Assembly: GCF_000521865.1 (NCBI RefSeq)
Contig: NZ_JAME01000016.1
Span: 1-64,000 of the forward strand
Reading direction: 5' to 3'
DNA length: 64,000 nucleotides
Source of the DNA: Roseivivax isoporae LMG 25204
GTDB taxonomy: Bacteria; Pseudomonadota; Alphaproteobacteria; Rhodobacterales; Rhodobacteraceae
Below, in pieces: positions 1-64,000 of the stretch (position 1 is the stretch's first letter; every line of letters starts with the position of its first letter). The notes beneath the pieces are model-generated. The model was not told where the DNA came from. It searched no databases and saw nothing but the letters and a program-made list of their open reading frames with translations. A program made the translations under genes and the position numbers.

Positions 1-22
1 CAACCGCCGCACGGGTTTTCAT
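1..22 (-). CDS. Probable S-(hydroxymethyl)glutathione dehydrogenase / class III alcohol dehydrogenase, first codons only
   Basis: Only the first seven codons are present, reading MKTRAAV on the minus strand. An excellent Shine-Dalgarno sequence (GGGAGGA) lies eight bases ahead of the ATG. The N-terminus MKTRAAV/MRTRAAV is typical of the class III zinc alcohol dehydrogenases (FlhA/AdhI/AdhC) that oxidise the glutathione-formaldehyde adduct. The gfa-like gene 8 kb downstream and the quinoprotein helper genes fit a formaldehyde-oxidation role. The identification rests on seven residues and on context, so it is tentative; sequence left of the window would settle it. Confidence 0.5.
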
Positions 23-204
23 GCAGGCATCCTCCCAAGGGCTTTCGTCCGGCCACTGCGGGCCTGATGCTCTTCGCGGCATCCTCGCGAACTATGCGGG
101 CAGCCCGGTTTTCCAAACAACTCAGACAATGGTGGGTATTGGGTCCGATGGACTTGGGGGCGGTGCCGGACCATAGTTCCGGGCAGGGAGAGAGGAGCAC
201 AGAC

Positions 205-816
205 ATGAGCCGAAAGATCGCCTGCGGGCTTCTCGCGCTGACGCTCGCCGGGCCCGCATTCGGCGCCGATTTCTCGGACCCGACCTGGCCCTGCATCCAG
301 CGCAAGGTCGAGTCGCTGTCGCCCGCGCTGATGTGGCCGATGGATCCTGCCGCCGCCGAGCGCGAGCTGTCCGAGGCCGAGGACGACGCGGTCGCCGAGC
401 TTGCCGACACGCTGGCGCTGCGGCGCATCGACCTCGAGGAGGCCGGGACGCGGGTTGCGGCCTTCGCCGAGGCGCATGGCGGGGATCCCGTGCTGCTGGG
501 GCAGACCTTCCTGCGCGTCTTCGACCACCTGTCGACGCGGCGGACCCGCGTGATGGACGGCATCGCCGAGTTCTCGCTGAGCCAGATCGCCCTGTCCAAG
601 CGCATCGACGCGGCGCGGGCCGAGATGGACACGCTGATGCAGGCCGACGAGCCCGATTACGACCGCGTGGACGAGATCGAGGAACAGCTCGCCTGGGACG
701 AGCGCATCTACACCGACCGCCAGAGGACGCTCACCTACGTATGCGAGACGCCGGTCCTGTTGGAAAAGCGGCTCTACGCGCTGGCGCAGATGCTGCAGAC
801 CGCGGCCACCGACTGA
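205..816 (+). CDS. Secreted alpha-helical protein of unknown function
   Basis: A 203-residue protein with a clear Sec signal peptide (positively charged MSRK, a hydrophobic LLALTLAGP core and an AFGA cleavage site near residue 21). The start chosen is the ATG at 205, preceded by a purine-rich GGGAGAGAGG; an upstream in-frame ATG at 67 would place the signal peptide internally. The mature part is very acidic and predicted helical, with coiled-coil-like stretches around residues 110-185. It has two cysteines in the mature part, one near its start (WPC) and one near the end (YVC), which could form a disulfide in the periplasm. I do not recognise the family. It is divergent from the formaldehyde dehydrogenase start at the window edge and convergent with the metallo-hydrolase gene. 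The surroundings suggest a periplasmic accessory of quinoprotein oxidation, which is inference only. Confidence 0.75.
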   Translation: MSRKIACGLLALTLAGPAFGADFSDPTWPCIQRKVESLSPALMWPMDPAAAERELSEAEDDAVAELADTLALRRIDLEEAGTRVAAFAEAHGGDPVLLGQTFLRVFDHLSTRRTRVMDGIAEFSLSQIALSKRIDAARAEMDTLMQADEPDYDRVDEIEEQLAWDERIYTDRQRTLTYVCETPVLLEKRLYALAQMLQTAATD

Positions 817-825
817 GGCCGCGGC

Positions 826-1869
826 TCATTCCCATTCGAGCTCGGTGAAGGCGACGGTGGCGTTGCGGGGGTTGTAGGCCTCGAAGAGCTGCCAGTGCGG
901 CGCCTCGTCCGCCGCCACGTGATCGACCGCCTCGGACAGCCGTTCACCTGCGTCGAGCGCCGCGCGCGTGTCGGCGGCGAGGCGGTCGAGATAGCGCACG
1001 AGCGGCGCGGCCCCGTCCGGCCAGTCGAGCGTAGCGGCGCCGTGGCCGGGCACGACACGGTCGTGCGGCTCGGCCCTCATCGTCTCGAGGACCGCCTGCC
1101 AGCCGCGCAGGCTGCCGTCGAGCGCCGGCGCATGCCGGTCGAACACCAGGTCGCCGGCAAAGACCGTGCCGGTCTGCGGGTCGGTCGCCGTCAGGTCGGT
1201 GCCGGTATGGGCGGGCGGCCAGGCGCGGAGCGCGAGGACGCGACCGCCGAGGTCGATCTCGCCCATCCCTTCGACCGGCAAATCGACTGCCACGACCCCC
1301 GATCCGAGCGCCGCCTGCGGCCCGACGAGCCGCGCGAGGCTTTCCAGATAGGTGGCGCCACGGTCCGCGAGCGCGCGGTCGAGCCCCGCATGGCCCGCGA
1401 CCTGTGCCCCCGCCTCGGTGAAGAGCGGCGCGCCGAGGACGTGATCGGGATGCATGTGGGTCAGCACGAGATGACTGACCGGCAGGTCGGTCCGCGCCCG
1501 GATCGCGCGCCAGAGGCCCTCTGCGACCGCCCGGGTGCTGCCGGCGTCGATCGCGGCGACGCCCGCCTCGCCGATGACGAAGCCCAGATTCGCGACATCG
1601 CCGCCATTCGCCGCGTCGGGCTCGGCGATCGCGCCCACGTGCACGAAGACGCCCGGCGCGATCTCGGTCACCGCGAGCGCGGGCCCCGCGGGCGCGCAGC
1701 GGGGGGCGCCGCGGGCGACGAGCGGCGCGCGGTCCGCGGCGGGCGGGCGGGCGGCGAGTTGCGCGGTGCAGGCGTCCTCGGTCTCGGCCTCGTATCCGGG
1801 CAGGAGCGTGTCGCGGCAGACCTCCTGGCCGGCGGCGGCGAGACAGAGGGTGAGGATCGCTTCGTACAT
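826..1869 (-). CDS. Quinoprotein-relay type zinc metallo-hydrolase (MBL fold)
   Basis: A 347-residue metallo-beta-lactamase-fold protein. The zinc-binding signature HMHPDH lies near residue 145, followed by a downstream His (AHTGTD), an Asp (FAGDLVF) and a final GHG motif, which is the full MBL metal set. The N-terminus (MYEAILTLCLAAAG) is a hydrophobic leader, so export to the periplasm is likely. The ATG at 1869 was preferred because the leader begins there. Proteins of this type, annotated as quinoprotein relay system zinc metallohydrolase, occur beside PQQ-dependent dehydrogenases and SoxYZ-like carriers; the next gene is exactly such a carrier, transcribed divergently. The substrate is not known. 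By analogy with SoxYZ chemistry it could hydrolyse a thioester or other adduct on the carrier; that is inference. Confidence 0.8.
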   Translation of the reverse strand: MYEAILTLCLAAAGQEVCRDTLLPGYEAETEDACTAQLAARPPAADRAPLVARGAPRCAPAGPALAVTEIAPGVFVHVGAIAEPDAANGGDVANLGFVIGEAGVAAIDAGSTRAVAEGLWRAIRARTDLPVSHLVLTHMHPDHVLGAPLFTEAGAQVAGHAGLDRALADRGATYLESLARLVGPQAALGSGVVAVDLPVEGMGEIDLGGRVLALRAWPPAHTGTDLTATDPQTGTVFAGDLVFDRHAPALDGSLRGWQAVLETMRAEPHDRVVPGHGAATLDWPDGAAPLVRYLDRLAADTRAALDAGERLSEAVDHVAADEAPHWQLFEAYNPRNATVAFTELEWE

Positions 1870-1971
1870 GGGACCTCGCACGGGCGATGCCGCCCCCCGA
1901 CCAAGGGCGGCGTATCAATCCCACCCATGATGTGGCATGTTCGCCGGATAATCCATGCTCGGAGGAGGCGC

Positions 1972-2790
1972 ATGGCACACAGAACCCTGATCGCGGCCCT
2001 GGCGTCGGCACTGATCGGCGCGGGGGCAGGCGGCGCGGCGGCAGACACCGCCGCCAATCCGCTGGAAGACGGCCCCACCTGGGAAGAGCTGCGCGGCGAC
2101 GTCGTGGGCGACGCGGAGATCGCGCCGGGCGACGCGCTCTTCGCCGTCGACGCGCCCTACCGCGCGCACGACGCGGCCACCGTGCCGCTGACGATCACGC
2201 AGACGGATCCCGGTGCCACCATCACCGGCGCGACCGTGATCGTCGACGAGAACCCCGCCCCCGTGGCGGGCACGTTCACCTTCGGGCCCGCGATGGCGCC
2301 GCTCGATTTCGAGCTGCGCGTGCGGGTGAACCAGTACTCGAACGTCCGCGTCATCGCCGAGACCGAGGACGGGCTGTTCATGGACGGCCGGTTCGTGAAG
2401 GCCTCGGGCGGATGCTCGGCGCCGGCGAGCCGGGACCCGGAGGTGGCGCTGGCCGCGATGGGCCAGATGAAGCTCAAGCTCTTCGGCGAGACGGCCGCGC
2501 TGTCGACACCGCGGCGCGAGGCGCAGGTGATGATCCGGCACCCGAACTATTCGGGGCTGCAGCGCGACCAGATCACGCAGCTTTTCATCCCGGCGCATTT
2601 CATCGACACGCTGGAAGTCCGGCAGGGCGAGGAACTGCTGTTCTCGATGACCGGCGGCATCTCGATCAGCGAGAACCCGGTCTTCCGCTTCTCCTATGCG
2701 GACAACGGCGCGACGTCGCTGAGCGTGCGCGCCACGGATACCGAGGGCAACGTGTTCGAACACGACCTGCCCAAGGACGCCGCCAGCTGA
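1972..2790 (+). CDS. Quinoprotein-dehydrogenase-associated fused SoxYZ-like carrier protein
   Basis: A 272-residue secreted protein with signal peptide (cleavage near GGAAADT). A SoxY-like N-terminal half ends in a Gly-Gly-Cys element (ASGGCSAP, near residue 150). A SoxZ-like C-terminal half begins around residue 185 (VMIRHPNYSGLQRD). In the sulfur-oxidising Sox system the carrier cysteine sits in a GGCGG tail of SoxY and holds the substrate; here the same kind of cysteine is embedded between the two domains. The ATG at 1972 follows a strong GGAGGAGG. It is divergent from the MBL hydrolase at 826-1869, and the pairing of these two families next to PQQ genes is a recognised genomic association. 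It presumably carries a covalently bound C1 or sulfur-linked intermediate in the periplasm; the cargo is unknown. Confidence 0.85.
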   Translation: MAHRTLIAALASALIGAGAGGAAADTAANPLEDGPTWEELRGDVVGDAEIAPGDALFAVDAPYRAHDAATVPLTITQTDPGATITGATVIVDENPAPVAGTFTFGPAMAPLDFELRVRVNQYSNVRVIAETEDGLFMDGRFVKASGGCSAPASRDPEVALAAMGQMKLKLFGETAALSTPRREAQVMIRHPNYSGLQRDQITQLFIPAHFIDTLEVRQGEELLFSMTGGISISENPVFRFSYADNGATSLSVRATDTEGNVFEHDLPKDAAS

Positions 2791-2824
2791 CCCGGCCGGC
2801 CGGTGCGCCGCCCGGCCCCGCGGA

Positions 2825-3181
2825 TCAGAAACAGACGATCTCGGCCTCGGCCTGCGCGCGGCGCAGGTCCGCGACCTGTTCGGTGGCGCTGGCAGCGCTG
2901 CGGAAGATCGAGGTGCGTTCGCCGCCCACCTGCCGCATCTCCAGCACCGTCTCGGCCGCGACGTAGGCCTCGTAGGGCAGGATGTTGGCGATCTCGTCGA
3001 TCGAGCAGGCGCATTGCTCGAGCACCCGGCGGGTCTGGCCGTTCGTCGCCATGCAGGCAAAGACGTAGTCGGCGCGGGCGACGGTCGGATAGTCGTTCAG
3101 CCGGTCGGCAACCGACTGCGCCTGCGCGCCGCCGGCGAGCGCGAGGAGACCGGCGAGGAGGGGCGCGATGCGGCGGGTCAT
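2825..3181 (-). CDS. Small secreted protein of unknown function with four conserved-type cysteines
   Basis: A 118-residue protein with a signal peptide (MTRRIAPLLAGLLALAGGAQA) and a mature region of about 97 residues. Four cysteines are visible (FACMA, EQCACSI and the penultimate residue VCF), which could form two disulfides or bind a metal or cofactor in the periplasm. The first codon overlaps the end of the upstream secreted protein gene (3178-3861) by four bases, so the two are co-transcribed and probably translationally coupled. I do not recognise a named domain. Its position beside the SoxYZ-like carrier and the MBL hydrolase suggests a part in quinoprotein electron transfer or maturation; no sequence motif proves this. 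Confidence 0.75.
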   Translation of the reverse strand: MTRRIAPLLAGLLALAGGAQAQSVADRLNDYPTVARADYVFACMATNGQTRRVLEQCACSIDEIANILPYEAYVAAETVLEMRQVGGERTSIFRSAASATEQVADLRRAQAEAEIVCF

Positions 3182-3861
3182 TGCGTGTCCTCCAGCCCGT
3201 CGAAGGCGATGACCGAGCGGTAGATCGGGTCGCCCCCCTCGGGATGCGGTGCCTCGGCGGCGAGCGTCAGGTACCAGCCCGGCACCGCCTCGGACATGGT
3301 CACCGCCAGCGCGAGATCGCCGAAGCCCGACATCTGCGCGCGGTTCGGATCCTCGGCGAAGGGCCGCAGCGTCACGGTCACGGTCTCGACCTCCGCGCCC
3401 TCGAAGGTCGCGGTGCCGCGGGTGACCTCAGCAGGCTGGATCAGCGAATCCTTGACCCGGTTGCGGATGTAGAACGGGCTGCCGCCCGCGGCCTCGGCCA
3501 TGTCGCGCACCACGGTCTCGTAGAAGAACATGATCATCGGGTTGCCGACGCTCGCCGGGAACGATCCGAGGTTGCGGTGCTTGCCGTCCTGCCGGAACTG
3601 CAGGGTCGCCACCTCCTTGCCGTCCGTCTCGGAAAAGGACAGCGCGATGGTGCCGGTGTCGCGGGTGGCCGCCTCGGGCTTGGCGCGGTTCGCCACCGTG
3701 CGGTCGTAGACCAGCGCCGTGTCGCGCGCGAGATCGTCGAGCGTGCCGTTGCGGAACAGCAGGTCGTAGGTGGCGGTGCCGGCGTTCTGCGCGGCGGCGG
3801 CACCGACAAGCGGTCCGGCCAGCAGCACGACGGCACCGATCAGGGCCAGTATGTGTCGCAT
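3178..3861 (-). CDS. Secreted protein of unknown function, upstream partner of the small Cys protein
   Basis: A 227-residue protein with an evident signal peptide (MRHILALIGAVVLLAG...AAAAQ). The mature part is rich in beta-strand-like alternation (TIALSFSETD, ATLQFRQDG, VTVTLRPF) and contains no cysteine, so a periplasmic beta-rich fold without disulfides is likely. It overlaps the 118-residue gene downstream by four bases. The gap to the kinase gene upstream is only 45 bp, so it may belong to the same long minus-strand transcript. No family was recognised. The repeated strands resemble lipoprotein-carrier or lipid-binding folds only superficially, and I would not assign a function. Confidence 0.75.
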   Translation of the reverse strand: MRHILALIGAVVLLAGPLVGAAAAQNAGTATYDLLFRNGTLDDLARDTALVYDRTVANRAKPEAATRDTGTIALSFSETDGKEVATLQFRQDGKHRNLGSFPASVGNPMIMFFYETVVRDMAEAAGGSPFYIRNRVKDSLIQPAEVTRGTATFEGAEVETVTVTLRPFAEDPNRAQMSGFGDLALAVTMSEAVPGWYLTLAAEAPHPEGGDPIYRSVIAFDGLEDTQ

Positions 3862-3906
3862 GATGGTTCCTCCCAGGGCTGCAGCCTAGCCGCCGCGCGG
3901 CGGCTG

Positions 3907-6171
3907 TCAGGGCCGACTTTTGTCGGTGGCGGTTGCGGCGGCCGGCGGATCGGGCGCCTGCCAGCGCGTCTTCCAGTCGATCAGGGGCCGCAGGCGCGAC
4001 AGCTGCACGGGCTTCGTCAGCACGGCAAAGCCGATCTCGGCGCCGCGGCGCAGGAGCGCGTCGCTGCGGTCGGCGGTGATCATGATCGCCGGCACCTTGA
4101 CGCCGGTGGCCGCGCGGATCGCCTCGATCGTGCGGATGCCGGTATCGTCGCCGTCGAGCTGGTAATCGGCCAGGACGATGTCGGGCGGCATGCCGATGTC
4201 GTGCACGAGGCCCAGCGCCTCCTCGGTCGATGACGCCCCGAGCACGCTCGCCCCCCACGATTCGAGCTTCTGGGTCGTGGCGAAGAGGACGTCGGCGTCA
4301 TTCTCGACCACGAGCGCGATGAGGTCCGCGGCGCTGTCGCCGCCCGCGCGCACCAGCGCCCCTTCCTCGGGCGAGGCGGAACGGGTGCCCGGGACCATCG
4401 CCATCTCGATCGAGAAGACCGAGCCCACGCCGGGCTTGGAGCGCACGCGCACCTTGTGGCCCATGTGCCGGCAGGTCCGTTCGACGATGGAAAGCCCGAG
4501 CCCCATGCCCGACCCGAAGGGAACGTTCCGGGCGCGGGCGAATTCCTCGAAGATGCGCTTCTGGTCCTCGAGCCCGATGCCGAGCCCGGTATCCCAGACC
4601 TCGAGCACCACGGTCGACCCGCGACGCCGGCAGCCCACCAGCACGCGGCCGCCGGGATCGGTGTACTGGATGGCGTTCACCACGAGGTTCTGGATCGACC
4701 GCATCAGGTAGCGCTGGTCCGAGCGCACGAAGGCCGAACAGGGCACCCAGTCGAGCCGCACGCCCTTCTTCGCGGCGACGGGTTCCTGGTCCTCGATCAC
4801 GCCCTGGATCAGCGTGCCGAGGCAGACATCCGACGGGGTCAGCGCCGCATCGGTGCTGTCGAGCCGCGAGATGTCGAGCAGCGCGTGCAGAAGGTGCTCG
4901 ATCGACATGAAGCAGCCGTCGAGCCGTTCGCCGGTCCGCGCCAGCGGCGAGCCCTCGAGCCCGTCGCGCAGCGTCGAGATCAGGAGCTTCGCCGCGTTGA
5001 TCGGCTGCAGCAGGTCATGGCTCGCCGCGGCGAGGAAGCGCGTCTTGGACGACACCGCCGCCTCGGCACGTTCCTTGGCGAGCCGCAATTCCTCCTCCAC
5101 CCGCGCCTGGGCCTCGTATTGCGCGGTCAGGCGGCGGTTGGCGCGGGTCAGCTCGGCGGTGCGTTCCTCGACGCGCTTTTCCAGCATCTCGGTCGCGCGG
5201 CTTTCGAGCGTCACGTCCTTCACGTCGATCATGAAGCCCTGGTCGGGCATGGCATGCGCGTGCAGGTCGAGCACGCGGCCGCCCGCGTGCCGGATGCGCT
5301 TGCGGAAACTGTCCTGCCGCCCGATCCGGTCGGCCCAGGCGTCGAAGTCCACATCGGCCGCGTCGCGGATCAGCGCCTTCTGACGCATGTAGTCGAGGAT
5401 CTGCGACAGCTGCGTGCCCTTCTGCACCAGCGTGAAGGGCAGGCCCAGCAACTCGCGGAACCGCGTGTTGTGCAGGATGACCTCGCCCGCCTCGCTGAAG
5501 GTGCAGATGCCCGAGGACATGGTCTCGAACGCCGCCTGCAGGTAGTGCGCCTGACGGTCGATCAGGCTTTCCTTCTCCAGCCGGTTCTGGCGCACGATGC
5601 CGGTGATCTCGGCCTGCAGGATCACCACGTTCTCGTCCGAGGTGCGCTGCAGGCTGAACTGGAACCAGCGGTCGCCGGACAGTTCGATCACGAACGACAA
5701 GACGGACGCGCCGACCGGGCCGCCGCGCGCCTTCGACACCGACGACCGCAGCCGGCCCTCGGTGCTTCGGACATGCACGCTTTGCGTCAGGGCGTCGAAA
5801 TAGTCCTCGATCCCGAGCCCCGGCACCACGTGCGGCTGCACGTCGGGCAGGAGCGACTGGAACAGGTCGTTGCAGACCTCGAGCCGCCCGTTGGTGAAGA
5901 GCGCGAAGCCCCCCTCCATCGCCGACAGCGCGTCGCTCAGGTTCTTGCGCGTGCGCTCGCGCTCGTGGCGGACGCTCTCGAGCTCGTTCGCGGCGCGTTC
6001 GAGGTCGCGGGTCTTGGCCCAGACCTGGCCCTGCAGGGCGATGGCCGACTGGAAGGCACTGTAGGCCGAGGTGCCGATCTCGTGCTGGCGGTTGGCGCGG
6101 CGCACCAGCGCGTCGATGATCCGGGCCTGGCGCTCGAGCTGTTCCTGGAGCGGGGCGTCGGGGTCGATCAT
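3907..6171 (-). CDS. Hybrid sensor histidine kinase with PAS-like domains and C-terminal receiver
   Basis: A 754-residue soluble hybrid kinase. In order it has an N-terminal coiled coil (about residues 10-85), two PAS-like segments (about 85-200 and 215-330), a second coiled coil, a HisKA domain with the phospho-acceptor in AAASHDLLQ (His near 383), a HATPase_c domain, and a receiver domain (Asp in LADYQLD near 667). No membrane segments are visible, so the sensor is cytoplasmic. The ATG at 6171 was chosen because it overlaps the stop of the FIST gene by four bases (ATGA), although the frame stays open further upstream. Architecture and neighbours resemble the ErcS'/NahK and FlhS-type kinases that control quinoprotein alcohol and formaldehyde oxidation; the FIST protein and LuxR regulator next to it are the probable partners. 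Confidence 0.88.
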   Translation of the reverse strand: MIDPDAPLQEQLERQARIIDALVRRANRQHEIGTSAYSAFQSAIALQGQVWAKTRDLERAANELESVRHERERTRKNLSDALSAMEGGFALFTNGRLEVCNDLFQSLLPDVQPHVVPGLGIEDYFDALTQSVHVRSTEGRLRSSVSKARGGPVGASVLSFVIELSGDRWFQFSLQRTSDENVVILQAEITGIVRQNRLEKESLIDRQAHYLQAAFETMSSGICTFSEAGEVILHNTRFRELLGLPFTLVQKGTQLSQILDYMRQKALIRDAADVDFDAWADRIGRQDSFRKRIRHAGGRVLDLHAHAMPDQGFMIDVKDVTLESRATEMLEKRVEERTAELTRANRRLTAQYEAQARVEEELRLAKERAEAAVSSKTRFLAAASHDLLQPINAAKLLISTLRDGLEGSPLARTGERLDGCFMSIEHLLHALLDISRLDSTDAALTPSDVCLGTLIQGVIEDQEPVAAKKGVRLDWVPCSAFVRSDQRYLMRSIQNLVVNAIQYTDPGGRVLVGCRRRGSTVVLEVWDTGLGIGLEDQKRIFEEFARARNVPFGSGMGLGLSIVERTCRHMGHKVRVRSKPGVGSVFSIEMAMVPGTRSASPEEGALVRAGGDSAADLIALVVENDADVLFATTQKLESWGASVLGASSTEEALGLVHDIGMPPDIVLADYQLDGDDTGIRTIEAIRAATGVKVPAIMITADRSDALLRRGAEIGFAVLTKPVQLSRLRPLIDWKTRWQAPDPPAAATATDKSRP

Positions 6172-7325
6172 GCGATCTGCCGCTGCCGCGGCTCGAAGAA
6201 GGCGACGCCCACGAAGGTCTGGTTCACGTGCACGCCGCGGTGCTGCTCGCCATAGGTGTTGAAGCCGAGGACGCGCCGTCGCCGGAAAATCTCGGAGACG
6301 GGCTGGGTCAGCTGTTTCTGCTCGATCTCGAGCTTGCGCAGCACGCAGTCGAAGCCGAGGATGAAGTCGGGAGTGCGTCCGCCCTCGCCGGTCACGTCGA
6401 GCCCCGCGTCGAGCGTCTCGAGGATCGCCTTGCCCCGCCCGAGCGTCAGCAGGAGCCCGTCGTCGATCGCCGACAGGAAGGACAGCGCGAGACCGTCCGG
6501 CGCGCCCTGGATCGCGCGTACGTGGTAGGCCATGTTCTGCCGCACGAGGATCGGGTTCTCGGCAAAGACCTGCGGCGACAGCCGATCGACCGGACAACCG
6601 ATCAGCCGGGCATATTCCGGCGCCGCCGGCGCGCCGTTCAGCTCCAGCACCAGCCGTTCCTCGGGTACCGCGTCGGTCACGACCATCTGCGTGTCGGTCG
6701 GCAGGAAGTGGTCGAAACCCAGGCCCTTGAAGCCGAGATCGGTCTCGAGCAGCACGAGAAGCGCCGCGTTGGTGCGGAAGACATTGCCGTGCAGCACGAA
6801 CGTCTCGCGGAAATCGAGCCCGTTGCCGGCCGAGCCGCCGAAGATCGGCACCTCCTCGAGCGCGGTCTGCAGGGTCGAGACGAGCACGTCCTCCTGCTTG
6901 GACAGCCCGTCGGCGAAGATGAGGCCGAGCCGGGACCATCCGGCGGTGTGCTGGAACCGTGCGTCGTGGCGCCGCGCCTCCTCGGCGATGGACTTGATCG
7001 ACAGGGGCTTGAGCGGCTCGATCAGCAGCGACGCGCAGCGGAAATGCCGCCGCGGGAACGCGAGGAGGAGAAGCGCGTCGGTGTCGTAGCCGTGGGTCGT
7101 GATCTGGCCGGCGGTCGTGCAGCCGAAGACCGGGATGCCCGGCAGGTGCCGCGCGAGCGCCTCGGCCAGCTCGTCATGCGCCGGGCCCTCGGGCACGAAG
7201 GCGAGCACGAAGCACGCCTCGGAGGCATCGAACTGGCCCGCCGCCTCGGCCACCGCCCGTGCCGGATCGGCGTCGTGCGACAGGCCCACGCGCACGTGGG
7301 ACGGGTGGCCCGCGCTGTCGGTCAT
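6168..7325 (-). CDS. FIST-domain (FIST_N/FIST_C) sensory protein
   Basis: A 385-residue cytoplasmic protein whose N-terminal half (about 1-215) matches the FIST N pattern: an early FVLAFVPEG strand, the VFGCTTAGQI glycine/cysteine turn and the GGSAGNG segment. The C-terminal half (about 220-370) matches FIST C, with YARLIGCPVDR and the late GFDCVLRKLEIEQ element. FIST domains are thought to sense small ligands and to signal to kinases or cyclases. Here the stop codon overlaps the start of the hybrid kinase and the upstream gene is a LuxR-type regulator seven bases away, so the three form one signalling operon. The start at 7325 (MTDSAG) is preferred to an in-frame ATG 33 bases upstream because it leaves seven bases after the regulator's stop codon rather than overlapping it. 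Confidence 0.88.
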   Translation of the reverse strand: MTDSAGHPSHVRVGLSHDADPARAVAEAAGQFDASEACFVLAFVPEGPAHDELAEALARHLPGIPVFGCTTAGQITTHGYDTDALLLLAFPRRHFRCASLLIEPLKPLSIKSIAEEARRHDARFQHTAGWSRLGLIFADGLSKQEDVLVSTLQTALEEVPIFGGSAGNGLDFRETFVLHGNVFRTNAALLVLLETDLGFKGLGFDHFLPTDTQMVVTDAVPEERLVLELNGAPAAPEYARLIGCPVDRLSPQVFAENPILVRQNMAYHVRAIQGAPDGLALSFLSAIDDGLLLTLGRGKAILETLDAGLDVTGEGGRTPDFILGFDCVLRKLEIEQKQLTQPVSEIFRRRRVLGFNTYGEQHRGVHVNQTFVGVAFFEPRQRQIA

Positions 7326-7332
7326 GGCGCGC

Positions 7333-8052
7333 CTACTGGCTGAGGAAGGCGCGGGCATCCGGATCGCCCGCCGCGCCCTCGAGCTGTGCCGCCTCGACCA
7401 TGACCGCGGCCTGCGTGCGGTTCTGCACGCCGAGCCGGCGCAGGAGCGCGGTGATGTGCGCCTTGACCGTCGCCTCGGCGAGATTGAGCTCGTAGGCGAT
7501 CTGCTTGTTGGGCTTGCCGGCGCAGATGAGCTTCATGATGCGGGCCTGCTGCGGCGTGAGCTCGGCGAGTTTCGGATGCACGCTGGAACAGATCGCGTCC
7601 GCGGGCGCGCGGCCCTCGGCGCCGCGATAGTCCTTGGGCACGTATTTGCGCCCCGCGCTCACGTCGCGCAGCACCGCGCGCAGCACCGAGGCCGAGGCGT
7701 CCTTGGGCAGGTAGCCCGCGGCCCCCTCGGCCATGAGCGCGCGCACCACCTCGACCGAGGTCAGCGACGAGATCACGAGGATCGGCGTGTCCGGAACGCG
7801 GTCGCGCAGGGTCTGGAAGCCCGAGATCCCGTGAACGTCCGGCAGCTTGAGGTCGAACATCACGAGGTCCGGCGAGATGCCGCGGTCGATGAGGTCGAGC
7901 GCGGCGGCCAGCGTGTTCGCGGTCTCGACCTCGCAGGACGGGAACGCGAGCTTCAGCGTGGCGGACAGGGCATCGGAATAGAGCGGATGATCGTCGACGA
8001 TCACCACCGACCGGATACGTCCGACCGGCTGAGTCGGGATGTCGTGTTTCAT
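7333..8052 (-). CDS. Response regulator, NarL/FixJ (LuxR) family
   Basis: A 239-residue regulator. The receiver domain occupies about residues 14-130, with acidic pocket VDDHP, the phospho-acceptor in VMFDLKLPDVHG and the conserved Lys in LPKDAS. A LuxR-type helix-turn-helix occupies about 165-230 (LTPQQARIMKLICAGKPNKQIAYELNLAEATVKAHITALL). The initiator is the ATG at 8052; a longer reading with an ATG at 8100-8103 would add unrelated residues. It is first in the regulator-FIST-kinase operon. Regulators with this architecture near PQQ genes (FlhR of Paracoccus, ErbR/ExaE-type in Pseudomonas) activate alcohol and formaldehyde oxidation genes. Target promoters here are not established. Confidence 0.9.
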   Translation of the reverse strand: MKHDIPTQPVGRIRSVVIVDDHPLYSDALSATLKLAFPSCEVETANTLAAALDLIDRGISPDLVMFDLKLPDVHGISGFQTLRDRVPDTPILVISSLTSVEVVRALMAEGAAGYLPKDASASVLRAVLRDVSAGRKYVPKDYRGAEGRAPADAICSSVHPKLAELTPQQARIMKLICAGKPNKQIAYELNLAEATVKAHITALLRRLGVQNRTQAAVMVEAAQLEGAAGDPDARAFLSQ

Positions 8053-8103
8053 TCGGCAAGTCCTCCCGCGCGAAGCGTAGCGCGGTTGATCCGACAGGCG
8101 CAA

Positions 8104-8126
8104 CTGCGCCGCTCGCGGCGGCGCAG
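8104..8126. terminator. Hairpin after gfa, candidate terminator
   Basis: A perfect 9-bp GC stem (8104-8112 pairing with 8118-8126) with a 5-base loop lies between the end of gfa and the start of the LuxR regulator. There is no clear T-run, so intrinsic termination may be weak. Confidence 0.45.
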
Positions 8127-8167
8127 CATGGGCGGCAGGGTGCGCGTGCCGCCCCGCGCGAAGCGGT

Positions 8168-8815
8168 TCAGGACAGCGCGCCGCTGCGTTTCGCCACGTG
8201 GGTCGAGATCGCGTCCATCAGCGGCGGGGACAGGCAGTCGTAGGGTTCGAGCCCCAGTTCCGTCAGCCGCGCGCGGATGCCGTCCATCTTTTCCGGGCGG
8301 ACGCCCGACTCGATGATCGAGGACACGAAGGCCGCGAATTCCGCGGGCGACCAGCCGTCCTCGTCGGACAGTTCGGTGTGCACGAAATCGAGCCCGTAGA
8401 ACGGGTGCTCGGTATTCTCGATCCGACCGAACATGTGCACGCCGCAGCCCTTGCAGGCATAGCGCTGGATCGTCGCATAGGGATCGACGCGGTCGAGCTT
8501 CTCGCCGTTGCGGACGACGCTGACCTTGTCGCTGCCGACCACGGCCACCTGGCTGAAGGTCGCGCCCGCGGGTTTCCAGCACTTCGTGCAGCCGCAGACA
8601 TGGTTGTGGGCGGTCTGGCCGCCCACCGCGACCTCGACCGGCTCGGACTTGCAGTGGCAGCGGAGCGTGCCGCCGGCAAAGGCGGACGAGCCCGGCTTCA
8701 CGCCGTGATCGACCGCGGGATGGATCGACGTGCCGGTCGGCGCCTCGGGCGCGGCCGGCTTAGACGGTTCCGTCTTGGTGGATCCCCCACCGAAAAGGCT
8801 CGAGAACAATCCCAT
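8168..8815 (-). CDS. gfa: Glutathione-dependent formaldehyde-activating enzyme (S-(hydroxymethyl)glutathione synthase)
   Basis: A 215-residue GFA-family protein. Zinc-ligand cysteines are visible as CHCKSE (near 54-56), CGCTKC (near 75-80) and CKGCG (near 123-126), the pattern of this fold. The enzyme catalyses or chaperones condensation of formaldehyde with glutathione, feeding the glutathione-dependent formaldehyde dehydrogenase probably encoded at the left edge. The start at 8815 ([11 protein letters not shown]) follows a good GGAAGAA ribosome site. The protein is cytoplasmic. In Paracoccus denitrificans gfa lies near flhA, xoxF and related genes, which matches this setting. It is separated from the signalling operon downstream by a hairpin. 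Confidence 0.92.
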
Positions 8816-8921
8816 TTCTTCCTCCCTCTTGGGCCGGGGTGCGCACAATGACGTGATGCGCCCGGCCGCAACGACGGTGCGGGCGGGCGCGGATTCGGAC
8901 AAGGCCGCAATAAGTATCGGC

Positions 8922-10124
8922 CTATGGGCTCCGACGGACAACCCGTGCGGCCAGCGCGCGCAAGTCGATCCCGCCGCCGCCCGGTGCAAAAAGCGCTTGA
9001 TCGAGCGCCGCGAGCGCCGCTTGCCGGCCCGGGTCCGGCCCGTCCCGGCGCAGGAGCGCGACCGCCGCACGGCGCAGGCCCGCCGCATCGCCCCGCCGCG
9101 CGGCCCGCCGGGCCTGGCGCGCGAGCGGGTCGAGGGGACCGTTGCGCAGCGCGGCGGCAAACCCCGCGTAGCGCCGCCCGGACAACAGCAGCGCAAGCCC
9201 AGCGCCGAAGCCTAGGAGGGAAGCGGCCGCCATGGGCAGCGCGGCAAGCCGCACGGGCGTGCCCGGCGGCGCGATGGCCGCGATCTCGGCCACGCTGTCG
9301 TCGTAGGCCACGCGCTGCGCGCCGATCGTGACCGTGCGCTGCGCGCGCGCACGGGTGTCGAAATAGGCGACACGGATGGGCTCGAGGATCGTCGATGCCG
9401 TATCGGTCGGCCGCACGGTCCAGCGCCAGAAGGCATAGGTCACCGGCCCCTCGGGCGACAGCTCCACGAACCGCTTCTCGGGATGTGGAAAGATCATGGC
9501 GGAGGGCGAGACGAGCTCCGGCATCGGCGGGATCATCTCGGGCGTGGCGCCGACCGCCTCGATGCGGATGACACGCAGCACGCCCTCGCCGGGCTTGAGC
9601 TGGTCGGGCGCGTTCGACCAGTCGTCCGAGACCTGCAGCCGCCGGACCGGGAACCACCACTCGCCCTCGGGCAGAAGCGGCGCGGGCTCGACGTCGACCG
9701 TGATCGGGGCACTCTCGATCGCGTGGTCGAACCAGTCGTCACCCTCGTCGATCAGCGTCAGCCGGTGGGTGAAGGGCCCGATGGTCAGCGCGCCCGGCCG
9801 GTCCGGGTAGAGCGCCATCACCCGCTTGAAGTTCTTGACCCGCTTGCCGTTCTCGAGCGTCTCGTACCACGTGTCGGGGCCAAGCTGGGTCCAGTTGAAA
9901 CCGTCGAGGTCGGGCTGCTCGAGCGTCTCGCGGGTGATGTGGCGGCGATAGACCCCGTGGATGGTGATGAGCACCATCTCCTGCGTGTAGCGGGTGGCGG
10001 CCCCGTTCGCGAGCGTCACCGTCAGCTCCAGCTCGCCCGGGTGGACCTCTCGCGACTGCGCGTGCAGGTGCGTGGGCAGGGCCAGCAGCACGAGGAGGAG
10101 GAACGTGGCGAGACGGGCGATCAT
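8922..10124 (-). CDS. BatD-like membrane protein of the MoxR/vWA operon
   Basis: A 400-residue protein with an N-terminal signal ([22 protein letters not shown]). A large periplasmic beta-rich region follows (about 25-285), then one membrane segment (about 295-320, [19 protein letters not shown]) and an Arg-rich cytoplasmic helical tail. This layout matches BatD/OxyP-type proteins of MoxR operons: Ig-like repeats, one membrane span and a basic tail. The stop of the TPR gene overlaps its start by four bases. It is the last gene of a seven-gene co-oriented, overlapping run that begins with moxR, and probably acts as the membrane scaffold of that complex. The detailed function of BatD proteins is unknown. 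Confidence 0.75.
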
Positions 10125-10801
10125 CGCGGATCCTCCGGGTCGGGCAGGGTGAGGCCCAGCGCCTCGCGGCGCTTGCGCTCGAAGGCGATGCGCTCGGCCA
10201 GGTATTCGCCGGGCACGTCGGCGAGGTGCTGCAGCCAGCGCTCGTTCGCCACCATGAAGGTGTCGTCGAAGACCCGCCGCACGCCCAGCCGGCCGCGGCT
10301 CTCGAGCTCGGGCAGGCCGAGAAGCGCGCCGGCATTGGTGCTTTCCGACCCGGTGCCCGCGGCACGACCCGATCCCTTGCCGGTGGGCGCGTCCATCTCG
10401 GGGCCCTCGTCCCTCTCGCTGAACCAGGCGACCGCCTCGCCCGCCTCGAGACCGAGGCCCGCGTAATACGCCGCGACGAGGTCGAAGTTCGCGGCCGAGT
10501 CCGCGTCGCCCGCGCGGCGGCCCACGTCGAAAGCCTCGAGCGCGGCGGCATGGCGGCCGGCCTGCGCCTCGGCATTGCCGAGATTGTGGTAGGCACGCGC
10601 AGCACGGAAGGCGCGCGCCGCCTCATCCATGTCGCCCGCGCGGTAGAGCGCGACGCCCTTCCACGCCGGGTCAGAGAGCAGCGGCGCGGCGAGACCCGGC
10701 AGCCCCGCGGCGAGCAGGAGCCGCCCGAACGGTGCGGGCCCGCCCAGCGCCGACGCCGCGGCGGCGGTCGCCACGAGGGCGAGGGCGAGCGCGCGGATCA
10801 C
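10121..10801 (-). CDS. Tetratricopeptide-repeat membrane protein (BatC/MxaK-like)
   Basis: A 226-residue protein with an N-terminal hydrophobic segment (ALALALVATAAAASALG). A short TPR region follows at about 45-110 (WKGVALYRAGDMDEAARAF, then YHNLGNAEAQAGRHAAAL), then a Gly/Ser-rich linker and a charged C-terminus. The NLGNA element is typical of TPR proteins in MoxR/Bat operons. The start is inferred to be the GTG at 10801, which overlaps the stop of the upstream vWA gene in a GTGA arrangement; no ATG fits. It lies between two vWA genes upstream and BatD downstream. It may organise protein-protein contacts in the periplasm or at the inner membrane. Confidence 0.78.
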   Translation of the reverse strand: MIRALALALVATAAAASALGGPAPFGRLLLAAGLPGLAAPLLSDPAWKGVALYRAGDMDEAARAFRAARAYHNLGNAEAQAGRHAAALEAFDVGRRAGDADSAANFDLVAAYYAGLGLEAGEAVAWFSERDEGPEMDAPTGKGSGRAAGTGSESTNAGALLGLPELESRGRLGVRRVFDDTFMVANERWLQHLADVPGEYLAERIAFERKRREALGLTLPDPEDPR

Positions 10802-11694
10802 CGGGCGGTCCTGCGGAACAGGAGGAACGCGGGCACCAGCGCGAGCGCGAGGAGCCAGCGCCCGAGGTCGGACCAGAAAAGGAGCGGCCAGTCCTGCAGC
10901 TCCAGCCGGTCGCGGCCCTCGCCGCCGATCCATCCGGCCAGCGCGTCGGTGTCCGCGAGCGTGAAGACCCGCCCGCCCCCGGTCGCGGCCAGCGTCTGTA
11001 CTTCCGGACCGGCATCCGGCGCGACGACCGAGAGGCGCGCGCCGCGGCCGGCCATGGCGGCAGCCTCCTGAAGCGCGGCGGGGCCGAGCCCGCCGCCATC
11101 GGTCAGCATCACCACGTCGCCGGCCAGCACGTCGGCCTCGTCGAGCATCTGCCGTGCGAGCGCCAGCGCGCGCTCCGGGCGCGAGCCGGGATCGGGCACC
11201 GTCTCCGCGCCGAGGAGCGAGACCGTCTGGCCAAGCTGCGCGGTGTCCGCGGTCATGTCTGTCGCCACATAGGCGTCGCCCGCGTAGACCACGAGCCCCG
11301 CGGGACGGCTGCCCAGCGCCGCGATGCCGAACCGGCCCATGGTCACCACCTGCGGCCAGCGCGCGTCCTCGGCCGCCGAGCGCGAGACGTCGATCACGAA
11401 GACGACGCCATCGAGGTTGCGGAACGCCGTGGCGTTTCGCCGCTCGACCGCCGGCCCGGACAGCGCCACCGCGATCAGCGCCGCCGCGCACAGGGCCGCG
11501 CCGCCCGCCATGCCGCCCTGTCCCGGGCTGACGCGGCCGAGCGCGCGCATCGCCTGCAGGAGCGCCGGGTCGACCGCCCGCGCCCAGTCGCCGATCCCGA
11601 CCGCGCGCCGCCGCAGCATCCATGCAGCGACCGCGAGCGCTGGCAGCAGGAGCAGCCAGAGCGGCCGCAGGAGCGTGAGGTCGGGCAGGGTCAT
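10798..11694 (-). CDS. von Willebrand factor A domain membrane protein (BatB-like)
   Basis: A 298-residue protein with N-terminal membrane segments (LLRPLWLLLLPALAVAAWML and GGAALCAAALIAVALSG). A vWA domain with an intact metal-ion-dependent adhesion site follows (VIDVSRS, DxSxS, near residue 95; later VMLTDGGG), and a C-terminal membrane segment (LGRWLLALALVPAFLLF). It overlaps the vWA gene upstream and the TPR gene downstream by four bases each. In methylotrophs vWA proteins of mxa clusters (MxaC, MxaL) are required for calcium insertion into methanol dehydrogenase; the same kind of service to a quinoprotein is plausible here. Confidence 0.82.
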   Translation of the reverse strand: MTLPDLTLLRPLWLLLLPALAVAAWMLRRRAVGIGDWARAVDPALLQAMRALGRVSPGQGGMAGGAALCAAALIAVALSGPAVERRNATAFRNLDGVVFVIDVSRSAAEDARWPQVVTMGRFGIAALGSRPAGLVVYAGDAYVATDMTADTAQLGQTVSLLGAETVPDPGSRPERALALARQMLDEADVLAGDVVMLTDGGGLGPAALQEAAAMAGRGARLSVVAPDAGPEVQTLAATGGGRVFTLADTDALAGWIGGEGRDRLELQDWPLLFWSDLGRWLLALALVPAFLLFRRTAR

Positions 11695-12647
11695 GCGATT
11701 TCCCTGTAGGCGAGCCCGAGGCAGAGGCAGGCGGCGAGCGCGGCGGGCCAGATCCAGAACTCGCGGTAGATCTCGGCGGCGAGCCCGGCGCTGTCGGTCG
11801 CCTCGAGCCGGTCGAGCGCCTCGGCCACGGCGACGAGGTCCTCGGTCGTGCGCACCCGGAAGCTCTCGCCCCCCGAGATCTCGGAGATCGCGCGCAGCGT
11901 CTCGGCGTCGACGACGCCGTTCTCGCCCTCCTCCGCTGTCTGGAGGTCGCGCGGCCCGAGCGCGATCGTGTGCACCCGCACGCCCATCTCGGCGGCGAGG
12001 CCCGCGACGCCGCGGGGATTGGTGGCGCCCGCGTTGTTCACCCCGTCCGACAGGAGGATCACCACCTTGGTCGCCGCGTCCGAGCGCTGCATGCGCTTGA
12101 GCGCCAGCCCGAGCGCGTCCGAGATGTTGGTGGCACGCCCCGAGATGCCGATCTGCGCCTCCTCGATCCGGCGGGCGATGCCCTCGGTGTCGAACGAGAA
12201 CGGCGCGGCGTAATAGGCCTCGGACCCGAAGACGATCAGCGCCACACGGTCGCCGGCGCGGCGGCGCGCGAAGGCCGCGCCGACGGTCTGCACCGCCTCC
12301 ATCCGCGTGACCTGGCGCCCGTCGAGCCAGAAATCGTCGCGCACCATGCTGCCGGACAGGTCGAGCGCGATGGCGAGGTCGCGGCCCGACACCTCGAGCG
12401 CGGGCACCGGGGCGACCTGCCTCGGGCCCGCGAGCGCGACGAGGATCAGCACCCAGACCGCCCACGGCGCCGAGCGGCCCAGCCGGTCGGTGCGCGGGGC
12501 GGCGCCCGCACCCTGCATCAGCGCGCGGCCGATGCGGTCCGGGACCGCAAGCGCGCCGCCGCGGTCGCCGCGGACCGGAAGGAACCGCGCGGCGAGCCAT
12601 GGCAACGGCAGGAGCAGGAGGACTAGGGGCTGCGCGAGGTCGATCAT
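11691..12647 (-). CDS. von Willebrand factor A domain membrane protein (BatA-like)
   Basis: A 318-residue protein with two N-terminal hydrophobic segments, a vWA domain with a canonical MIDAS (ALDLSGSM, DxSxS, near 95; ILLSDGVNN near 195), and a C-terminal membrane helix (FWIWPAALAACLCLGLAY). It is flanked by overlapping genes on both sides, making this the first of two tandem vWA proteins. The paired vWA genes behind moxR-DUF58 are the hallmark of Bat/Mxa-type operons. The intact MIDAS suggests divalent-metal-dependent binding of a client. Adjacency to PQQ synthesis suggests a quinoprotein client, as an inference. Confidence 0.85.
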   Translation of the reverse strand: MIDLAQPLVLLLLPLPWLAARFLPVRGDRGGALAVPDRIGRALMQGAGAAPRTDRLGRSAPWAVWVLILVALAGPRQVAPVPALEVSGRDLAIALDLSGSMVRDDFWLDGRQVTRMEAVQTVGAAFARRRAGDRVALIVFGSEAYYAAPFSFDTEGIARRIEEAQIGISGRATNISDALGLALKRMQRSDAATKVVILLSDGVNNAGATNPRGVAGLAAEMGVRVHTIALGPRDLQTAEEGENGVVDAETLRAISEISGGESFRVRTTEDLVAVAEALDRLEATDSAGLAAEIYREFWIWPAALAACLCLGLAYREIA

Positions 12648-13015
12648 CGCAGGAGCTCCCGCTCGAGCGTCGCCGCGTCGGGCAGGCCGCCGGGCCGGTA
12701 GAGCGCGGCGCGCAGCTCGGCGTGCCGCCCGGGCGCGTGGTCGCGCAGGAGGTGCAGGAGCGCGAGGCGGCGCGTCTCGTCCGGCAGGGCGGCGGCCTCG
12801 GCAACCGCCTGCCGCAGGCCGGTGCCGCGCGCGACGGGCCGGCGGGCCGTCACCGCGCGCAGGGCGAGCCCCGCGAGGAGCGCGAGCGCGAGCCCGACGG
12901 CGAGCGCCGCCAGCATCTCGGCCGGGGCGCCCCCGGCGGCAGAGGCAGGCAGGCGGATGTCGCGCAGGCCGGCGAGCATCGCCTCCTCCGACAGGGCGCG
13001 TGCCTGCGGCTCCAT
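12644..13015 (-). CDS. Small membrane protein of the MoxR operon (DUF4381-like)
   Basis: A 123-residue protein with a short periplasmic-side N-terminus containing IRLPASAAG, a single membrane helix (about 33-55, MLAALAVGLALALLAGLAL) and a cytoplasmic helical tail with LRDHAPGRHAELRAALYRP. This topology and the proline-containing lead-in are like the DUF4381 proteins that sit between DUF58 and vWA genes. The ATG at 13015 leaves a four-base gap to the DUF58 gene, and the stop overlaps BatA. Function unknown; a membrane linker of the MoxR/vWA complex is a reasonable guess. Confidence 0.7.
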   Translation of the reverse strand: MEPQARALSEEAMLAGLRDIRLPASAAGGAPAEMLAALAVGLALALLAGLALRAVTARRPVARGTGLRQAVAEAAALPDETRRLALLHLLRDHAPGRHAELRAALYRPGGLPDAATLERELLR

Positions 13016-13019
13016 GGAC

Positions 13020-13922
13020 TCAGGGCTCCCGGTCGGCGGGAAAGGCCGCCGCGATGGTCTGCGCGGTGCGGTCGGGCGCCTCGGCCGCATCGATCTCGAT
13101 GACCGGAAGGCCCGCCACCGGCTCGGCCGTGCCGGGCCGGACCGGGTCACCCGCCGAACGCACCCGGACGCGGGTCCCGTCAGGCAGGCGCATCGGGTAG
13201 ATGCCGCGCGGCAGCCGCCGCACGCCGCCGTCGACGATCGACAGGAGCCGCGACACCCGCCCCTGCGCCAGCGCCGCGAGCCGGTCCGACAGCCCCGGTC
13301 CGGGCACGTCGAAGCCCGAGGCGATGACGACCTCGGCGCCCCGCGGCGCGATGCGTTCGACGCGCGTCAGACCCTGTTCCAGCGTCGGGTCGCGGTCGGT
13401 GCCGGCAAGCGCCAGCGCCAGCGCGGCCTCGTGCGCGCGCACCAGCCCGCCGATCACGTCGAGCATGCCGCGGCTGCGCCCGCGCACCGGAACCGCCACC
13501 GGGTCGCCCGCCGACAGGGCGAGGAGCCCGACGCGCCCGCCCTCGGTCACCGTGCGCCAGCCGACGAGCGCCAGCGCCTCGGCCGCGGCGACCGATCGGA
13601 ACGCGCGCGCGGTCCCCCAGAGCATCGACGGCCGCATGTCGGCCACGAGCAGCGTCACGCGGTCGCGCTCCTCCTGGAACTGCCGCACGTGCAGCCGGCC
13701 GGTCCGCGCCGTCGAGCCGCGGTCGAGATGGCGGATGTCGTCGCCCGGGACGTATTCCCTCACGTCCGCGACCTCCTGCCCGTGGCCGCGCCGGCGGGTG
13801 ACGAAGCCGCCGGGCAGCGCCGCCAGCGCGGGCGATCCGGCCTGCGCCAGCGCAACACGGCGCAGGCCGATCAGCGCCTCGGCACGAAGCGCGACGCCCG
13901 GCACCGCAAGCGCGTCGGTCAC
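13020..13922 (-). CDS. DUF58 domain protein (MxaS/YeaD-like)
   Basis: A 300-residue protein with the DUF58 signature RRRGHGQEVADVREYVPGDDIRHLD (near residues 43-70), followed by RTGRLHVRQFQEERD and a degenerate vWA-like domain (LLVADMRPSM). DUF58 proteins, including MxaS of methanol dehydrogenase clusters, always accompany MoxR ATPases. The start is inferred as GTG at 13922, overlapping the stop of moxR as GTGA; the frame stays open upstream but that part is antisense-like to moxR. Probably an adaptor that brings the ATPase to its membrane client. Confidence 0.88.
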   Translation of the reverse strand: MTDALAVPGVALRAEALIGLRRVALAQAGSPALAALPGGFVTRRRGHGQEVADVREYVPGDDIRHLDRGSTARTGRLHVRQFQEERDRVTLLVADMRPSMLWGTARAFRSVAAAEALALVGWRTVTEGGRVGLLALSAGDPVAVPVRGRSRGMLDVIGGLVRAHEAALALALAGTDRDPTLEQGLTRVERIAPRGAEVVIASGFDVPGPGLSDRLAALAQGRVSRLLSIVDGGVRRLPRGIYPMRLPDGTRVRVRSAGDPVRPGTAEPVAGLPVIEIDAAEAPDRTAQTIAAAFPADREP

Positions 13923-14878
13923 AGCGCCTCGACCCGCGCCAGCACGTCGGCCACGAGCGCGCGCGGCGTGCGCCCCTCGGCCACCGCGCGCCATGTCAGG
14001 ACGAGCCTGTGGGCCAGCGCGTCGGGCGCGAGGTCGGCCACGTCCTCGGGCAGGGCATAGTCGCGGCCCTTGAGCCAGGCCCGCGCCTTGGCGGCGGCGG
14101 CGAGCGCGAGCGAGCCCCGCGGGCTCACCGCGTGCTCGACCTCGTCGGCGAAGGGCGCGGCGCGCGTCGCGGTGACGAGCCGCACGATGTAGTCCCGCAG
14201 CGGCGGCGAGAGGTGCACCGCCATGGCCTCCGACCGGGCGGTGGCGAGTTCGCCGAGCGACAGCCGGGCGGGACGCGGGGGCGTGCCCTGCGTCTCCGCC
14301 TCGACGAGGTCGAGGATGCGCCGCTCGGTCGCCGGATCCGGCATCTCGAGCATCACGTGCAGCAGGAACCGGTCGAGCTGCGCCTCGGGCAGCGGGAAGG
14401 TGCCGTCGTGTTCGATCGGGTTCTGCGTCGCGACGACGAGGAAGGGGTCGGGCAGCGCATGCGTGGCGTTGCCCGAGGTCACCTGGCGTTCGGCCATCGC
14501 CTCGAGCAAGGCGGACTGCACCTTGGGGGGCGCGCGGTTGACCTCGTCCACCAGCACGAGGTTGTGGAACACCGGACCCGGCACGAACTCGAAGACACCG
14601 TCCTGCGGGCGCCAGACCGGCGTGCCGGTCAGGTCCGAGGGCATCAGGTCGGGCGTGCACTGGATGCGGGCGAAGCTGCCGTCGACCGCCTGCGCCAGCC
14701 ACTTGACCGCGCGGGTCTTGGCGAGGCCCGGCGCGCCCTCGACCAGCAGGTGGCCGCCCGCGAGTACACCGATCAGCAGGCGCTCGATCAGCCGCCCGTG
14801 TCCCACGAGCCCGGATTCGAGATGCGCGGTCAGGGCGCCGACGGCGCGTGCCGGCGGCTCAATGGCTGCCTGGTCCAT
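13919..14878 (-). CDS. moxR: MoxR-family AAA+ ATPase
   Basis: A 319-residue AAA+ protein with Walker A (EGAPGLAKT, near residue 50), Walker B (LVLVDEVNRAPP), sensor 1 (VVATQNPIEHDG) and an arginine-finger segment (PEAQLDRF). MoxR proteins act as chaperone ATPases for maturation or metal and cofactor insertion. This one heads a run of seven tightly overlapping genes (moxR, DUF58, small membrane protein, two vWA, TPR, BatD), the gene order of Bat operons and similar to mxaRSACKLD. Being 3 kb from the pqq operon makes quinoprotein maturation the best hypothesis. MxaR would be the name if methanol dehydrogenase is the client; that is not shown here. Confidence 0.92.
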   Translation of the reverse strand: MDQAAIEPPARAVGALTAHLESGLVGHGRLIERLLIGVLAGGHLLVEGAPGLAKTRAVKWLAQAVDGSFARIQCTPDLMPSDLTGTPVWRPQDGVFEFVPGPVFHNLVLVDEVNRAPPKVQSALLEAMAERQVTSGNATHALPDPFLVVATQNPIEHDGTFPLPEAQLDRFLLHVMLEMPDPATERRILDLVEAETQGTPPRPARLSLGELATARSEAMAVHLSPPLRDYIVRLVTATRAAPFADEVEHAVSPRGSLALAAAAKARAWLKGRDYALPEDVADLAPDALAHRLVLTWRAVAEGRTPRALVADVLARVEAL

Positions 14879-14961
14879 GGCGATGTCCTCCCTGCCCCGT
14901 TCGCGGGGCCCTCGGGTCACCTTAGCGCCAGCCGGGCGGCGCTCAAACACCGCCCAATGTC

Positions 14962-15885
14962 TCAGTCGCCAACGGGCCCCCGGCAATCTGGATCGGTGAT
15001 CGCGTCGAAGCGGAGATCGGCCAGCGTGGACCGGGCCTGCTGCAGGAAAGCGTCGTAATGGTCGTCCACGTAGTCGAGGAAGGCCGCGTCGTTCGTGCGC
15101 TCCATGGGCGCCGTCGCCACTGCGTGCAGCATGAGGATGTCGAACTCGCAGAGCCCGGTCGGATTCGAGCCGAGCAGACCCTCCATGAAGGCCGCGCTGT
15201 CCCAGGGCAGGTTCATGAGGTTGACGGGGAACTCCTCGAGCTTCGAGAGGTAGGGCGCGTCGGAATCGAAGTGCAGGATGTCCATGCCGAAGGTGAAGGA
15301 CTGGAACAGCTCCTCGATCAGGATCGAGCGGTAGAAGGCCCGTTCGAGATCGGTCAGCCGACCGGGGCCCGGCTGCTTGACCATGAGGTGCGTGCCCGCG
15401 CCTCGCCGGCCGAAGAATGTCTGCGCCATCGCGGGCGAGGTCGCCATGTAGCTGCGCCCGGGCGGCAGGCCGAGCGCCAGAGTCTTGTTCATCCAGGCGA
15501 GGTCGTCGGTCAAGGCGAGGTTCGGCGGACGCCCGGAATAGAGCCGCAGCACCACCGTGCGCCCGGTGCCGCAGCGGCGCGCGCTGGACCCGGCATAGCG
15601 CATCGGCAGCGGCTTGCCGTGCACCGTGCGCATGAGATCCGCGAAGGCGTCGAGCACCTCCTGCGCGCCCGGATGCGGCGCCTCCCCCACGATGCAGAGC
15701 GCGGCACCGGCGAGCGAGCGGCCGTGGATCCGGACGGGGATCGTCATGTCGCGGCCGACCATGGTGGTCCGCAACTCGTAGACCCATCCCTTGCGGGCGA
15801 GGTCGAGATAGGCGGCGCGGTCGGCGCGCGCGGGCAGCGCCGCAACGACCAGCGCCGCCAGCATACCCAGCATCCGGAACTTCAT
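14962..15885 (-). CDS. DUF2927 domain secreted protein
   Basis: A 307-residue protein with signal peptide (MKFRMLGMLAALVVAALPARA). It is the DUF2927 type, with conserved stretches YRSILIEELFQSFTFGMD and MNLPWDSAAFMEGLLGSNPTGLCEFD. The EELFQ segment resembles a degenerate metalloprotease helix, but no complete zinc motif is visible. The ATG at 15885 was chosen because it begins the signal peptide; an in-frame ATG 42 bases upstream is possible. Located between moxR and pqqE, with 83- and 85-bp gaps. DUF2927 proteins are periplasmic and uncharacterised; the location hints at a role with exported quinoproteins but nothing more. Confidence 0.8.
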   Translation of the reverse strand: MKFRMLGMLAALVVAALPARADRAAYLDLARKGWVYELRTTMVGRDMTIPVRIHGRSLAGAALCIVGEAPHPGAQEVLDAFADLMRTVHGKPLPMRYAGSSARRCGTGRTVVLRLYSGRPPNLALTDDLAWMNKTLALGLPPGRSYMATSPAMAQTFFGRRGAGTHLMVKQPGPGRLTDLERAFYRSILIEELFQSFTFGMDILHFDSDAPYLSKLEEFPVNLMNLPWDSAAFMEGLLGSNPTGLCEFDILMLHAVATAPMERTNDAAFLDYVDDHYDAFLQQARSTLADLRFDAITDPDCRGPVGD

Positions 15886-15970
15886 GCGGACGGCCCCTCC
15901 TGCCCGTGCACGATCACGTCGGGTCAAGCTAGGTCGCGCGCCGCATCCGGTCCAATCACGACCGGTCGCG

Positions 15971-17086
15971 CTATTCCGCGGGCTCGACGCTGCGCAGCGG
16001 GGCCTCGCGGTAGGTCAGGGCCGCGTCCTCGGCGCTCGCATGGCCCGCCGCGCGGGCCTGCAGCGCGCCGTGATGGGGCGACTTCACGCAGACCGGGTCG
16101 GTCGCCGCGGCGTCGCCCACCAGCGCCATGGCCTGGCAGCGGCAGCCGCCGAAATCCACGGTCTTGCGCTCGCAGGACCGGCAGGGCTCCTGCATCCAGT
16201 CGGTGCCGCGATAGGCCTCGAAGGCCGCGCCGCGATACCAGATGTCCGCGAGCGGCCGCTCCGCGACGGTGTCGAAGCGAAGGTGCGGGATCGATTCGGC
16301 CGCGTGGCAGGGCAGCACCTTGCCGTCCGGCGTGACATTGAGCCCGGTCGTCCCCCAGCCCCCCATGCAGCGCTTGGGATAGTCGGAATGGTAGTCGGCC
16401 GGCACGTAGTCGATGACGAGCGTGCCCTTGAGCCGCGCGCGCGCCTCGGCCACGATCCGGTCCGCCTCGCGCGCCTGCGCCTCGGTCGGCATCAGCGCGT
16501 CGCGGTTCCGGAGCGCCCAGCCGTGGAACTGGACGGTCGCGACCTCGATGCGGCGGGCGCCCATCTCGACTGCCATCTCGATCGCGCGGGGCAATTGGTG
16601 CAGGTTGCGCCGGTGCAGGACCGCGTTCAGCGTCAGCGGGAAGCCCACGGCACCGATCCACTTCACGACCTGCATCTTGCGGTCGAACCCGCCGCGATAG
16701 CCGCCGATCTCGTCGGCCATGGCCGAGTCGGTGCCCTGCAGCGACAGCTGGACATGGTCGAGCCCCGCCGCGTCGAGCGCGCCGAGGCGGCGTTCGGTCA
16801 ACCCGATGCCCGAGGTGATGAGATTGGTGTAGAGCCCGGCCTCGCGCGCCGCGGCCACGAGCGTCTCGAGATCGCGCCGCGAGGCGGGCTCGCCACCTGA
16901 CAGGTGGAGCTGCAGCACCCCGAGATCCGCGGCCTGCCGGAACACGTCCGTCCAGGTCTCGGTGGACAGCTCGCTGTCCACCCGTGCGAGTTCGACGGGG
17001 TTCGAGCAATAGGGGCAGGAGAGCGGGCAGCGATGCGTCAGTTCGGCCAGCATCGCGATGGGAGGGCGGACGGTCGGTGCGGTCAT
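15971..17086 (-). CDS. pqqE: PqqA peptide cyclase (radical SAM)
   Basis: A 371-residue radical SAM/SPASM enzyme that forms the carbon-carbon crosslink between Glu and Tyr of PqqA, the first committed step of pyrroloquinoline quinone synthesis. The radical SAM cluster motif CPLSCPYC is at about residues 20-27, followed by the GGEP motif (HLSGGEPASR). The C-terminal SPASM cysteines include CMGGWG, LPCHAAE, EPCRSCERK and FGGCRCQ. It overlaps pqqD by four bases and ends the operon pqqABCDE. The PqqA substrate encoded at 19038-19127 has the required Glu and Tyr. Confidence 0.96.
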   Translation of the reverse strand: MTAPTVRPPIAMLAELTHRCPLSCPYCSNPVELARVDSELSTETWTDVFRQAADLGVLQLHLSGGEPASRRDLETLVAAAREAGLYTNLITSGIGLTERRLGALDAAGLDHVQLSLQGTDSAMADEIGGYRGGFDRKMQVVKWIGAVGFPLTLNAVLHRRNLHQLPRAIEMAVEMGARRIEVATVQFHGWALRNRDALMPTEAQAREADRIVAEARARLKGTLVIDYVPADYHSDYPKRCMGGWGTTGLNVTPDGKVLPCHAAESIPHLRFDTVAERPLADIWYRGAAFEAYRGTDWMQEPCRSCERKTVDFGGCRCQAMALVGDAAATDPVCVKSPHHGALQARAAGHASAEDAALTYREAPLRSVEPAE

Positions 17087-17358
17087 GGCTGGACCTCCAG
17101 GAATCGGCGGTCGCGGAGCGCCCGGAGGAAGCCGGCGCTGTCCTGCGCGATCTGCTCCGCGCTTGCGTCGTATTTCTCGGCCAGGGCGGTGACGATCTGG
17201 CCGAAGCTGCGGGTGCCGTCGAGTTCGGACAGGATGGCATGGCCCACCGGATCGAGCGTGATCGCGCGCTCGGGGGCGAGCAGCACCCAGGCGTCGCGCA
17301 CCCGGTCGCGGTGGATGCGCACCCCGCGCGGCAGGTAGGGAACCTCGTCGCGGTCCAT
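17083..17358 (-). CDS. pqqD: PQQ biosynthesis peptide chaperone
   Basis: A 91-residue protein of the PqqD family that binds PqqA and presents it to PqqE. Typical features are the N-terminal PYLPRGVRIHRDRVRDAWVLLAPE strand region and the following LDPVGHAILSELDGTRSF segment, then a helical tail (FLRALRDRRFLEV). The ATG at 17358 shares a base with the pqqC stop codon (TGATG) and its stop overlaps pqqE, so coupling is tight. Separate pqqD and pqqE genes, not the fused form found in some methylotrophs. Confidence 0.95.
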   Translation of the reverse strand: MDRDEVPYLPRGVRIHRDRVRDAWVLLAPERAITLDPVGHAILSELDGTRSFGQIVTALAEKYDASAEQIAQDSAGFLRALRDRRFLEVQP

Positions 17359-18119
17359 CAGGCCGCCCTCGCGTCCACCAGTCCCTGCCCCGGCTGCCAG
17401 GCGCCCGGGGGAATGCGACCGGGTTGCACGTAGGCGCCCCAGAGCGCGTCGAGCTGCGACCAGAGCACGTCGGTCTTGAAGGTCAGCGCCTTCGCGGCCT
17501 GGTCCTGCTTTTCCGCCGTGTCGGCTCGGTCGAGCACCCAGGCAAGCCCGAAGGCCACGTCCTTGGGCGCCTCCTTCAGGCGGTTGCGGAAATAGGACAG
17601 CGCGCTGTCGTCGGCGAACTCGTAGTTTTTCAGCAGTCCCTCGATCCGGTTGGCGTGGATCTTGGGCGCGAAGAGCTCGGTCAGCGACGCGGCGACCGCC
17701 TCGAGCAGGGTCTTTTCCCGCACGAAGCGCACATAGGCGTCGACCGCGAACCTGGTCGCGGGCAGCACGCCCTCGCACGAGGCCACGTAGTCGGGATCGA
17801 GACCGACCGCGCGGGCAAGCCGCAGCCAGCGTCGGATACCCCCCTCGTTGGTGTCGGTGCCGTCGTGATCCTCGATCCGCGACCGCCACTGGCGGCGCAG
17901 GTCCGGATCCTCGACCCGGGACATGAAAGCCGCGTCCTTCATCGGGATCGAGTGCTGGTAGTAGTAGCGGTTGATGACCCAGGCCCGCACCTGATCGGGC
18001 GTGCAGCCGCCCCCGTGCAGGAGGTCGTGGAACGGGTGCAGGTCGTGGTAGCGCTCGGCGCCGATCTGGCGCAGGCGGGCCTCGAAGGCCACGCGGGATG
18101 CGGGGACGTCGGGTGTCAT
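17358..18119 (-). CDS. pqqC: Pyrroloquinoline-quinone synthase
   Basis: A 253-residue cofactorless oxidase that carries out the last step of PQQ formation (ring closure and oxidation). The recognisable blocks are YHDLHPFHDLLHGG near the start, the helix VINRYYYQHSIPMKDAAFMSR with active-site Tyr and Lys positions, IEDHDGTD and a late FAPKIHANRIEGLLKNY. The length is normal for the family. The start at 18119 overlaps the stop of pqqB by four bases. Cytoplasmic. Confidence 0.96.
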   Translation of the reverse strand: MTPDVPASRVAFEARLRQIGAERYHDLHPFHDLLHGGGCTPDQVRAWVINRYYYQHSIPMKDAAFMSRVEDPDLRRQWRSRIEDHDGTDTNEGGIRRWLRLARAVGLDPDYVASCEGVLPATRFAVDAYVRFVREKTLLEAVAASLTELFAPKIHANRIEGLLKNYEFADDSALSYFRNRLKEAPKDVAFGLAWVLDRADTAEKQDQAAKALTFKTDVLWSQLDALWGAYVQPGRIPPGAWQPGQGLVDARAA

Positions 18120-19012
18120 AGCGGTGTCTCCATGCCGTCCTGTCCGATGATCCAGCCCGCCCGTTCCGCCTCGGCGCGTTCGTCCGACTCGGGTCGCAGG
18201 ACCGGGTTGGTGTTGTTCATGTGCACGTAGATGCGCCGCGCGACGTCGAGGCCGGCAAAGGCGGCGATCGATCCGTCCGGGCCGCTCATGGACATGTGGC
18301 CCATGCGGCGGCCGGTCTTCTGCCCGAGGCCCGCGCGCACCATCTCGTCGTCCTGCCAGAGCGTGCCGTCGAAGAAGAGCGTCGAGGCGCCGGACAGCCG
18401 CGCGCGCAGGTCGTCGGTGAGCGCGGCGCAGCCGGGAACGTAGAACGCGCTGCGGCCCTCGGCGGTCAGCTCGACACCCACGGTCTGTTCGCCCAGCATC
18501 TCGGTCTCGACCACCTCGCCCTCCATGTAGAGCGGGACCTTGCCCGGCACCGGGAAGAGCGTCGCGGTCAGGCCGGGCGCGATCTCGGCGGGTTCCCCGA
18601 GCGCGACGGAGGCCCGTGTCACGACCTCCGGGCGGAGCGCGTCGAAGATCGGGTTTTGTGCCAGCACGTCGTGGATGCCGGGCGTCGCGTAGAGCGTGAA
18701 GGGCTGCACCTCGCGCAGGGTCAGGAGCCCTGCCACGTGGTCGATGTCGCCGTTCGTCAGAAGGACCGAGCGCAGCGGCATCTCGCGCAGGCCGGTCGGA
18801 TGGAGCGGCGGCGCGTCTGCCAGCTGCTGGCGGATGTCGGGCGAGGCGTTGAGGATCGCCCAGTCGCGACCGTTCGCGGTCACCGCAAGCGAGGACTGCG
18901 TCTGCGCGGGGATCGCTCCCTGCCGCGCGAGGCGGCAATTGTCGCAGCCGCAGTTCCACTGGGGCAGGCCGCCACCGGCCGCAGCCCCGAGGATTCGCGC
19001 GCGGAACGCCAT
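18116..19012 (-). CDS. pqqB: PQQ biosynthesis protein B (MBL-fold oxygenase)
   Basis: A 298-residue metallo-beta-lactamase-fold protein. The family signature GGGLPQWNCGC lies near residue 15-25, with TNGDIDHVAGLL as the variant metal-binding loop and a late HMNNTNP. PqqB is now viewed as a hydroxylase of the crosslinked tyrosine intermediate. Two adjacent possible starts exist, GTG at 19015 and ATG at 19012; the ATG is preferred. pqqA ends 25 bp upstream. Cytoplasmic. Confidence 0.95.
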   Translation of the reverse strand: MAFRARILGAAAGGGLPQWNCGCDNCRLARQGAIPAQTQSSLAVTANGRDWAILNASPDIRQQLADAPPLHPTGLREMPLRSVLLTNGDIDHVAGLLTLREVQPFTLYATPGIHDVLAQNPIFDALRPEVVTRASVALGEPAEIAPGLTATLFPVPGKVPLYMEGEVVETEMLGEQTVGVELTAEGRSAFYVPGCAALTDDLRARLSGASTLFFDGTLWQDDEMVRAGLGQKTGRRMGHMSMSGPDGSIAAFAGLDVARRIYVHMNNTNPVLRPESDERAEAERAGWIIGQDGMETPL

Positions 19013-19037
19013 CACGTGCCTCCCGCGCGCACCGGCT

Positions 19038-19127
19038 TCAGAACAGGACGCCGTCCTCTTCCGGGCCGTACATGTTGATTTCCATTCCGCACTCGATCTC
19101 GCGGATGACAGGCTTCGTCCAGGCCAT
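19038..19127 (-). CDS. pqqA: PQQ precursor peptide
   Basis: A 29-residue peptide, MAWTKPVIREIECGMEINMY followed by GPEEDGVLF. Glu16 and Tyr20 are spaced as E-x3-Y and are the two residues that become the PQQ skeleton. A strong AGGAGGAGA ribosome site lies just ahead of the ATG. It heads the pqqABCDE operon; the 102-bp region upstream has short inverted repeats that may be its operator. Too short to be found by length-based gene calling. Confidence 0.97.
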   Translation of the reverse strand: MAWTKPVIREIECGMEINMYGPEEDGVLF

Positions 19128-19196
19128 GGGGTCTCCTCCTCGCATGTATGTTTCCAGACGTGGCCGAGGATGCGCGGGCCGGGTCCGTCATGCGAG

Positions 19197-19233
19197 TCTT
19201 ATTGTTTAAGAGCGGTTCAGACATTGGTCTTAA
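19197..19233. promoter_or_regulatory. Inverted-repeat cluster upstream of pqqA, candidate operator
   Basis: Three related half-sites occur in a locally AT-rich stretch: TCTTA at 19197, TTAAGA at 19206-19211 and TCTTAA at 19228-19233. The first two form a 15-bp palindrome (TCTTATTGTTTAAGA); the last two form an inverted repeat with a 16-base spacer. They lie 70-106 bases ahead of the pqqA start and overlap the end of the response regulator gene. They could be the binding site of a regulator controlling pqqA, possibly the adjacent OmpR-type protein. Confidence 0.4.
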
Positions 19234-19916
19234 CCCCGGTCCGGCACGCGTCCGTCGAGCACGAAGCCCCGGTTGCGCAACGTCTTGATCTCGAATCCGA
19301 AATCCGCCGAGGGATCGAGCTTGCGCCGCAGGTAGCCAAGGTAGACGTCGACCACATTCTCCGAACTCGACCCCTCGGCCGCCCAGAGCGCGTCGAAGAT
19401 GCGGCCCCGCGACAGCACCTCGCCGGGATGGGCGCAGAAGAGCTCCAGAAGGCCGAACTCGCGCTCGGTCAGCGTCACCTCGCGGCTGGCCGAAAGCACC
19501 CGCCGCCCGGCCGGGTCGAGCCGCGCGGGCCGCGGCCGCACCGCCTCGGCCCGCCGCTCCTGCACCTTGAGGCGCGCCACGAGCTCGTCGAAGGAGAACG
19601 GCTTGACGATGTAGTCGTCGGCGCCGGCCTCGAGCCCGGCCGCCCGGTCCTCGACCTCCGAGAGCGCCGAGAGCATGACCACGGGCAGGTCGTGGCCGGC
19701 CGCGCGCAGGTCGCGCACGAGGTCGAGCCCGCTGTCGGCGCCGAGCATCACGTCGACGATGGCGGCGCTGAGCGGCTCCCGCATGACCCGTGCGAGCGCG
19801 CGGGCGGCGCTGTTCTCGGCCACGGAGTCGTAGCCGTGCAGGCGCAGGCCGCGCGCCAGCGCCGAGGTGATCTCGGGATCGTCGTCGACGATGAGGATGC
19901 GCGCGGTGCCGGTCAT
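19230..19916 (-). CDS. Response regulator, OmpR/PhoB family
   Basis: A 228-residue regulator. The receiver domain spans about residues 5-120, with VDDDP, the phospho-acceptor in AIVDVMLGADSG and the conserved Lys in IVKPFSFDE. A winged-helix DNA-binding domain spans about 130-222, with TEREFGLLELF, NVVDVYLGYLRRKLD and the final FEIKTLRNRGFVL. It lies 10 bp after its cognate kinase gene and 102 bp ahead of pqqA on the same strand. It may act on pqqA, in the manner of the MxaXY/MoxXY system that controls methanol dehydrogenase in Paracoccus; this is inferred from position. Confidence 0.92.
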   Translation of the reverse strand: MTGTARILIVDDDPEITSALARGLRLHGYDSVAENSAARALARVMREPLSAAIVDVMLGADSGLDLVRDLRAAGHDLPVVMLSALSEVEDRAAGLEAGADDYIVKPFSFDELVARLKVQERRAEAVRPRPARLDPAGRRVLSASREVTLTEREFGLLELFCAHPGEVLSRGRIFDALWAAEGSSSENVVDVYLGYLRRKLDPSADFGFEIKTLRNRGFVLDGRVPDRG

Positions 19917-19926
19917 GCGGGCGACA

Positions 19927-21495
19927 CTAGTCCGCGGTCAGGGGCATCTCCACCGTGACCTTTGTCCCGGGTTCGCCGCCCAGCGCCTCGTCGGGCGCCA
20001 CGGGGCTCGTGACGGAGATGGCACCGCCCTGCGCCTCGATCACCCAGTGCGCGAGCGCGAGGCCGATGCCGAAGCCCTCGCTGCGCGCCGTGCCCGCCTG
20101 CCGGAAGCGTTCGAACACCGCCCCCTGCGCCTCGGGCGGGATGCCCGGCCCGTTGTCGATCACGTCGACCCGGACGCGCCCGTTCCGCAGGCCGGCCGCG
20201 ACGGCGAGGTGCCCGCCCGCCCGCGCGTGGCGCACAGCGTTGCGGACAAGCCCGGCGAGGACCTGCCGCATCCAGTTGCGGTCGCCGGTGACCCGCAACG
20301 GCCCGGCGATGCGGTCATCGACGGTGAGCCCGGCATTGGCGGTTTCCGCCGCGGTCTCCTCGAGCGCGTCGCGCGCCACCTGCGCCAGGTCGAATTCTTC
20401 CGCGGACAGCGCGAGCTTGCCGCTTTCGGACCGCGCGATCCGCAGCAGGTCGTCGATGCGCCGGTTCAGCCGTTCCGAGCGCGCCTCGATCGTGGCGAAG
20501 GCCGCGGCGGGATCGCTGCCGCCGGCGCGGCCGAGCTGCGCCTCCATCAGGATCACCGTCAGCGGCGTGCGCAGCTCGTGGCTGATGTCCGCGAAGAACC
20601 GGCGCCGGTCCTCGTCGGTCTGGGCGAGCCTTGCATTCGCCGCGCGCAGCTCCTCGGTGCGGGCGGCGATGGTGTCGTTGAGCCGCGCCCATTCGGCGGC
20701 GACCTGCCGCTGTCTCTCGCCCAGCGCATGCGCCATGCGGTTCGTCTCGGCGTAGAGCCCGCCGATCTCGTCCCGCCGGTCCACGGGCAGCGTGACCGCG
20801 AAATCCTCGCGCCCCATGCGCTGCGCCGCCTCGCGCAGCCGGTCGAGCCGCCGGAACTGCGGTCGGACGAGCCCCAGGTAGAACCCGGCGAAGGCCGCGA
20901 CCGTCAGCGCCGCGATGACGAAGGACACCGCCACCAGCCGTTCGCGCAGGTCGTCGATGCCGGCGAGGATCGCCTCGCGCGCGCGCACCTCGTTCTGCAC
21001 GACCTCGTTCAGGAGCGGGTCGAACCCGGTGGCGAAGATGTCGAGAAAGCCGCGCAGGCGTTCCGGATCCTGCGTGTCGGACAGGAAGCCGCGATGGGCG
21101 GAGGCAAAGAGCGCCTCCATCCGGGCGATGCCGATCGACTGGGTGGCGCGGCGGGACTGCTCGTCGATGCCGAGTCTCCGCGCCTCCGCCACCGCGTCCT
21201 GCAGGTCGGCGCGCAGTTGAACGAAGGTGCGCTGCACCGTCTGCACCACACCGTCGAGCCGCGCGGCCCGTTCGGTCGCGTCGAGACCTGTCTGCACCGA
21301 TTCCGCCGCCACCACGATGAAGGTCGAGACCTGCGTCGACAGGGCCGCGTAGCGCTCGATCCGCCGCTCGGCCGCCAGCGACGCCTCGATGCGCAGCGAC
21401 ACGCGTTCCATCCCGAAATAGAGGATCGCCGCGGTCACCAGCGCCGCGAGACCCAGGAGCGCAGCGCCGAGGCCCAGCTTGACCTTCAGACGCAC
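19927..21495 (-). CDS. Membrane sensor histidine kinase
   Basis: A 522-residue kinase with an N-terminal membrane helix (about 7-28), a helical periplasmic sensing domain (about 30-185), a second membrane helix (about 188-210) and a HAMP region (LRRLDRL...MGREDFAVTLPVDRRDEIGGL). HisKA follows with the phospho-acceptor in FFADISHELRTPLTV, then a complete HATPase_c domain (N box NWMRQVLAGLVRNAVRHA, G1 DNGPGIP, G2 EGFGIGLALAHW). It is transcribed together with the OmpR-type regulator. The periplasmic domain sits where alcohols, quinoprotein activity or metals could be sensed; the signal is unknown. Confidence 0.92.
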   Translation of the reverse strand: MRLKVKLGLGAALLGLAALVTAAILYFGMERVSLRIEASLAAERRIERYAALSTQVSTFIVVAAESVQTGLDATERAARLDGVVQTVQRTFVQLRADLQDAVAEARRLGIDEQSRRATQSIGIARMEALFASAHRGFLSDTQDPERLRGFLDIFATGFDPLLNEVVQNEVRAREAILAGIDDLRERLVAVSFVIAALTVAAFAGFYLGLVRPQFRRLDRLREAAQRMGREDFAVTLPVDRRDEIGGLYAETNRMAHALGERQRQVAAEWARLNDTIAARTEELRAANARLAQTDEDRRRFFADISHELRTPLTVILMEAQLGRAGGSDPAAAFATIEARSERLNRRIDDLLRIARSESGKLALSAEEFDLAQVARDALEETAAETANAGLTVDDRIAGPLRVTGDRNWMRQVLAGLVRNAVRHARAGGHLAVAAGLRNGRVRVDVIDNGPGIPPEAQGAVFERFRQAGTARSEGFGIGLALAHWVIEAQGGAISVTSPVAPDEALGGEPGTKVTVEMPLTAD

Positions 21496-21675
21496 GGTTC
21501 TGCCCCGGTCCGCGATTCCGCCGCGACCACCCTTTCAGCACTTGCCATCAGAACGTGCAAACTTTCCGCGTTTCGCTGCATCGCAGCATTCCGGCGACGC
21601 ACCGCTACGAGATTTTTTACGACCCCGAGCTACGGTTTCACCTGCGACTTAGGACTGAATTGACACAGGTGCACA

Positions 21676-21879
21676 ATGATCGAACTCTTCTTCGTCGCGT
21701 GCCTCGGAAGCGCTCCGGCGCAATGCGAGGAACGCAGCCTCGTCTATACCGACCTCACCCCGATGGCCTGCATGATGGGCGCGCAGCCCGAGCTTGCCAA
21801 GTGGGTGGACACCCATCCGCGCTACACCATCGCCCGCTGGCAGTGCCGCTGGCTCCAGACCGCGGATCAGGACGCCTGA
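21676..21879 (+). CDS. Small conserved Cys-containing protein typical of Rhodobacterales
   Basis: A 67-residue protein beginning MIELFFVACLGSAPAQCEE. Four cysteines (9, 17, 32 and 57) and the MACMMGAQPELAKW block are visible; proteins with this pattern are widespread as hypothetical proteins in Rhodobacterales. The hydrophobic start (ELFFVACLGSAPA) could be a short signal or lipobox-like segment, so export is possible but not certain. It stands alone, divergent from the kinase gene, and is followed by a convincing intrinsic terminator. Function unknown. Confidence 0.75.
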   Translation: MIELFFVACLGSAPAQCEERSLVYTDLTPMACMMGAQPELAKWVDTHPRYTIARWQCRWLQTADQDA

Positions 21880-21947
21880 CCGCTGCGCGGCCCCGACAGG
21901 GGAGGATGAGGCCGCGCAGCACCCGCCAGTCCCAGGGATGTCTTCGC

Positions 21948-21969
21948 CGGCCGCCTCGCGGCCGTTTTT
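21948..21969 (+). terminator. Intrinsic terminator after the 67-residue gene
   Basis: A 7-bp perfect GC stem (CGGCCGC, three-base loop CTC, GCGGCCG) is followed immediately by TTTTT. It lies between the plus-strand small gene and the convergent znuB. Confidence 0.8.
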
Positions 21970-21993
21970 CTTTTCCGGGCCCTCCGGACCGCC

Positions 21994-22800
21994 TCAAGCC
22001 CGTACGCCCCGGCGCAGGAGGTCGGCCGCCATCGCCGCCCCGAACAGCAGCGCCGCCACGCAGACGATGGTGGGCCCCGCCGGCGTGTCGAGGTGCCATG
22101 CCGCGGCGAGCCCGCCCAGCGCCGAGAGCGCTCCGAGGATGGCCGCCGCAACCGCCATGCGCTCCGGCGTTCCGGCAAAGGTCCGGGCGGCCGCGGCCGG
22201 CACGATCAGCAGCGCCGCGATCAGCAGCACGCCCACCACCTTGATCGCGACCGCGACCACCGTGGCGAGCGCCAGCGTCAGCACCAGCTGTTCCCGCCGC
22301 GGGTCGATGCCCGAGGCCGCGGCGAGATCGGGGTTCAGCGTCGCCGTCAGGAGCGCCGACCAGCGCCATGCCACGAGCCCCGTAACCACTGCCGCGCCGC
22401 CCCAGATCACCGCGAGGTCGCCGCGCGACACCGCGAGGATGTCGCCGAAGAGGTAAGCCATCAGGTCCACGCGCACGCCGGGGAGGAAGGACACCGCCAC
22501 GAGGCCGAAGGCGAGCGCAGAATGCGCGAGGACGCCGAGAAGCGTGTCCATGGCGAAGCCGCGGCCGGTCAGCGCCGATACCGTCAGAGCCATGACGAGC
22601 GCCATGGCGAGCGCGCCGGCGAAGACCGATACCGAGAGGGCCAGCGCGACCGCGACCCCCAGGATCGCCGCGTGCGCGGTCGCGTCGCCGAAATAGGCCA
22701 TCCGCCGCCAGACGACGAAGCAGCCGAGCGGCGCCGCCGCCAGCGCCACGCCGACACCCGCGAGCGCCGCGCGCACGATGAAGTCGTCGAGGAAGGTCAT
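21994..22800 (-). CDS. znuB: Zinc ABC transporter permease
   Basis: A 268-residue integral membrane protein with about seven to eight hydrophobic segments, of the ABC-3 family of metal permeases. The characteristic AYFGDATAHAAILG loop is near residue 35-48 and the GVLLIAALLIVPAAAA segment near residue 190. It partners with ZnuC (overlapping by four bases) and the binding protein ZnuA encoded divergently. It imports zinc across the inner membrane. Confidence 0.94.
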   Translation of the reverse strand: MTFLDDFIVRAALAGVGVALAAAPLGCFVVWRRMAYFGDATAHAAILGVAVALALSVSVFAGALAMALVMALTVSALTGRGFAMDTLLGVLAHSALAFGLVAVSFLPGVRVDLMAYLFGDILAVSRGDLAVIWGGAAVVTGLVAWRWSALLTATLNPDLAAASGIDPRREQLVLTLALATVVAVAIKVVGVLLIAALLIVPAAAARTFAGTPERMAVAAAILGALSALGGLAAAWHLDTPAGPTIVCVAALLFGAAMAADLLRRGVRA

Positions 22801-23540
22801 TCGGCAGCCTCGTGACGGTGGGGATGGTCGTGGTCGTGCCGGTGGTCGTGATCGTGGCGGTAGAGCGCCAGCGCACCCTCAGTCCCGGTTCCAAAAAGCG
22901 CGCGGTATTCCGCGGCCTGCGCCACCACCTCCGGCGTGCCGTCGCAGCAGATGTGCCCGTTGAGGCAGATCACCCGGTCCGAGGCCGCCATCACCACGTG
23001 CAGCTCGTGGCTGACCATGAGGACAGCGCAGCCGATCTCGGCCCTGAGCGCGGCGATGAGCCGGTAGAACGCCGCCGATCCCGGCTGGTCGAGGCCCTGC
23101 GTCGCCTCGTCGAGGATCAGGAGCTCGGGGGTTCCGATGAGCGCGCGGGCGAGGAGGACGCGCTGGAACTGGCCGCCCGAAAGGTCGGTCATCTGCCGCG
23201 GGCCGAGCCCCGCCGCGCCGGCACGCGCGAGCGCGGCCTCGGCCGTCCCGGGGTCGACGCGGCGCGGCAGGCTCAGGAATCGCGAGACGCTCATGGGCAG
23301 GGTGGGGTCGATGTGCAGCCGCTGTGGCACGTAGCCGATGCGGAGCCCGCCCTTGCGGTCGATCCGGCCCGAGGACGGGGCGAGGGCCCCGATGATCGCG
23401 CGCAGGAGCGTGGACTTGCCCGACCCGTTCGGGCCGACGATGGTCACGATCTCGCCCGGCGCGAGGTCGAGGTCCACACCGTCGAGCACGGTGCGCCCGC
23501 CGAGCTTCACGTGCAGCCCGCGAATCGTGAGGAGGGTCAT
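22797..23540 (-). CDS. znuC: Zinc ABC transporter ATP-binding protein
   Basis: A 247-residue ABC ATPase with Walker A (VGPNGSGKST), signature LSGGQFQRV, Walker B (LLILDEATQGLD) and the switch His (MVSHELHV). The C-terminal tail is strikingly His/Asp-rich (HDHDHRHDHDHPHRH), a frequent feature of ZnuC proteins that may buffer or sense zinc. It overlaps zur upstream and znuB downstream by four bases each, so zur-znuC-znuB form one operon. Confidence 0.95.
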   Translation of the reverse strand: MTLLTIRGLHVKLGGRTVLDGVDLDLAPGEIVTIVGPNGSGKSTLLRAIIGALAPSSGRIDRKGGLRIGYVPQRLHIDPTLPMSVSRFLSLPRRVDPGTAEAALARAGAAGLGPRQMTDLSGGQFQRVLLARALIGTPELLILDEATQGLDQPGSAAFYRLIAALRAEIGCAVLMVSHELHVVMAASDRVICLNGHICCDGTPEVVAQAAEYRALFGTGTEGALALYRHDHDHRHDHDHPHRHEAAE

Positions 23541-24034
23541 GCCTGCGCCTTCGCGGTCCGGTCCTCGCGGCAGGCCGGGCAGATGCCCTCGGCCTCGAGC
23601 ACCGCGCGTTCGATGACGAAACCCGCGGCATCGGCGGACCGCGCGAGCCGTCCGTCGGCGAGGTCGGTCTCGGCCTCGGCCACGCGGTCGCAGACGCGGC
23701 AGATCAGGAAGGCGGGCGTGTGGTCCCGCCGCTGCGGGTGGGTGCAGGCGACGAACGCGTTCAGGTGCTCGATCCGGTGCGCGAAACCGTGCGTCACGAG
23801 GAAATCGAGCGCGCGGTAGGCCACGGGCGGCTGCGAGCCCAGCCCCTCCTCGCGCAGCACGTCGAGGATGTCGTAGGCCCCCATGGCGCGGTGGCGTTCG
23901 AGCAGGATCTCGAGCACGCGCCGGCGCACCGGGGTCAGCTGCAGGCCCGCCGCCGCGCAGTGCCGCTCGGCTGTGGCGACCCCCGTCGCGATGCAGGCGG
24001 CGTGGTCGTGTCGTTCGAAGCCGGTCGTCCGCAT
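23537..24034 (-). CDS. zur: Zinc-responsive repressor, Fur family
   Basis: A 165-residue Fur-family regulator. The N-terminal winged helix has LTPVRRRVLEILLERHRAMGAYDILDVLR, and the dimerisation half carries the structural CxxC pairs (ICRVC near 125 and ICPAC near 155) plus metal ligands in CTHPQRRDH. Operon position with znuCB, divergent from znuA, identifies it as Zur rather than Fur. It presumably represses both directions through the palindrome at 24098-24112. Confidence 0.92.
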   Translation of the reverse strand: MRTTGFERHDHAACIATGVATAERHCAAAGLQLTPVRRRVLEILLERHRAMGAYDILDVLREEGLGSQPPVAYRALDFLVTHGFAHRIEHLNAFVACTHPQRRDHTPAFLICRVCDRVAEAETDLADGRLARSADAAGFVIERAVLEAEGICPACREDRTAKAQA

Positions 24035-24097
24035 GCTGCGCTCCTTCGGTCGAGTGTCTCTTGATATGTTATCGCGTTACCTCTATCAAGCGGTCTA

Positions 24098-24112
24098 TGT
24101 TATACTATTACA
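24098..24112. promoter_or_regulatory. Zur-box-like palindrome
   Basis: TGTTATACTATTACA is a 15-base near-perfect palindrome (six of seven arm positions pair) in the AT-rich 88-bp region between divergent zur and znuA. It is close to the Zur motif of alphaproteobacteria, which has GTTAT/ATAAC arms. It lies about 10 bases before the znuA start codon, so bound Zur would block that promoter or its transcript start. Confidence 0.65.
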
Positions 24113-24122
24113 AGAGGTCAGG

Positions 24123-25127
24123 ATGATCGGGAAACTGAGCGCCGGCGCGCTGCTGCTCGCCGGAACCGCCGCGATGGCCGAGGTGCCGCGCGTGGCGACC
24201 GACATCGCCCCCGTGCACGGGCTCGTGGCGCGGGTCATGCAGGGGCTGGGCACGCCCGAGCTGGTGGTGCCGCAGGGCGCATCGCCGCATGGATACGCGA
24301 TGCGCGCCTCCGAGGCGCAGTCCCTCGACGATGCCGACATCGTGTTCTGGGTGGGCGAGGCGCTGACGCCGTGGCTGGCCGATCCGCTCGGGACCATCGC
24401 GCGCGACGCGCGGTCGGTGGAGCTGCTGGCGCTGCCCGAGACGGCCGTGCTCGACAGCCGCGAGGAGGCCGTGTTCGAGGCCGGTGCGGCCGAGGACGCG
24501 CACGATCACGAGGATCACGCCGAGCATGACCACGGCGACCATGACCACGAGGCGCACGCGGAACACGATCACGAGGCGCATGCCGGGCACGGGCACGAGG
24601 ATCACGGCCATGCCCACGGCGGCACCGATCCGCATGCCTGGCTCGACCCCGACAACGCCAGGACCTGGCTCTCGGTGATCGCCGCATCGCTGTCGGATCT
24701 CGATCCCGAGAATGCCGACACCTACCGCGCCAATGCCGAGGCCGGCGTGGCGGAGATCGACGCGGCCGAGGACCGCGCTGCCGAGGCACTGTCCGGCGCG
24801 ACCGACCGGCCCTTCGTGGTCTTCCACGATGCCTACCAGTACTTCGAGGCGCATTTCGGCCTTCCCGCGGCGGGCGCCATCTCGGTCAGCGACGCGAGCG
24901 ATCCGAGCCCGCGGCGCGTGGCCGAGATCCGCGACGCGGTGGTCGATCGCGGCATCACCTGCGTCTTCGCCGAGCCGCAGTTCAACCCGGGGCTCGTGAC
25001 GGCCATCGCGGGCGACGGGCTGTCCAGCGCCGTGATCGACCCGCTCGGCGCCAGGATCGAGCCCGGGCCGGGCTTCTATCCCGCGCTCATCGAGAAGATC
25101 GCCGACACCATCGCGACCTGCGGCTGA
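24123..25127 (+). CDS. znuA: Zinc ABC transporter substrate-binding protein
   Basis: A 334-residue cluster-9 periplasmic metal-binding protein. The signal peptide ends near AAMAEVP. Conserved ligands are HGLV (His near 34), the central DPHAWLDP and the HDAYQYFE block, with a late Asp in VIDPLG. Between residues about 122 and 160 lies a long His/Asp/Glu-rich loop with many DHE, DHG and HAH repeats, typical of ZnuA and able to hold extra zinc. It is divergent from zur-znuCB. The start at 24123 is preceded by an AGAGGT ribosome site. Confidence 0.95.
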   Translation: MIGKLSAGALLLAGTAAMAEVPRVATDIAPVHGLVARVMQGLGTPELVVPQGASPHGYAMRASEAQSLDDADIVFWVGEALTPWLADPLGTIARDARSVELLALPETAVLDSREEAVFEAGAAEDAHDHEDHAEHDHGDHDHEAHAEHDHEAHAGHGHEDHGHAHGGTDPHAWLDPDNARTWLSVIAASLSDLDPENADTYRANAEAGVAEIDAAEDRAAEALSGATDRPFVVFHDAYQYFEAHFGLPAAGAISVSDASDPSPRRVAEIRDAVVDRGITCVFAEPQFNPGLVTAIAGDGLSSAVIDPLGARIEPGPGFYPALIEKIADTIATCG

Positions 25128-25132
25128 GCCCG

Positions 25133-25169
25133 CGCGATCCGGGGCGGCCCGAAGCGGCCCCGGATCGCG
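25133..25169. terminator. Bidirectional terminator hairpin between znuA and the Gfo/Idh/MocA gene
   Basis: A perfect 13-bp stem (25133-25145 with 25157-25169, loop of 11 bases) fills the gap between two convergent genes. It lacks a strong T-run on either strand but its position and stability support termination of both transcripts. Confidence 0.65.
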
Positions 25170-25172
25170 GCG

Positions 25173-26255
25173 TCAGAGCCGCACGACCTCGCCGGTCAGC
25201 GCCGATTGCTGCGCGGCGAGGCCCATGGCCACCGCCCGCGCACCGTCATCGAGGGTGACCTCGACCCGGCCCTTGCCGCGCACCACCTCGAGGAAGCGCT
25301 GGTGCTGGTAGAAGGTCGAGCCGTTGTGGTCGCCTGCCTCGAGAAGGTCCGGGTCGACCGGGACGTCCAGTTCCTGCTCGCCCCTGGGATTGCGCGGGCT
25401 GACCACGATCTTCGGCACCGGCGCGGGGCCGAGCGACTCGGGCCAGAAGCGGCCGGGCCCCGGCACGAGCGCCTCGATCTTGCCCTTGGGACCCATGGCG
25501 CTCAGGTGTTCCTGATAGCGCGCGCCCTCGGCGAACATGCACAATTCGAGCATCGCCCGCGCGCCCGAGGCGAAATCCACGATGACATAGCCGTTGTCCC
25601 AGATGTCGGGCCGCTTGCCGTCGTATTCCTCGGCCTGGTGGTTCACGTCCTGGGCGGCCGAGGCCATGATGCGCACGGGTTCCGATTTCAGGATCAGGCG
25701 CATGAGGTCGAAGAAGTGGCAGCACTTCTCGACCAGCGTGCCGCCCGACTGCGCGTTGAACCGGTTCCAGGCGCCCACCTTGTCGAGGAAGGGGAAACGG
25801 TGCTCGCGCACCGTCAGCATCCGGATGCCGCCGGTCGTGTCCTCGGCGCGGTCGATCATCATCGCGATGGGCGGCATGTAGCGGTATTCCATCGCGACCC
25901 AGATCGGCGCGGGATAGTCCGACGACAGCCGCTTCAGCCGGTCGGCCTGGTCGGGCGCGGTGAACAGCGGCTTTTCCACGAGGAGCGGCAGCGGACGCTG
26001 GCCGGCGACCTGTTCCATCTGGTCCACGTGGACGTGGTTGGGCGAGGCGATCAGCAGGCAGTCGAGCGCGTTGCGCTTCAGCATCTCGTCGACGGACCCG
26101 ACCATCGCCGCCTCGGGGGCAAGCCGCGACGCCGCGCCTGCCATGAGCGGGTCGGGTTCGAGGATCGCCTCGACCCGTGCGTCGCCCAGCAGGCGGATGT
26201 TCCGGATGTGCTCCTGCCCCATCATCCCGGCGCCGATGATGCCGTAGTTGATCAT
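25173..26255 (-). CDS. Gfo/Idh/MocA family protein, possible NAD-dependent glycosidase of a sulfosugar route
   Basis: A 360-residue protein. An N-terminal Rossmann fold has GIIGAGMMGQEH (residues 5-16), the family EKP motif occurs as LLVEKPLF (near 95) and the C-terminal alpha/beta domain includes GGTLVEKCCHFFDLMR. The start at 26255 is the ATG that gives the intact glycine-rich loop. It is divergent from, and 129 bp away from, an operon for an SsuD-like monooxygenase, an aldo/keto reductase, a flavin reductase, a TRAP transporter and a YeiH exporter. Gfo/Idh/MocA-like NAD-dependent sulfoquinovosidases (GH188) are known in sulfoquinovose clusters that lack the usual GH31 enzyme, and this gene could fill that role. 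A simple sugar or inositol dehydrogenase is the main alternative. Confidence 0.75.
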   Translation of the reverse strand: MINYGIIGAGMMGQEHIRNIRLLGDARVEAILEPDPLMAGAASRLAPEAAMVGSVDEMLKRNALDCLLIASPNHVHVDQMEQVAGQRPLPLLVEKPLFTAPDQADRLKRLSSDYPAPIWVAMEYRYMPPIAMMIDRAEDTTGGIRMLTVREHRFPFLDKVGAWNRFNAQSGGTLVEKCCHFFDLMRLILKSEPVRIMASAAQDVNHQAEEYDGKRPDIWDNGYVIVDFASGARAMLELCMFAEGARYQEHLSAMGPKGKIEALVPGPGRFWPESLGPAPVPKIVVSPRNPRGEQELDVPVDPDLLEAGDHNGSTFYQHQRFLEVVRGKGRVEVTLDDGARAVAMGLAAQQSALTGEVVRL

Positions 26256-26324
26256 GCCTCTCGGGCTCCTCGGTTCTGGCGGGGTGCGGCGGTCCGGCCC
26301 CGACTCGAAAGAATTGATACAGCA

Positions 26325-26338
26325 TTGATGCACATCAA
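26325..26338. promoter_or_regulatory. Perfect FNR/FnrL-type box in the divergent promoter of the desulfonation cluster
   Basis: TTGATGCACATCAA is an exact TTGAT-N4-ATCAA palindrome, the binding motif of FNR-type regulators. It lies between the divergent Gfo/Idh/MocA and monooxygenase genes, centred about 53 bases before the monooxygenase ATG. A third half-site, TTGAT at 26314-26318, precedes it. FnrL is encoded in this window at 34757-35491. Whether it activates or represses cannot be told from position. Confidence 0.65.
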
Positions 26339-26384
26339 GGACGATGCTACGCAAGGGGCAATCCGACCGTGGAAAGAGATTCGC

Positions 26385-27542
26385 ATGACCATCGTTCCCG
26401 TGACATCCGCCGATCTCGACGCCTACGAGGTGTCCTGGTTCGCGGCGCTGTGTTCCGACGACTACCAGTTCCTCGGCGTGCCCGAGGCGCGGCTCAAGTC
26501 GAGCTGGGAGCATTGCTCGGCGATCCTGAAGGAGGCGGAGGCGCAGGGCTTTCGCAACATCCTGTGCCCCTCGTCCTACCAGGTCGGGCAGGACGTCCTG
26601 TCCTTCGTGGCGGCGGGCGCGCAGGTGACATCGGACATCAACATGCTGGCGGCGATCCGCTGCGGCGAGCTGCACCCGATCATGCTGGCGCGCACGGTCG
26701 CGACCATCGACCACATGATGAAGGGCCGGCTGACGCTGAACGTCATCTCGTCGGACTTCCCCGGCGAGAAGGCCGAGAGCCGGTTCCGCTACCAGCGCTC
26801 GCGCGAGGTGGTCGAGATCCTCAAGCAGGCGTGGACGCGGGACCGGATCGATTACGAGGGCGAGGTCTACAGCTTCAAGAACCTCTGGACCGATCCCGCG
26901 AAGCCCTACCAGCAGAACGGCGGGCCGCTGCTCTATTTCGGCGGCTACTCGCCCGACGCGCTGGAGCTCTGCGGCCAGCACTGCGACGTCTACCTCATGT
27001 GGCCGGAACCCGAGGAGCAGATCGCCCAGCGGATGCGCGACGTGAACGCGGTCGCCGAACGCTACGGGCGGACGCTCGACTACGGCCTGCGCGTGCACAT
27101 GATCGTGCGCGACACCGAGGCCGAGGCACGGGAATACGCCGACTACATCGTCTCGAAGCTCGATGACGAGCTCGGGCAGCTGATCCGAGAGCGCGCGCAC
27201 GACGCCTCCTCCCTGGGCGTGAGCCACCAGGCTCGGGCGCGGGAGCTTGCGGACCAGTTCGGATACGTGGAGCCGGGCCTCTGGACCGGCATCGGCCGCG
27301 CGCGGTCGGGCTGCGGCGCGGCGCTGGTCGGCTCGGTGGACCAGGTGATGACGAAGATCGAGAAGTACCGCGAGATGGGCATCCGCGCCTTCATCTTCTC
27401 GGGCTATCCGCATCTCGACGAGTGCCGCCATTTCGGCGAGAAGGTGCTGCCGAACCTCAAGACCTGCTCGCTTCCGCACGAATACGGCCGCGTGCCGGCC
27501 GATCCCCCTGCGACCCCCCTCGGAGAAGGAGAGCGCACGTGA
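26385..27542 (+). CDS. FMNH2-dependent monooxygenase, SsuD/alkanesulfonate type (possible sulfoquinovose monooxygenase)
   Basis: A 385-residue luciferase-like (LLM) flavin monooxygenase. It keeps residues matching the catalytic set of alkanesulfonate monooxygenase SsuD: an RVH motif (Arg236, His238) and a late SGYPHLDE motif (Tyr341, His343), with a cysteine in NILCPSSYQ near the SsuD active-site cysteine region. Such enzymes use FMNH2 and O2 to split carbon-sulfur bonds, releasing sulfite and an aldehyde. The start at 26385 lies behind GGAAAGAG. The stop overlaps the aldo/keto reductase start (GTGA). With the flavin reductase, aldo/keto reductase and exporter alongside, the gene set matches the SmoC role in sulfoquinovose oxidative desulfonation; other organosulfonates are possible. 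Confidence 0.82.
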   Translation: MTIVPVTSADLDAYEVSWFAALCSDDYQFLGVPEARLKSSWEHCSAILKEAEAQGFRNILCPSSYQVGQDVLSFVAAGAQVTSDINMLAAIRCGELHPIMLARTVATIDHMMKGRLTLNVISSDFPGEKAESRFRYQRSREVVEILKQAWTRDRIDYEGEVYSFKNLWTDPAKPYQQNGGPLLYFGGYSPDALELCGQHCDVYLMWPEPEEQIAQRMRDVNAVAERYGRTLDYGLRVHMIVRDTEAEAREYADYIVSKLDDELGQLIRERAHDASSLGVSHQARARELADQFGYVEPGLWTGIGRARSGCGAALVGSVDQVMTKIEKYREMGIRAFIFSGYPHLDECRHFGEKVLPNLKTCSLPHEYGRVPADPPATPLGEGERT

Positions 27543-28435
27543 CCGTTTCCCGCATCACGCTTGCCCAAGACCTCGAGTTCAGCCGCATCGTCTACGGCAT
27601 GTGGCGCCTGTCGGACGACACCGACACGAGCCCCGAACATGTGCGCGCCAAGATCGAGGCCTGCCTCGAGCAGGGCATCACGACCATGGACCAGGCCGAC
27701 ATCTACGGCGGCTACGAGGCCGAGGAGGTCTTGGGCCGCGCGCTGAAGGGCACCGACCTGCGCGACCGGATCGAGATCGTCACCAAGTGCGACATCGTCG
27801 CGCCGGCCGGCCGCTACGCCGACCGCCGGGTGAAGCACTACGACACCTCGCGCGCGCACATCGAGGCGTCGATCGACCATTCGCTGCGGCTCATGGAGAT
27901 CGAGCACATCGACCTCCTGCTGATCCACCGGCCCGACCCGATGATGGACCACCACGAGACCGGCGCGGCGCTCGATGCCGCGGTGGCGAGCGGCAAGGTC
28001 CGCCACGTGGGCGTGTCGAACTTCAAGCTGCACGACTGGACGCTCCTGCAATCGGCGATGAAGACGCCGCTCGTCACAAACCAGATCGAGCTGTCGCTGC
28101 TGGCGCCCGAGGGATTCGTGAACGGCGACGTGGCGTTCCTGCAGGAGCGCGGCATCCGGCCCATGGCATGGTCGCCGCTCGGCGGCGGCGCGCTGTTCCA
28201 GCCCGAGGCGGCGGCACTGCGCAACCGCATGGACCAGATCGCGGCGGACCACGGCGTCGACACGGCCGCCGTCGCGGTGGCGTGGCTCCTTGCCCACCCG
28301 GCCGCGATCCTGCCGGTGATGGGCACCAACACCATCGACCGCATCCGGGCGCTCGGAGCCGCGGAGCGGGTCAAGATCGACCGGCAGACGTGGTTCGAAC
28401 TTTACACCCTTGCGCTCGGGCACGAGGTACCCTGA
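27539..28435 (+). CDS. Aldo/keto reductase (YdhF-like), possible reductase of the desulfonated aldehyde
   Basis: A 298-residue AKR-superfamily protein with the catalytic tetrad visible: Asp and Tyr in MDQADIYGGYEAEE (near residues 47-55), Lys in IVTKCDI and His in LLLIHRPDP. The C-terminal NADP-binding element is LPVMGTNTIDRIRAL. The start is the GTG at 27539, overlapping the stop of the monooxygenase gene by four bases; an upstream ATG at 27422 lies inside the monooxygenase gene. In the sulfo-SMO pathway an AKR (SmoB) reduces 6-oxo-glucose to glucose, and this gene is in the right place for that step. Substrate not proven. Confidence 0.82.
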   Translation: MTVSRITLAQDLEFSRIVYGMWRLSDDTDTSPEHVRAKIEACLEQGITTMDQADIYGGYEAEEVLGRALKGTDLRDRIEIVTKCDIVAPAGRYADRRVKHYDTSRAHIEASIDHSLRLMEIEHIDLLLIHRPDPMMDHHETGAALDAAVASGKVRHVGVSNFKLHDWTLLQSAMKTPLVTNQIELSLLAPEGFVNGDVAFLQERGIRPMAWSPLGGGALFQPEAAALRNRMDQIAADHGVDTAAVAVAWLLAHPAAILPVMGTNTIDRIRALGAAERVKIDRQTWFELYTLALGHEVP

Positions 28436-28436
28436 C

Positions 28437-28955
28437 ATGGACGGTGCGATGAGCATGAGCCAAGACACCTTTGAACCCGGTCCCGAGACCCAGCGCGCCT
28501 TCCGCGACGCGCTGGGACGTTTCGCGACGGGCGTCACGATCGTCACCACCCAGACCGCGGACGGACCGATCGCGATCACCGCGAACAGCTTCGCGTCGCT
28601 GTCGCTCGACCCGCCGCTGGTGCTGTGGTCGCCGGCCAAGGCGTCGAGCCGCTTCTCCTACTTCGCGGAGGCGGACCATTTCGCCATCCACGTCCTCGGC
28701 ACGGACCAGGCGCAGCTCTGCGGCGAGGTCGCCCGGGACGGGCGGCGATTCCGGCCGGGCGACCTGACCGAGAACGACAAGGGCGTGCCGCTGATCGGCT
28801 CGGCGCTGGCCCATTTCGAATGCGCGCGCGAGGCGGTGCACGATGGCGGCGACCACGTCATCGTCGTCGGTCGGGTGGAGCGTGTCCGGATGCGCGACGG
28901 CGATCCGCTGCTGTTCCTTCAGGGGCGCTACGGCGCGTTCCGCGCGCTCGGTTGA
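28437..28955 (+). CDS. Flavin reductase (FMN), partner of the monooxygenase
   Basis: A 172-residue flavin reductase of the HpaC/SsuE-unrelated flavin_reductase domain family. Its core is ALGRFATGVTIVTTQTADGPIAITANSFASLSLDPPLVLWSP (about residues 25-65), which binds FMN, with GDHVIVVGRVERVRMRDGDPLLFLQGRYG near the end. It supplies FMNH2 to the monooxygenase upstream, forming a two-component system. Possible starts are ATGs at 28437, 28449 and 28455; the first leaves one base after the aldo/keto reductase stop and is preferred, but the third is also reasonable. Confidence 0.88.
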   Translation: MDGAMSMSQDTFEPGPETQRAFRDALGRFATGVTIVTTQTADGPIAITANSFASLSLDPPLVLWSPAKASSRFSYFAEADHFAIHVLGTDQAQLCGEVARDGRRFRPGDLTENDKGVPLIGSALAHFECAREAVHDGGDHVIVVGRVERVRMRDGDPLLFLQGRYGAFRALG

Positions 28956-29045
28956 CGCGCCGGAGACCCGCGCCGACAGACGCGCGGGCGGGGAGGAGCG
29001 GCACCGGCGCCGCGGGGCCCGCGCCATGCGGGATGGGAGGAGAAG

Positions 29046-29633
29046 ATGGGACTTGTCCGGGGGCTGCTCGTGCCTCTCGAATTCTGGAACGACTGGGTGC
29101 TCGCGCTCGGTCGGTGGCTGGCGCTCCTCGCGCTGGCCCTGATGGTGATCGTGACGCTGGCGCAGGTGTTCTTCCGCTACGTGCTGAACAACGCGCTGCC
29201 CTGGCCGGACGAGGCAGCACGGTTCCTCATGCTGTGGATGACCGGCCTTGCCGCGCCCACCGCGTTCCGCCGCGGCGGCTTTGTCGCCATCGACACGGTG
29301 GAACAGTTCCTGTCGCGCCAGGTCGCGCGCATCCTGACGCTCGTTCTGCTGGGGCTCTGCCTCACCGTGCTGGTGATCGGCGTGCAGCTGGGGCTCAAGC
29401 ACGTGAATTCCGGCTGGCTCTTCAACTCGTCCTCGCTGCGCCTGCCCCTCGACCTTTTCGGGGGCGAAAGCGTGCGGATCAAGCTCGCGTGGATGTACAT
29501 GTCGCTCTGGGTCGGCATGGGGCTCCTGCTCATCGTCAACATCGAGCTCATCCTGCGCCAGATCGTCCGGATCGCGGGCCAGGGCGACACGCTCAGGTCC
29601 GTCGGCGCCACCGACCTGCCGGAGGCCGAATAG
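29046..29633 (+). CDS. TRAP transporter small permease (DctQ type)
   Basis: A 195-residue membrane protein with four hydrophobic segments (about 22-45, 57-75, 98-122 and 150-172). It has the DctQ hallmark VFFRYVLNNALPWPDEAARFLMLWMTGLAAPTAFRRGGF. It sits one base ahead of the large permease and 90 bp after the flavin reductase. With DctM and DctP it makes a complete tripartite ATP-independent uptake system driven by sodium or proton gradients. Confidence 0.93.
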   Translation: MGLVRGLLVPLEFWNDWVLALGRWLALLALALMVIVTLAQVFFRYVLNNALPWPDEAARFLMLWMTGLAAPTAFRRGGFVAIDTVEQFLSRQVARILTLVLLGLCLTVLVIGVQLGLKHVNSGWLFNSSSLRLPLDLFGGESVRIKLAWMYMSLWVGMGLLLIVNIELILRQIVRIAGQGDTLRSVGATDLPEAE

Positions 29634-31097
29634 ATGCTCGTCTGGTTCCTGCCCGTCTTCCTCGTGTTCCTGATGATCGGCATGCCGGTCTTCTTCGCGC
29701 TGCTCTTCGCGCCCGGCGCGCTGCTGTGGCTGAACGGTCAGGAGCGCGACCTCGCGCTTCTCTACCGCAACCTCTACAACGGGATGGACAGCTTCCCGCT
29801 GATGGCGCTGCCGTTCTTCCTGCTCGCGGGCGAGATCATGAACCGCGGCGGCATCACCACGCGGCTCGTGGAGTTCAGCCAGGCCTTCATGGGCCACCTG
29901 CGGGGCGGGCTCGCCCACGTGAACATCCTGTCCTCGATCCTCTTCGCCGGCCTCTCGGGCTCCGCGGTGGCGGACACCTCGGCGCTCGGCTCGACCCTGA
30001 TTCCCGCGATGGAGAAGCAGGGCTATACCCGCCGCTTCGCCGCCGCGATCACCGCGGCCTCGTCGGTGATCGGGCCGATCATCCCGCCCTCGGGGATCAT
30101 GATCATCTACGCCTACGTGATGGGCCAGTCGGTCGCGGCCCTGTTCCTCGCCGGCATCGTGCCGGGCATCCTCGTGGGCATCGGGCTCATGCTCATGGTG
30201 CGCTTCCTCGCCGACCGCTACGACCTGCCCAAGGCCGAGCGCATCATCGAGAAGGGCGCGGCCATCAGCGACGTCGAGCACTGGGTCAGCTTCGTCCTGC
30301 TCCGGATGAACCTCGCGGGCCTGTTCTATCTGATCGCCTGGGCCGCAGGCACGGGCGGGCTCGCCGTCTATCTCGGCATGCTGGTCCCGGCGCATTTCCT
30401 GCTGATCTGGTACCGCGGTCGCGTCAGCGCCGATTTCCGCGTGGTCTGCAAGAAGGCCGTGGCGCCCCTGCAGACGCCCATCATCATCCTGGGCGGCATC
30501 CTGATCGGCGTCTTCACCCCGACCGAGGCCGCGGCCATCGCCGTGCTCTACGCGCTGATCGTGTCCTTCGGCGTGCTGCGGGTCATCACGGTCGCGGACC
30601 TGGCCGAGGTCCTGCGCCGCTCGGCCATCGCGTCGGCGACGGTTCTGCTGCTCGTCGGCGCCGCCGTCAGCTTCAAGACCGTGGTGTCGCTCAGCCACGC
30701 GCCCGAGATGCTGGCCGAGTTCATCCTCGGGCTGTCCGAGAACCCGCTGATCCTGCTCTTCCTCATCAACGTCCTGCTCTTCATCGTGGGCATGTTCCTC
30801 GATGCGGGGCCGGCGATCATCATCCTCGGGCCGATCCTCGGGCCGGTCTTCACCGGGCTCGGCGTCGATCCCGTGCACTTCGCCATCATCATGTCGGTGA
30901 ACCTGACCGTCGGGCTCGCGACGCCGCCCATGGGGCTCGTGCTGTTCGTGGCCTCCTCGGTCTCGGGGGAGCGGGTCGAGACGATCAGCAAGGCGATCCT
31001 GCCGTTCCTCGCGGTGGAGGTGCTGGTGATCTTCCTGATCACCTATTTCCCCGCGATTTCCTTGACGATCCCGCGGCTCGCGGGCTTCGCGAACTGA
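29634..31097 (+). CDS. TRAP transporter large permease (DctM type)
   Basis: A 487-residue integral membrane protein with roughly 12 hydrophobic segments. DctM-family blocks are visible: LPFFLLAGEIMNRGGITTRLVEFS, SGSAVADTSALGSTLIPAMEKQGY, ASSVIGPIIPPSGIMI and the late VNLTVGLATPPMGLVLFV. The ATG directly follows the stop of the small permease gene, so the two are coupled. Longer than the commonest DctM (about 430 residues), with an extra charged stretch near 185-215. Confidence 0.94.
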   Translation: MLVWFLPVFLVFLMIGMPVFFALLFAPGALLWLNGQERDLALLYRNLYNGMDSFPLMALPFFLLAGEIMNRGGITTRLVEFSQAFMGHLRGGLAHVNILSSILFAGLSGSAVADTSALGSTLIPAMEKQGYTRRFAAAITAASSVIGPIIPPSGIMIIYAYVMGQSVAALFLAGIVPGILVGIGLMLMVRFLADRYDLPKAERIIEKGAAISDVEHWVSFVLLRMNLAGLFYLIAWAAGTGGLAVYLGMLVPAHFLLIWYRGRVSADFRVVCKKAVAPLQTPIIILGGILIGVFTPTEAAAIAVLYALIVSFGVLRVITVADLAEVLRRSAIASATVLLLVGAAVSFKTVVSLSHAPEMLAEFILGLSENPLILLFLINVLLFIVGMFLDAGPAIIILGPILGPVFTGLGVDPVHFAIIMSVNLTVGLATPPMGLVLFVASSVSGERVETISKAILPFLAVEVLVIFLITYFPAISLTIPRLAGFAN

Positions 31098-31122
31098 TCT
31101 CAGCACCACAGGGAGGTATCTG

Positions 31123-32181
31123 ATGCTGAAACGAACCCTCACGGCCCTGACTGCCGCGGCGCTGCTCGCCGCACCGGGGGCCGCGCTGGCGCAGGAATAC
31201 ACCATCCGCGCCACCGCCAACTCGAACGAGAGCGACGAGGACTACGACGGGCTCGTGGTCTTCAAGAACTACGTCGAACAGGCGTCGAACGGCGCGATCG
31301 AGGTCGAGCTCTTCATCGGCACGCAGCTCTGCTCGAACGGGGCGGAATGCCTGCAGGGCATCGCCGACGGGTCGATCGACGTGTTCGTGACCACCTCGGG
31401 CGGCGCCGCCGGCATCTTTCCCTACGTGCAGGTGTTCGACCTGCCCTACCTGATGCGGTCCGACCGCGTGGCCGAGGCGGTGCTGACCGATACCGACTTC
31501 ACCCGCACGCTGCGCGACCTCGCGCTCGAGGCCTCGGGCGACACGATCCGCATCATGACCATCGGCAATACCGGCGGCTGGCGCAACTTCGCCAACACGC
31601 AGAAGCGCATCGCCGGTCCCGCCGACCTCGAGGGCATGAAGATGCGCACCGTGGTCGCCGACCTGCCGCAGGAGCTGGTCAAGACGCTCGGCGGCTCGCC
31701 GACGCCGATTCCGTGGCCCGAGCTCTTCACCTCGCTGCAGACCGGCGTGGTGGACGGCACCAAGAACGGCATCACCGACATCATGAACATGAAGTTCCCC
31801 GATGCCGGGCTGAAATACCTGACGCTCGACGGGCACGCCTACATGGCCGCCATCTGGGTCATGAACAACGAGAAGTTCATGTCGATGCCCGAGGACATGC
31901 GCCGCGTGGTCGTCAACGGCTTCAAGGAGCTGCAGCAGGCCACCTTCGCTTCGCCCAAGCGCAAGTCGATCGCGGCCTACGAGGAATTCGCGGCCGCGGG
32001 CGGCGAGGTCTACGTGCCCACGCCCGAGGAACGGCAGGCGTTCCAGGACGCCGCGGCGCCGGTCTACGACTGGTTCGCATCGAACGTCGACAACGGCGAG
32101 GAGGTGCTTCAGGCGCTGCGTGACGCGGTCGCTCAGGTCGAGGAGACCATCGACGCCGACATCGCGGCCGACATCCAGTAA
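31123..32181 (+). CDS. TRAP transporter substrate-binding protein (DctP type)
   Basis: A 352-residue periplasmic protein with a signal peptide ending at ALAQEY. DctP-family blocks include LCSNGAECLQGIADGSIDVFVTTS, the conserved arginine region DLEGMKMRT (near 170, normally binding a carboxylate or similar anion), PTPIPWPELFTSLQTGVVDGTKNG and a helical tail. Substrate specificity cannot be read directly. Its operon (flavin monooxygenase, AKR, sulfate exporter) argues for a sulfonate such as sulfoquinovose or its glycoside, with the anionic sulfonate taking the place of the usual carboxylate. Confidence 0.92.
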   Translation: MLKRTLTALTAAALLAAPGAALAQEYTIRATANSNESDEDYDGLVVFKNYVEQASNGAIEVELFIGTQLCSNGAECLQGIADGSIDVFVTTSGGAAGIFPYVQVFDLPYLMRSDRVAEAVLTDTDFTRTLRDLALEASGDTIRIMTIGNTGGWRNFANTQKRIAGPADLEGMKMRTVVADLPQELVKTLGGSPTPIPWPELFTSLQTGVVDGTKNGITDIMNMKFPDAGLKYLTLDGHAYMAAIWVMNNEKFMSMPEDMRRVVVNGFKELQQATFASPKRKSIAAYEEFAAAGGEVYVPTPEERQAFQDAAAPVYDWFASNVDNGEEVLQALRDAVAQVEETIDADIAADIQ

Positions 32182-32188
32182 GCCGTTC

Positions 32189-32218
32189 GCGCCGCGGCGG
32201 CACCCGTCGCCGCGGCGC
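32189..32218 (+). terminator. Hairpin between dctP and the yeiH-like gene
   Basis: An 11-bp perfect GC stem (32189-32199 with 32208-32218, eight-base loop) without a T-run. It may protect the binding-protein transcript or partly attenuate transcription into the exporter gene. Confidence 0.5.
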
Positions 32219-32287
32219 CCTCCCCGGGTCCCCTTCCACTTTCGAACGCCCACCTCGCCGGACCGACCGGACGACGGAGTCTTGCCG

Positions 32288-33298
32288 ATGACCGACCTGC
32301 TGCACCCCGCCGCGCTGCGCGCCGCCGCCGACCGGCTGTTTCCCGGGATCGCGGTCGCGGGGCTCGTCGCGGTCTGCGCGCAGTTCCTGTCGGAACATTA
32401 CGGCGCGCCGGCGATGCTCATGGCGATCCTGCTCGGCATCGCGCTGCACTTCCTGTCCGAGGAGGGACGCTGCGTCGAGGGAATCGACGTGTCGGCCAAG
32501 AAGATCCTGCGCATCGGCGTGGCGCTGCTCGGCGTGCGCATTTCGCTCGAGCTGCTGGCGGGGCTCGGGCCGGCCTTCGTCGCGCTGACGGTGCTGGGCG
32601 TCGCCGCGACCATCGGGGTCGCGCTGCTGGTCTCGCCGCTGTTCGGCCGCGGACGCCGCTTCGCCTTTCTCACCGGCGGCTCGGTCGCCATCTGCGGCGC
32701 GTCGGCGGCCATGGCGATCTCGGCGGTGCTGCCGCGCAACGACCGCTCGGAACAGGACCTCGTGTTCACAGTGGTGGGGGTCACGGTGCTGTCGACCGCG
32801 GCAATGATCGTCTACCCCATCGTCGCCGCGCAGGCCGGGCTCGACCCGGTGGTGACCGGGGTCTTCCTCGGCGGCACCATCCACGACGTGGCGCAGGTGG
32901 TCGGCGCCGGCTATTCGGTGTCCGAGGAAACCGGCGACGTGGCGACCCTGGTCAAGCTGATCCGCGTCAGCCTGCTCGCGCCCGTGGTGCTGATCGCCGC
33001 CATGGTGCTGCGGGCACAGGGGGCGACCGGCGCGCAGCGCCCGCCGCTCCTTCCGGGTTTCGTGGTGGGCTTCCTCGTCCTCGCCGCGCTCAATTCGATG
33101 CACCTGATCCCGGCCGCGCTGATCGACGCGGCGAACGCGGTGTCCCGCTGGGCGCTGCTGACCGCGATCGCCGCCGTGGGCATGAAGACCTCGATCCCGA
33201 ACCTGCTGAAGGTCGGGCGCACGGCGATCCTGATGCTGGTGGCCGAGACGCTGTTCCTCGCGACGCTCGTGCTCGGGGGCGCGGCGCTCCTCGCCTGA
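32288..33298 (+). CDS. YeiH-family putative sulfate/sulfite exporter (PSE family)
   Basis: A 336-residue membrane protein with about ten hydrophobic segments, of the YeiH/UPF0324 family. Family blocks are ILRIGVALLGVRISLELL, GGSVAICGASAAMAISAVLP and GGTIHDVAQVVGAGYSVS, plus the late AAVGMKTSIPNLLKVG. Members accompany sulfonate degradation genes and are thought to export the sulfite or sulfate released. This is the strongest independent hint that the monooxygenase upstream cleaves a carbon-sulfur bond. The start at 32288 is the ATG nearest the family N-terminus. Confidence 0.88.
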   Translation: MTDLLHPAALRAAADRLFPGIAVAGLVAVCAQFLSEHYGAPAMLMAILLGIALHFLSEEGRCVEGIDVSAKKILRIGVALLGVRISLELLAGLGPAFVALTVLGVAATIGVALLVSPLFGRGRRFAFLTGGSVAICGASAAMAISAVLPRNDRSEQDLVFTVVGVTVLSTAAMIVYPIVAAQAGLDPVVTGVFLGGTIHDVAQVVGAGYSVSEETGDVATLVKLIRVSLLAPVVLIAAMVLRAQGATGAQRPPLLPGFVVGFLVLAALNSMHLIPAALIDAANAVSRWALLTAIAAVGMKTSIPNLLKVGRTAILMLVAETLFLATLVLGGAALLA

Positions 33299-33308
33299 TG
33301 CGCCCGTT

Positions 33309-34667
33309 TCAGATCGCCCGGCTGTAGGCCGCCTCCTTCTGCGCCAGGAAGGTGTCGAACTCGGCGCAAACGAGCCGCGCGAACCGCCCGTCCGACGCGG
33401 TCAGCCGCAGGTGCCCGGCCTCGACTGCGACCTCCGGCCCGAACCTCTCGAGGATCCGCTCGAGCGTGGCGTGGAAGGCGGCGAGCGTCATGCCGTGCGC
33501 CGCCGCGATCCCGCCCACGTCGGCGGCGAAGTCGCACATCAGGCGGTCGATGATCTCGCCCCGGCAGCGGTCCTCGGAGGAGAGCGCGTAACCCCGCACC
33601 GAGGCCAAGCGTCCCTCGTCGATCCGCGCGGCCCAGGCGCCGCTTGCCGGCGCGTTCTGCACGTGACCCTGGGGAAAACGCGAGATCGCGGATGCCCCGA
33701 AGCCGAGCAGCACGCGTGCGTCGTCGGTGGTGTAGCCCTGGAAGTTCCGGCGCAGCCTGCCGGCCTGCGCCGCCAGCGCGAGCGTGTCGCCCGGCCGCGC
33801 GAAATGGTCGATGCCTGCCGGCACATAGCCGGCCCAGAGCAGGAGCCGCCGGGCCAGCTCGAACAGCGCCAGCCGTTCCGCGGGGCCCGGCAGCGCATCC
33901 TGCGGGATCAGCCGCTGGCGCCGCGCCATCTGCGGCACGTGCGCGTAGCCGTAGATCGCCACGCGGTCCGGGACCAGCTCGTCGACATGCGCGAGGGTCG
34001 CGCGCAGCGACGCGGCATCCTGGTGCGGCAGGCCGTAGATCAGGTCGACGTTCAGCGACCGCGCCCCTCGCGCGCGAAGACCCTCGGCGGCGGCGCGCGT
34101 CGCCTCGAAGCTCTGCGGCCGCCCGATCGCGGATTGCACCGCGTCCGCGAAATCCTGCACCCCGATCGAGGCCCGCGTGAGGCCGATCGACGCCAGCGCG
34201 TCGAGCCGGCGTTCGTCGAGCTCCATCGGATCGACCTCGACCGAGACCTCGGCGTCGGGCAGCACGTCGAAGGACGACCGGAGCGCCGCGTCGATGGCGC
34301 GCAGCAGGTGCGGCGGCAGGATCGTGGGCGTGCCGCCCCCGAAATGCACGGCCGAGGCCGGCTGCGGGTGCCGCAGCAGCGCCGCGACGCGCCGGATCTC
34401 GGTCACGAGGCGCTTCACGTAGGCATCGAGCGGCGCGTCGGTGCGCGTGCCCTGCGTGCGGCAGGCGCAGAAATGGCAGAGCCGCCGGCAGAACGGGATG
34501 TGCAGGTAGATCGACACCGGGCGGTCAGGATCGACCGAGGCGATCCAGCGCGCGTGCCGGTCGGGTCCGACCTCCGGGGTGAAGTGGTTGGCAGGCGGGT
34601 AACTCGTGTACCGCGGCACGGAGGCGCGGGCGAGCAGCGAGTCGGCGGGAGATGGCGATCTGGTCAT
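33309..34667 (-). CDS. hemN: Oxygen-independent coproporphyrinogen III oxidase (radical SAM)
   Basis: A 452-residue HemN. The radical SAM cluster motif is CRRLCHFCAC (near residues 60-69), with the extra cysteine diagnostic of genuine HemN. HFGGGTPTILPPHLL and GVQDFADAVQSAIGRPQ are conserved, and the C-terminal HemN domain has EIIDRLMCDF. It decarboxylates coproporphyrinogen III when oxygen is low, feeding heme and bacteriochlorophyll. The start at 34667 (MTRSPSP) is chosen over upstream ATGs at 34685 and 34703 because the latter overlaps the FnrL box. Divergent from fnrL, with which it shares that box. Confidence 0.94.
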   Translation of the reverse strand: MTRSPSPADSLLARASVPRYTSYPPANHFTPEVGPDRHARWIASVDPDRPVSIYLHIPFCRRLCHFCACRTQGTRTDAPLDAYVKRLVTEIRRVAALLRHPQPASAVHFGGGTPTILPPHLLRAIDAALRSSFDVLPDAEVSVEVDPMELDERRLDALASIGLTRASIGVQDFADAVQSAIGRPQSFEATRAAAEGLRARGARSLNVDLIYGLPHQDAASLRATLAHVDELVPDRVAIYGYAHVPQMARRQRLIPQDALPGPAERLALFELARRLLLWAGYVPAGIDHFARPGDTLALAAQAGRLRRNFQGYTTDDARVLLGFGASAISRFPQGHVQNAPASGAWAARIDEGRLASVRGYALSSEDRCRGEIIDRLMCDFAADVGGIAAAHGMTLAAFHATLERILERFGPEVAVEAGHLRLTASDGRFARLVCAEFDTFLAQKEAAYSRAI

Positions 34668-34702
34668 GACGCGAAGGGTGACCATCCCGGATCTCTTTCG
34701 CA

Positions 34703-34716
34703 TTGACGCAGATCAA
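34703..34716. promoter_or_regulatory. FnrL box between hemN and fnrL
   Basis: TTGACGCAGATCAA matches TTGAY-N4-RTCAA. It lies between divergent hemN and fnrL, centred about 42 bases from the hemN start and 47 from the fnrL start, so it could serve oxygen control of hemN and autoregulation of fnrL. Confidence 0.85.
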
Positions 34717-34756
34717 CATCAGAATTGTAATGGGACAGAACAATTCTGGAATCGTC

Positions 34757-35491
34757 ATGCCGCTTGCCCCCGTCCAAGAGACCTGCGCGGGCTGCCCCAT
34801 CCGGCATCGTGCCGTCTGCGCCCACTGCGAGCCGCAGGAACTGGAGCGTCTCGAGCGCATAAAGTCCTATGCGGACATCGCCGCCGGCGCGCCGATCTTC
34901 TTTGCCGGCGAGCCGATGCGCCACGTGGCGTCGGTCGTGTCCGGCGCGGCCATCCTGTCGCGCACGCTCGAGGACGGCCGCCGCCAGATCAACGGCCTGA
35001 TGCTGCCCTCGGATTTCATCGGCCGGCCCTGGCGCGAGACGATCCCCTTCGACGTGACCGCGGCGTCCCCGGTGCGGCTCTGCCGGTTCGAGCGCATCGC
35101 CTTCGAGAAGATCCTGGGCGACACGCCGCACGTGTCCGAACGGCTCCTGTCGATGACGCTCGACGATCTCGACGCCGCGCGGGACTGGGCCGTGGTGCTG
35201 GGGCGGATGGCCGCGCGCGAGCGCATCTCGGCCTTCCTGCTGATCCTCGCGCGCAGGCTCGGCCGCACCGACCGGCACGACCCGTCGCGCGTGACATTCT
35301 CGCTGCCGCTGACGCGCGAGGCGATCGCGGACCTCCTCGGGCTCACGCTCGAGACCGCGAGCCGGCAGATGTCGGCGCTGCGCCGCGACGGCGTGATCGA
35401 GACCGAAGGCAGGTCCACGGTGATCGTGCCCGACCTCGCGCGCCTGCAGGAAGAGGCGCAGGACGACGACGACGGCACCGGCCTGACCTGA
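34757..35491 (+). CDS. fnrL: Oxygen-sensing FNR-family transcription regulator
   Basis: A 244-residue Crp/Fnr regulator. N-terminal cluster cysteines are Cys10, Cys13, Cys21 and Cys24, and the central one is Cys109 (RLCRFER), suited to an oxygen-labile [4Fe-4S] cluster. The cNMP-like beta barrel covers about 30-130 and the helix-turn-helix is LTREAIADLLGLTLETASRQMSALRRDGVIE, with the ETASR recognition segment (E-x2-S-R) that reads TTGAY half-sites. It activates anaerobic/microaerobic and photosynthesis genes in Rhodobacter relatives. Start at 34757 chosen so that the Cys motif begins near residue 10; an in-frame ATG at 34730 is possible. Confidence 0.94.
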   Translation: MPLAPVQETCAGCPIRHRAVCAHCEPQELERLERIKSYADIAAGAPIFFAGEPMRHVASVVSGAAILSRTLEDGRRQINGLMLPSDFIGRPWRETIPFDVTAASPVRLCRFERIAFEKILGDTPHVSERLLSMTLDDLDAARDWAVVLGRMAARERISAFLLILARRLGRTDRHDPSRVTFSLPLTREAIADLLGLTLETASRQMSALRRDGVIETEGRSTVIVPDLARLQEEAQDDDDGTGLT

Positions 35492-35544
35492 GAAACCGCC
35501 TGCGGCGCCCTGCCGCAGCCGCACGCGGAGGCCCGTCCGCGGCC

Positions 35545-35558
35545 TTGATCCACGTCAA
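35545..35558. promoter_or_regulatory. FnrL box upstream of ccoN
   Basis: TTGATCCACGTCAA, centred about 87 bases before the ccoN start. This places a transcription start at a normal FNR-activated distance (about 41.5 bases downstream of the centre), leaving a leader of about 46 bases. Confidence 0.88.
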
Positions 35559-35638
35559 GGACCGCACCCCCCAGACCATGTGATCCGGACTTCGGAAGAA
35601 CGGCCCACGCGGCCGGCACGCCCGAATCGGAGACCGGT

Positions 35639-37228
35639 ATGGATTACCTAAAGCTTATCGTGCTGGGGCTCGTGGCGCTCTTCGCCGCCATGGCGGCGAA
35701 CTGGGCGCACGACCTCGCGTATCAGGTCCACGCGATCCTGATCCTGCTCATCGCGGGCGGACTGTTCCTGTGGCAGCTCCGCCAGACCGACGAGACGAAA
35801 CCCGTCCCGGACATGTCCGGCTACCTCGACGGCCCGATCCGCGCCGGCGTCATCGCCACGGCGTTCTGGGGCATCGCGGGCTTCCTCGTCGGCACCTTCA
35901 TCGCCTTCCAGCTGGCCTTTCCGGAGCTGAACTTCGACTGGTCCGAGGGCTACCTGAACTTCGGCCGGCTCCGGCCCCTGCACACCTCGGCGGTGATCTT
36001 CGCCTTCGGGGGCAACGCGCTGCTGGCGACGTCGCTCTACGTGGTGCAGCGCACCTCGGGCGCGCGGCTCTGGGGCGGGAACGCGGCGTGGTTCGTGTTC
36101 TGGGGCTACCAGCTCTTCATCGTGCTGGCGGCGACAGGCTACCTGCTCGGCGCGACGCAGTCCAAGGAATATGCCGAGCCCGAATGGTACGTCGACCTGT
36201 GGCTGACCATCGTCTGGCTGGTCTACCTGGCGATCTACCTCGGCACGCTGATGCGCCGGAAAGAGCCGCACATCTACGTCGCCAACTGGTTCTTCCTGGC
36301 CTTCATCGTGACGGTCGCGATGCTGCACGTGGTCAACAACCTGTCGCTGCCGGTGTCGATCTGGGGCTCGCGGTCGGTGCAGGTCTTCGCCGGCGTGCAG
36401 GACGCCATGACCCAGTGGTGGTACGGGCACAACGCGGTCGGCTTCTTCCTGACCGCGGGCTTCCTCGGGATGATGTACTACTTCGTGCCGAAACAGGCGG
36501 GACGGCCGGTCTACAGCTACAAGCTGTCGATCATCCACTTCTGGGCGCTGATCTTTCTCTACATCTGGGCCGGCCCGCACCATCTGCACTACACCGCCCT
36601 GCCCGACTGGGCCGCGACGCTCGGCATGGTGTTCTCGGTCATCCTGTGGATGCCGTCCTGGGGCGGCATGATCAACGGGCTCATGACCCTCGAGGGCGCG
36701 TGGGACAAGATCCGCACCGACCCGATCATCCGGATGTTCGTGGCCAGCCTCGCCTTCTACGGCATGTCAACCTTCGAGGGTCCGATGATGTCGATCCGCG
36801 CGGTCAACTCGCTGTCGCACTACACCGACTGGACGATCGGGCACGTCCATTCCGGCGCGCTCGGCTGGAACGGGCTCATCACCTTCGGCTGCCTCTACTT
36901 CCTGACACCCAAGCTGTGGGGCCGGATGCAGATGCACTCGGTCCGCGCGATCAACCTGCACTTCTGGCTCGCGACCGTGGGGATCGTGCTCTACGCGGCC
37001 TCGATGTGGGTGACCGGCATCATGGAAGGCCTGATGTGGCGCGAGGTCGACGCCAACGGCTTCCTCGTCAACTCGTTCGCCGACACCGTCGCCGCGAAGT
37101 TCCCGATGTACGTGGTGCGCGGGACCGGCGGTGTCCTCTACCTCACCGGCGCGCTGGTGATGGCCTGGAACATGTGGATGACCATCCGCGCGCCCCAGCC
37201 CAGCGCCCGCACCGTTCCCGCGGAGTGA
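35639..37228 (+). CDS. ccoN: cbb3-type cytochrome c oxidase subunit I
   Basis: A 529-residue, twelve-helix heme-copper oxidase catalytic subunit. Metal-binding histidines are visible in [13 protein letters not shown] (low-spin heme), [11 protein letters not shown] (CuB), WAGPHHLHY (CuB) and [11 protein letters not shown] plus NLHFWL (hemes). It reduces oxygen to water with high affinity and pumps protons. It begins the ccoNOQP operon and is followed six bases later by ccoO. Expression is expected under low oxygen through the FnrL box upstream. Confidence 0.97.
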
Positions 37229-37234
37229 CAAGAC

Positions 37235-38053
37235 ATGACCAAGGACAACGACAGGATTCCCTCCGCCAAGGACGACCCCGAGGTGGTCCGGCCGGGTGAC
37301 GGCGGCCTCCCGAACGAGCTGCCGCACCACACCCGGCTGATCGACAGGCACGCGGTTCTCGAGAAGAACGCGACCCTGCTGCTGGTGTTCTCGTTCCTCG
37401 TGGTGACCATCGGCGGCATCGTCGAGATCGCGCCGCTGTTTTGGATCGAGAACACGGTCGAGAAGGTGGAGGGCATGCGTCCCTATTCGCCGCTCGAACT
37501 CGCGGGCCGCGAGATATACGTCCGCGAGGGCTGCTATGTCTGCCACAGCCAGATGATCCGGCCGATGCGGGACGAGGTCGAACGCTACGGTCACTACTCG
37601 CTGGCGGCGGAATCCATGTACGACCACCCCTTCCAGTGGGGCTCGAAGCGGACGGGGCCCGACCTTGCCCGCGTGGGCGGGCGGTATTCCGACGAATGGC
37701 ACGTCGACCACCTGGTCGACCCGCAATCGGTCGTGCCGGAATCGATCATGCCCAAATATGACTTCCTCGGGCGGGCGACGATCGACGGGGCGCGGATCGC
37801 CGACCTGATGGCGACGCACCGGGCGGTCGGGGTGCCCTATACCGACGACATGATCGCCCAGGCGCGCGCCGATTTCACCGTGCAGGCCGATCCGGACGGC
37901 GACTGGGAGGCGCTGGTGGAACGCTATCCCGGCGCGCAGACCCGCAACTTCGACGGCGACCCCGCGCTGACCGAGATGGACGCGCTGATCGCCTACCTGC
38001 AGATGCTCGGCACGCTGGTCGATTTCTCGACCTTCGAAGCCGACGCCGGCTGA
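37235..38053 (+). CDS. ccoO: cbb3-type cytochrome c oxidase subunit II (monoheme cytochrome c)
   Basis: A 272-residue protein with one N-terminal membrane anchor ([25 protein letters not shown]) and a periplasmic cytochrome c domain. The heme site is CYVCHSQM (near residue 98-102) and the probable axial Met lies in [10 protein letters not shown]. It passes electrons from CcoP to CcoN. Second gene of ccoNOQP, with ccoQ ten bases downstream. Confidence 0.97.
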
Positions 38054-38063
38054 GGAGCCCGCC

Positions 38064-38255
38064 ATGGACACCTATTCCGTCCTTCGGCACTTCGCCGACA
38101 GCTGGATGCTGCTGGCGATGCTGCTGTTCTTCATTGGCGTCTGCATCCGGGCCTTCCTGCCCCGGATGCGCGCCGCCCACGCGGAGGCCGCAAGCGTGAT
38201 CTTCCGCAACGACGCGCCCCGGCGCGCCCAGCCCGACGAAAGGTCCGAGAGATGA
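38064..38255 (+). CDS. ccoQ: cbb3-type cytochrome c oxidase small subunit
   Basis: A 63-residue single-helix membrane protein (LADSWMLLAMLLFFIGVCIRAFLP, about residues 8-31) with a basic cytoplasmic tail. CcoQ stabilises the oxidase and in Rhodobacter helps transmit the oxygen signal to redox regulation. Its stop overlaps ccoP by four bases. Confidence 0.93.
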   Translation: MDTYSVLRHFADSWMLLAMLLFFIGVCIRAFLPRMRAAHAEAASVIFRNDAPRRAQPDERSER

Positions 38256-39124
38256 CCGCGAGGAAGAAAGACGACGTCACCGGGGTCGAGACCACGGGCC
38301 ACACCTGGGACGGCATCGAGGAACTGAACAATCCCCTGCCCCGCTGGTGGCTCTGGACGTTCTACGCGACGATCGGATGGGGGATCGTCTACACGATCCT
38401 GTTCCCGGCGTGGCCGCTCGTGAACTCCGCCACCGCGGGGATGCTCGGCTGGTCCACCCGGGACCAGGTGGCCCGGCACATCGCCGCGGTCGAGGAGGCA
38501 AATGCCGGGGTCGAGGCGCAGCTGGTGGCGGCCGATCTCGGGGCGATCCGCGAGGACGACGCGCTCTATTCCTACGCGGTGAACGCGGGCGCGGCGGTGT
38601 TCCGCACCAACTGCTCGCAATGCCACGGATCGGGCGCGGCGGGAGCCGTGGGCTACCCGAACCTTCTCGACGATGCCTGGCTCTGGGGCGGCACGCTCGA
38701 CGACATCGCCCACACCGTGCGCCACGGCGTGCGCAACGAGGACGATCCCGACGCGCGCTGGTCGCAGATGCCCGCCTTCGGCGAGATGCTGGACCCGGAC
38801 GAGATCGCGCTGCTCGTGGCGCACGTGCAGGGCCTCGCGTCGGGCGGCGACCCGCTGGCCGGGGCGGGTGGCGCGCTGTTCGAGGCGAACTGCGCCTCCT
38901 GCCACGGCGAGGACGGGCGCGGCATGCGCGAGATGGGCGCCCCGAACCTCACCGACGCGATCTGGCTCTACGGCGGCGACGAGGCTGCGCTGACCGAGAC
39001 CATCACCAATGCACGGTTCGGCGTGATGCCGGCGTGGGGCGCCCGGCTGAACGAGGCCGAGGTCCGCGCGGTCGCGACCTACGTGCATCAGCTCGGCGGC
39101 GGAGAGGAGCCGTCCGCCGAGTAG
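38252..39124 (+). CDS. ccoP: cbb3-type cytochrome c oxidase subunit III (diheme cytochrome c)
   Basis: A 290-residue protein with an N-terminal membrane helix (WWLWTFYATIGWGIVYTILFPAWPL) and two cytochrome c domains with heme sites CSQCHG (near 120) and CASCHG (near 213). Axial methionines are likely in WSQMPAFG and GVMPAWG. It receives electrons from soluble or membrane cytochromes c. Last gene of the structural operon, followed by two stable hairpins. Confidence 0.97.
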   Translation: MTARKKDDVTGVETTGHTWDGIEELNNPLPRWWLWTFYATIGWGIVYTILFPAWPLVNSATAGMLGWSTRDQVARHIAAVEEANAGVEAQLVAADLGAIREDDALYSYAVNAGAAVFRTNCSQCHGSGAAGAVGYPNLLDDAWLWGGTLDDIAHTVRHGVRNEDDPDARWSQMPAFGEMLDPDEIALLVAHVQGLASGGDPLAGAGGALFEANCASCHGEDGRGMREMGAPNLTDAIWLYGGDEAALTETITNARFGVMPAWGARLNEAEVRAVATYVHQLGGGEEPSAE

Positions 39125-39128
39125 GGGT

Positions 39129-39173
39129 CCGGGCACCGGATCTCTGTTCGCGCTGTTGGTCTCCGGTGCCCGG
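39129..39173 (+). terminator. Long-loop hairpin after ccoP
   Basis: A perfect 12-bp stem (39129-39140 with 39162-39173) with a 21-base loop begins five bases after the ccoP stop. It may stabilise the ccoNOQP transcript or contribute to termination. Confidence 0.5.
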
Positions 39174-39176
39174 TCA

Positions 39177-39202
39177 GGGGCGCGCCCGAAACGGCGCGCC
39201 CC
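39177..39202 (+). terminator. Second hairpin after ccoP
   Basis: A perfect 10-bp GC stem (39177-39186 with 39193-39202) with loop CGAAAC directly follows the first hairpin. No T-run, but very stable; it probably separates ccoNOQP from ccoGHIS. Confidence 0.6.
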
Positions 39203-39252
39203 GCTTGCGTCCGGGGGGTGCGACAGTCCGGCGCGGCCGGGCGCCGCACACC

Positions 39253-39266
39253 TTGATCCACGTCAA
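39253..39266. promoter_or_regulatory. FnrL box upstream of ccoG
   Basis: TTGATCCACGTCAA, the same 14-mer as ahead of ccoN, centred about 72 bases before the ccoG start. It would allow the assembly operon to be induced at low oxygen in parallel with the oxidase. Confidence 0.86.
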
Positions 39267-39331
39267 TGAGCCGCAACTCCCCGGCGCGTAAGGAGGATGC
39301 GCGAACAGACACCCTCCGACGGGGCCTACCC

Positions 39332-40861
39332 ATGATGACCGATTCCTCGCTCTACGCTGCCCGCGTGCCGATCTTTCCGCGGCGCGTGTCGGGACGTTTC
39401 CGCACGCTCAAATGGGCGATCATGATCGTCACGCTCGGGATCTACTACGTCACGCCGTGGATCCGCTGGGACCGCGGTCCGGCGCTTCCCGACCAGGCGG
39501 TGCTCGTCGATCTCGCCAACCGGCGGTTCTACTTCTTCTGGATCGAGATCTGGAGCCACGAGTTCTACTTCGTCGCGGGGCTCCTGATCATGGCGGGGCT
39601 CGGGCTGTTCCTGTTCACCTCGGCGCTCGGGCGCGTCTGGTGCGGCTATGCCTGCCCGCAGACCGTCTGGACCGATCTCTTCCTCGTGGTGGAGCGCTGG
39701 ATCGAGGGCGACCGCAACGCCCGCCTTCGCCTGCACGAGGCGCCGTGGTCCGCACGCAAGCTGCGGCTGCGGGCGTCGAAATGGGCCGCCTGGCTCCTGA
39801 TCTCGGTCGCGACGGGCGGCGCCTGGGTGTTCTACTTCACCGACGCGCCGACGCTCCTGCGCGACCTGCTGACGGTCTCGGCCCACCCGGCCGCCTACAC
39901 GACCATCGCCATCCTGACCGCGACCACCTTCGTCTTTGGCGGCTTCATGCGCGAACAGGTCTGCATCTACATGTGCCCTTGGCCCCGCATCCAGGGCGCG
40001 ATGATGGAGGAGGACACGCTGACCGTCGCCTACCGCGACTGGCGCGGAGAGCCGCGCGGCAAGGGCCTGCGCCGCAGGCAGGCGGAGGAGGCACAGGCCG
40101 CGATCACCCGCGCCGCGGGCCCGCAGATCGGCGGCCGGGCCCCCGCGATCCCGATGCCTGGACTGTCGGGCGCCCGCTCCGGCGCGGCGCGGCAGGACGG
40201 GCCCGGCGACTGCATCGACTGCAATGCCTGCGTGAACGTCTGCCCCATGGGAATCGACATCCGCGACGGCCAGCAGCTGGCCTGCATCACCTGCGCGCTC
40301 TGCATCGACGCCTGCGACGAGGTGATGGCCAAGATCGGCAAGCCGCGCGGGCTGATCGGCTACCTCGCGCTGTCGGATGCCCCGCGCGAGGCGGCGGGCG
40401 GCAGACCGAGAGGCGCCTGGGCCCACGTGTTCCGCCCGCGCAACGTGCTCTATTTCTCGCTCTGGGCGGCGATCGGGATGGCGCTGGTGTTCGCGCTGTT
40501 CATCCGGCCCGAGATCGAGATGACCGTGGCGCCGGTGCGCAACCCGACCTTCGTGACGCTGTCGGACGGGACCATCCGCAACACCTACGACATCCGCCTG
40601 CGCAACAAGCACGGAGAGCCCAGGGCATTCCGCCTGTCGCTGACCTCGGGCTCCGTGCTCGCCATCGCGCTCGAGGGCACCGAGGACCTCGTCACCGAGA
40701 TTCCCGCCAACGCGCAGAAGCTGCAGCGCGTCTACGTGAGCGCCCGGCCCGGGGGTCCGGCCGCGGCGCGCGCCGAGACGGCGTTGCGGTTCTGGGCCGA
40801 GGACCTCGCCTCCGGCGACCGCGCACACAAGGACAGCGTCTTCAACGGACGGGAGGACTGA
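39332..40861 (+). CDS. ccoG: cbb3 oxidase assembly protein CcoG (FixG), polyferredoxin
   Basis: A 509-residue membrane iron-sulfur protein with about five membrane helices. Ferredoxin-type clusters are visible in the GYACPQTVW and CIYMCPWPRIQGAM regions and in the pair CIDCNACVNVCPMGID and CITCALCIDACDEVM (about residues 290-330). An Ig-like periplasmic C-terminal domain follows. CcoG acts as a cupric reductase in copper delivery for cbb3 assembly. The start at 39332 was chosen as the ATG nearest the family N-terminus, behind the leader that holds the FnrL box. Confidence 0.95.
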   Translation: MMTDSSLYAARVPIFPRRVSGRFRTLKWAIMIVTLGIYYVTPWIRWDRGPALPDQAVLVDLANRRFYFFWIEIWSHEFYFVAGLLIMAGLGLFLFTSALGRVWCGYACPQTVWTDLFLVVERWIEGDRNARLRLHEAPWSARKLRLRASKWAAWLLISVATGGAWVFYFTDAPTLLRDLLTVSAHPAAYTTIAILTATTFVFGGFMREQVCIYMCPWPRIQGAMMEEDTLTVAYRDWRGEPRGKGLRRRQAEEAQAAITRAAGPQIGGRAPAIPMPGLSGARSGAARQDGPGDCIDCNACVNVCPMGIDIRDGQQLACITCALCIDACDEVMAKIGKPRGLIGYLALSDAPREAAGGRPRGAWAHVFRPRNVLYFSLWAAIGMALVFALFIRPEIEMTVAPVRNPTFVTLSDGTIRNTYDIRLRNKHGEPRAFRLSLTSGSVLAIALEGTEDLVTEIPANAQKLQRVYVSARPGGPAAARAETALRFWAEDLASGDRAHKDSVFNGRED

Positions 40862-40862
40862 C

Positions 40863-41327
40863 ATGCCGACGACGATCACGGGACCCAAGGTGCTGGCGAT
40901 GTTCGGGCTGGGCTTCGGCACGGTCATCGCGGTGAACGTCGCGCTGGCGGTCAATGCCGTGCACACGTTCCCGGGCCTCGAAGTGGCGAGTTCCTACGTG
41001 GCGAGCCAGAGCTTCGACGCCGAACGCGCCCGGCAGGAACGACTGGGCTGGAGCGCGGGAGCCGAGATCGCCCCGGACGGCACGCTGCGCGTGACCCTGA
41101 CCGACGCGCAAGGAGACCCCGTGCAGGGGGCCGCGCTGGACCTGACGCTCGGCCGGCCCACCACCGACGCCGAGGACCGCGCACTGCCCCTCACCCGGGA
41201 CGGGACCGGCTGGCGCGCGGGCCCGCTGCCCGGCCCCGGCGCCTGGATGCTGCAGCTCGAGGCCACGGCCGCCGACGGGACGCCCTGGCGGCACCGCGTC
41301 ACGCTGCACAACGGGGCGCCGTCATGA
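40863..41327 (+). CDS. ccoH: FixH-family cbb3 oxidase assembly protein
   Basis: A 154-residue protein with one N-terminal membrane helix (VLAMFGLGFGTVIAVNVALAVNAV) and a periplasmic beta-rich domain containing SSYVASQSFD, typical of FixH/CcoH. It lies one base after the ccoG stop and overlaps ccoI by four bases. Needed for stable cbb3 assembly. Confidence 0.9.
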   Translation: MPTTITGPKVLAMFGLGFGTVIAVNVALAVNAVHTFPGLEVASSYVASQSFDAERARQERLGWSAGAEIAPDGTLRVTLTDAQGDPVQGAALDLTLGRPTTDAEDRALPLTRDGTGWRAGPLPGPGAWMLQLEATAADGTPWRHRVTLHNGAPS

Positions 41328-43480
41328 CCGCCGCCGCCTGCGCCTGCGGCGGCATCGCCGCCCAGCGCCCCCAGACGGGCGCGACTGTGCTGCCCGACAT
41401 CCTGATCCACCTGCCGACGATCCACTGCGCGACGTGCATCGCCACGGCCGAACGCACGCTTGGCGCGGAGCCCGGGGTGCTGTCGGCCCGCGTGAACCTG
41501 AGCCTCAAGCGCGCGCTGGTGACGACCGACGGCACGATCGGCGCGACCGAACTCTGCACCGCGCTCGAACGCGCGGGGCTTCCTGCGCACCCGCTCGACA
41601 CCGGTCGGCTCGCCACGGGGCCGGACGCGGGCGCGCGCGACCTCCTGCTGCGGATCGGGGTCGCCGGCTTCGCGATGATGAACGTGATGCTGCTGTCGGT
41701 GGCGGTCTGGTCCGGGGCGAGCGACGCAACGCGCGACCTCTTCCACCTGATCTCGGCCGCGATCGCGGTGCCGGCGATCGCCTATTCCGCGCGGCCATTC
41801 CTCGCGGGTGCGGTGCGGTCCCTGCGCGCGGGGCGGCTCGGGATGGACGTGCCGATCGCGCTCGCCATCCTGCTCGCCACGCTCATGTCCGCGGCCGAGG
41901 CGCTGAGCGGCGCGGGCGGGCATGCCTGGTTCGAGGCGGCCCTGTCGCTGACCTTCTTCCTGCTGGCGGGGCGCTACCTCGACCTGTCGTGCCGGCGCGC
42001 GGCGCGGTCGGCGGCGGCGGAGCTCTCGGCGCTCGACGTCGCCACCGCGACCCGGATCGGTGCCGCAGGCCCCGAGGCCGTGCGCAGCGACGCGCTTTTG
42101 CCCGGCGACCTGATCCGCGTGCTGCCGGGCCAGCGCCTGCCCGCGGATGGCGAGATCGTGGAGGGCGAGACCGACATCGACCGCGCCGCCATGACCGGCG
42201 AGACGCTGCCCGTCGCCGCGGCCCCGGGTGATGCCGTTGCCGCGGGCGAGACCAATCTGACAGGCGCACTGGTGGTCCGGGTGACGCGCGCGGGACAGGA
42301 CACGCAGCTGGCCCGGCTGGCGGCACTGGTCGCCACGGCCGAGACCGCGCGCTCGCGCCACGTCTCCCTCGCCGACCGGGCGGGCGGCATCTACGCGCCG
42401 CTCGTGCACGTCCTGTCGGCGGCGGCCTTCGTCGCGTGGTGGGCGCTCTCGGGCGACGCGTGGCACGCGCTCGGCATCGCCATCGCCGTCCTCATCATCA
42501 CCTGCCCCTGCGCGCTCGGCCTCGCCGTGCCGGCGGTGTCCGTGGCCGCGTCCGGACGTCTGTTCCGCCGCGGGCTGCTGGTGAAGTCGGCGACCGCGCT
42601 CGAACGGCTGGCCGAGGTGGACGTCGTGGTCTTCGACAAGACCGGCACGCTGACCACCGGTACGCCCGCCATCGCCGATGCGCCGCAGGGCACCGACCTG
42701 CGGGTGGCGCTGGGGCTGGCCGAGGGATCGGACCACCCCGCCGCCCGCGCACTTGCGGCGCATGCGCGGCGCGCGGGCGAGTCGCCTGCGCCGGTGGAAC
42801 ACCGGCGCGAGGTGCCGGGCCAGGGCGTCGAGGGCACGTGGCAGGGGCGCCGCGTCCGGCTCGGCCGTGCGTCGTTCACCGGCGGCAGCGACGACGGCAC
42901 GAGCGCGCTGTGGCTGGCGATCGACGGGCAGGCCCCGCACCGGATCCGGCTGGCCGAGACCCTGCGCGACGGCGCGTCCGATGCCGTGGCCGGGCTCAGG
43001 GCGGCGGGTGTCCGGGTGATGCTCCTCTCCGGGGATGGCGCGGGCGCAGTGGCGGAAATCGCCGCCCGGTTGGGCATCGCGGATGCGCGCGGCGGTCTCC
43101 TGCCCGCGGACAAGGTCGCTGCGCTCGACTCGCTCGCTGCCGATGGGCACCGCGTGCTGATGGTGGGCGACGGGCTGAACGACACCGCGGCTCTCGCCGC
43201 GGCCCATGCCTCCATCGCCCCGCATTCGGGTCTCGACGCCGCGCGCAGCGCCGCCGACATCGTCCTGCTGGGTCAGGACCTGTCCGTGGTGCCCGAGGCG
43301 CTGGCGCTCGCACGCCTCGCCCGCCGTCGGATGGCGCAGAACCTGTGGCTTGCCGCCGCCTACAACGTGGTCGCGATTCCCGTGGCGCTCATGGGTGCGG
43401 CGACACCGCTCCTTGCCGCGCTCGCCATGTCCACATCCTCGATCACCGTCTCGCTCAACGCCGTGAGGCTCGGCCGATGA
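41324..43480 (+). CDS. ccoI: Copper-transporting P1B-type ATPase for cbb3 assembly
   Basis: A 718-residue ATPase. An N-terminal heavy-metal-binding domain has the CxxC pair (TIHCATCIATAERTL, near 30), and an actuator domain carries the TGE of AAMTGETLPV. The metal site is CPC in IITCPCALGLAVP, the phosphorylation site is DKTGTLTTG, and the hinge is MVGDGLNDTAAL. It supplies copper toward the CuB centre of CcoN from the cytoplasmic side. An extra cysteine-containing stretch (AACACGG) at the extreme N-terminus may also bind copper. It overlaps ccoH and ccoS. Confidence 0.95.
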   Translation: MTAAACACGGIAAQRPQTGATVLPDILIHLPTIHCATCIATAERTLGAEPGVLSARVNLSLKRALVTTDGTIGATELCTALERAGLPAHPLDTGRLATGPDAGARDLLLRIGVAGFAMMNVMLLSVAVWSGASDATRDLFHLISAAIAVPAIAYSARPFLAGAVRSLRAGRLGMDVPIALAILLATLMSAAEALSGAGGHAWFEAALSLTFFLLAGRYLDLSCRRAARSAAAELSALDVATATRIGAAGPEAVRSDALLPGDLIRVLPGQRLPADGEIVEGETDIDRAAMTGETLPVAAAPGDAVAAGETNLTGALVVRVTRAGQDTQLARLAALVATAETARSRHVSLADRAGGIYAPLVHVLSAAAFVAWWALSGDAWHALGIAIAVLIITCPCALGLAVPAVSVAASGRLFRRGLLVKSATALERLAEVDVVVFDKTGTLTTGTPAIADAPQGTDLRVALGLAEGSDHPAARALAAHARRAGESPAPVEHRREVPGQGVEGTWQGRRVRLGRASFTGGSDDGTSALWLAIDGQAPHRIRLAETLRDGASDAVAGLRAAGVRVMLLSGDGAGAVAEIAARLGIADARGGLLPADKVAALDSLAADGHRVLMVGDGLNDTAALAAAHASIAPHSGLDAARSAADIVLLGQDLSVVPEALALARLARRRMAQNLWLAAAYNVVAIPVALMGAATPLLAALAMSTSSITVSLNAVRLGR

Positions 43481-43635
43481 ACATCCTCGTCTTCCTCATC
43501 CCGGTGTCGCTGTTCCTCGGGTTCCTGGGGCTCGGCGCCTTCATGTGGTCGCTGCGCCACGCGCAATACGACGACATGGAAGGCGCGCGGCACCGGATCC
43601 TGTCGGACCGGAACGACGACCACCCGGCGCGCTGA
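43477..43635 (+). CDS. ccoS: cbb3 oxidase assembly protein CcoS
   Basis: A 52-residue single-helix membrane protein. Its start ATGA overlaps the ccoI stop. The family block GFLGLGAFMWSLRHAQYDDMEGARHRILSD is present. CcoS is required for incorporation of heme and copper cofactors into cbb3 oxidase. Last gene of ccoGHIS and convergent with tspO, with only three bases between the stops. Confidence 0.93.
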   Translation: MNILVFLIPVSLFLGFLGLGAFMWSLRHAQYDDMEGARHRILSDRNDDHPAR

Positions 43636-43638
43636 GCG

Positions 43639-44112
43639 TCACTCGGCCGGCGCCGGGACCTCGTTCGGATTGCGACGCCAGACCGAGAAGTTGAGCGCGC
43701 CCGCGATGCTGACCCATACGAGGTAGGGGATGAACAACGCGCCCGCCAGGACGTCGACCTGCCAGAGCGCGACGAGCGTGGCCAGCACCGCACACCAGAG
43801 CGCGGCCAGCACCACCATGCCGAGCCGGATGCGCCGCAGCCCGAAGAAGACCGGCGTCCAGAGCCCGTTCAGCGCGACCTGCAGGGCCCAGAGCGCCATG
43901 GCGATGCCGTTGTCGTCCGCCATCGCGACCCGCGCGCCCGCGAAGGACATGCAAAGGTAGAGCGTGGTCCACGTCACCGGGAATGCCCAGTCGGGCGGCG
44001 TCCACGCAGGCTTGTCGAGACCGCGATACCACGCGCCCGGGGGGAAGAGGCCGCCGGTCGAACCTGCCGCGAAGCAGGCGCCGAGGAATATCGCGAAGAC
44101 GATCCAGAACAT
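43639..44112 (-). CDS. tspO: Tryptophan-rich sensory protein
   Basis: A 157-residue five-helix outer-membrane-type TspO/MBR protein. Aromatic-rich blocks are visible: PPGAWYRGLDKPAWTPPDWAFPVTWTTLYL, LWALQVALNGLWTPVFFGLR, and VDVLAGALFIPYLVWVSIAGALNFSVW. In Rhodobacter sphaeroides TspO binds tetrapyrroles and negatively modulates photosynthesis gene expression. The gene order crtI-crtB-tspO is the same here, with a six-base gap from crtB. Confidence 0.95.
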   Translation of the reverse strand: MFWIVFAIFLGACFAAGSTGGLFPPGAWYRGLDKPAWTPPDWAFPVTWTTLYLCMSFAGARVAMADDNGIAMALWALQVALNGLWTPVFFGLRRIRLGMVVLAALWCAVLATLVALWQVDVLAGALFIPYLVWVSIAGALNFSVWRRNPNEVPAPAE

Positions 44113-44118
44113 GCGGGA

Positions 44119-45156
44119 TCAGCTAGCGCGCAGGGATCCCCGGTTCAAGGACGCACGTTCCGCCCGCTGTCGCGCGGCGAGCGCGTTCAGCGCCTCGAAC
44201 AGCGTGTCCTCGCGCTGCCAGACCGGCGACGACACCGCCGCCGCGTCGATCAGGAACCCCACCTCGGGCAGGGGACGCGCATACAGCACCGCCGAGCGGG
44301 GCATGCAGGTCGTGACGCCCGCGCGGAACGCCGAGACACCGAGCAGCCACAGCTTCTGCGCCCGCGTGGTCCGCGCCCGCGACGAGATCGAATCGCATCC
44401 CGACGCCAGCACCGCGCCGCCGATGCCCGCGTAGATGTGCCGCGCCGCGTAGATCCCCGGGCGGCAGGAGAGCGGCAGCGCCCCGATCCCCGCCTCGGCG
44501 CGGTAGTAGAGGCGGTTGGCCTGCAGGACGAGATCGCGCACCATCTTGCGCAGCGCCCGCGTGGGCCGAGGATCGCGCAGGAACGCCTCGGGGTCGATGC
44601 CCGCGCGGTCGAGCCAGTCGAGCGGCAGGTAGAGCCGCCCCTCGAGCGCGTCCTCGCCCACGTCGCGGGCGATGTTGGTGAGCTGCATCGCGACACCAAG
44701 GTCGCAGGCCCGCGCCAGCGCGTCCGGGTCGCGCACCCGCATCAGCACGCACATCATCGCCCCCACCGCAGAGGCCACGCGGGCGGAATAGGCGTGCAGT
44801 TCGGACAGCGTGCGGTAGCGCCGGCCCATCGCGTCCCAGGCCAGGCCCTCGAGCAGCGCCTCGGGAAGCGCGCGGGGCATGTCGAACGACTCGACCACCT
44901 GAGCGAAGGCCCGGTCGGGCGCCGCGTTGTCCGGCCGGCCCGCATAGACCCGTTCGAGCCGTTCCTGCAGGCGCAGGACCGCCGCGGCCTTCTCGGCCTG
45001 CAGGTCGACGGCGTCGTCGGCCACACGGCAGAACGCGTAGAGCGCCATCGCCGGGTTGCGCACCCGCGCGGGCAGGAGCCGCGACGCCGCGTGAAAGGAC
45101 AGCGACCCGTGACGGATCATCTCGTGGCAGCGGGCGAGGTCGTCGGGATCGATCAT
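44119..45156 (-). CDS. crtB: 15-cis-phytoene synthase
   Basis: A 345-residue enzyme that condenses two geranylgeranyl diphosphates to phytoene, the first step of carotenoid synthesis. The two Asp-rich motifs are present as CRVADDAVD (near 49) and NIARDVGEDA (near 165), with RLYLPLDWLDRAG following. The start at 45156 overlaps crtI by four bases. Part of the crtI-crtB-tspO operon controlled from the crtI/crtA intergenic region. Confidence 0.95.
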   Translation of the reverse strand: MIDPDDLARCHEMIRHGSLSFHAASRLLPARVRNPAMALYAFCRVADDAVDLQAEKAAAVLRLQERLERVYAGRPDNAAPDRAFAQVVESFDMPRALPEALLEGLAWDAMGRRYRTLSELHAYSARVASAVGAMMCVLMRVRDPDALARACDLGVAMQLTNIARDVGEDALEGRLYLPLDWLDRAGIDPEAFLRDPRPTRALRKMVRDLVLQANRLYYRAEAGIGALPLSCRPGIYAARHIYAGIGGAVLASGCDSISSRARTTRAQKLWLLGVSAFRAGVTTCMPRSAVLYARPLPEVGFLIDAAAVSSPVWQREDTLFEALNALAARQRAERASLNRGSLRAS

Positions 45157-46700
45157 CGGGACACCTCGGCGGGATGCGGGACGAGTTTCGCCAGCACTTC
45201 GGCCGACGAGATGACGCCGGGCAGCCCCGCCCCCGGATGCGTGCCCGCGCCGGCCAGGTAGAGGCCGGGCAGCTCCTCGCTGACATTGTGCGGACGGAAC
45301 CAGGCGCTCTGCAGGATGCGGGGCTCGATCGAGAACCCCGCCCCGTGGGGCGACAGGTAGCGGTCGCGGAACTCGGTCGGGGTAAAGACCTCCTCGGGTC
45401 CGAGATGGTCGGCAAAGCCCGGCAGAAGCTGCTCGTCGAGCACCTTCGCCACCTTCGTGCGGTAGGTGTCGCGCATGGCGTCCCAGTCGACGGGATCGTC
45501 GTGGCCGAGATGCGGCACCGGGGACAGCACGTAGAAGGTGTCGTCGCCCTCGGGCGCGACGCCGGGATCGGTGACGGAGGGCCGATGCACGTAGAGCGAC
45601 ATGTCGTCGGCCAGCACGCCGCGGCGGAAGATGTCGCGCACGAGATCGCCGTAGCGCGGCCCGTTCAGGATCGTGTGGTGCCCCGCGTCGCGCCACATGC
45701 CGCGCGTCCCGCGGGTGCCGAAATACCAGACGAACAGCCCCATGGACCAGCGCGCGCGCGCCAGCCTGGGCGTGGTCCAGCGCCGGCGCGGCGCCTTGCG
45801 CAGGAGCTGATCGTAGGTGTGGCCGGGATCGGCGTTCGACACGACGATGTCGGCGCGCAGGATCTCTCCGCCGGCGAGCCTGAGGCCAGCGGCGCGGCCG
45901 TCCCGGACGAGGATCTCGTCGACATCGGTCCCCATGCGCAGGAGACCGCCCTGCCCCGCGATCACGTCGGCCATGGCGCGCGCGATCGCCGCGACGCCCC
46001 CCATGGCGTAATGGACGCCGAATTCCTTCTCGAGGTGGCTGACGAGGATGTACATCGAGGTGACCCGGAACGGATCGCCGCCGATGAAGAGCGGGTGGAA
46101 CGACAGTGCCATGCGCAGGCGCGGATCCTGCACCCGCCGGGCGACATGGGCATGCACCGACCGGTCGGCGCGCAGCCGCACGAAGTCCGGCAGCACGGCC
46201 AGCAGGTCGCGGAAGCGGTGCATGGGCCGGCGGCCCAGGTCCTCGAAGCCGAACCAGTAGCGCGCCGCGCTGTCGGCGAGGAACCGGTCGTAGCCCCCGA
46301 GATCGTCCGGAGACAGGCGCGCCACCTCGGCGCGCATCGCCTCGGTGTCCTGACGGGCGGCGAAGGTCGAGCCGTCGGGCCAGCGGATCTCGTAGAACGG
46401 ATCAAGCGGACGGAGGTCAACGTCGTCTGCGAAGGTGCGCCCGCAGGCCGCCCAGAGATCCTCGAAGACCTGCGGCACGGTGACGATGGTGGGTCCGAGG
46501 TCGAACCTGTGGCCCTCGCGCCAGAGCGCGGAGCCGCGGCCGCCCGGCACGTCGAGCCGGTCGACCACCGTGACGCGGTAGCCCATCGCGCCGAGCCGCA
46601 TGGCCGAGGCCAGGCCGCCCAGGCCGGCACCGATCACCGCCGCGTGGGGGCGGGCCTGGTCGCGAACCGAGGTCGCAAGGGACGGATCGAGCTTTGTCAT
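45153..46700 (-). CDS. crtI: Phytoene desaturase
   Basis: A 515-residue flavoprotein with the FAD-binding Rossmann motif GAGLGGLASAMRLGAMG (near 25-41) and the C-terminal signature LYLAGAGTHPGAGLPGVISSAEV. It introduces double bonds into phytoene, in the spheroidene branch giving neurosporene. The start at 46700 (MTKLDPS) was chosen; an ATG 18 bases upstream is possible. It begins the crtIB-tspO operon, with two PpsR-type palindromes just upstream. Confidence 0.95.
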   Translation of the reverse strand: MTKLDPSLATSVRDQARPHAAVIGAGLGGLASAMRLGAMGYRVTVVDRLDVPGGRGSALWREGHRFDLGPTIVTVPQVFEDLWAACGRTFADDVDLRPLDPFYEIRWPDGSTFAARQDTEAMRAEVARLSPDDLGGYDRFLADSAARYWFGFEDLGRRPMHRFRDLLAVLPDFVRLRADRSVHAHVARRVQDPRLRMALSFHPLFIGGDPFRVTSMYILVSHLEKEFGVHYAMGGVAAIARAMADVIAGQGGLLRMGTDVDEILVRDGRAAGLRLAGGEILRADIVVSNADPGHTYDQLLRKAPRRRWTTPRLARARWSMGLFVWYFGTRGTRGMWRDAGHHTILNGPRYGDLVRDIFRRGVLADDMSLYVHRPSVTDPGVAPEGDDTFYVLSPVPHLGHDDPVDWDAMRDTYRTKVAKVLDEQLLPGFADHLGPEEVFTPTEFRDRYLSPHGAGFSIEPRILQSAWFRPHNVSEELPGLYLAGAGTHPGAGLPGVISSAEVLAKLVPHPAEVSR

Positions 46701-46719
46701 CGAGTCCCGACGGTACACC

Positions 46720-46737
46720 TGTCAACATGACCTGACA
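46720..46737. promoter_or_regulatory. PpsR/CrtJ box 1
   Basis: TGT-N12-ACA palindrome (TGTCAACATGACCTGACA), 20 bases ahead of the crtI start, matching the binding site of the aerobic photosynthesis repressor PpsR/CrtJ. Confidence 0.85.
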
Positions 46738-46783
46738 ATCCGCGGTGAGGTGAACCCCTGCCCTTTCTTTTGGCGCCGTATCG

Positions 46784-46801
46784 TGTCAGACTTAGTTTAC
46801 A
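46784..46801. promoter_or_regulatory. PpsR/CrtJ box 2
   Basis: A second TGT-N12-ACA palindrome (TGTCAGACTTAGTTTACA) 16 bases ahead of the crtA start. Its centre is 64 bases (about six helical turns) from box 1. Pairs of such sites bind PpsR cooperatively and would repress crtIB-tspO and crtA-bchIDO together. Confidence 0.85.
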
Positions 46802-46816
46802 GATCATGAGTCCGGG

Positions 46817-47539
46817 ATGCAGATCGTAAGTCTCAGCCTGTTCCGTTTCGACACGGCAAGCGCGCGCCTCTGGGCGCTCGGCATGATGGGCGCGGCACGC
46901 CTGTCGCTGCCCCGACACGAGGGCCTGACCTTCTGGAAGCTCTGCGGGTCGGGCAGCGGCGAGGGCTTCACGCCCATCCCCAATACCGGCGTATACGCGA
47001 TCCTCGCCGTCTGGCAGGATGCCGCGACGGCCGAGCGGCAGCTTGCGGCCTCGTCGCTCTGGGCGCGCTACCGGGCGCGCGCGGCCGAGGACTGGACCCT
47101 GTTCCTGTCGCCGATCTCGGCCCGCGGCCGGTGGTCCGGCGCCGAGCCGTTCGCCGCGGGGACCGACACGCAGGCCGGGCCCATCGCGGCGCTCACCCGC
47201 GCGACGGTGAGGCCGGCCCGCGCCGCGCGGTTCTGGCGGCGCCAGCCCGACATCTCGCGCCGCATCGGCAGCGACCCCAACGTCCTGTTCAAGATCGGCA
47301 TCGGCGAGGTGCCGTTCCTGCAGCAGGTGACGTTCTCGATCTGGCCGGATGTCGACTCCATGGCGCGGTTCGCGCGGTCCTCGGGACCGCATGCGCGCGC
47401 CATCCGCGCCGTCCGCGAGGGCGGCTGGTTCCGCGAGGAGCTCTATGCCCGGTTCCGAATCCACGGCGAGACCGGGTCGTGGGAAGGCCAGAGCCCGCGG
47501 ATCCTCGTTCCCCCTCTCCCACAGGAGCAGTGCGCATGA
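46817..47539 (+). CDS. crtA: Spheroidene monooxygenase
   Basis: A 240-residue heme-containing monooxygenase-family protein. The CrtA blocks are VSLSLFRFDTASARLWALGMMG, FWKLCGSGSGEGFTPIPNTGVYAI and PFLQQVTFSIWPDVDSMARFAR. It adds a keto group to spheroidene to form spheroidenone in the presence of oxygen. Its presence indicates the spheroidene carotenoid series. It overlaps bchI by four bases. Confidence 0.94.
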   Translation: MQIVSLSLFRFDTASARLWALGMMGAARLSLPRHEGLTFWKLCGSGSGEGFTPIPNTGVYAILAVWQDAATAERQLAASSLWARYRARAAEDWTLFLSPISARGRWSGAEPFAAGTDTQAGPIAALTRATVRPARAARFWRRQPDISRRIGSDPNVLFKIGIGEVPFLQQVTFSIWPDVDSMARFARSSGPHARAIRAVREGGWFREELYARFRIHGETGSWEGQSPRILVPPLPQEQCA

Positions 47540-48537
47540 CACAGCCTTTCCCCTTCTCGGCGATCGTCGGACAGGACGCGATGAAGCGCGCGATGCTGCT
47601 GACCGCGGTCGATCCCGGCATCGGCGGGGTGCTGGTCTTCGGCGACCGCGGCACCGGCAAGTCGACGGCGGTGCGCGCGCTCGCGGCGCTGCTGCCGCCG
47701 ATCACGGTGGTCGAGGGCAGCCCCACGAACGCCGCCCGTCCCGAGGACCAGGCCGAGTGGGAAACCGTGACGGGCGCGCTGCGCGAGGTGCCGACGCCGG
47801 TCGTCGACCTGCCGCTCGGCGCCACCGAGGACCGTGTGGTGGGGGCGCTCGACATCGAGCGTGCGCTGTCGAGGGGCGAGAAGGCGTTCGAGCCGGGCCT
47901 CCTGGCCCGCGCGAACCGCGGCTACCTCTACATCGACGAGGTGAACCTGCTCGAGGACCACGTGGTCGATCTGCTGCTCGACGTGGCGCAGTCCGGGCGC
48001 AACGTGATCGAGCGCGAGGGCCTGTCGGTGCGCCACGACGCCCGCTTCGTGCTCGTGGGCTCGGGCAATCCCGAGGAGGGCGAACTGCGTCCGCAACTTC
48101 TCGACCGGTTCGGCCTGTCGGTCGAGGTCGCCTCGCCCACGGACATCGAGGAACGGATCGAGGTGATCCGCCGGCGCGTCGCCTACGAGCAGAACACGCA
48201 GGCCTTCCTCGAGCGGTGGCGCACCGAGGATGGCAAGGTGCGCGACGCGATCCTCGCCGCGCGCAGGCTCCTGCCGGAGGTCGAGACGCCGGACGCGGCA
48301 CTGCGCGACTGCGCCGAGCTCTGCCTGGCGCTCGGTTCGGACGGGCTCCGGGGCGAGTTGACGCTGCAGCGGGCAGGCCGGGCGCTGGCCGCGTTCGAGG
48401 GCGCGCGCGTCGTCGATCGCGACCACCTGCGCCGCGTCGCGCCCATGGCGCTCAGCCACCGCCTGCGCCGCGATCCGCTGGACGAGGCGGGATCGAGTGC
48501 CCGCGTCGCGCGCACGGTCGACGACGTCTTCGCATGA
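47536..48537 (+). CDS. bchI: Magnesium chelatase subunit I
   Basis: A 333-residue AAA+ ATPase with Walker A (FGDRGTGKST, near 36), Walker B (LYIDEVNLLEDHV) and sensor (VLVGSGNPEEGELRPQLLDRFG). With BchD and BchH it inserts magnesium into protoporphyrin IX, the committed step of bacteriochlorophyll synthesis. BchH is not in this window. Overlaps crtA and bchD by four bases each. Confidence 0.97.
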   Translation: MTQPFPFSAIVGQDAMKRAMLLTAVDPGIGGVLVFGDRGTGKSTAVRALAALLPPITVVEGSPTNAARPEDQAEWETVTGALREVPTPVVDLPLGATEDRVVGALDIERALSRGEKAFEPGLLARANRGYLYIDEVNLLEDHVVDLLLDVAQSGRNVIEREGLSVRHDARFVLVGSGNPEEGELRPQLLDRFGLSVEVASPTDIEERIEVIRRRVAYEQNTQAFLERWRTEDGKVRDAILAARRLLPEVETPDAALRDCAELCLALGSDGLRGELTLQRAGRALAAFEGARVVDRDHLRRVAPMALSHRLRRDPLDEAGSSARVARTVDDVFA

Positions 48538-50198
48538 GGCAGGACGCGCTCGAGGTCTGGGTCGCCGGGCAGCTGGCGCTGGCACTCCTCGCGATCGACC
48601 CGGACGGGCTCGGCGGGGTGCACGTGCGGGCGCGGGCCGACGAGACGCGGGCGCGGCTGCTGTCGGGACTGCCCGCCGCCCTGCCCCCCGAACGGCGCAT
48701 CGCCCCCGGCATCGACGACGCGCAATTGTCGGGCGGCATCGACATCGCGGCAAGCCTCGCCGCCGGCCGGCGTGTCACGCAGGCGGGTCTGCTCGCCCGG
48801 CCCGCGACGCTGGTCCTGTCGATGGCCGAACGCTGTCCCCGGGGACTGGCCGCGCGCCTCGGGCAGGCGCTGGACGCGCGCGCGGGCCATGCGCTGATCC
48901 TTCTCGACGAGGGGATCGACACCGAGGTTGCGCCCGAGGGTCTGACTGACCGGCTGGCCTTCGCGCTGGACCTGAGCGGCGTGCGGGCGGCGGCGCTGAC
49001 CGAGATCGCGCTCGAGGACGGAGAGATCGCATCGGCCCGGCGGCGCCTGCGGGACGTCGAGCTGGCGGACGACGCGCTCGAGGCCCTGGTGCACGCGGCC
49101 GCGCGGCTCGGCGTGCCGGGCCTGCGCGCGGTGCTTTTCGCCGCGGCGGCGGCGCGGGCGCATGCGGCGCTGTCGCGGCGCGATGCCGTCGGCGCACAGG
49201 ACCTGCAGATCGCCGCGCAGCTGGTGCTGGCACCCCGCGCGACCATGCTGCCGGAGCCCGAGGAGGACGATGCCGACGATCAGCCCGAGCCCGAAAGCCC
49301 GGAGGATGCCGCCCCGGAGGAGACGGGCGACGCCCTGCCCGAGGAGCTGCTGATCGAGGCGGTCAGGGCCCTGCTGCCGCCCGGCGTGCTCGAGGCGCGC
49401 GCGGCGCGGGCGGCGCAGGGCGCCGGATCGGGCCAAGGCGCGCGGCGGCGCGGCACGCGACGCGGGCGGCCCCTGCCCTCGCGTCCCGGCCGGCCCTCGT
49501 CCGAGGCGCGCATCGACCTGGTGGCGACGCTGCGCGCGGCGGCGCCCTGGCAGGCACTGCGGCGCGAAGGCCAGCCCGGCCGCCCGGGCGTCATCGTCCG
49601 GCGCGGCGACATCCACGTGCGCCGGTACGAGGACCGCGCCGACCGGCTGGTGATCTTCTGCGTCGACGCCTCGGGTTCTGCCGCGCTGGCCCGGATGGCC
49701 GAGGCCAAGGGCGCCGTCGAGCTGATGCTGGCGGAGGCATATGCGAAACGCGACCGCGTGGCGCTCGTCACATTTCGCGGCACCGGCGCCGAGCTTGCCC
49801 TGCCGCCCACGCGGTCGCTTGTCCAGGCCAAGCGGCGCCTTGCAGGCCTGCCGGGGGGCGGCGGCACGCCGCTCGCCGCGGGCCTCGCCGCCGTGCACGC
49901 GCTGGCGATCCGCGCGGCTCGGCAGGGCATGACGCCGGCGGTGGCGCTGCTGACCGACGGGCGGGCGAACGTGCCGCTCGACGGCCGCTCGGGACGCGCC
50001 GCCGCGCGCGCGGATTCAGAACGCATGGCGGCGCTTCTCGGCGCGTTGCAGCTTTCGGGCGCGGTGATCGATACCGGCACGCGGCCCAACCCGGATCTCG
50101 CGGCGCTCGCCGGGCGCATGGGTCTCCCGGCACTTGCGCTGCCGCGCTCGGATGCGGCCGCGGTCCGGGCCGGGATCTCCGACGCGCTCGGGGATTGA
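48534..50198 (+). CDS. bchD: Magnesium chelatase subunit D
   Basis: A 554-residue protein with an N-terminal AAA+ domain lacking a proper Walker A motif (about 1-210), as normal for BchD. An acidic proline/glutamate-rich linker (about 235-275, PEPEEDDADDQPEPE) follows, then a C-terminal vWA domain with MIDAS residues DASGS (near 382) and LLTDGRANVPL. It forms the platform on which BchI rings assemble. The short overlap with bchI suggests coupled expression. Confidence 0.96.
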   Translation: MRQDALEVWVAGQLALALLAIDPDGLGGVHVRARADETRARLLSGLPAALPPERRIAPGIDDAQLSGGIDIAASLAAGRRVTQAGLLARPATLVLSMAERCPRGLAARLGQALDARAGHALILLDEGIDTEVAPEGLTDRLAFALDLSGVRAAALTEIALEDGEIASARRRLRDVELADDALEALVHAAARLGVPGLRAVLFAAAAARAHAALSRRDAVGAQDLQIAAQLVLAPRATMLPEPEEDDADDQPEPESPEDAAPEETGDALPEELLIEAVRALLPPGVLEARAARAAQGAGSGQGARRRGTRRGRPLPSRPGRPSSEARIDLVATLRAAAPWQALRREGQPGRPGVIVRRGDIHVRRYEDRADRLVIFCVDASGSAALARMAEAKGAVELMLAEAYAKRDRVALVTFRGTGAELALPPTRSLVQAKRRLAGLPGGGGTPLAAGLAAVHALAIRAARQGMTPAVALLTDGRANVPLDGRSGRAAARADSERMAALLGALQLSGAVIDTGTRPNPDLAALAGRMGLPALALPRSDAAAVRAGISDALGD

Positions 50199-50200
50199 GC

Positions 50201-51064
50201 GTGGATTTCCCGCGCGACCTCGACGGCTGGCCACATGCAGAGGCGTCACGACAGATCGCGGTGAAGCCGCACCGCTGGCACGTGCAGGTCATGGGCGAGG
50301 GTCCGGACCTCCTGATGATCCACGGCGCGGGCGGCGCCACACATTCCTGGCGCGGGCTGATGCCTCTTCTCGCGCGGGACCATCGCTGCATCGCCGTGGA
50401 CCTGCCCGGGCACGGGTTCTCGCGGCTCGCGACCCGGTTCCGGTCCTCCCTGCCGTTCATGGCCGAGGACCTGCGCCGGCTCGTCGTCCACGAGGGCTGG
50501 GCTCCGCAGGTGATCCTTGCCCATTCCGCCGGGGCGGCGGTCGCGCTCAGGATGGCGGCGACCATGCACCCGGTCCCGCGGATCGTCGCCGTGAACCCCG
50601 CGCTCGAACCCTTCCGGGGGCTTGCGGGCGTCCTCTTCCCCATGGCCGCGCGCATGATCGCGCTCACCCCCTTCGCCACCGACCTCGTGCGCGCGGGTCT
50701 CGTGAATCCCGCTCGCACCGAAACGCTGCTGGCCGGGACCGGGTCGCGCCTCGATGCCGAGGGCGTCCGGCTCTACCAGCGGCTCCTCGGCGACCGCGCG
50801 CATGTTGAGGGCGCGCTTCTCATGATGTCGCAATGGTCGCTCGAGGCGCTCATCGGCGACCTTCCGGGCATCCGGGCGCCGAGCCTCTTCCTTCTGGGCG
50901 ACAACGACCGGACCGTGCCTGCCCGCGGGGCCGAGGACGCCGCCCGCCGCATGCCCGACGCGACCTGCACGATGCTGCCGGGGCTCGGACACCTCGCCCA
51001 CGAGGAGGCGCCGGAGCTCGTGGCGCACCACCTGCGCGACTTCGCCGGCCGCGCAGCGGCCTGA
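50201..51064 (+). CDS. bchO: Magnesium chelatase accessory alpha/beta hydrolase
   Basis: A 287-residue alpha/beta hydrolase-fold protein. It has the oxyanion HGAGG motif (MIHGAGGATHSW), DLPGHGFSR and the nucleophile elbow AHSAGAAVAL, with a late GLGHLAHEE carrying the catalytic His. BchO is a conserved but poorly understood partner of magnesium chelatase in crtA-bchIDO operons. No ATG exists near the start; GTG at 50201 (reading MDFPRDLDGWP) matches the family N-terminus better than TTG at 50195, which overlaps the bchD stop. Confidence 0.9.
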   Translation: MDFPRDLDGWPHAEASRQIAVKPHRWHVQVMGEGPDLLMIHGAGGATHSWRGLMPLLARDHRCIAVDLPGHGFSRLATRFRSSLPFMAEDLRRLVVHEGWAPQVILAHSAGAAVALRMAATMHPVPRIVAVNPALEPFRGLAGVLFPMAARMIALTPFATDLVRAGLVNPARTETLLAGTGSRLDAEGVRLYQRLLGDRAHVEGALLMMSQWSLEALIGDLPGIRAPSLFLLGDNDRTVPARGAEDAARRMPDATCTMLPGLGHLAHEEAPELVAHHLRDFAGRAAA

Positions 51065-51116
51065 GCCGCGGCGATTCCCCTTGCGCACGGCCCGGGGCCG
51101 TCGGAGTCATGGGCAC

Positions 51117-52346
51117 ATGCCGCTACTCGTCTTTCTTCGTGACAACGCCCGCTGGCTCGCCGCCGGCGCGCTCCTGACATTCCTGTCGAGCTTCGGGCAG
51201 ACGTTCTTCATCTCGGTCTTCGCGGGCGAGATCCGGGCGGAATACGGGCTCAGTCACACGGCGTGGGGCGGGATCTACTCGCTCGGCACCACCGTCTCGG
51301 CGATGCTGATGGTCTTCGCGGGCGCGCTGACCGACCGCTACCGCTCGCGCCACCTGGGCGCGGCGGCGCTGGTCTGCCTCGCCATCGCATGCTGCGCCAT
51401 GGCGGGCAACCGCGCGACATGGCTCCTGCCGGTGGCGATCCTCGCGCTGCGCTTCTTCGGGCAGGGCATGCTGTCGCTGATCGGCATGGTCGCCATGTCG
51501 CGCCGTTTCATCGCCGCGCGGGGCCGCGCGCTGTCAATCGCCGGGCTCGGCGTCACGCTGGGGCAGGCGGTCCTGCCGGTGATCTTCGTCGCGGCGATGG
51601 CGATCCTTCCTTGGCGCACGCTCTGGGTCCTTTCGGCGCTCGTCGCGCTTGCGGGCATCCCCCTGGTGCTGTGGCTCCTGTCGGCGGAGCGGACACCGCA
51701 GAGCATGGCCTCCGAGGACGAGAGCACGGGCCTCGACGGGCGCCATTGGCGCCGTGGCGAGGTGCTGCGGCACCCGCTGTTCTGGGCGATGGTGCCGGCG
51801 CTTCTGGGCCCGCCCGCCTTTGGCACCGCGTTCTTCTTCCAGCAGGTGCATTTCACCGAGGTGAAGGGCTGGGACCTGATCGAGCTGGTGGCATTCATGC
51901 CGCTCTTCACCCTCGTGACCGTCGCGGCGATGCTCCTGTCAGGCGGCGCCATCGACCGTTTCGGGCTCGGGCGCGTGCTGCCGTTCTACCTCTTGCCCTG
52001 CATCGCGTCCTTCGCCCTGTTCGGCGCGGGCGATGCGCTCTGGTCGGCCGGTGCGGGGCTGACCTTCCTCGCGCTGACGCAAGGCGCGCAGGCGGTGCTG
52101 CCGAACGCGTTCTGGGCGGAATATTTCGGCACGCGGCACCTGGGCGCGATCAAGTCCATGGGGACCGCGATCATGGTATTCGGCACCGCCATCGGGCCCG
52201 GGCTGACCGGGGCGCTGATCGACCTGCAGGTGGGGATCGAGGCGCAATACCTGGGCATCGCCGTCTATTTCGCCGCCGCGACGGGCGGGATCCTCGCGGG
52301 CCTGTCGCGCCTCAGGCGGAACGAACGGGCCGCAGCGCGCACCTGA
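51117..52346 (+). CDS. MFS transporter
   Basis: A 409-residue protein with about twelve membrane segments of the major facilitator superfamily. The loop 2-3 motif is visible as GALTDRYRSRHLG. The N-terminal TFFISVFAGEIRAEYGLSHTAWGGIYSLGTT resembles oxalate/formate-type or YbfB-like MFS members, but substrate cannot be read. It follows bchO by 52 bp in the same direction but is not of the PucC/LhaA pigment-related type. It is convergent with the Smr-domain gene (four bases between stops). Confidence 0.85.
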   Translation: MPLLVFLRDNARWLAAGALLTFLSSFGQTFFISVFAGEIRAEYGLSHTAWGGIYSLGTTVSAMLMVFAGALTDRYRSRHLGAAALVCLAIACCAMAGNRATWLLPVAILALRFFGQGMLSLIGMVAMSRRFIAARGRALSIAGLGVTLGQAVLPVIFVAAMAILPWRTLWVLSALVALAGIPLVLWLLSAERTPQSMASEDESTGLDGRHWRRGEVLRHPLFWAMVPALLGPPAFGTAFFFQQVHFTEVKGWDLIELVAFMPLFTLVTVAAMLLSGGAIDRFGLGRVLPFYLLPCIASFALFGAGDALWSAGAGLTFLALTQGAQAVLPNAFWAEYFGTRHLGAIKSMGTAIMVFGTAIGPGLTGALIDLQVGIEAQYLGIAVYFAAATGGILAGLSRLRRNERAAART

Positions 52347-52350
52347 CCCC

Positions 52351-52941
52351 TCAGCGCAGCCGGCGCAGGTACACATAATAGGCGCCGCCACCGCCATGGC
52401 GCAGATGCGCCTCGGACACCTGCAGCACGGCGCCACCCAAGGGTGGCAGGCGCAGCCATTGCGGCACCTGCTGTTTCAGCACGCCCCGGCGCCGCGGCGC
52501 GGGGTCGTGCGGCTCGCGCGGGGCGCCCTTTCCGGTGATGACCAGAACCAGCCGCTTGCCCTGCGCCTGCGCGCCGAGGATGAACCCGACGAGCGCGGGA
52601 TGCGCGCGCTCGATGGTCATGCCGTGCAGGTCGATGCGCGCCTCGGGATGCAGCTTGCCGCGTTTCATGCGGCCATAGGCCTTGGCATCCATGGCGGGCG
52701 GCGCGGCGCGGTAGGACGGCATCGCGGTCCCGTTCTGGCCGCCGCCGCCGGCCTTCTCGCCGATGCGGAACTCGGGCAGGGGTTCGGCAGCGGGCGGCGC
52801 ATCCTCCGGCATGCGCGGAACCGCGGCCTTTGGCGGCGGCGCACTGGCGCGGAACTTGGGCCGGCCGGGCAGGCGGCTCGTGCTGCGCGCGACCTGGGAC
52901 CAGAGCTCGAGTTCCTCCGGACGGGGGCGACGCCCCTTCAT
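52351..52941 (-). CDS. Smr-domain protein
   Basis: A 196-residue protein with a disordered Pro/Ala-rich N-terminal half and a C-terminal Smr (MutS2-type) domain at about 98-190. Signature elements are IDLHGMTIERA and VITGKGAPRE. Stand-alone Smr proteins are nucleases acting on branched DNA or RNA; the biological role here is uncertain. The start overlaps the end of mltA by four bases. Confidence 0.88.
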   Translation of the reverse strand: MKGRRPRPEELELWSQVARSTSRLPGRPKFRASAPPPKAAVPRMPEDAPPAAEPLPEFRIGEKAGGGGQNGTAMPSYRAAPPAMDAKAYGRMKRGKLHPEARIDLHGMTIERAHPALVGFILGAQAQGKRLVLVITGKGAPREPHDPAPRRRGVLKQQVPQWLRLPPLGGAVLQVSEAHLRHGGGGAYYVYLRRLR

Positions 52942-54017
52942 TGCACGAGTTCCGGCAAGAGGGCGTAGGCGCGCTGGATCGGCAGGAGCACGACCATGCG
53001 GCCCGGGTCACGGAAGGTCCCGGCGAGCTTGCCCGCGGCGTCGCCCGTACCCACGAACACGTCGGCGCGCTGCGCCCCCTTGATGGCGGAGCCCGTGTCC
53101 TGCGCGACCATCAGCCGGTTGAGCGGTGCCTCGCCCGCCTTCTCGATCCAGACAGGCGCGCCGAGCGGGGTGAATGCCGGGTCGACCGCGATGCTGCGCA
53201 TGGGCGTGACGGAACGGTTCATCGCGCCGAGCGGCCCCCGGTCGGCGGGCACTTCGCTCACTTCACGAAAGAAGACGTAGGAGGGGTTGTGGAACAGCAG
53301 CTCCTCGCCCTCGAGCGGATTGTCGCGGACCCAGTTCTTGATGACCTGCGCCGAAACCTGGTGCGGCTCGAACGTGCCGCGGCGGATCAGCTCCTTGCCG
53401 ATCGAACGGTATTCGTGGCCATTCGCGCCGCCGTAGCCCACGCGGATCATGCGCCCGTCGGGAAAGCGGATGCGGCCCGATCCCTGGATCTGGAGAAAGA
53501 ACAGCTCGACCGGATCGTCGACCCACGCGATCTCGAGCCCGCGGCCGTTCAGCGCGTCCCCGGACAGGATGTCGCGACGCGAGAGCCACGGCCCCTCGAC
53601 GCCCGGAAGCTCGGGCGGCAGGCTGTAGAGCGGGTAGCGGAAGCGGTCGTCGGGTTCGGGCGCGCCGGTCAGCTCGGGCTCGAAATAGCCGGTGAAGAGC
53701 GCGGCGTCGTCCTGCGGCGGTCCTTCGGTCACGAGAACGGGACGAAAGAACAGCTCGAAGAACTGCCGTGCTTTGCCAGCGTGGTCGGTCGCGGCCGCGC
53801 AGAGCGCGCGCCAGTCCGGATCTTTCAGGTCGCGGCAGGTCACGAGGAACGTCTCGAGCGCGGCCTCGTGGTCGTCCCGGTCCCAGCCGTCGAGATCGGC
53901 GAACTGCATGATCGTGTGGTGCACGGGCATCGGGTCGGAACCGCCCTCGCCGCCACTCGCGGAGGTTGCCGCCATGGTCCACCCCGCGAGGAGGATCGCC
54001 CGCAGACCGGGTGTCAT
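52938..54017 (-). CDS. mltA: Membrane-bound lytic murein transglycosylase A
   Basis: A 359-residue exported murein hydrolase with signal peptide (about 1-21, no lipobox seen). MltA and 3D domains are visible: ALFTGYFEPELTG, VELFFLQIQGSGRIRFPDG, IRVGYGGANGHEYRSIG and VAQDTGSAIKGAQRADVFVGTG, where the catalytic Asp lies. It cleaves peptidoglycan glycan strands to give 1,6-anhydro products. The start at 54017 overlaps the stop of the Tim44-domain gene. Confidence 0.93.
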   Translation of the reverse strand: MTPGLRAILLAGWTMAATSASGGEGGSDPMPVHHTIMQFADLDGWDRDDHEAALETFLVTCRDLKDPDWRALCAAATDHAGKARQFFELFFRPVLVTEGPPQDDAALFTGYFEPELTGAPEPDDRFRYPLYSLPPELPGVEGPWLSRRDILSGDALNGRGLEIAWVDDPVELFFLQIQGSGRIRFPDGRMIRVGYGGANGHEYRSIGKELIRRGTFEPHQVSAQVIKNWVRDNPLEGEELLFHNPSYVFFREVSEVPADRGPLGAMNRSVTPMRSIAVDPAFTPLGAPVWIEKAGEAPLNRLMVAQDTGSAIKGAQRADVFVGTGDAAGKLAGTFRDPGRMVVLLPIQRAYALLPELVQ

Positions 54018-54673
54018 TCCCCGGTGGCGACCAGCTGCCAGTTCGGGTCGTCCGAGCCCATGACGCGTGCGAAGGTCCAGGTGTCCTTCTGGCGCTTCAC
54101 CTGCGAGGTGCTGCCCTCGACGATCGTGCCGTCGCGGTCGCGCACGGCCGAGGTCAGCTCGCCCACATAGGTCATGGTGATCTCGGCCTCGCGGCTCGTC
54201 GTGTCGAAGGTCGCGTTGGACAGCGTCAGTTCGCGCACGCCGATGAACTCGGCCTCGATGGTCAGGCCCTGCTCCTCGCGCGCGGCGACGACCTCGGCGA
54301 AGCTGTCGTAGACATCGGGGGACAGGAACTGGCGGATGTCGTCGAGCGACCCGCGCTCGAACGCCATCAGGATCATCTCGTAGGCGCCGCGGGCGCCCGA
54401 CAGGAACTCGCTCACGGAGAAGCTCGGTTCGACCTGCTTCATCTGCGCCAGGGCCTTGGCTGCGGGGCTGTTCGCCGGAACGTGATCGACGATGTCGTGA
54501 TCCGGTCCGCCCTCGATCACCTCGAAGCTGGGCCGGTCCGATCGCGTCTGCGACGAGGCGGATGCCGTCGGCTTCTCGAATCCCTCGCGCGAGCCAAGAA
54601 CGCTCTTGAGGCGCAGGATCAGGAATACCGCGATCCCAGCCAGGACCAGAAGCGACAGAATTTGAGAATTCAT
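54014..54673 (-). CDS. Tim44/TimA domain membrane protein
   Basis: A 219-residue protein with one N-terminal membrane helix (SQILSLLVLAGIAVFLILRL), a charged linker and a Tim44-like domain (about 85-215, with FSVSEFLSGARGAYEMILMAFERGSLDDIRQFLSPDVYDSF). In alphaproteobacteria related proteins (TimA-type) are linked to protein translocation or membrane protein quality control. Divergent from fxsA; secB follows on that side, a gene arrangement often conserved in Rhodobacterales. Confidence 0.88.
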   Translation of the reverse strand: MNSQILSLLVLAGIAVFLILRLKSVLGSREGFEKPTASASSQTRSDRPSFEVIEGGPDHDIVDHVPANSPAAKALAQMKQVEPSFSVSEFLSGARGAYEMILMAFERGSLDDIRQFLSPDVYDSFAEVVAAREEQGLTIEAEFIGVRELTLSNATFDTTSREAEITMTYVGELTSAVRDRDGTIVEGSTSQVKRQKDTWTFARVMGSDDPNWQLVATGE

Positions 54674-54779
54674 CAAGGCCTCGCGTGAGGGGTGCGTGGA
54701 AACGATTGGCTTGCATTCCTATGTAGGAGTTGGGACCGGGCGAGTCTACCTGCCGGACCCGGGATAGGAGGTCGTGCCC

Positions 54780-55298
54780 ATGTGGCTATTCGTTGCATTC
54801 CTCGCGGTGCCCCTGATCGAGATCGCGCTGTTCATCCAGGTGGGCGGCCTGATCGGTCTGTGGCCGACGCTCGGGATCGTGATCCTGACGGCGCTGGTCG
54901 GCACGTGGCTGGTGCGTTCCGAGGGCGCCGGCGCGATGAACGACATCCGCCGCTCGTTCAACGAGCTGCGCGACCCGTCCGAACCGCTGGCACATGGCGC
55001 GATGATCCTGATCGCGGGCGCGCTGCTGCTCACGCCGGGCTTCTTCACCGACGCGGTCGGCTTCGCGCTGCTGATGCCGCCGGTGCGGCAGGCGGTGATG
55101 CGCTACGCCCGCAAGCACGTGCGCACGCGGCAGTTCCACGTGCACACGGGCGCGGGTCCGCGCGGTCCCGGACCGCAGGGGCCGACCCCGCGCCCGCGCC
55201 GGGACGACGATGTGATCGAGGGCGACTACACGGACGTCACGCCGACCAAGCGGCCGACGCATCCGGGAACCACGGGTTCCGGCTGGACGAAGCATTGA
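54780..55298 (+). CDS. fxsA: FxsA family membrane protein
   Basis: A 172-residue protein with three to four membrane segments in the first 110 residues (LFVAFLAVPLIEIALFIQVG, LWPTLGIVILTALVGTWLV and MILIAGALLLTPGFFTDAVGFALL). The tail is Pro/Arg/Asp-rich. FxsA is best known for reducing exclusion of phage T7 in F-plasmid strains of E. coli; its normal role is unknown. An ATAGGAGG ribosome site fits the ATG at 54780 better than the GTG at 54774. Confidence 0.88.
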   Translation: MWLFVAFLAVPLIEIALFIQVGGLIGLWPTLGIVILTALVGTWLVRSEGAGAMNDIRRSFNELRDPSEPLAHGAMILIAGALLLTPGFFTDAVGFALLMPPVRQAVMRYARKHVRTRQFHVHTGAGPRGPGPQGPTPRPRRDDDVIEGDYTDVTPTKRPTHPGTTGSGWTKH

Positions 55299-55353
55299 GC
55301 CCACGGTCCCGGGCTGCTAGACCCGGCGGGCCTTATTCTTCCGGAGCGCGCAC

Positions 55354-55887
55354 ATGAGCGACACGAATACGAACGCCAACGGCGGGGATGCCACGCCGCC
55401 CGAAGCCGGCCAGCAGGCACCCCAGGTCAAGATGAACGTGCTTGCACAGTTCATCCGCGACATGTCTTTCGAGAACATCCTGGCCCAGAAGGGCGCACAG
55501 GGCGACACGCAGCCCGACGTGCAGGTGCAGGTGAACCTCGACGCCAAGAAGCGCACCACCGAGCACCAGTACGAAGTGGTGATGAAGCTCAGGATCGACA
55601 GCAAGGCGAAGGCGACGTCGAGCCAGCTGTTCCTGATGGAAATCGAGTATGCGGGCGTCTTCCACATCGAGAACGTGCCCGAGAACCAGCTGCATCCGTT
55701 CCTTCTGATCGAATGCCCGCGCATGCTGTTCCCGTTCGTGCGCCGCATCGTGGCGGACGTGACCCGGGACGGGGGCTTCCCGCCGCTGAACCTCGAGACG
55801 ATCGATTTCGTGCAGCTCTACCGCGCGGAACTCCAGCGCCGTCAGGCCGCGCAGGCCGCGTCGCCCGACCAGACCGGCCAGGCCTGA
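55354..55887 (+). CDS. secB: Protein-export chaperone SecB
   Basis: A 177-residue cytosolic chaperone that holds preproteins unfolded and delivers them to SecA. Typical blocks are FIRDMSFENILAQKG, VQVQVNLDAKKRTTEHQYEVVMKLRIDSK, FHIENVPENQLHPFLLIECPRMLFPFVRRIVADVTRDGGFPPLNLETIDF. Convergent with dnaQ. Genes near the origin in this order (secB, dnaQ, coaE, aroE, maf) are conserved in alphaproteobacteria. Confidence 0.96.
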   Translation: MSDTNTNANGGDATPPEAGQQAPQVKMNVLAQFIRDMSFENILAQKGAQGDTQPDVQVQVNLDAKKRTTEHQYEVVMKLRIDSKAKATSSQLFLMEIEYAGVFHIENVPENQLHPFLLIECPRMLFPFVRRIVADVTRDGGFPPLNLETIDFVQLYRAELQRRQAAQAASPDQTGQA

Positions 55888-55894
55888 TCGCCGA

Positions 55895-56581
55895 TCAGAC
55901 CCGCGACCAGAGGGCGTTCGCGCCCAGGCGGTCCACAAAGGCGGCGTGAGCCGCCTTTTCGCTGTCCGATAGTCGCGGGGGCAGCGGCTCGGGCCTCCGG
56001 CCGGGGCGCCAGTCCGCATCGTCGCCGCCGGCGGTCGCCCCCTGCGCCTGCGACAGGCCGAAATCCGGCTGCTTGCCGCCGATAAGCTCGAGGTAGACCT
56101 CGGCCAGGATCTCGCTGTCGAGAAGCGCGCCGTGCAGCGTCCGCGCCGAGTTGTCGATCGCGAAGCGGCGACAGAGCGCGTCGAGCGAGGCGGGCGAGCC
56201 CGGGAACTTCTTGCGCGCCATGCCCACGGTGTCGACGGCGCGGTCTATGGCGAGCAGCGGCCGCTTTGCCCATCGCAGCTCGGCGTTCAGGAATTTCATG
56301 TCGAAGGACGCGTTGTGGATAATCAGCGGCGCGTCACCCACGAAGGCGAGGAAATCGTCGGCGATCTGCGCGAAGACCGGCTTGTCGCGCAGGAAGTCGT
56401 CGCCGAGGCCGTGCACCTCGAATGCCTCCTGCGGCATCGACCGCTCGGGGTTGATGTACTGGTGGTAGTGCCGGCCGGTCGCCACGTGGTTCCAGAGCTC
56501 GACCGCGCCGATCTCGACGATCCGGTCGCCCTGTTCGGGATCGAAGCCCGTGGTCTCGGTGTCGAGGACGATCTCGCGCAT
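55895..56581 (-). CDS. dnaQ: DNA polymerase III epsilon subunit (proofreading exonuclease)
   Basis: A 228-residue DEDDh exonuclease: ExoI motif [11 protein letters not shown] (Asp and Glu), Exo[13 protein letters not shown], and Exo[17 protein letters not shown] with the catalytic His preceding Asp. It proofreads during chromosomal replication. Located 18 bp downstream of coaE on the same strand and probably in its transcript. Confidence 0.96.
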
Positions 56582-56599
56582 GGCCTGGGCCTTTCCGTG

Positions 56600-57184
56600 T
56601 CAGCTGCGGTGCAGGAGGGCGTCCAGCACCTGTTGCACGCCGTGCGCGGCGCTCTCAAGGCTTGTCGTGTCGATGACATGATCGGCCCGCGCGCGTTTCT
56701 CGGCGTCGGGCATCTGCTTGGCGCGGATCGCCTCGAATTGCGGGCGGGTCATGGTGCCGCGCGCAAGCACGCGAGCCTCCTGCACATCGGACGGAACGGA
56801 GACCACGACGGTCGCGTCCATCTCGGCATCGGCGCCGGTCTCGAAAAGCAGCGGCACGTCGAACACGACGACCGGTGCGCGTGCCGCTGCGGCAAAGGCA
56901 TCCCGGTCGGCGCGCACCAGCGGGTGCACGATCTCCTCGATCCGCCGGAGCGCGGTCGGATCCGCGTCGATCGCGGCCCTGAGGCGGTCCCGCGACACGG
57001 CGCCGTCGACGATCGCCTCTGGAAAGGCCGCGCCGAGCGGGGGCACCGCGTCACCGCCCGCGGCGTAGAGACGGTGCACCGCCGCGTCGGCGTCCCAGAC
57101 GGCGCAGCCACGGTCGCGGAACATCGCGGCGGTGGTCGACTTGCCCATGCCGATGGATCCGGTGAGCCCGACCCGCAACGTCAT
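56600..57184 (-). CDS. coaE: Dephospho-CoA kinase
   Basis: A 194-residue P-loop kinase with Walker A GLTGSIGMGKST (near 6-17) and the CoaE block VWDADAAVHRLYA. It phosphorylates dephospho-CoA in the last step of CoA synthesis. The start overlaps the aroE stop by four bases. The position between aroE and dnaQ is a common alphaproteobacterial arrangement. Confidence 0.95.
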   Translation of the reverse strand: MTLRVGLTGSIGMGKSTTAAMFRDRGCAVWDADAAVHRLYAAGGDAVPPLGAAFPEAIVDGAVSRDRLRAAIDADPTALRRIEEIVHPLVRADRDAFAAAARAPVVVFDVPLLFETGADAEMDATVVVSVPSDVQEARVLARGTMTRPQFEAIRAKQMPDAEKRARADHVIDTTSLESAAHGVQQVLDALLHRS

Positions 57185-58029
57185 GCGAGGACCGCCTCGC
57201 GCGTTGCGGCGTCGACGTCCGGACGGCGGCCGAACCAGCGCTCGAACCCCGGCACAGCCTGGTGCAGCAGCATGCCGAGCCCGTCCACCGTGCGGCAGCC
57301 CTGCGCGGCCGCGACGCGCAGGAGCCGCGTCTCGAGCGGCGCGTAGACGAGATCGGTCACGAGCGTGCCCGCGCGCAGTCCGTCCAGCGGCACGCGCAGT
57401 TCGGGCTTGCCGACCATGCCGAGCGAGGTCGTGTTGACCACCGTCGCCGCGCCGTCGAAGGCGTTGCCGGCCTGCAGCCAGTCCACGACCCGGACCCGGT
57501 GGCCGAATGCCTCGCGCAACGTTTCGGCGCGCAGGCGCGTGCGGTTCGTCAGGACGATCTCGGGAACGCCGGCATCGAGAAGCGAGGCGATCACCGCACG
57601 CGCCGCGCCGCCTGCGCCCAGCACCACGGCCGGGCCGTCCGCCGCCGACCAGTCCGGCACTTCCTGCCGGATGTTGGCAAGAAAGCCGTACCCGTCGGTG
57701 TTGTCGCCGTGGATGCGCCCGTCGCTGCGGAAGATCAGCGTGTTCACCGCGCCGATCAGCGTCGCGCGGTCGGTGACCTGGTCCACGACCTCCATCACCT
57801 TTTCCTTGTAGGGGACGGTCACGTTCGCCCCGACGAAGCCCATGGACGGCATCAGGCGCACGACGTCGAGCAGTTTGTCCGCCGGCACGTCGAGCGGAAC
57901 GTAATGTCCCGGCAGACCGTATCGGCGCAGCCAGTGCCCGTGCAGGCGCGGCGAGCGCGAATGCGCGATGGGCGAGCCGATCACGCCGGCCAGCGGAATG
58001 CGGGGCAGGGGTGCACTGGCATCGCTCAT
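57181..58029 (-). CDS. aroE: Shikimate dehydrogenase
   Basis: A 282-residue enzyme reducing 3-dehydroshikimate with NADPH in aromatic amino acid synthesis. Substrate-binding SPIAHSRSPRLHG is near 17-29, GANVTVPYKEKVM carries the catalytic Lys, and the nucleotide loop is VVLGAGGAARAVI. It overlaps maf and coaE by four bases each. Confidence 0.95.
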   Translation of the reverse strand: MSDASAPLPRIPLAGVIGSPIAHSRSPRLHGHWLRRYGLPGHYVPLDVPADKLLDVVRLMPSMGFVGANVTVPYKEKVMEVVDQVTDRATLIGAVNTLIFRSDGRIHGDNTDGYGFLANIRQEVPDWSAADGPAVVLGAGGAARAVIASLLDAGVPEIVLTNRTRLRAETLREAFGHRVRVVDWLQAGNAFDGAATVVNTTSLGMVGKPELRVPLDGLRAGTLVTDLVYAPLETRLLRVAAAQGCRTVDGLGMLLHQAVPGFERWFGRRPDVDAATREAVLA

Positions 58030-58625
58030 GAGGGCAGCACACCGCGCAGCGTCAGGTGGTTCAGGAGTTCCATGAGAGGCAGGCCCATGATGGTGAAATG
58101 ATCGCCCTCGACCCGCGAGAAGAGGCGCACGCCTTCCTCCTCGATCCGGTAGGCGCCGACCGAGCTTTGCACCTCGGGCCAGTTCCGGTCGAGATAGGCC
58201 TCGAGGAATGCGTCCGAGAAATCGCGCATGTACAGGCGCGCGACACCCACGTGCCGCCAGACCGGCGCCGCGTCCTCATAGAGCACCGCCGCCGACAGGA
58301 GCTGGTGGTGCGTGTTGCGCAGCCTGCGCAGCTGGTCGGCGGCCTCGGCGCGGCTTTCGGGCTTTGCGAGGATGTCACCGTCGATGGCGAGGACCTGATC
58401 GCAGCCGAGGACCAGGTCATGCGGCGCCGCGGCCGCGACCTTGCGCGCCTTCGTCTCGGCCAGGGCGTCGGCGACGTCACGCGGCGGCGCGGATTCGGCC
58501 CGAAGCGCCGCGCGCACCGAATCCTCGTCGACCCGGGCGGGCCGCACGCTGTGCGGAACGCCTGCGCGGCGCAGCATCTCGGACCGGATGGTCGAGCCCG
58601 AGGCCAGCACGATCGCTTTTGTCAT
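58026..58625 (-). CDS. maf: Maf-family nucleotide pyrophosphatase
   Basis: A 199-residue Maf/Ham1-fold protein. It has the N-terminal [15 protein letters not shown] signature and the central [20 protein letters not shown] block. Maf proteins hydrolyse modified or canonical nucleoside triphosphates and have been tied to septum inhibition in Bacillus. First gene of the leftward run maf-aroE-coaE-dnaQ, immediately beside the putative origin; its start codon abuts a DnaA-box-like 9-mer. Confidence 0.93.
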
Positions 58626-59185
58626 GTGGACAAACCGGAAGACAACAGGGGGAAGAGGTCAGGGGCGGTTCTGGGGAAAAACGCGTCTCATTGCAAGCGA
58701 CGCCGCTTTCGTCCCCTTCCGTCCCTGCCGCGAGGCGGGTTGTGCCGCCGGTGGACGGGATGGATCCGCGACTGTTCACGGACGCCGCGACGCGGCACAA
58801 TCCCGGACTTTTCCACCGCCTGTCCAGTTTCACTTATCTCCACAAGTATCTGATTTTGAAATTTTATTTTCCTTATCACCGACCTGGTCCAAGAATCCGT
58901 CCCGGATTTTATCCACAGGTCCCGTACTTGTGCATGAATCCTGTAGGGATGAAGGATCCACAGGATCCGGGCGACCTACAAAACCCAACTACCTTTCTTT
59001 TCTTTCTGGTTATGGAGAAGAAAGGGTCCGTGGCGCCGCGGACCTGTCCGATTGACTCCACGCGCCGGGCTTTCTATATCGCTCGTCACGCGGTCCCGTC
59101 CGGGAACCCGCGTTTCTCCGTAGAACGATACACGTCATTCCGAGCTAGAGGCTGCGTTCCGGTTTTCCGGTCGCGGGAAAGCGCC
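58626..59185. other. Probable chromosomal replication origin (oriC)
   Basis: A 560-bp stretch without a credible gene between divergent maf and rho. It contains a perfect DnaA box TTATCCACA at 58909-58917, a TTGTCCACA on the minus strand at 58625-58633 and a weaker GGATCCACA at 58954-58962. An AT-rich segment at 58831-58880 (15 of 50 bases are G or C, in an otherwise GC-rich genome) could be the unwinding element. A 6-bp inverted repeat lies at 59025-59044. Nearby genes on both sides run away from it, and parS sites lie 2.9 kb and 4.8 kb to the right. In many alphaproteobacteria the origin lies in this gene neighbourhood. Only two good boxes are seen, so the call is inferred. Confidence 0.65.
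59052..59080 (+). promoter_or_regulatory. Sigma-70-type promoter of rho
   Basis: TTGACT, 17-base spacer, TATATC: five of six matches at -35 and a good -10. Predicted start near 59087 gives a leader of about 100 bases before rho. Confidence 0.75.
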
Positions 59186-60457
59186 ATGAACCTTGAGAAA
59201 CTCAACCTGTCCGACCTGAAGGCGCAGAGCCCCAAGGCGCTCCTGGCGCTGGCCGAGGAGCTCGAGATCGAGAACGCCTCGACGATGCGGAAGGGCGAGA
59301 TGATGTTCCAGATCCTGCGCGAGCGCGCGGACGAGGGCTGGGACATCTACGGTGACGGGGTTCTGGAGGTCCTGCAGGACGGCTTCGGCTTTCTGCGGTC
59401 GCCCGAGGCGAACTACCTGCCGGGCCCGGACGACATCTATGTCTCGCCGGACATGATCCGGAAGTTCTCGCTGCGGACCGGCGACACCGTCGAAGGCCAG
59501 ATCAAGGCACCGGAGGAGACCGAGCGCTACTTCGCGCTGCTCGACGTCACGCAGATCAACTTCGAGGATCCCGAGCGCGCGCGCCACAAGATCGCCTTCG
59601 ACAACCTGACGCCGCTCTATCCCGACGAGCGCCTGAAGATGGAGATCGAGGATCCGACGATCAAGGACCGCTCGGCCCGCATCATCGACCTCGTCGCGCC
59701 CATCGGGAAGGGGCAGCGGTCGCTGATCGTGGCGCCGCCGCGGACCGGCAAGACCGTTCTGCTGCAGAACATCGCGAGCTCGATCGAGCGCAACCACCCC
59801 GAATGCTACCTGATCGTCCTGCTGATCGACGAACGGCCGGAAGAGGTCACCGACATGCAGCGGAGCGTGAAGGGCGAGGTCATATCTTCGACCTTCGACG
59901 AACCGGCGACGCGCCACGTGGCGGTCAGCGAGATGGTCATCGAGAAGGCCAAGCGTCTCGTGGAACACAAGCGAGATGTGGTTATCCTGCTCGATTCGAT
60001 CACAAGACTTGGTAGAGCGTTCAACACCGTGGTGCCGTCCTCGGGCAAGGTCCTGACCGGTGGCGTCGACGCCAACGCCCTGCAGCGTCCGAAGCGGTTC
60101 TTCGGTGCGGCCCGGAACATCGAGGAAGGCGGAAGCCTGACCATCATCGCGACGGCGCTGATCGACACCGGCAGCCGGATGGACGAGGTGATCTTCGAGG
60201 AGTTCAAGGGGACCGGCAACTCCGAGATCGTGCTCGACCGCAAGGTGGCGGACAAGCGCGTGTTCCCGGCCATGGACATCCTCAAGTCCGGCACCCGGAA
60301 GGAAGAACTGCTGGTCGACAAGGGCGACCTGCAGAAGACCTTTGTGCTGCGGCGGATCCTGAACCCGATGGGAACGACGGACGCGATCGAATTCCTGCTG
60401 TCGAAGCTGAAGCAGACGAAGTCGAACGCGGAATTCTTCGACTCGATGAACACCTGA
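59186..60457 (+). CDS. rho: Transcription termination factor Rho
   Basis: A 423-residue hexameric RNA-dependent ATPase. An N-terminal helical domain is followed by the RNA-binding cold-shock fold ([30 protein letters not shown]), Walker A ([13 protein letters not shown], near 177), Walker B ([17 protein letters not shown]) and the secondary RNA-binding Q-loop/R-loop regions ([35 protein letters not shown]). Full length for the family. Start at 59186 behind a GGGAAAG ribosome site. First gene of the rightward run rho-mnmE-mnmG-rsmG. Confidence 0.97.
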
Positions 60458-60479
60458 CCGCGCGGGGGCGCGGAGTGCC

Positions 60480-61757
60480 ATGGACACGATCTTTGCGTTG
60501 GCTTCGGCCGCCGGAAAGGCGGGCGTCGCCGTGGTCCGTCTGTCCGGACCGCGATCGTGGGACTCCGTCCGCGCGCTGAGCGGAACCGTTCCCGAACCCC
60601 GCCGCGCCAGCCTGCGACGGCTGATCGCTGCCGACGGGACGTTCCTCGACTCGGCGCTTGTCCTGACGTTTCCCGAGGGGCAGAGCTTTACCGGGGAGGA
60701 AAGTGCCGAGCTGCACCTGCACGGGTCGGTTGCCATCGTTCAGGCGGTCCTGCGCGAGCTCTTGAGCCATGACGGCGTGCGCCATGCCGAACCGGGCGAA
60801 TTCACCCGGCGTGCGCTCGAGAACGGACGCATGGACCTCGCCCAGGTCGAGGCGCTGGCCGACCTCATCGAATCCGAAACCGAGGCCCAGAGGCAGCAGG
60901 CGCTCCGTGTGTTCTCCGGTGCGCTCGGCGGCAAGGTCGAGACCTGGCGCACGCGGCTGGTGCGGGCGGCTGCGCTGCTCGAGGCGGTGATGGATTTCGC
61001 CGACGAAGAGGTGCCGGTCGACGTTTCGGGCGAGGTGGTTGAACTGATTGACCATGTTGCGACGGATCTCCGGCAGGAACTGCACGGATTTGGCAGCGCG
61101 GAACGCGTTCGGTCGGGATTCGAGGTCGCCATCGTCGGCGCGCCGAACGTCGGCAAGTCTACCTTGCTCAACGCAATCGCGGGCCGGCAAGCCGCGATCA
61201 CGTCCGAGATCGCGGGCACGACCCGCGACGTGATCGAGGTGCGAATGGATCTGAGCGGGCTGGCGGTCACGCTGCTCGACACCGCGGGCTTGCGCGAAAC
61301 CGGGGACGCCGTGGAACTCATCGGCGTGGCCCGGGCGCGCGAACGGGCGGCAGCGGCGGACGTGCGGGTGTTCCTCGGCGGCAGCGCGGATGGGGTGGAG
61401 AGCCGGGAAGGGGATCTGCACTACGGTGCGAAGGCCGACCTGACCGGAGACGAGACCGGGATTTCCGGCGTCACGGGGCAGGGGATCGATCGCGTCCTGT
61501 CCGACCTGTCGCGAGTCCTGTCCGAACGGGCCTCGGCCGCAGGCCTCGTGACCCGCGAACGGCACCGCGCGGCCATGCAAGCTGGGCTCGAAGGACTGGA
61601 CACCGCGCGGCTGGTGGTGCTGCAGGGACCTGACGAATATGATATCGCGGCCGAAGAGCTTCGGGCGGCGATTCGGAACCTGGATGCCTTGATCGGCCGT
61701 GTCGGTGTGGAAACGCTGCTCGACGAGATCTTCTCCAGCTTCTGCCTCGGAAAGTAG
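60480..61757 (+). CDS. mnmE: tRNA uridine-5-carboxymethylaminomethyl modification GTPase
   Basis: A 425-residue MnmE (TrmE). It has an N-terminal formyl-THF-binding domain ([24 protein letters not shown] and [30 protein letters not shown]), a GTPase domain with G1 GAPNVGKST (near 220), G2 AGTTRD and G3 DTAGLRE, and the terminal CLGK cysteine motif. The NKxD motif is not obvious ([10 protein letters not shown] in its place), consistent with a shortened G domain. It works with MnmG to modify the wobble uridine of tRNAs. Confidence 0.96.
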
Positions 61758-61759
61758 GA

Positions 61760-63637
61760 GTGTTTCACGTGAAACATCGCGACTTCGATGTCGTCGTGAT
61801 CGGCGGCGGACATGCCGGGGCGGAGGCCGCCCATGCCGCGGCGCGCATGGGCGCGCAGACCGCGCTCGTGACCATGAGCGCGGACGGAATCGGCGTGATG
61901 TCCTGCAACCCTGCCATCGGGGGCCTTGGGAAAGGTCATCTCGTGCGCGAGATTGATGCGATGGACGGCGTGATGGGCCGCGTCGCGGATCGTGCGGGTA
62001 TCCAGTTCCGCCTGCTCAATCGCCGCAAGGGTCCGGCAGTGCAGGGACCGCGCGCCCAGGCGGATCGCCGGATCTACCGTACGGAAATGCGCGCGGAAAT
62101 GGAACGCCAGCCGAATCTGTGGATCGTCGAAGGGGAGGTTGTGGACCTTCTGGTCGAAACCGGCACGATCCGCGGCGTCACCCTGGCGGACGGGGCGGTG
62201 CTGCGGTCCGCATCGGTTGTCCTGACCACGGGCACATTCCTGCGCGGGGTCATCCATATTGGCGACGAACGCCGATCCGGCGGGCGGATGGGTGACAAGG
62301 CTGCCGTCCGGCTGGCTGAGCGAATCGACAGCTTTGGCCTGCCGCTCGGCCGCCTGAAGACCGGAACACCGCCACGGCTCGACGGCAGGACCATCGACTG
62401 GTCCAGTCTGGACATGCAGCCGGGAGACGAGACCCCCGAGCTGTTCTCGTTCATGTCGCATGCGCCGACTGCCCGCCAGGTGTCCTGCGGGATCACGCAT
62501 ACGAACGCGCGGACGCACGAGATCATCCGCGAGAACCTGTCGCGATCGGCCATGTATGGCGGTCACATCGACGGGGTCGGGCCGCGCTATTGCCCGTCGA
62601 TCGAGGACAAGGTCGTGCGGTTTGCCGAGAAGGACGCGCACCAGATCTTTCTCGAGCCGGAATCCCTCAGTGACGACGTCATCTATCCGAACGGCATTTC
62701 GACCTCGCTGCCGCAGGACGTGCAGGAGGACTACGTACATTCCATCGCCGGCCTCGAGAATGCCCGTATCCTGCAGCCAGGCTATGCGATCGAGTACGAT
62801 TACGTGGATCCTCGGGCGCTGGACCTTGATCTTTCGGTGCGGGCTTTCCCGGGTCTGTACCTTGCGGGCCAGATCAACGGCACGACCGGGTACGAGGAAG
62901 CGGCAGCACAGGGTCTGGTTGCCGGTCTGAACGCGGCGGCACGGGCAAATGATCGGGAGCGTATCACCTTCAGCCGCAGCGACAGCTATATCGGCGTGAT
63001 GATCGACGACCTGACGTCGCGTGGGGTTGCCGAGCCTTACCGGATGTTCACCTCGCGTGCCGAGTTCCGGCTGTCGCTCCGCGCGGACAACGCGGATCAG
63101 CGCCTGACGGGCAAGGCCATCGCGCTCGGCTGTGTATCGGAGCAGCGCAAGGCGCAGTTCGACGCCAAGATGGAAGCGCTGGCGCAGGGCAGGGAACGGC
63201 TGTCCGCGCTCAGCATCACCGCGTCGCAGCTGAACGATGCCGGGCTGAACGTGGCGCGCGACGGCGCGCGGCGGAACGGGCTGCAGATCCTTGCGCTGCC
63301 GGAGGCCGATTTCGAGCTGCTGCTTCCGCACGATCCGGAACTGGCAAAGGTTTCCACCGATATTCGGCGGCAGCTTGGCAACGACGCCATCTACGCCAAC
63401 TACATCGACCGGCAGGCGCGGGACGTCGAAGCGCTGCGCCGTGAGGAAGCCGCGATCATCCCGGCGGAATTCGATTACGCGGACCTTCAGGGGCTCTCGC
63501 GGGAGTTGCAGCAGAAACTTGACCGTGCACGGCCGGCGAACATGGGCCAGGCGGCACGGGTCGACGGGATGACGCCTGCTGCGCTGACCATCATCCTGTC
63601 CCGTCTGCAAAGGGAACAGCGGAAACGTCCCGCATGA
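61760..63637 (+). CDS. mnmG: tRNA uridine-5-carboxymethylaminomethyl modification enzyme, FAD subunit
   Basis: A 625-residue MnmG (GidA). It has the FAD-binding [17 protein letters not shown] (near 13-29), the conserved [25 protein letters not shown] and [11 protein letters not shown]-like blocks, [17 protein letters not shown], and a C-terminal helical domain (YANYIDRQ). The start is the GTG at 61760, two bases after the mnmE stop; the first codons (MFHVKH) are encoded by a perfect parS site, so the N-terminus is dictated by a DNA-segregation sequence. It overlaps rsmG by four bases. Confidence 0.96.
61761..61776. other. parS centromere site 1
   Basis: Perfect 16-bp palindrome TGTTTCACGTGAAACA, the ParB-binding consensus of bacterial chromosomes. 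It is embedded in codons 1-6 of mnmG, about 2.9 kb from the putative oriC. Confidence 0.95.
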
Positions 63638-64000
63638 CCGTCGCCGGCAGCGGTCCGTCGCTTCCCGATGTTTCACGTGAAACAACAGAGCGGCTGGAGA
63701 TCTACGAAACGCTCCTGCGGAAGTGGAATCCGCGGATCAATCTCGTGTCCCGGTCCACGCTTCCGGAAATTCGCACGCGCCACATCGCGGATTCTCTGCA
63801 GCTCCTGCCGCTGGCGGGGCAGCCAGCCCGTTGGAGCGATCTGGGGAGCGGTGGAGGCATGCCCGGGATCGTCTGCGCGATCGCCGGAGCGGAGCTGATG
63901 CCGGAAACGCGGTTCACCCTGGTCGAAGCGGACATCCGGAAGGCGACCTTCCTGCGCACCGTGCTGCGCGAAACCGGGGTGCGGGCAGAGGTGATCGCCG
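63634..64000 (+). CDS. rsmG: 16S rRNA (guanine-527-N7)-methyltransferase, N-terminal part
   Basis: Start ATG at 63634 overlaps the mnmG stop; the frame runs open to the window edge (122 codons seen). The GidB/RsmG pattern is clear: [25 protein letters not shown], then [10 protein letters not shown] and the SAM-binding [13 protein letters not shown] (near 70-82), followed by [15 protein letters not shown]. It methylates G527 of 16S rRNA. Residues DVSRET near the start are encoded by the second parS site. parA and parB would be expected just beyond the edge. Confidence 0.94.
63669..63684. other. parS centromere site 2
   Basis: A second perfect copy of the 16-bp palindrome TGTTTCACGTGAAACA, inside rsmG codons 12-17, 1.9 kb from the first. 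Confidence 0.95.

Follow-up and report, generated by a model that had tools for sequence, protein, structure and literature searches.

What does the compact gene island at positions 25173-33298 of the 64,000-nucleotide stretch of Roseivivax isoporae LMG 25204 DNA analysed here (the window) degrade, and how does its substrate enter the cell? The initial annotation had read it as an island for oxidative desulfonation of a sulfosugar, and our comparisons of its SmoC, SmoB, and GH188 sequences support this reading: the locus is very probably a sulfo-SMO (sulfoquinovose monooxygenase) catabolic cluster that combines a GH188 enzyme with a TRAP importer. Sulfoquinovose (SQ) is a sulfosugar of plants and algae. 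Its output amounts to ca. 10 billion tons per year, and Roseobacters with GH188 are thought to be important in marine sulfur cycling (PMC10755693).

All genes named at the outset, including the complete TRAP system and the divergent Gfo/Idh/MocA gene, are present with open frames. The GH188-type gene lies on the minus strand and diverges from a plus-strand series of smoC, smoB, a flavin reductase gene, dctQ, dctM, dctP, and a yeiH-type gene, an arrangement that is not a product of chance because the same order is found again in many genera. The island is flanked on the left by zur-znuABC-like genes (Pfam models over cut-off; NCBIfam Zur/ZnuABC models best but under cut-off) and on the right by hemN and fnrL, both over cut-off, and ccoN. 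Two tRNA calls by ARAGORN, one within smoB (27617-27701) and one within dctM (30001-30098), were considered spurious.

The predicted FMNH2-dependent SQ monooxygenase encoded by smoC (26385-27542, plus strand; 385 aa) matches 7oh2 and 7olf with 709 and 695 bits (302 of 384 positions identical, 78.6%, and 295 of 384, 76.8%), while the next alkanesulfonate monooxygenase chains score 195 and 178. These two entries, which the PDB listing names alkanesulfonate monooxygenase and methanesulfonate sulfonatase, we take to be SmoC. The active-site set W206, R236, H238, R307, Y341, and H343 is the same in both, including the Arg236/His238 and Tyr341/His343 motifs already pointed out from the sequence. SmoC is the sole match in the genome to the SsuD equivalog model TIGR03565 and reaches 236 bits where the cut-off is 518, so that the alignment with SmoC and SsuD called for by the initial annotation comes out on the side of SmoC. 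The aldo/keto reductase SmoB (27539-28435, plus strand; 298 aa; PF00248), whose gene has a GTG start and overlaps the smoC stop, is a predicted 6-dehydroglucose reductase. Its likeness to SmoB was borne out with 418 bits to 7bbz/7bby, 7bbz being best, vs 244 bits to the next kind; 7bbz, an aryl-alcohol dehydrogenase by its PDB listing, is presumably SmoB. The operon further includes a PF01613 flavin reductase (28437-28955, plus strand; 172 aa) as the predicted partner of SmoC in the role of SmoA, for which the best NCBIfam model is FerA (217 bits vs a cut-off of 260).

The sqgA-like gene (25173-26255, minus strand; 360 aa; PF01408/PF02894) encodes a predicted NAD+-dependent sulfoquinovosidase of the GH188 type. 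Its product scores 520 bits with 8zn9, a putative oxidoreductase by its listing, and 371 and 370 bits with the GH188 structures 8qc3 and 8qc2, followed by inositol dehydrogenase (IolG) at 64, which separates it from sugar dehydrogenases as judged by pairwise score. It is 51% identical to ArSqgA over 350 columns, and all catalytic and sulfonate-binding residues that we checked are kept (K107, Y136, R166, L170, K172, E189, H193, and H321 of ArSqgA correspond to K95, Y124, R153, L157, K159, E176, H180, and H310 here). The proposed GH188 assignment thus stands. No signal peptide was evident by eye. Residue 163, given as Glu in PMC10755693, is V in ArSqgA by the present numbering and R here, with the adjoining Glu kept.

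At the other end of the island, the yeiH-type gene (32288-33298, plus strand) encodes a candidate exporter of sulfite or sulfate. The family assignment made from the sequence holds with 222 bits to PF03601, well over cut-off, while the cut-off of TIGR00698 was not reached (136.8 bits vs 232.6). No other PF03601 copy turned up in the genome, and of the 82 SmoC loci, 10 have YeiH nearby.

The importer comprises the small permease DctQ (29046-29633, plus strand; PF04290), the large permease DctM (29634-31097, plus strand; PF06808, with TIGR00786 over cut-off), and the solute-binding protein DctP (31123-32181, plus strand; PF03480), a candidate SQ or SQ-glycoside receptor. Its place in the TRAP family is given by all three subunits and the conserved arginine. 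Among the 82 SmoC loci, a TRAP importer is near SmoC in 40 and an ABC importer in 19, while 19 have no importer nearby and four are cut. The TRAP label changes at least seven times on the SmoC tree, which indicates repeated exchange. Nonetheless, the order smoC-smoB-flavin reductase-dctQ-dctM-dctP recurs in 39 of the 82 loci, the 40th TRAP locus (L061) being cut before dctP, and in eight of ten annotated plasmid loci; a ninth plasmid locus has smoC-dctQMP without smoB and the flavin reductase gene. Ruegeria sp. TM1040 is one strain that carries the cluster, with DctP under locus tag TM1040_RS02205. No common alternative importer appeared in the 19 loci without a nearby one when these were viewed by eye with few genes HMM-scanned. 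GH188 is not near three of the 40 TRAP loci (L005, L009, and L035) and is absent from the whole genome G001, so TRAP and GH188 are not invariably together; in another genome (G022), the two are on separate contigs.

DctP orthologues form a discrete group (at least 69% identity, next best 40%) found in 16 of 61 genomes. Twelve of these have SmoC at 76% or more, and the remaining four lack any SmoC match at E 1e-100 but do have GH188; conversely, four of 16 SmoC genomes are without such a DctP. In three of the four SmoC-less genomes, TRAP genes with a receptor 75-76% identical to DctP lie ca. 5 kb from GH188. These clusters (L097, L098, and L099), HMM-scanned in part, carry genes for an aldolase, a PfkB protein, and an SQ-isomerase-like protein (279, 266, and 260 bits, i.e., under the cut-off of 700), and SmoC and SmoB were not found in them. 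Because the same receptor is near GH188 beside this sulfo-EMP2-like gene set without SmoC, TRAP and GH188 appear to be a shared uptake front end. The SmoC-less relatives thereby lend independent support to SQ or an SQ glycoside as the probable substrate of the TRAP system.

The TRAP system could instead serve some other acid and merely have been trapped beside the sulfo-SMO genes, as its label changes on the SmoC tree and the 19 of 82 loci with no importer nearby might suggest, all the more as carboxylates are the main ligands of TRAP receptors (PMC4646407). We consider this unlikely given that the operon order is identical in 39 loci, that all 16 genomes with the discrete DctP family have SmoC or GH188, and that DctP also accompanies GH188 in another SQ pathway. 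An SQ or SQ-glycoside importer thus remains our reading, and the receptor itself is compatible with it. Arg175 of DctP, which falls in the KIRT-type motif column of the profile (see PMC4646407 for the role of this arginine), is invariant in an alignment of 39 sequences, i.e., the window and 38 loci, with the cut locus L061 and the four SmoC-less genomes omitted from both alignment and structure model. Foldseek searches with the model (pLDDT 81) placed the isethionate receptor IseP first, practically tied with SiaP, at 22-26% identity, and VIA-align gave 4p47 in its first row (Z 34.2, rmsd 2.8, 314 aligned; rows within 1 are tied), so that fold comparison cannot tell the receptor kinds apart and singles out no sulfonate receptor.

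The first rank of IseP would suit an ordinary SsuD-type alkanesulfonate or small-sulfonate island in which TRAP imports, e.g., isethionate or taurine. TRAP importers for taurine, sulfolactate, and isethionate have indeed been proposed for gut bacteria (PMC10507020, PMC6386719), and SmoC is distantly SsuD-like at its 236 bits. However, SmoC is 77-79% identical to 7oh2/7olf and scores far under the SsuD cut-off, which makes this extremely unlikely; a C2 sulfonate would also give SmoB and GH188 no sense, and the TRAP system is shared with SQ-isomerase-type clusters.

A further layer of evidence for the sulfo-SMO cluster comes from its predicted regulation. Of the 82 loci, 77 have a GntR regulator gene close to smoC, 68 of them directly between GH188 and smoC, and its GntR/UTRA profile is found in 15 of 16 SmoC genomes and in none of 45 others. 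In R. isoporae, the gene is absent between GH188 and smoC and lies on another contig, while the block at 26313-26354 remains. The displaced copy is 65-66% identical to three copies of other genera and 52-56% to own-genus copies beside smoC, so that "moved" may mean "replaced". Between the divergent genes lies an operator-like block, ATTGATACAGCATTGATGCACATCAA (26313-26338, plus strand), the candidate site of this regulator, followed by a conserved stretch, ATGCTACGCAA (26344-26354, plus strand), in the 80-locus consensus. The latter is possibly the -10 region of the smoC promoter, though scans for sigma-70 and terminator consensus at 26200-26450 and 33200-33400 found nothing. The core pattern ATTGATNNANNATTGATNNA, with 14 fixed letters, is upstream of smoC with at most one mismatch in 80 of the same 82 loci from which it was derived; ten held-out plasmid loci, some of them near kin of earlier ones, all have the block within two mismatches (nine exact, one with two). 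Six off-site matches with at most one mismatch were found, five before other genes of the set or at the displaced site of locus L060 and the sixth inside smoB of L065. Only G001 among the SmoC genomes lacks the regulator, and its locus, L005, is also the one without the block. This co-occurrence together with operator conservation makes GntR/UTRA control via the block the most likely mode of regulation.

The block also contains TTGATGCACATCAA (26325-26338), a palindrome of the form TTGAT-N4-ATCAA that occurs once in the window (expected 0.01) and is an exact match to the FNR consensus. With fnrL nearby (34703-35491, FnrL equivalog over cut-off), the island might thus be under oxygen control by FnrL. 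We rank this second to GntR and regard it as quite unlikely: the exact palindrome is found in only 32 of 80 loci vs 80 of 82 for the core pattern, the block is missing precisely where the genome lacks the GntR regulator, and in the 80 other loci, no fnrL turned up within the stretch examined.

Gene identities, residue conservation, co-occurrence, and operator conservation are established at the level of sequence; with enzyme activities assigned by orthology, we infer from them the following route, TRAP substrate, effector, repression, and exported ion included. SQ glycosides, e.g., sulfoquinovosyl glycerol, would cross the inner membrane via DctPQM, as probably would free SQ, and the GH188 enzyme would cleave the glycosides in the cytoplasm in an NAD+-dependent manner via transient C3 oxidation. 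The flavin reductase would supply FMNH2 to SmoC for cleavage of the C-S bond into sulfite and 6-dehydroglucose, which SmoB would convert to glucose, and the YeiH-type carrier would probably remove the sulfite or sulfate formed from it. The GntR/UTRA regulator, encoded elsewhere, most likely represses the divergent promoters by way of 26313-26338, with release by a pathway sugar.

Taken further, we lean slightly towards a joint view in which TRAP and GH188 would together serve sulfoquinovosyl glycosides as an interchangeable front end coupled to two unrelated back ends (C-S cleavage by SmoC and sulfo-EMP2-like C-C cleavage), DctP would be a TRAP receptor family for the intact sulfosugar that reuses the carboxylate arginine for the C6 sulfonate, and one GntR/UTRA operator would control SmoC clusters across Rhodobacterales and Rhizobiales. 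If true, the shared front end would be a marker for SQ users whatever pathway follows, and the operator one for sulfo-SMO regulons even after gene scattering. An importer of the glycoside form would determine whether GH188 Roseobacters can use SQ glycosides, and the rule of carboxylate tuning in DctP-type receptors becomes testable.

How does this island compare with known systems? The SQ glycosidase of Agrobacterium belongs to GH31, and in the A. larrymoorei locus L058 we found no GH188 near smoC. Its flavin reductase is also of the PF01613 kind (51% identical), so this protein is no clear difference from Agrobacterium. The regulator gene is in the cluster in Agrobacterium sulfo-SMO and outside it here. 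Our search of open-access papers turned up no description of a TRAP importer within an SQ cluster; Liu et al. 2023 (ISME J), reportedly on SQ use by Roseobacter clade bacteria, may well already report one, since a Dinoroseobacter MAG (L073) has the TRAP form. TRAP is unmentioned in the accessible portions of PMC10755693, which describe near-universal GH188 in Roseobacter sulfo-SMO clusters (Kaur et al. 2023) and SqgA enzymes like the one in the window, with nothing essential different. The receptors IseP and SiaP share fold and conserved arginine with DctP at the low identity given above and differ in the predicted ligand of DctP, a C6-sulfonated sugar or glycoside. L097, L098, and L099, which resemble the clusters of the sulfo-EMP2 type (SQ isomerase, PfkB kinase, LacD-type aldolase) in review descriptions, have both TRAP and GH188 in common with the island but are predicted to cleave C-C instead of C-S. 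The sulfo-SMO (sulfo-ASMO) systems of Agrobacterium and Novosphingobium (SmoC/SquD, SmoB/SquF, SmoA/SsuE) have, as here, SmoC, SmoB, and flavin reductase in an operon that is accompanied by an importer and a gene for an SQ glycosidase (PMC9594981, PMC12890257), and the importer reported for Agrobacterium is an ABC system. Sulfo-SMO with GH188 is a combination already published for Roseobacters, and what sets the island apart from the rhizobial prototype is its TRAP importer.

The island occupies positions 25173-33298 of the window, on contig NZ_JAME01000016.1 of a 4.9-Mb genome, and the gene set of the initial annotation is indeed there with all eight open reading frames intact. A GH188-type gene for a Gfo/Idh/MocA protein (25173-26255, minus strand) is followed on the plus strand by smoC (26385-27542), smoB (27539-28435), a flavin reductase gene (28437-28955), the TRAP genes dctQ (29046-29633), dctM (29634-31097) and dctP (31123-32181), and yeiH (32288-33298, PF03601). 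The flanks are zur-znuABC-like genes on one side and hemN-fnrL-ccoN on the other. Zur-znuABC-like genes lie directly upstream of sulfoquinovose (SQ) clusters both in the window (23537-25173) and in G009, a genome of another genus (1886-3964 of its cluster L097), i.e., in only two of the 19 genomes with a Zur match plus either SmoC of at least 76% identity or TRAP and GH188 genes; this position may be a hotspot or a coincidence.

The main proposal for these genes, an island for oxidative desulfonation of a sulfosugar, holds, and the set is that of a sulfo-SMO (SQ monooxygenase pathway) cluster with GH188. The monooxygenase is of the SmoC kind, with 302/384 and 295/384 residues identical to 7oh2 and 7olf, which we take to be SmoC structures, and all six checked active-site positions conserved. 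It scores 236 bits with the NCBIfam SsuD model, below the cut-off of 518, and is the sole TIGR03565 match in the genome; its nearest relatives, among the best 80 of 89, are from Roseivivax with up to 92% identity. The aldo/keto reductase is assigned as SmoB by its best match to 7bbz, presumably a SmoB structure (418 bits versus 244 for the next kind), and the flavin reductase (PF01613) is FerA-like, under the NCBIfam cut-off. The suspected GH188 membership of the Gfo/Idh/MocA protein is likewise borne out: its best match is 8zn9 (520 bits; a putative oxidoreductase in its listing), followed by 8qc3 and 8qc2 (371 and 370 bits), which the data statement in Kaur et al. 2023 (PMC10755693) identifies as SqgA, versus 64 bits for inositol dehydrogenase as the next match. 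Residues K95, Y124, R153, L157, K159, E176, H180 and H310 correspond to K107, Y136, R166, L170, K172, E189, H193 and H321 of the characterised enzyme ArSqgA, whose roles are described in the same paper (PMC10755693). Because that paper also reports GH188 as near-universal among Roseobacter sulfo-SMO clusters, its pairing with SmoC is expected rather than new.

No signal peptide is evident in the GH188 protein, whose N-terminus begins at the Rossmann fold, and given its need for NAD+ (by family) we take it to be cytoplasmic. The glycoside itself would then have to be imported, and the transporter would carry an intact SQ glycoside. An AlphaFold2 model of DctP (pLDDT 81.1, pTM 0.80; 39 DctP sequences) has the isethionate receptor IseP as its top Foldseek match (E 1.1e-23) with SiaP practically tied, and in VIA-align the top row is 4p47 (Z 34.2; rmsd 2.8 across 314 aligned residues), the rows after it being tied. 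Arg175 is unvaried in the 39 sequences, as are Cys70 and Cys76, and lies within a conserved KIRT-type motif common to 4p47 and IseP, by which it would be the counterpart of SiaP Arg147. Arg147 binds the carboxylate, and PMC4646407 gives the group bound by the equivalent arginine of other TRAP receptors as "rarely a sulfonate or phosphate". DctP is a candidate receptor for SQ or an SQ glycoside, and none of these features proves which ligand it binds. For smaller sulfonates (taurine, sulfolactate, isethionate), TRAP importers have already been proposed (PMC10507020, PMC6386719). YeiH, the sole PF03601 protein found in this genome, stays below the stricter NCBIfam cut-off. Its recurrence near SmoC in several genera supports a link to the pathway, and it is a candidate exporter of either sulfite or sulfate.

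The importer varies among these clusters. We compared 82 SmoC loci (the best 80 of 89 relatives at 75-92% identity, L096 from genome G006, and the window) by tblastn from about -9 to +9.5 kb around smoC, and found TRAP genes in 40, ABC importer genes in 19, neither in 19 and a cut by the contig end in four. Nearby genes also encode GH188 (76/82), SmoB (73/82), flavin reductase (70/82), GntR regulators (77/82) and YeiH (10/82). All TRAP loci but one (39/40) keep the one-strand order smoC-smoB-flavin reductase-dctQ-dctM-dctP, the exception, L061, being cut short ahead of dctP, and GH188 accompanies 37/40 TRAP, 17/19 ABC, 18/19 importer-less and 4/4 cut loci. In an 82-row SmoC tree with importer labels on 78 rows, the TRAP label requires 15 changes, at least seven of these forced by well-supported branches, versus 26.5 for shuffled labels (0/500 as low). 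The importer has therefore been exchanged or lost repeatedly, yet non-randomly. Deposited annotation of ten plasmid records (H2-H11, from 18 matching records, leaving out H1 and seven below 60% identity) lists TRAP genes in nine, ABC genes in one and a "putative sulfate exporter" in four; the Qingshengfaniella locus has TRAP genes without smoB or flavin reductase beside smoC.

Large plasmids with TRAP sulfo-SMO clusters (L102-L111) occur in Ruegeria, Roseivivax, Roseicitreum, Paracoccus, Qingshengfaniella, Salipiger and Rhizobium, and two of the ten records were assigned a mobilizable type. Eight rhizobial loci (L029, L037, L043, L046, L047, L050, L051, L071) have smoC and GH188 without smoB nearby, together with an ABC importer, KduI, a protein of ~826 aa (no Pfam match for the L029 copy) and, in seven, a GH88-like protein; this may be a route for SQ attached to glycans that contain uronate. 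GH188 is followed, on its own strand, by genes for a Rieske oxygenase and an 805-aa protein of the DAO/GCV_T type in L014, L019, L023, L034, L075 and L077 (Pfam assignments made on the L019 and L012 copies). L016, a sulfo-SMO contig of rhodobacterial type under an Acidobacteria MAG label, probably reflects a binning error.

Genomes without SmoC bear on the substrate. Among this genome and 60 relatives, DctP orthologues are discrete (at least 69% identity in 16/61, next best 40%); 12 of the 16 have SmoC of at least 76%, and the other four (G009, G015, G022, G023) give no SmoC match at E 1e-100 and all have GH188. In G009, G023 and G015 the TRAP genes (DctP 75-76%, DctM 75-78% identity) lie ~5 kb from GH188, in clusters (L097-L099) that also encode an SQ-isomerase-like protein (NF048012: 279 bits for L097 and 266 for L098, below the cut-off of 700), a LacD-type aldolase (passing the subfamily cut-off for both L097 and L098), an SlcC-like dehydrogenase and a DeoR-like regulator; genes of these three clusters outside the HMM scans are named by eye. 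A PfkB kinase is present in L097 and, by similarity, in L099 of G015, which further encodes an aldehyde dehydrogenase and the beta and alpha subunits of sulfopyruvate decarboxylase (above and just below their cut-offs, respectively). G022 has TRAP and GH188 genes on separate contigs, the latter beside an SQ-isomerase-like gene (260 bits) and PfkB. Since TRAP occurs with GH188 in SmoC-less genomes too, the DctP receptor appears common to two pathways, whose evident joint chemistry, judged from gene content, lies in taking up and hydrolysing SQ glycosides. G001, with SmoC and TRAP but no GH188, is compatible with transport of free SQ too, or with decay.

In 11/40 TRAP sulfo-SMO loci dctP has a gene for a MauG-like di-haem peroxidase downstream of it, almost always accompanied by a small Sel1/TPR gene; the peroxidase gene also adjoins the TRAP genes in all four SmoC-less genomes and occurs without Sel1 in L012, which lacks TRAP (L009, L012, L014, L015, L017, L053, L055, L057, L062, L068, L073, L081, L097-L099, L101; L102, 14843-16072). 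A second, remoter MauG-like subfamily is more widespread in the family, with or without SQ genes.

A GntR/UTRA regulator gene is near smoC in 77/82 loci, directly between GH188 and smoC in 68; the exceptions are L005, L013 (genome G002), L079 (genome G008), L096 and the window. At E 1e-40 the regulator is found in 15 of the 61 genomes, all within the 16 having SmoC of at least 76%; the remaining 45 give no match, including two with SmoC-like proteins of 49-52%. It lies at most 140 bp from smoC in 11 of the 15; the remaining four, this genome (contig C6, 46806-47504), G002, G006 and G008, have it ~80 kb away or on a different contig, where a conserved arrangement places it between genes for a Crp-type regulator and a PfkB kinase (L090 = C6:37000-56900, L093, L094, L095; four Roseivivax-group genomes). 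Its copy here shares up to 66% identity with some copies of other genera versus 52-56% with smoC-adjacent copies of its own genus, which makes replacement rather than movement possible. A smoC promoter block, ATTGATNNANNATTGATNNA (26313-26338), is retained with at most one mismatch in 14 fixed letters in 80/82 loci, against a background of 6/12,026 stretches of 260 bases. One of these six is the displaced smoC site of L060 itself and one is inside smoB (L065, 11544); the others (L010, L049, L058, L065 at 17377) precede genes of the same set, encoding a regulator, a flavin reductase or an ABC importer. All ten held-out plasmid loci have the block at -70 to -105, nine exactly and one with two mismatches. 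L005 (genome G001), the only locus of 82 without the block in reach, is also the only SmoC genome without the regulator. A shorter core occurs exactly once in the whole genome, upstream of smoC, with one single-mismatch site on contig C40. No consensus promoter was found in the smoC upstream region; because the block overlaps the expected place of a -35 element, we infer that the regulator would act as a repressor through this candidate operator.

The open-access literature searched contained no description of the GntR operator or of a TRAP/GH188 front end common to two pathways, for which the likeliest papers are outside that scope. The value here is a strong annotation and a useful importer variation, with no new chemistry: the island is a sulfo-SMO/GH188 cluster of a known kind, in the TRAP version common in Rhodobacterales.
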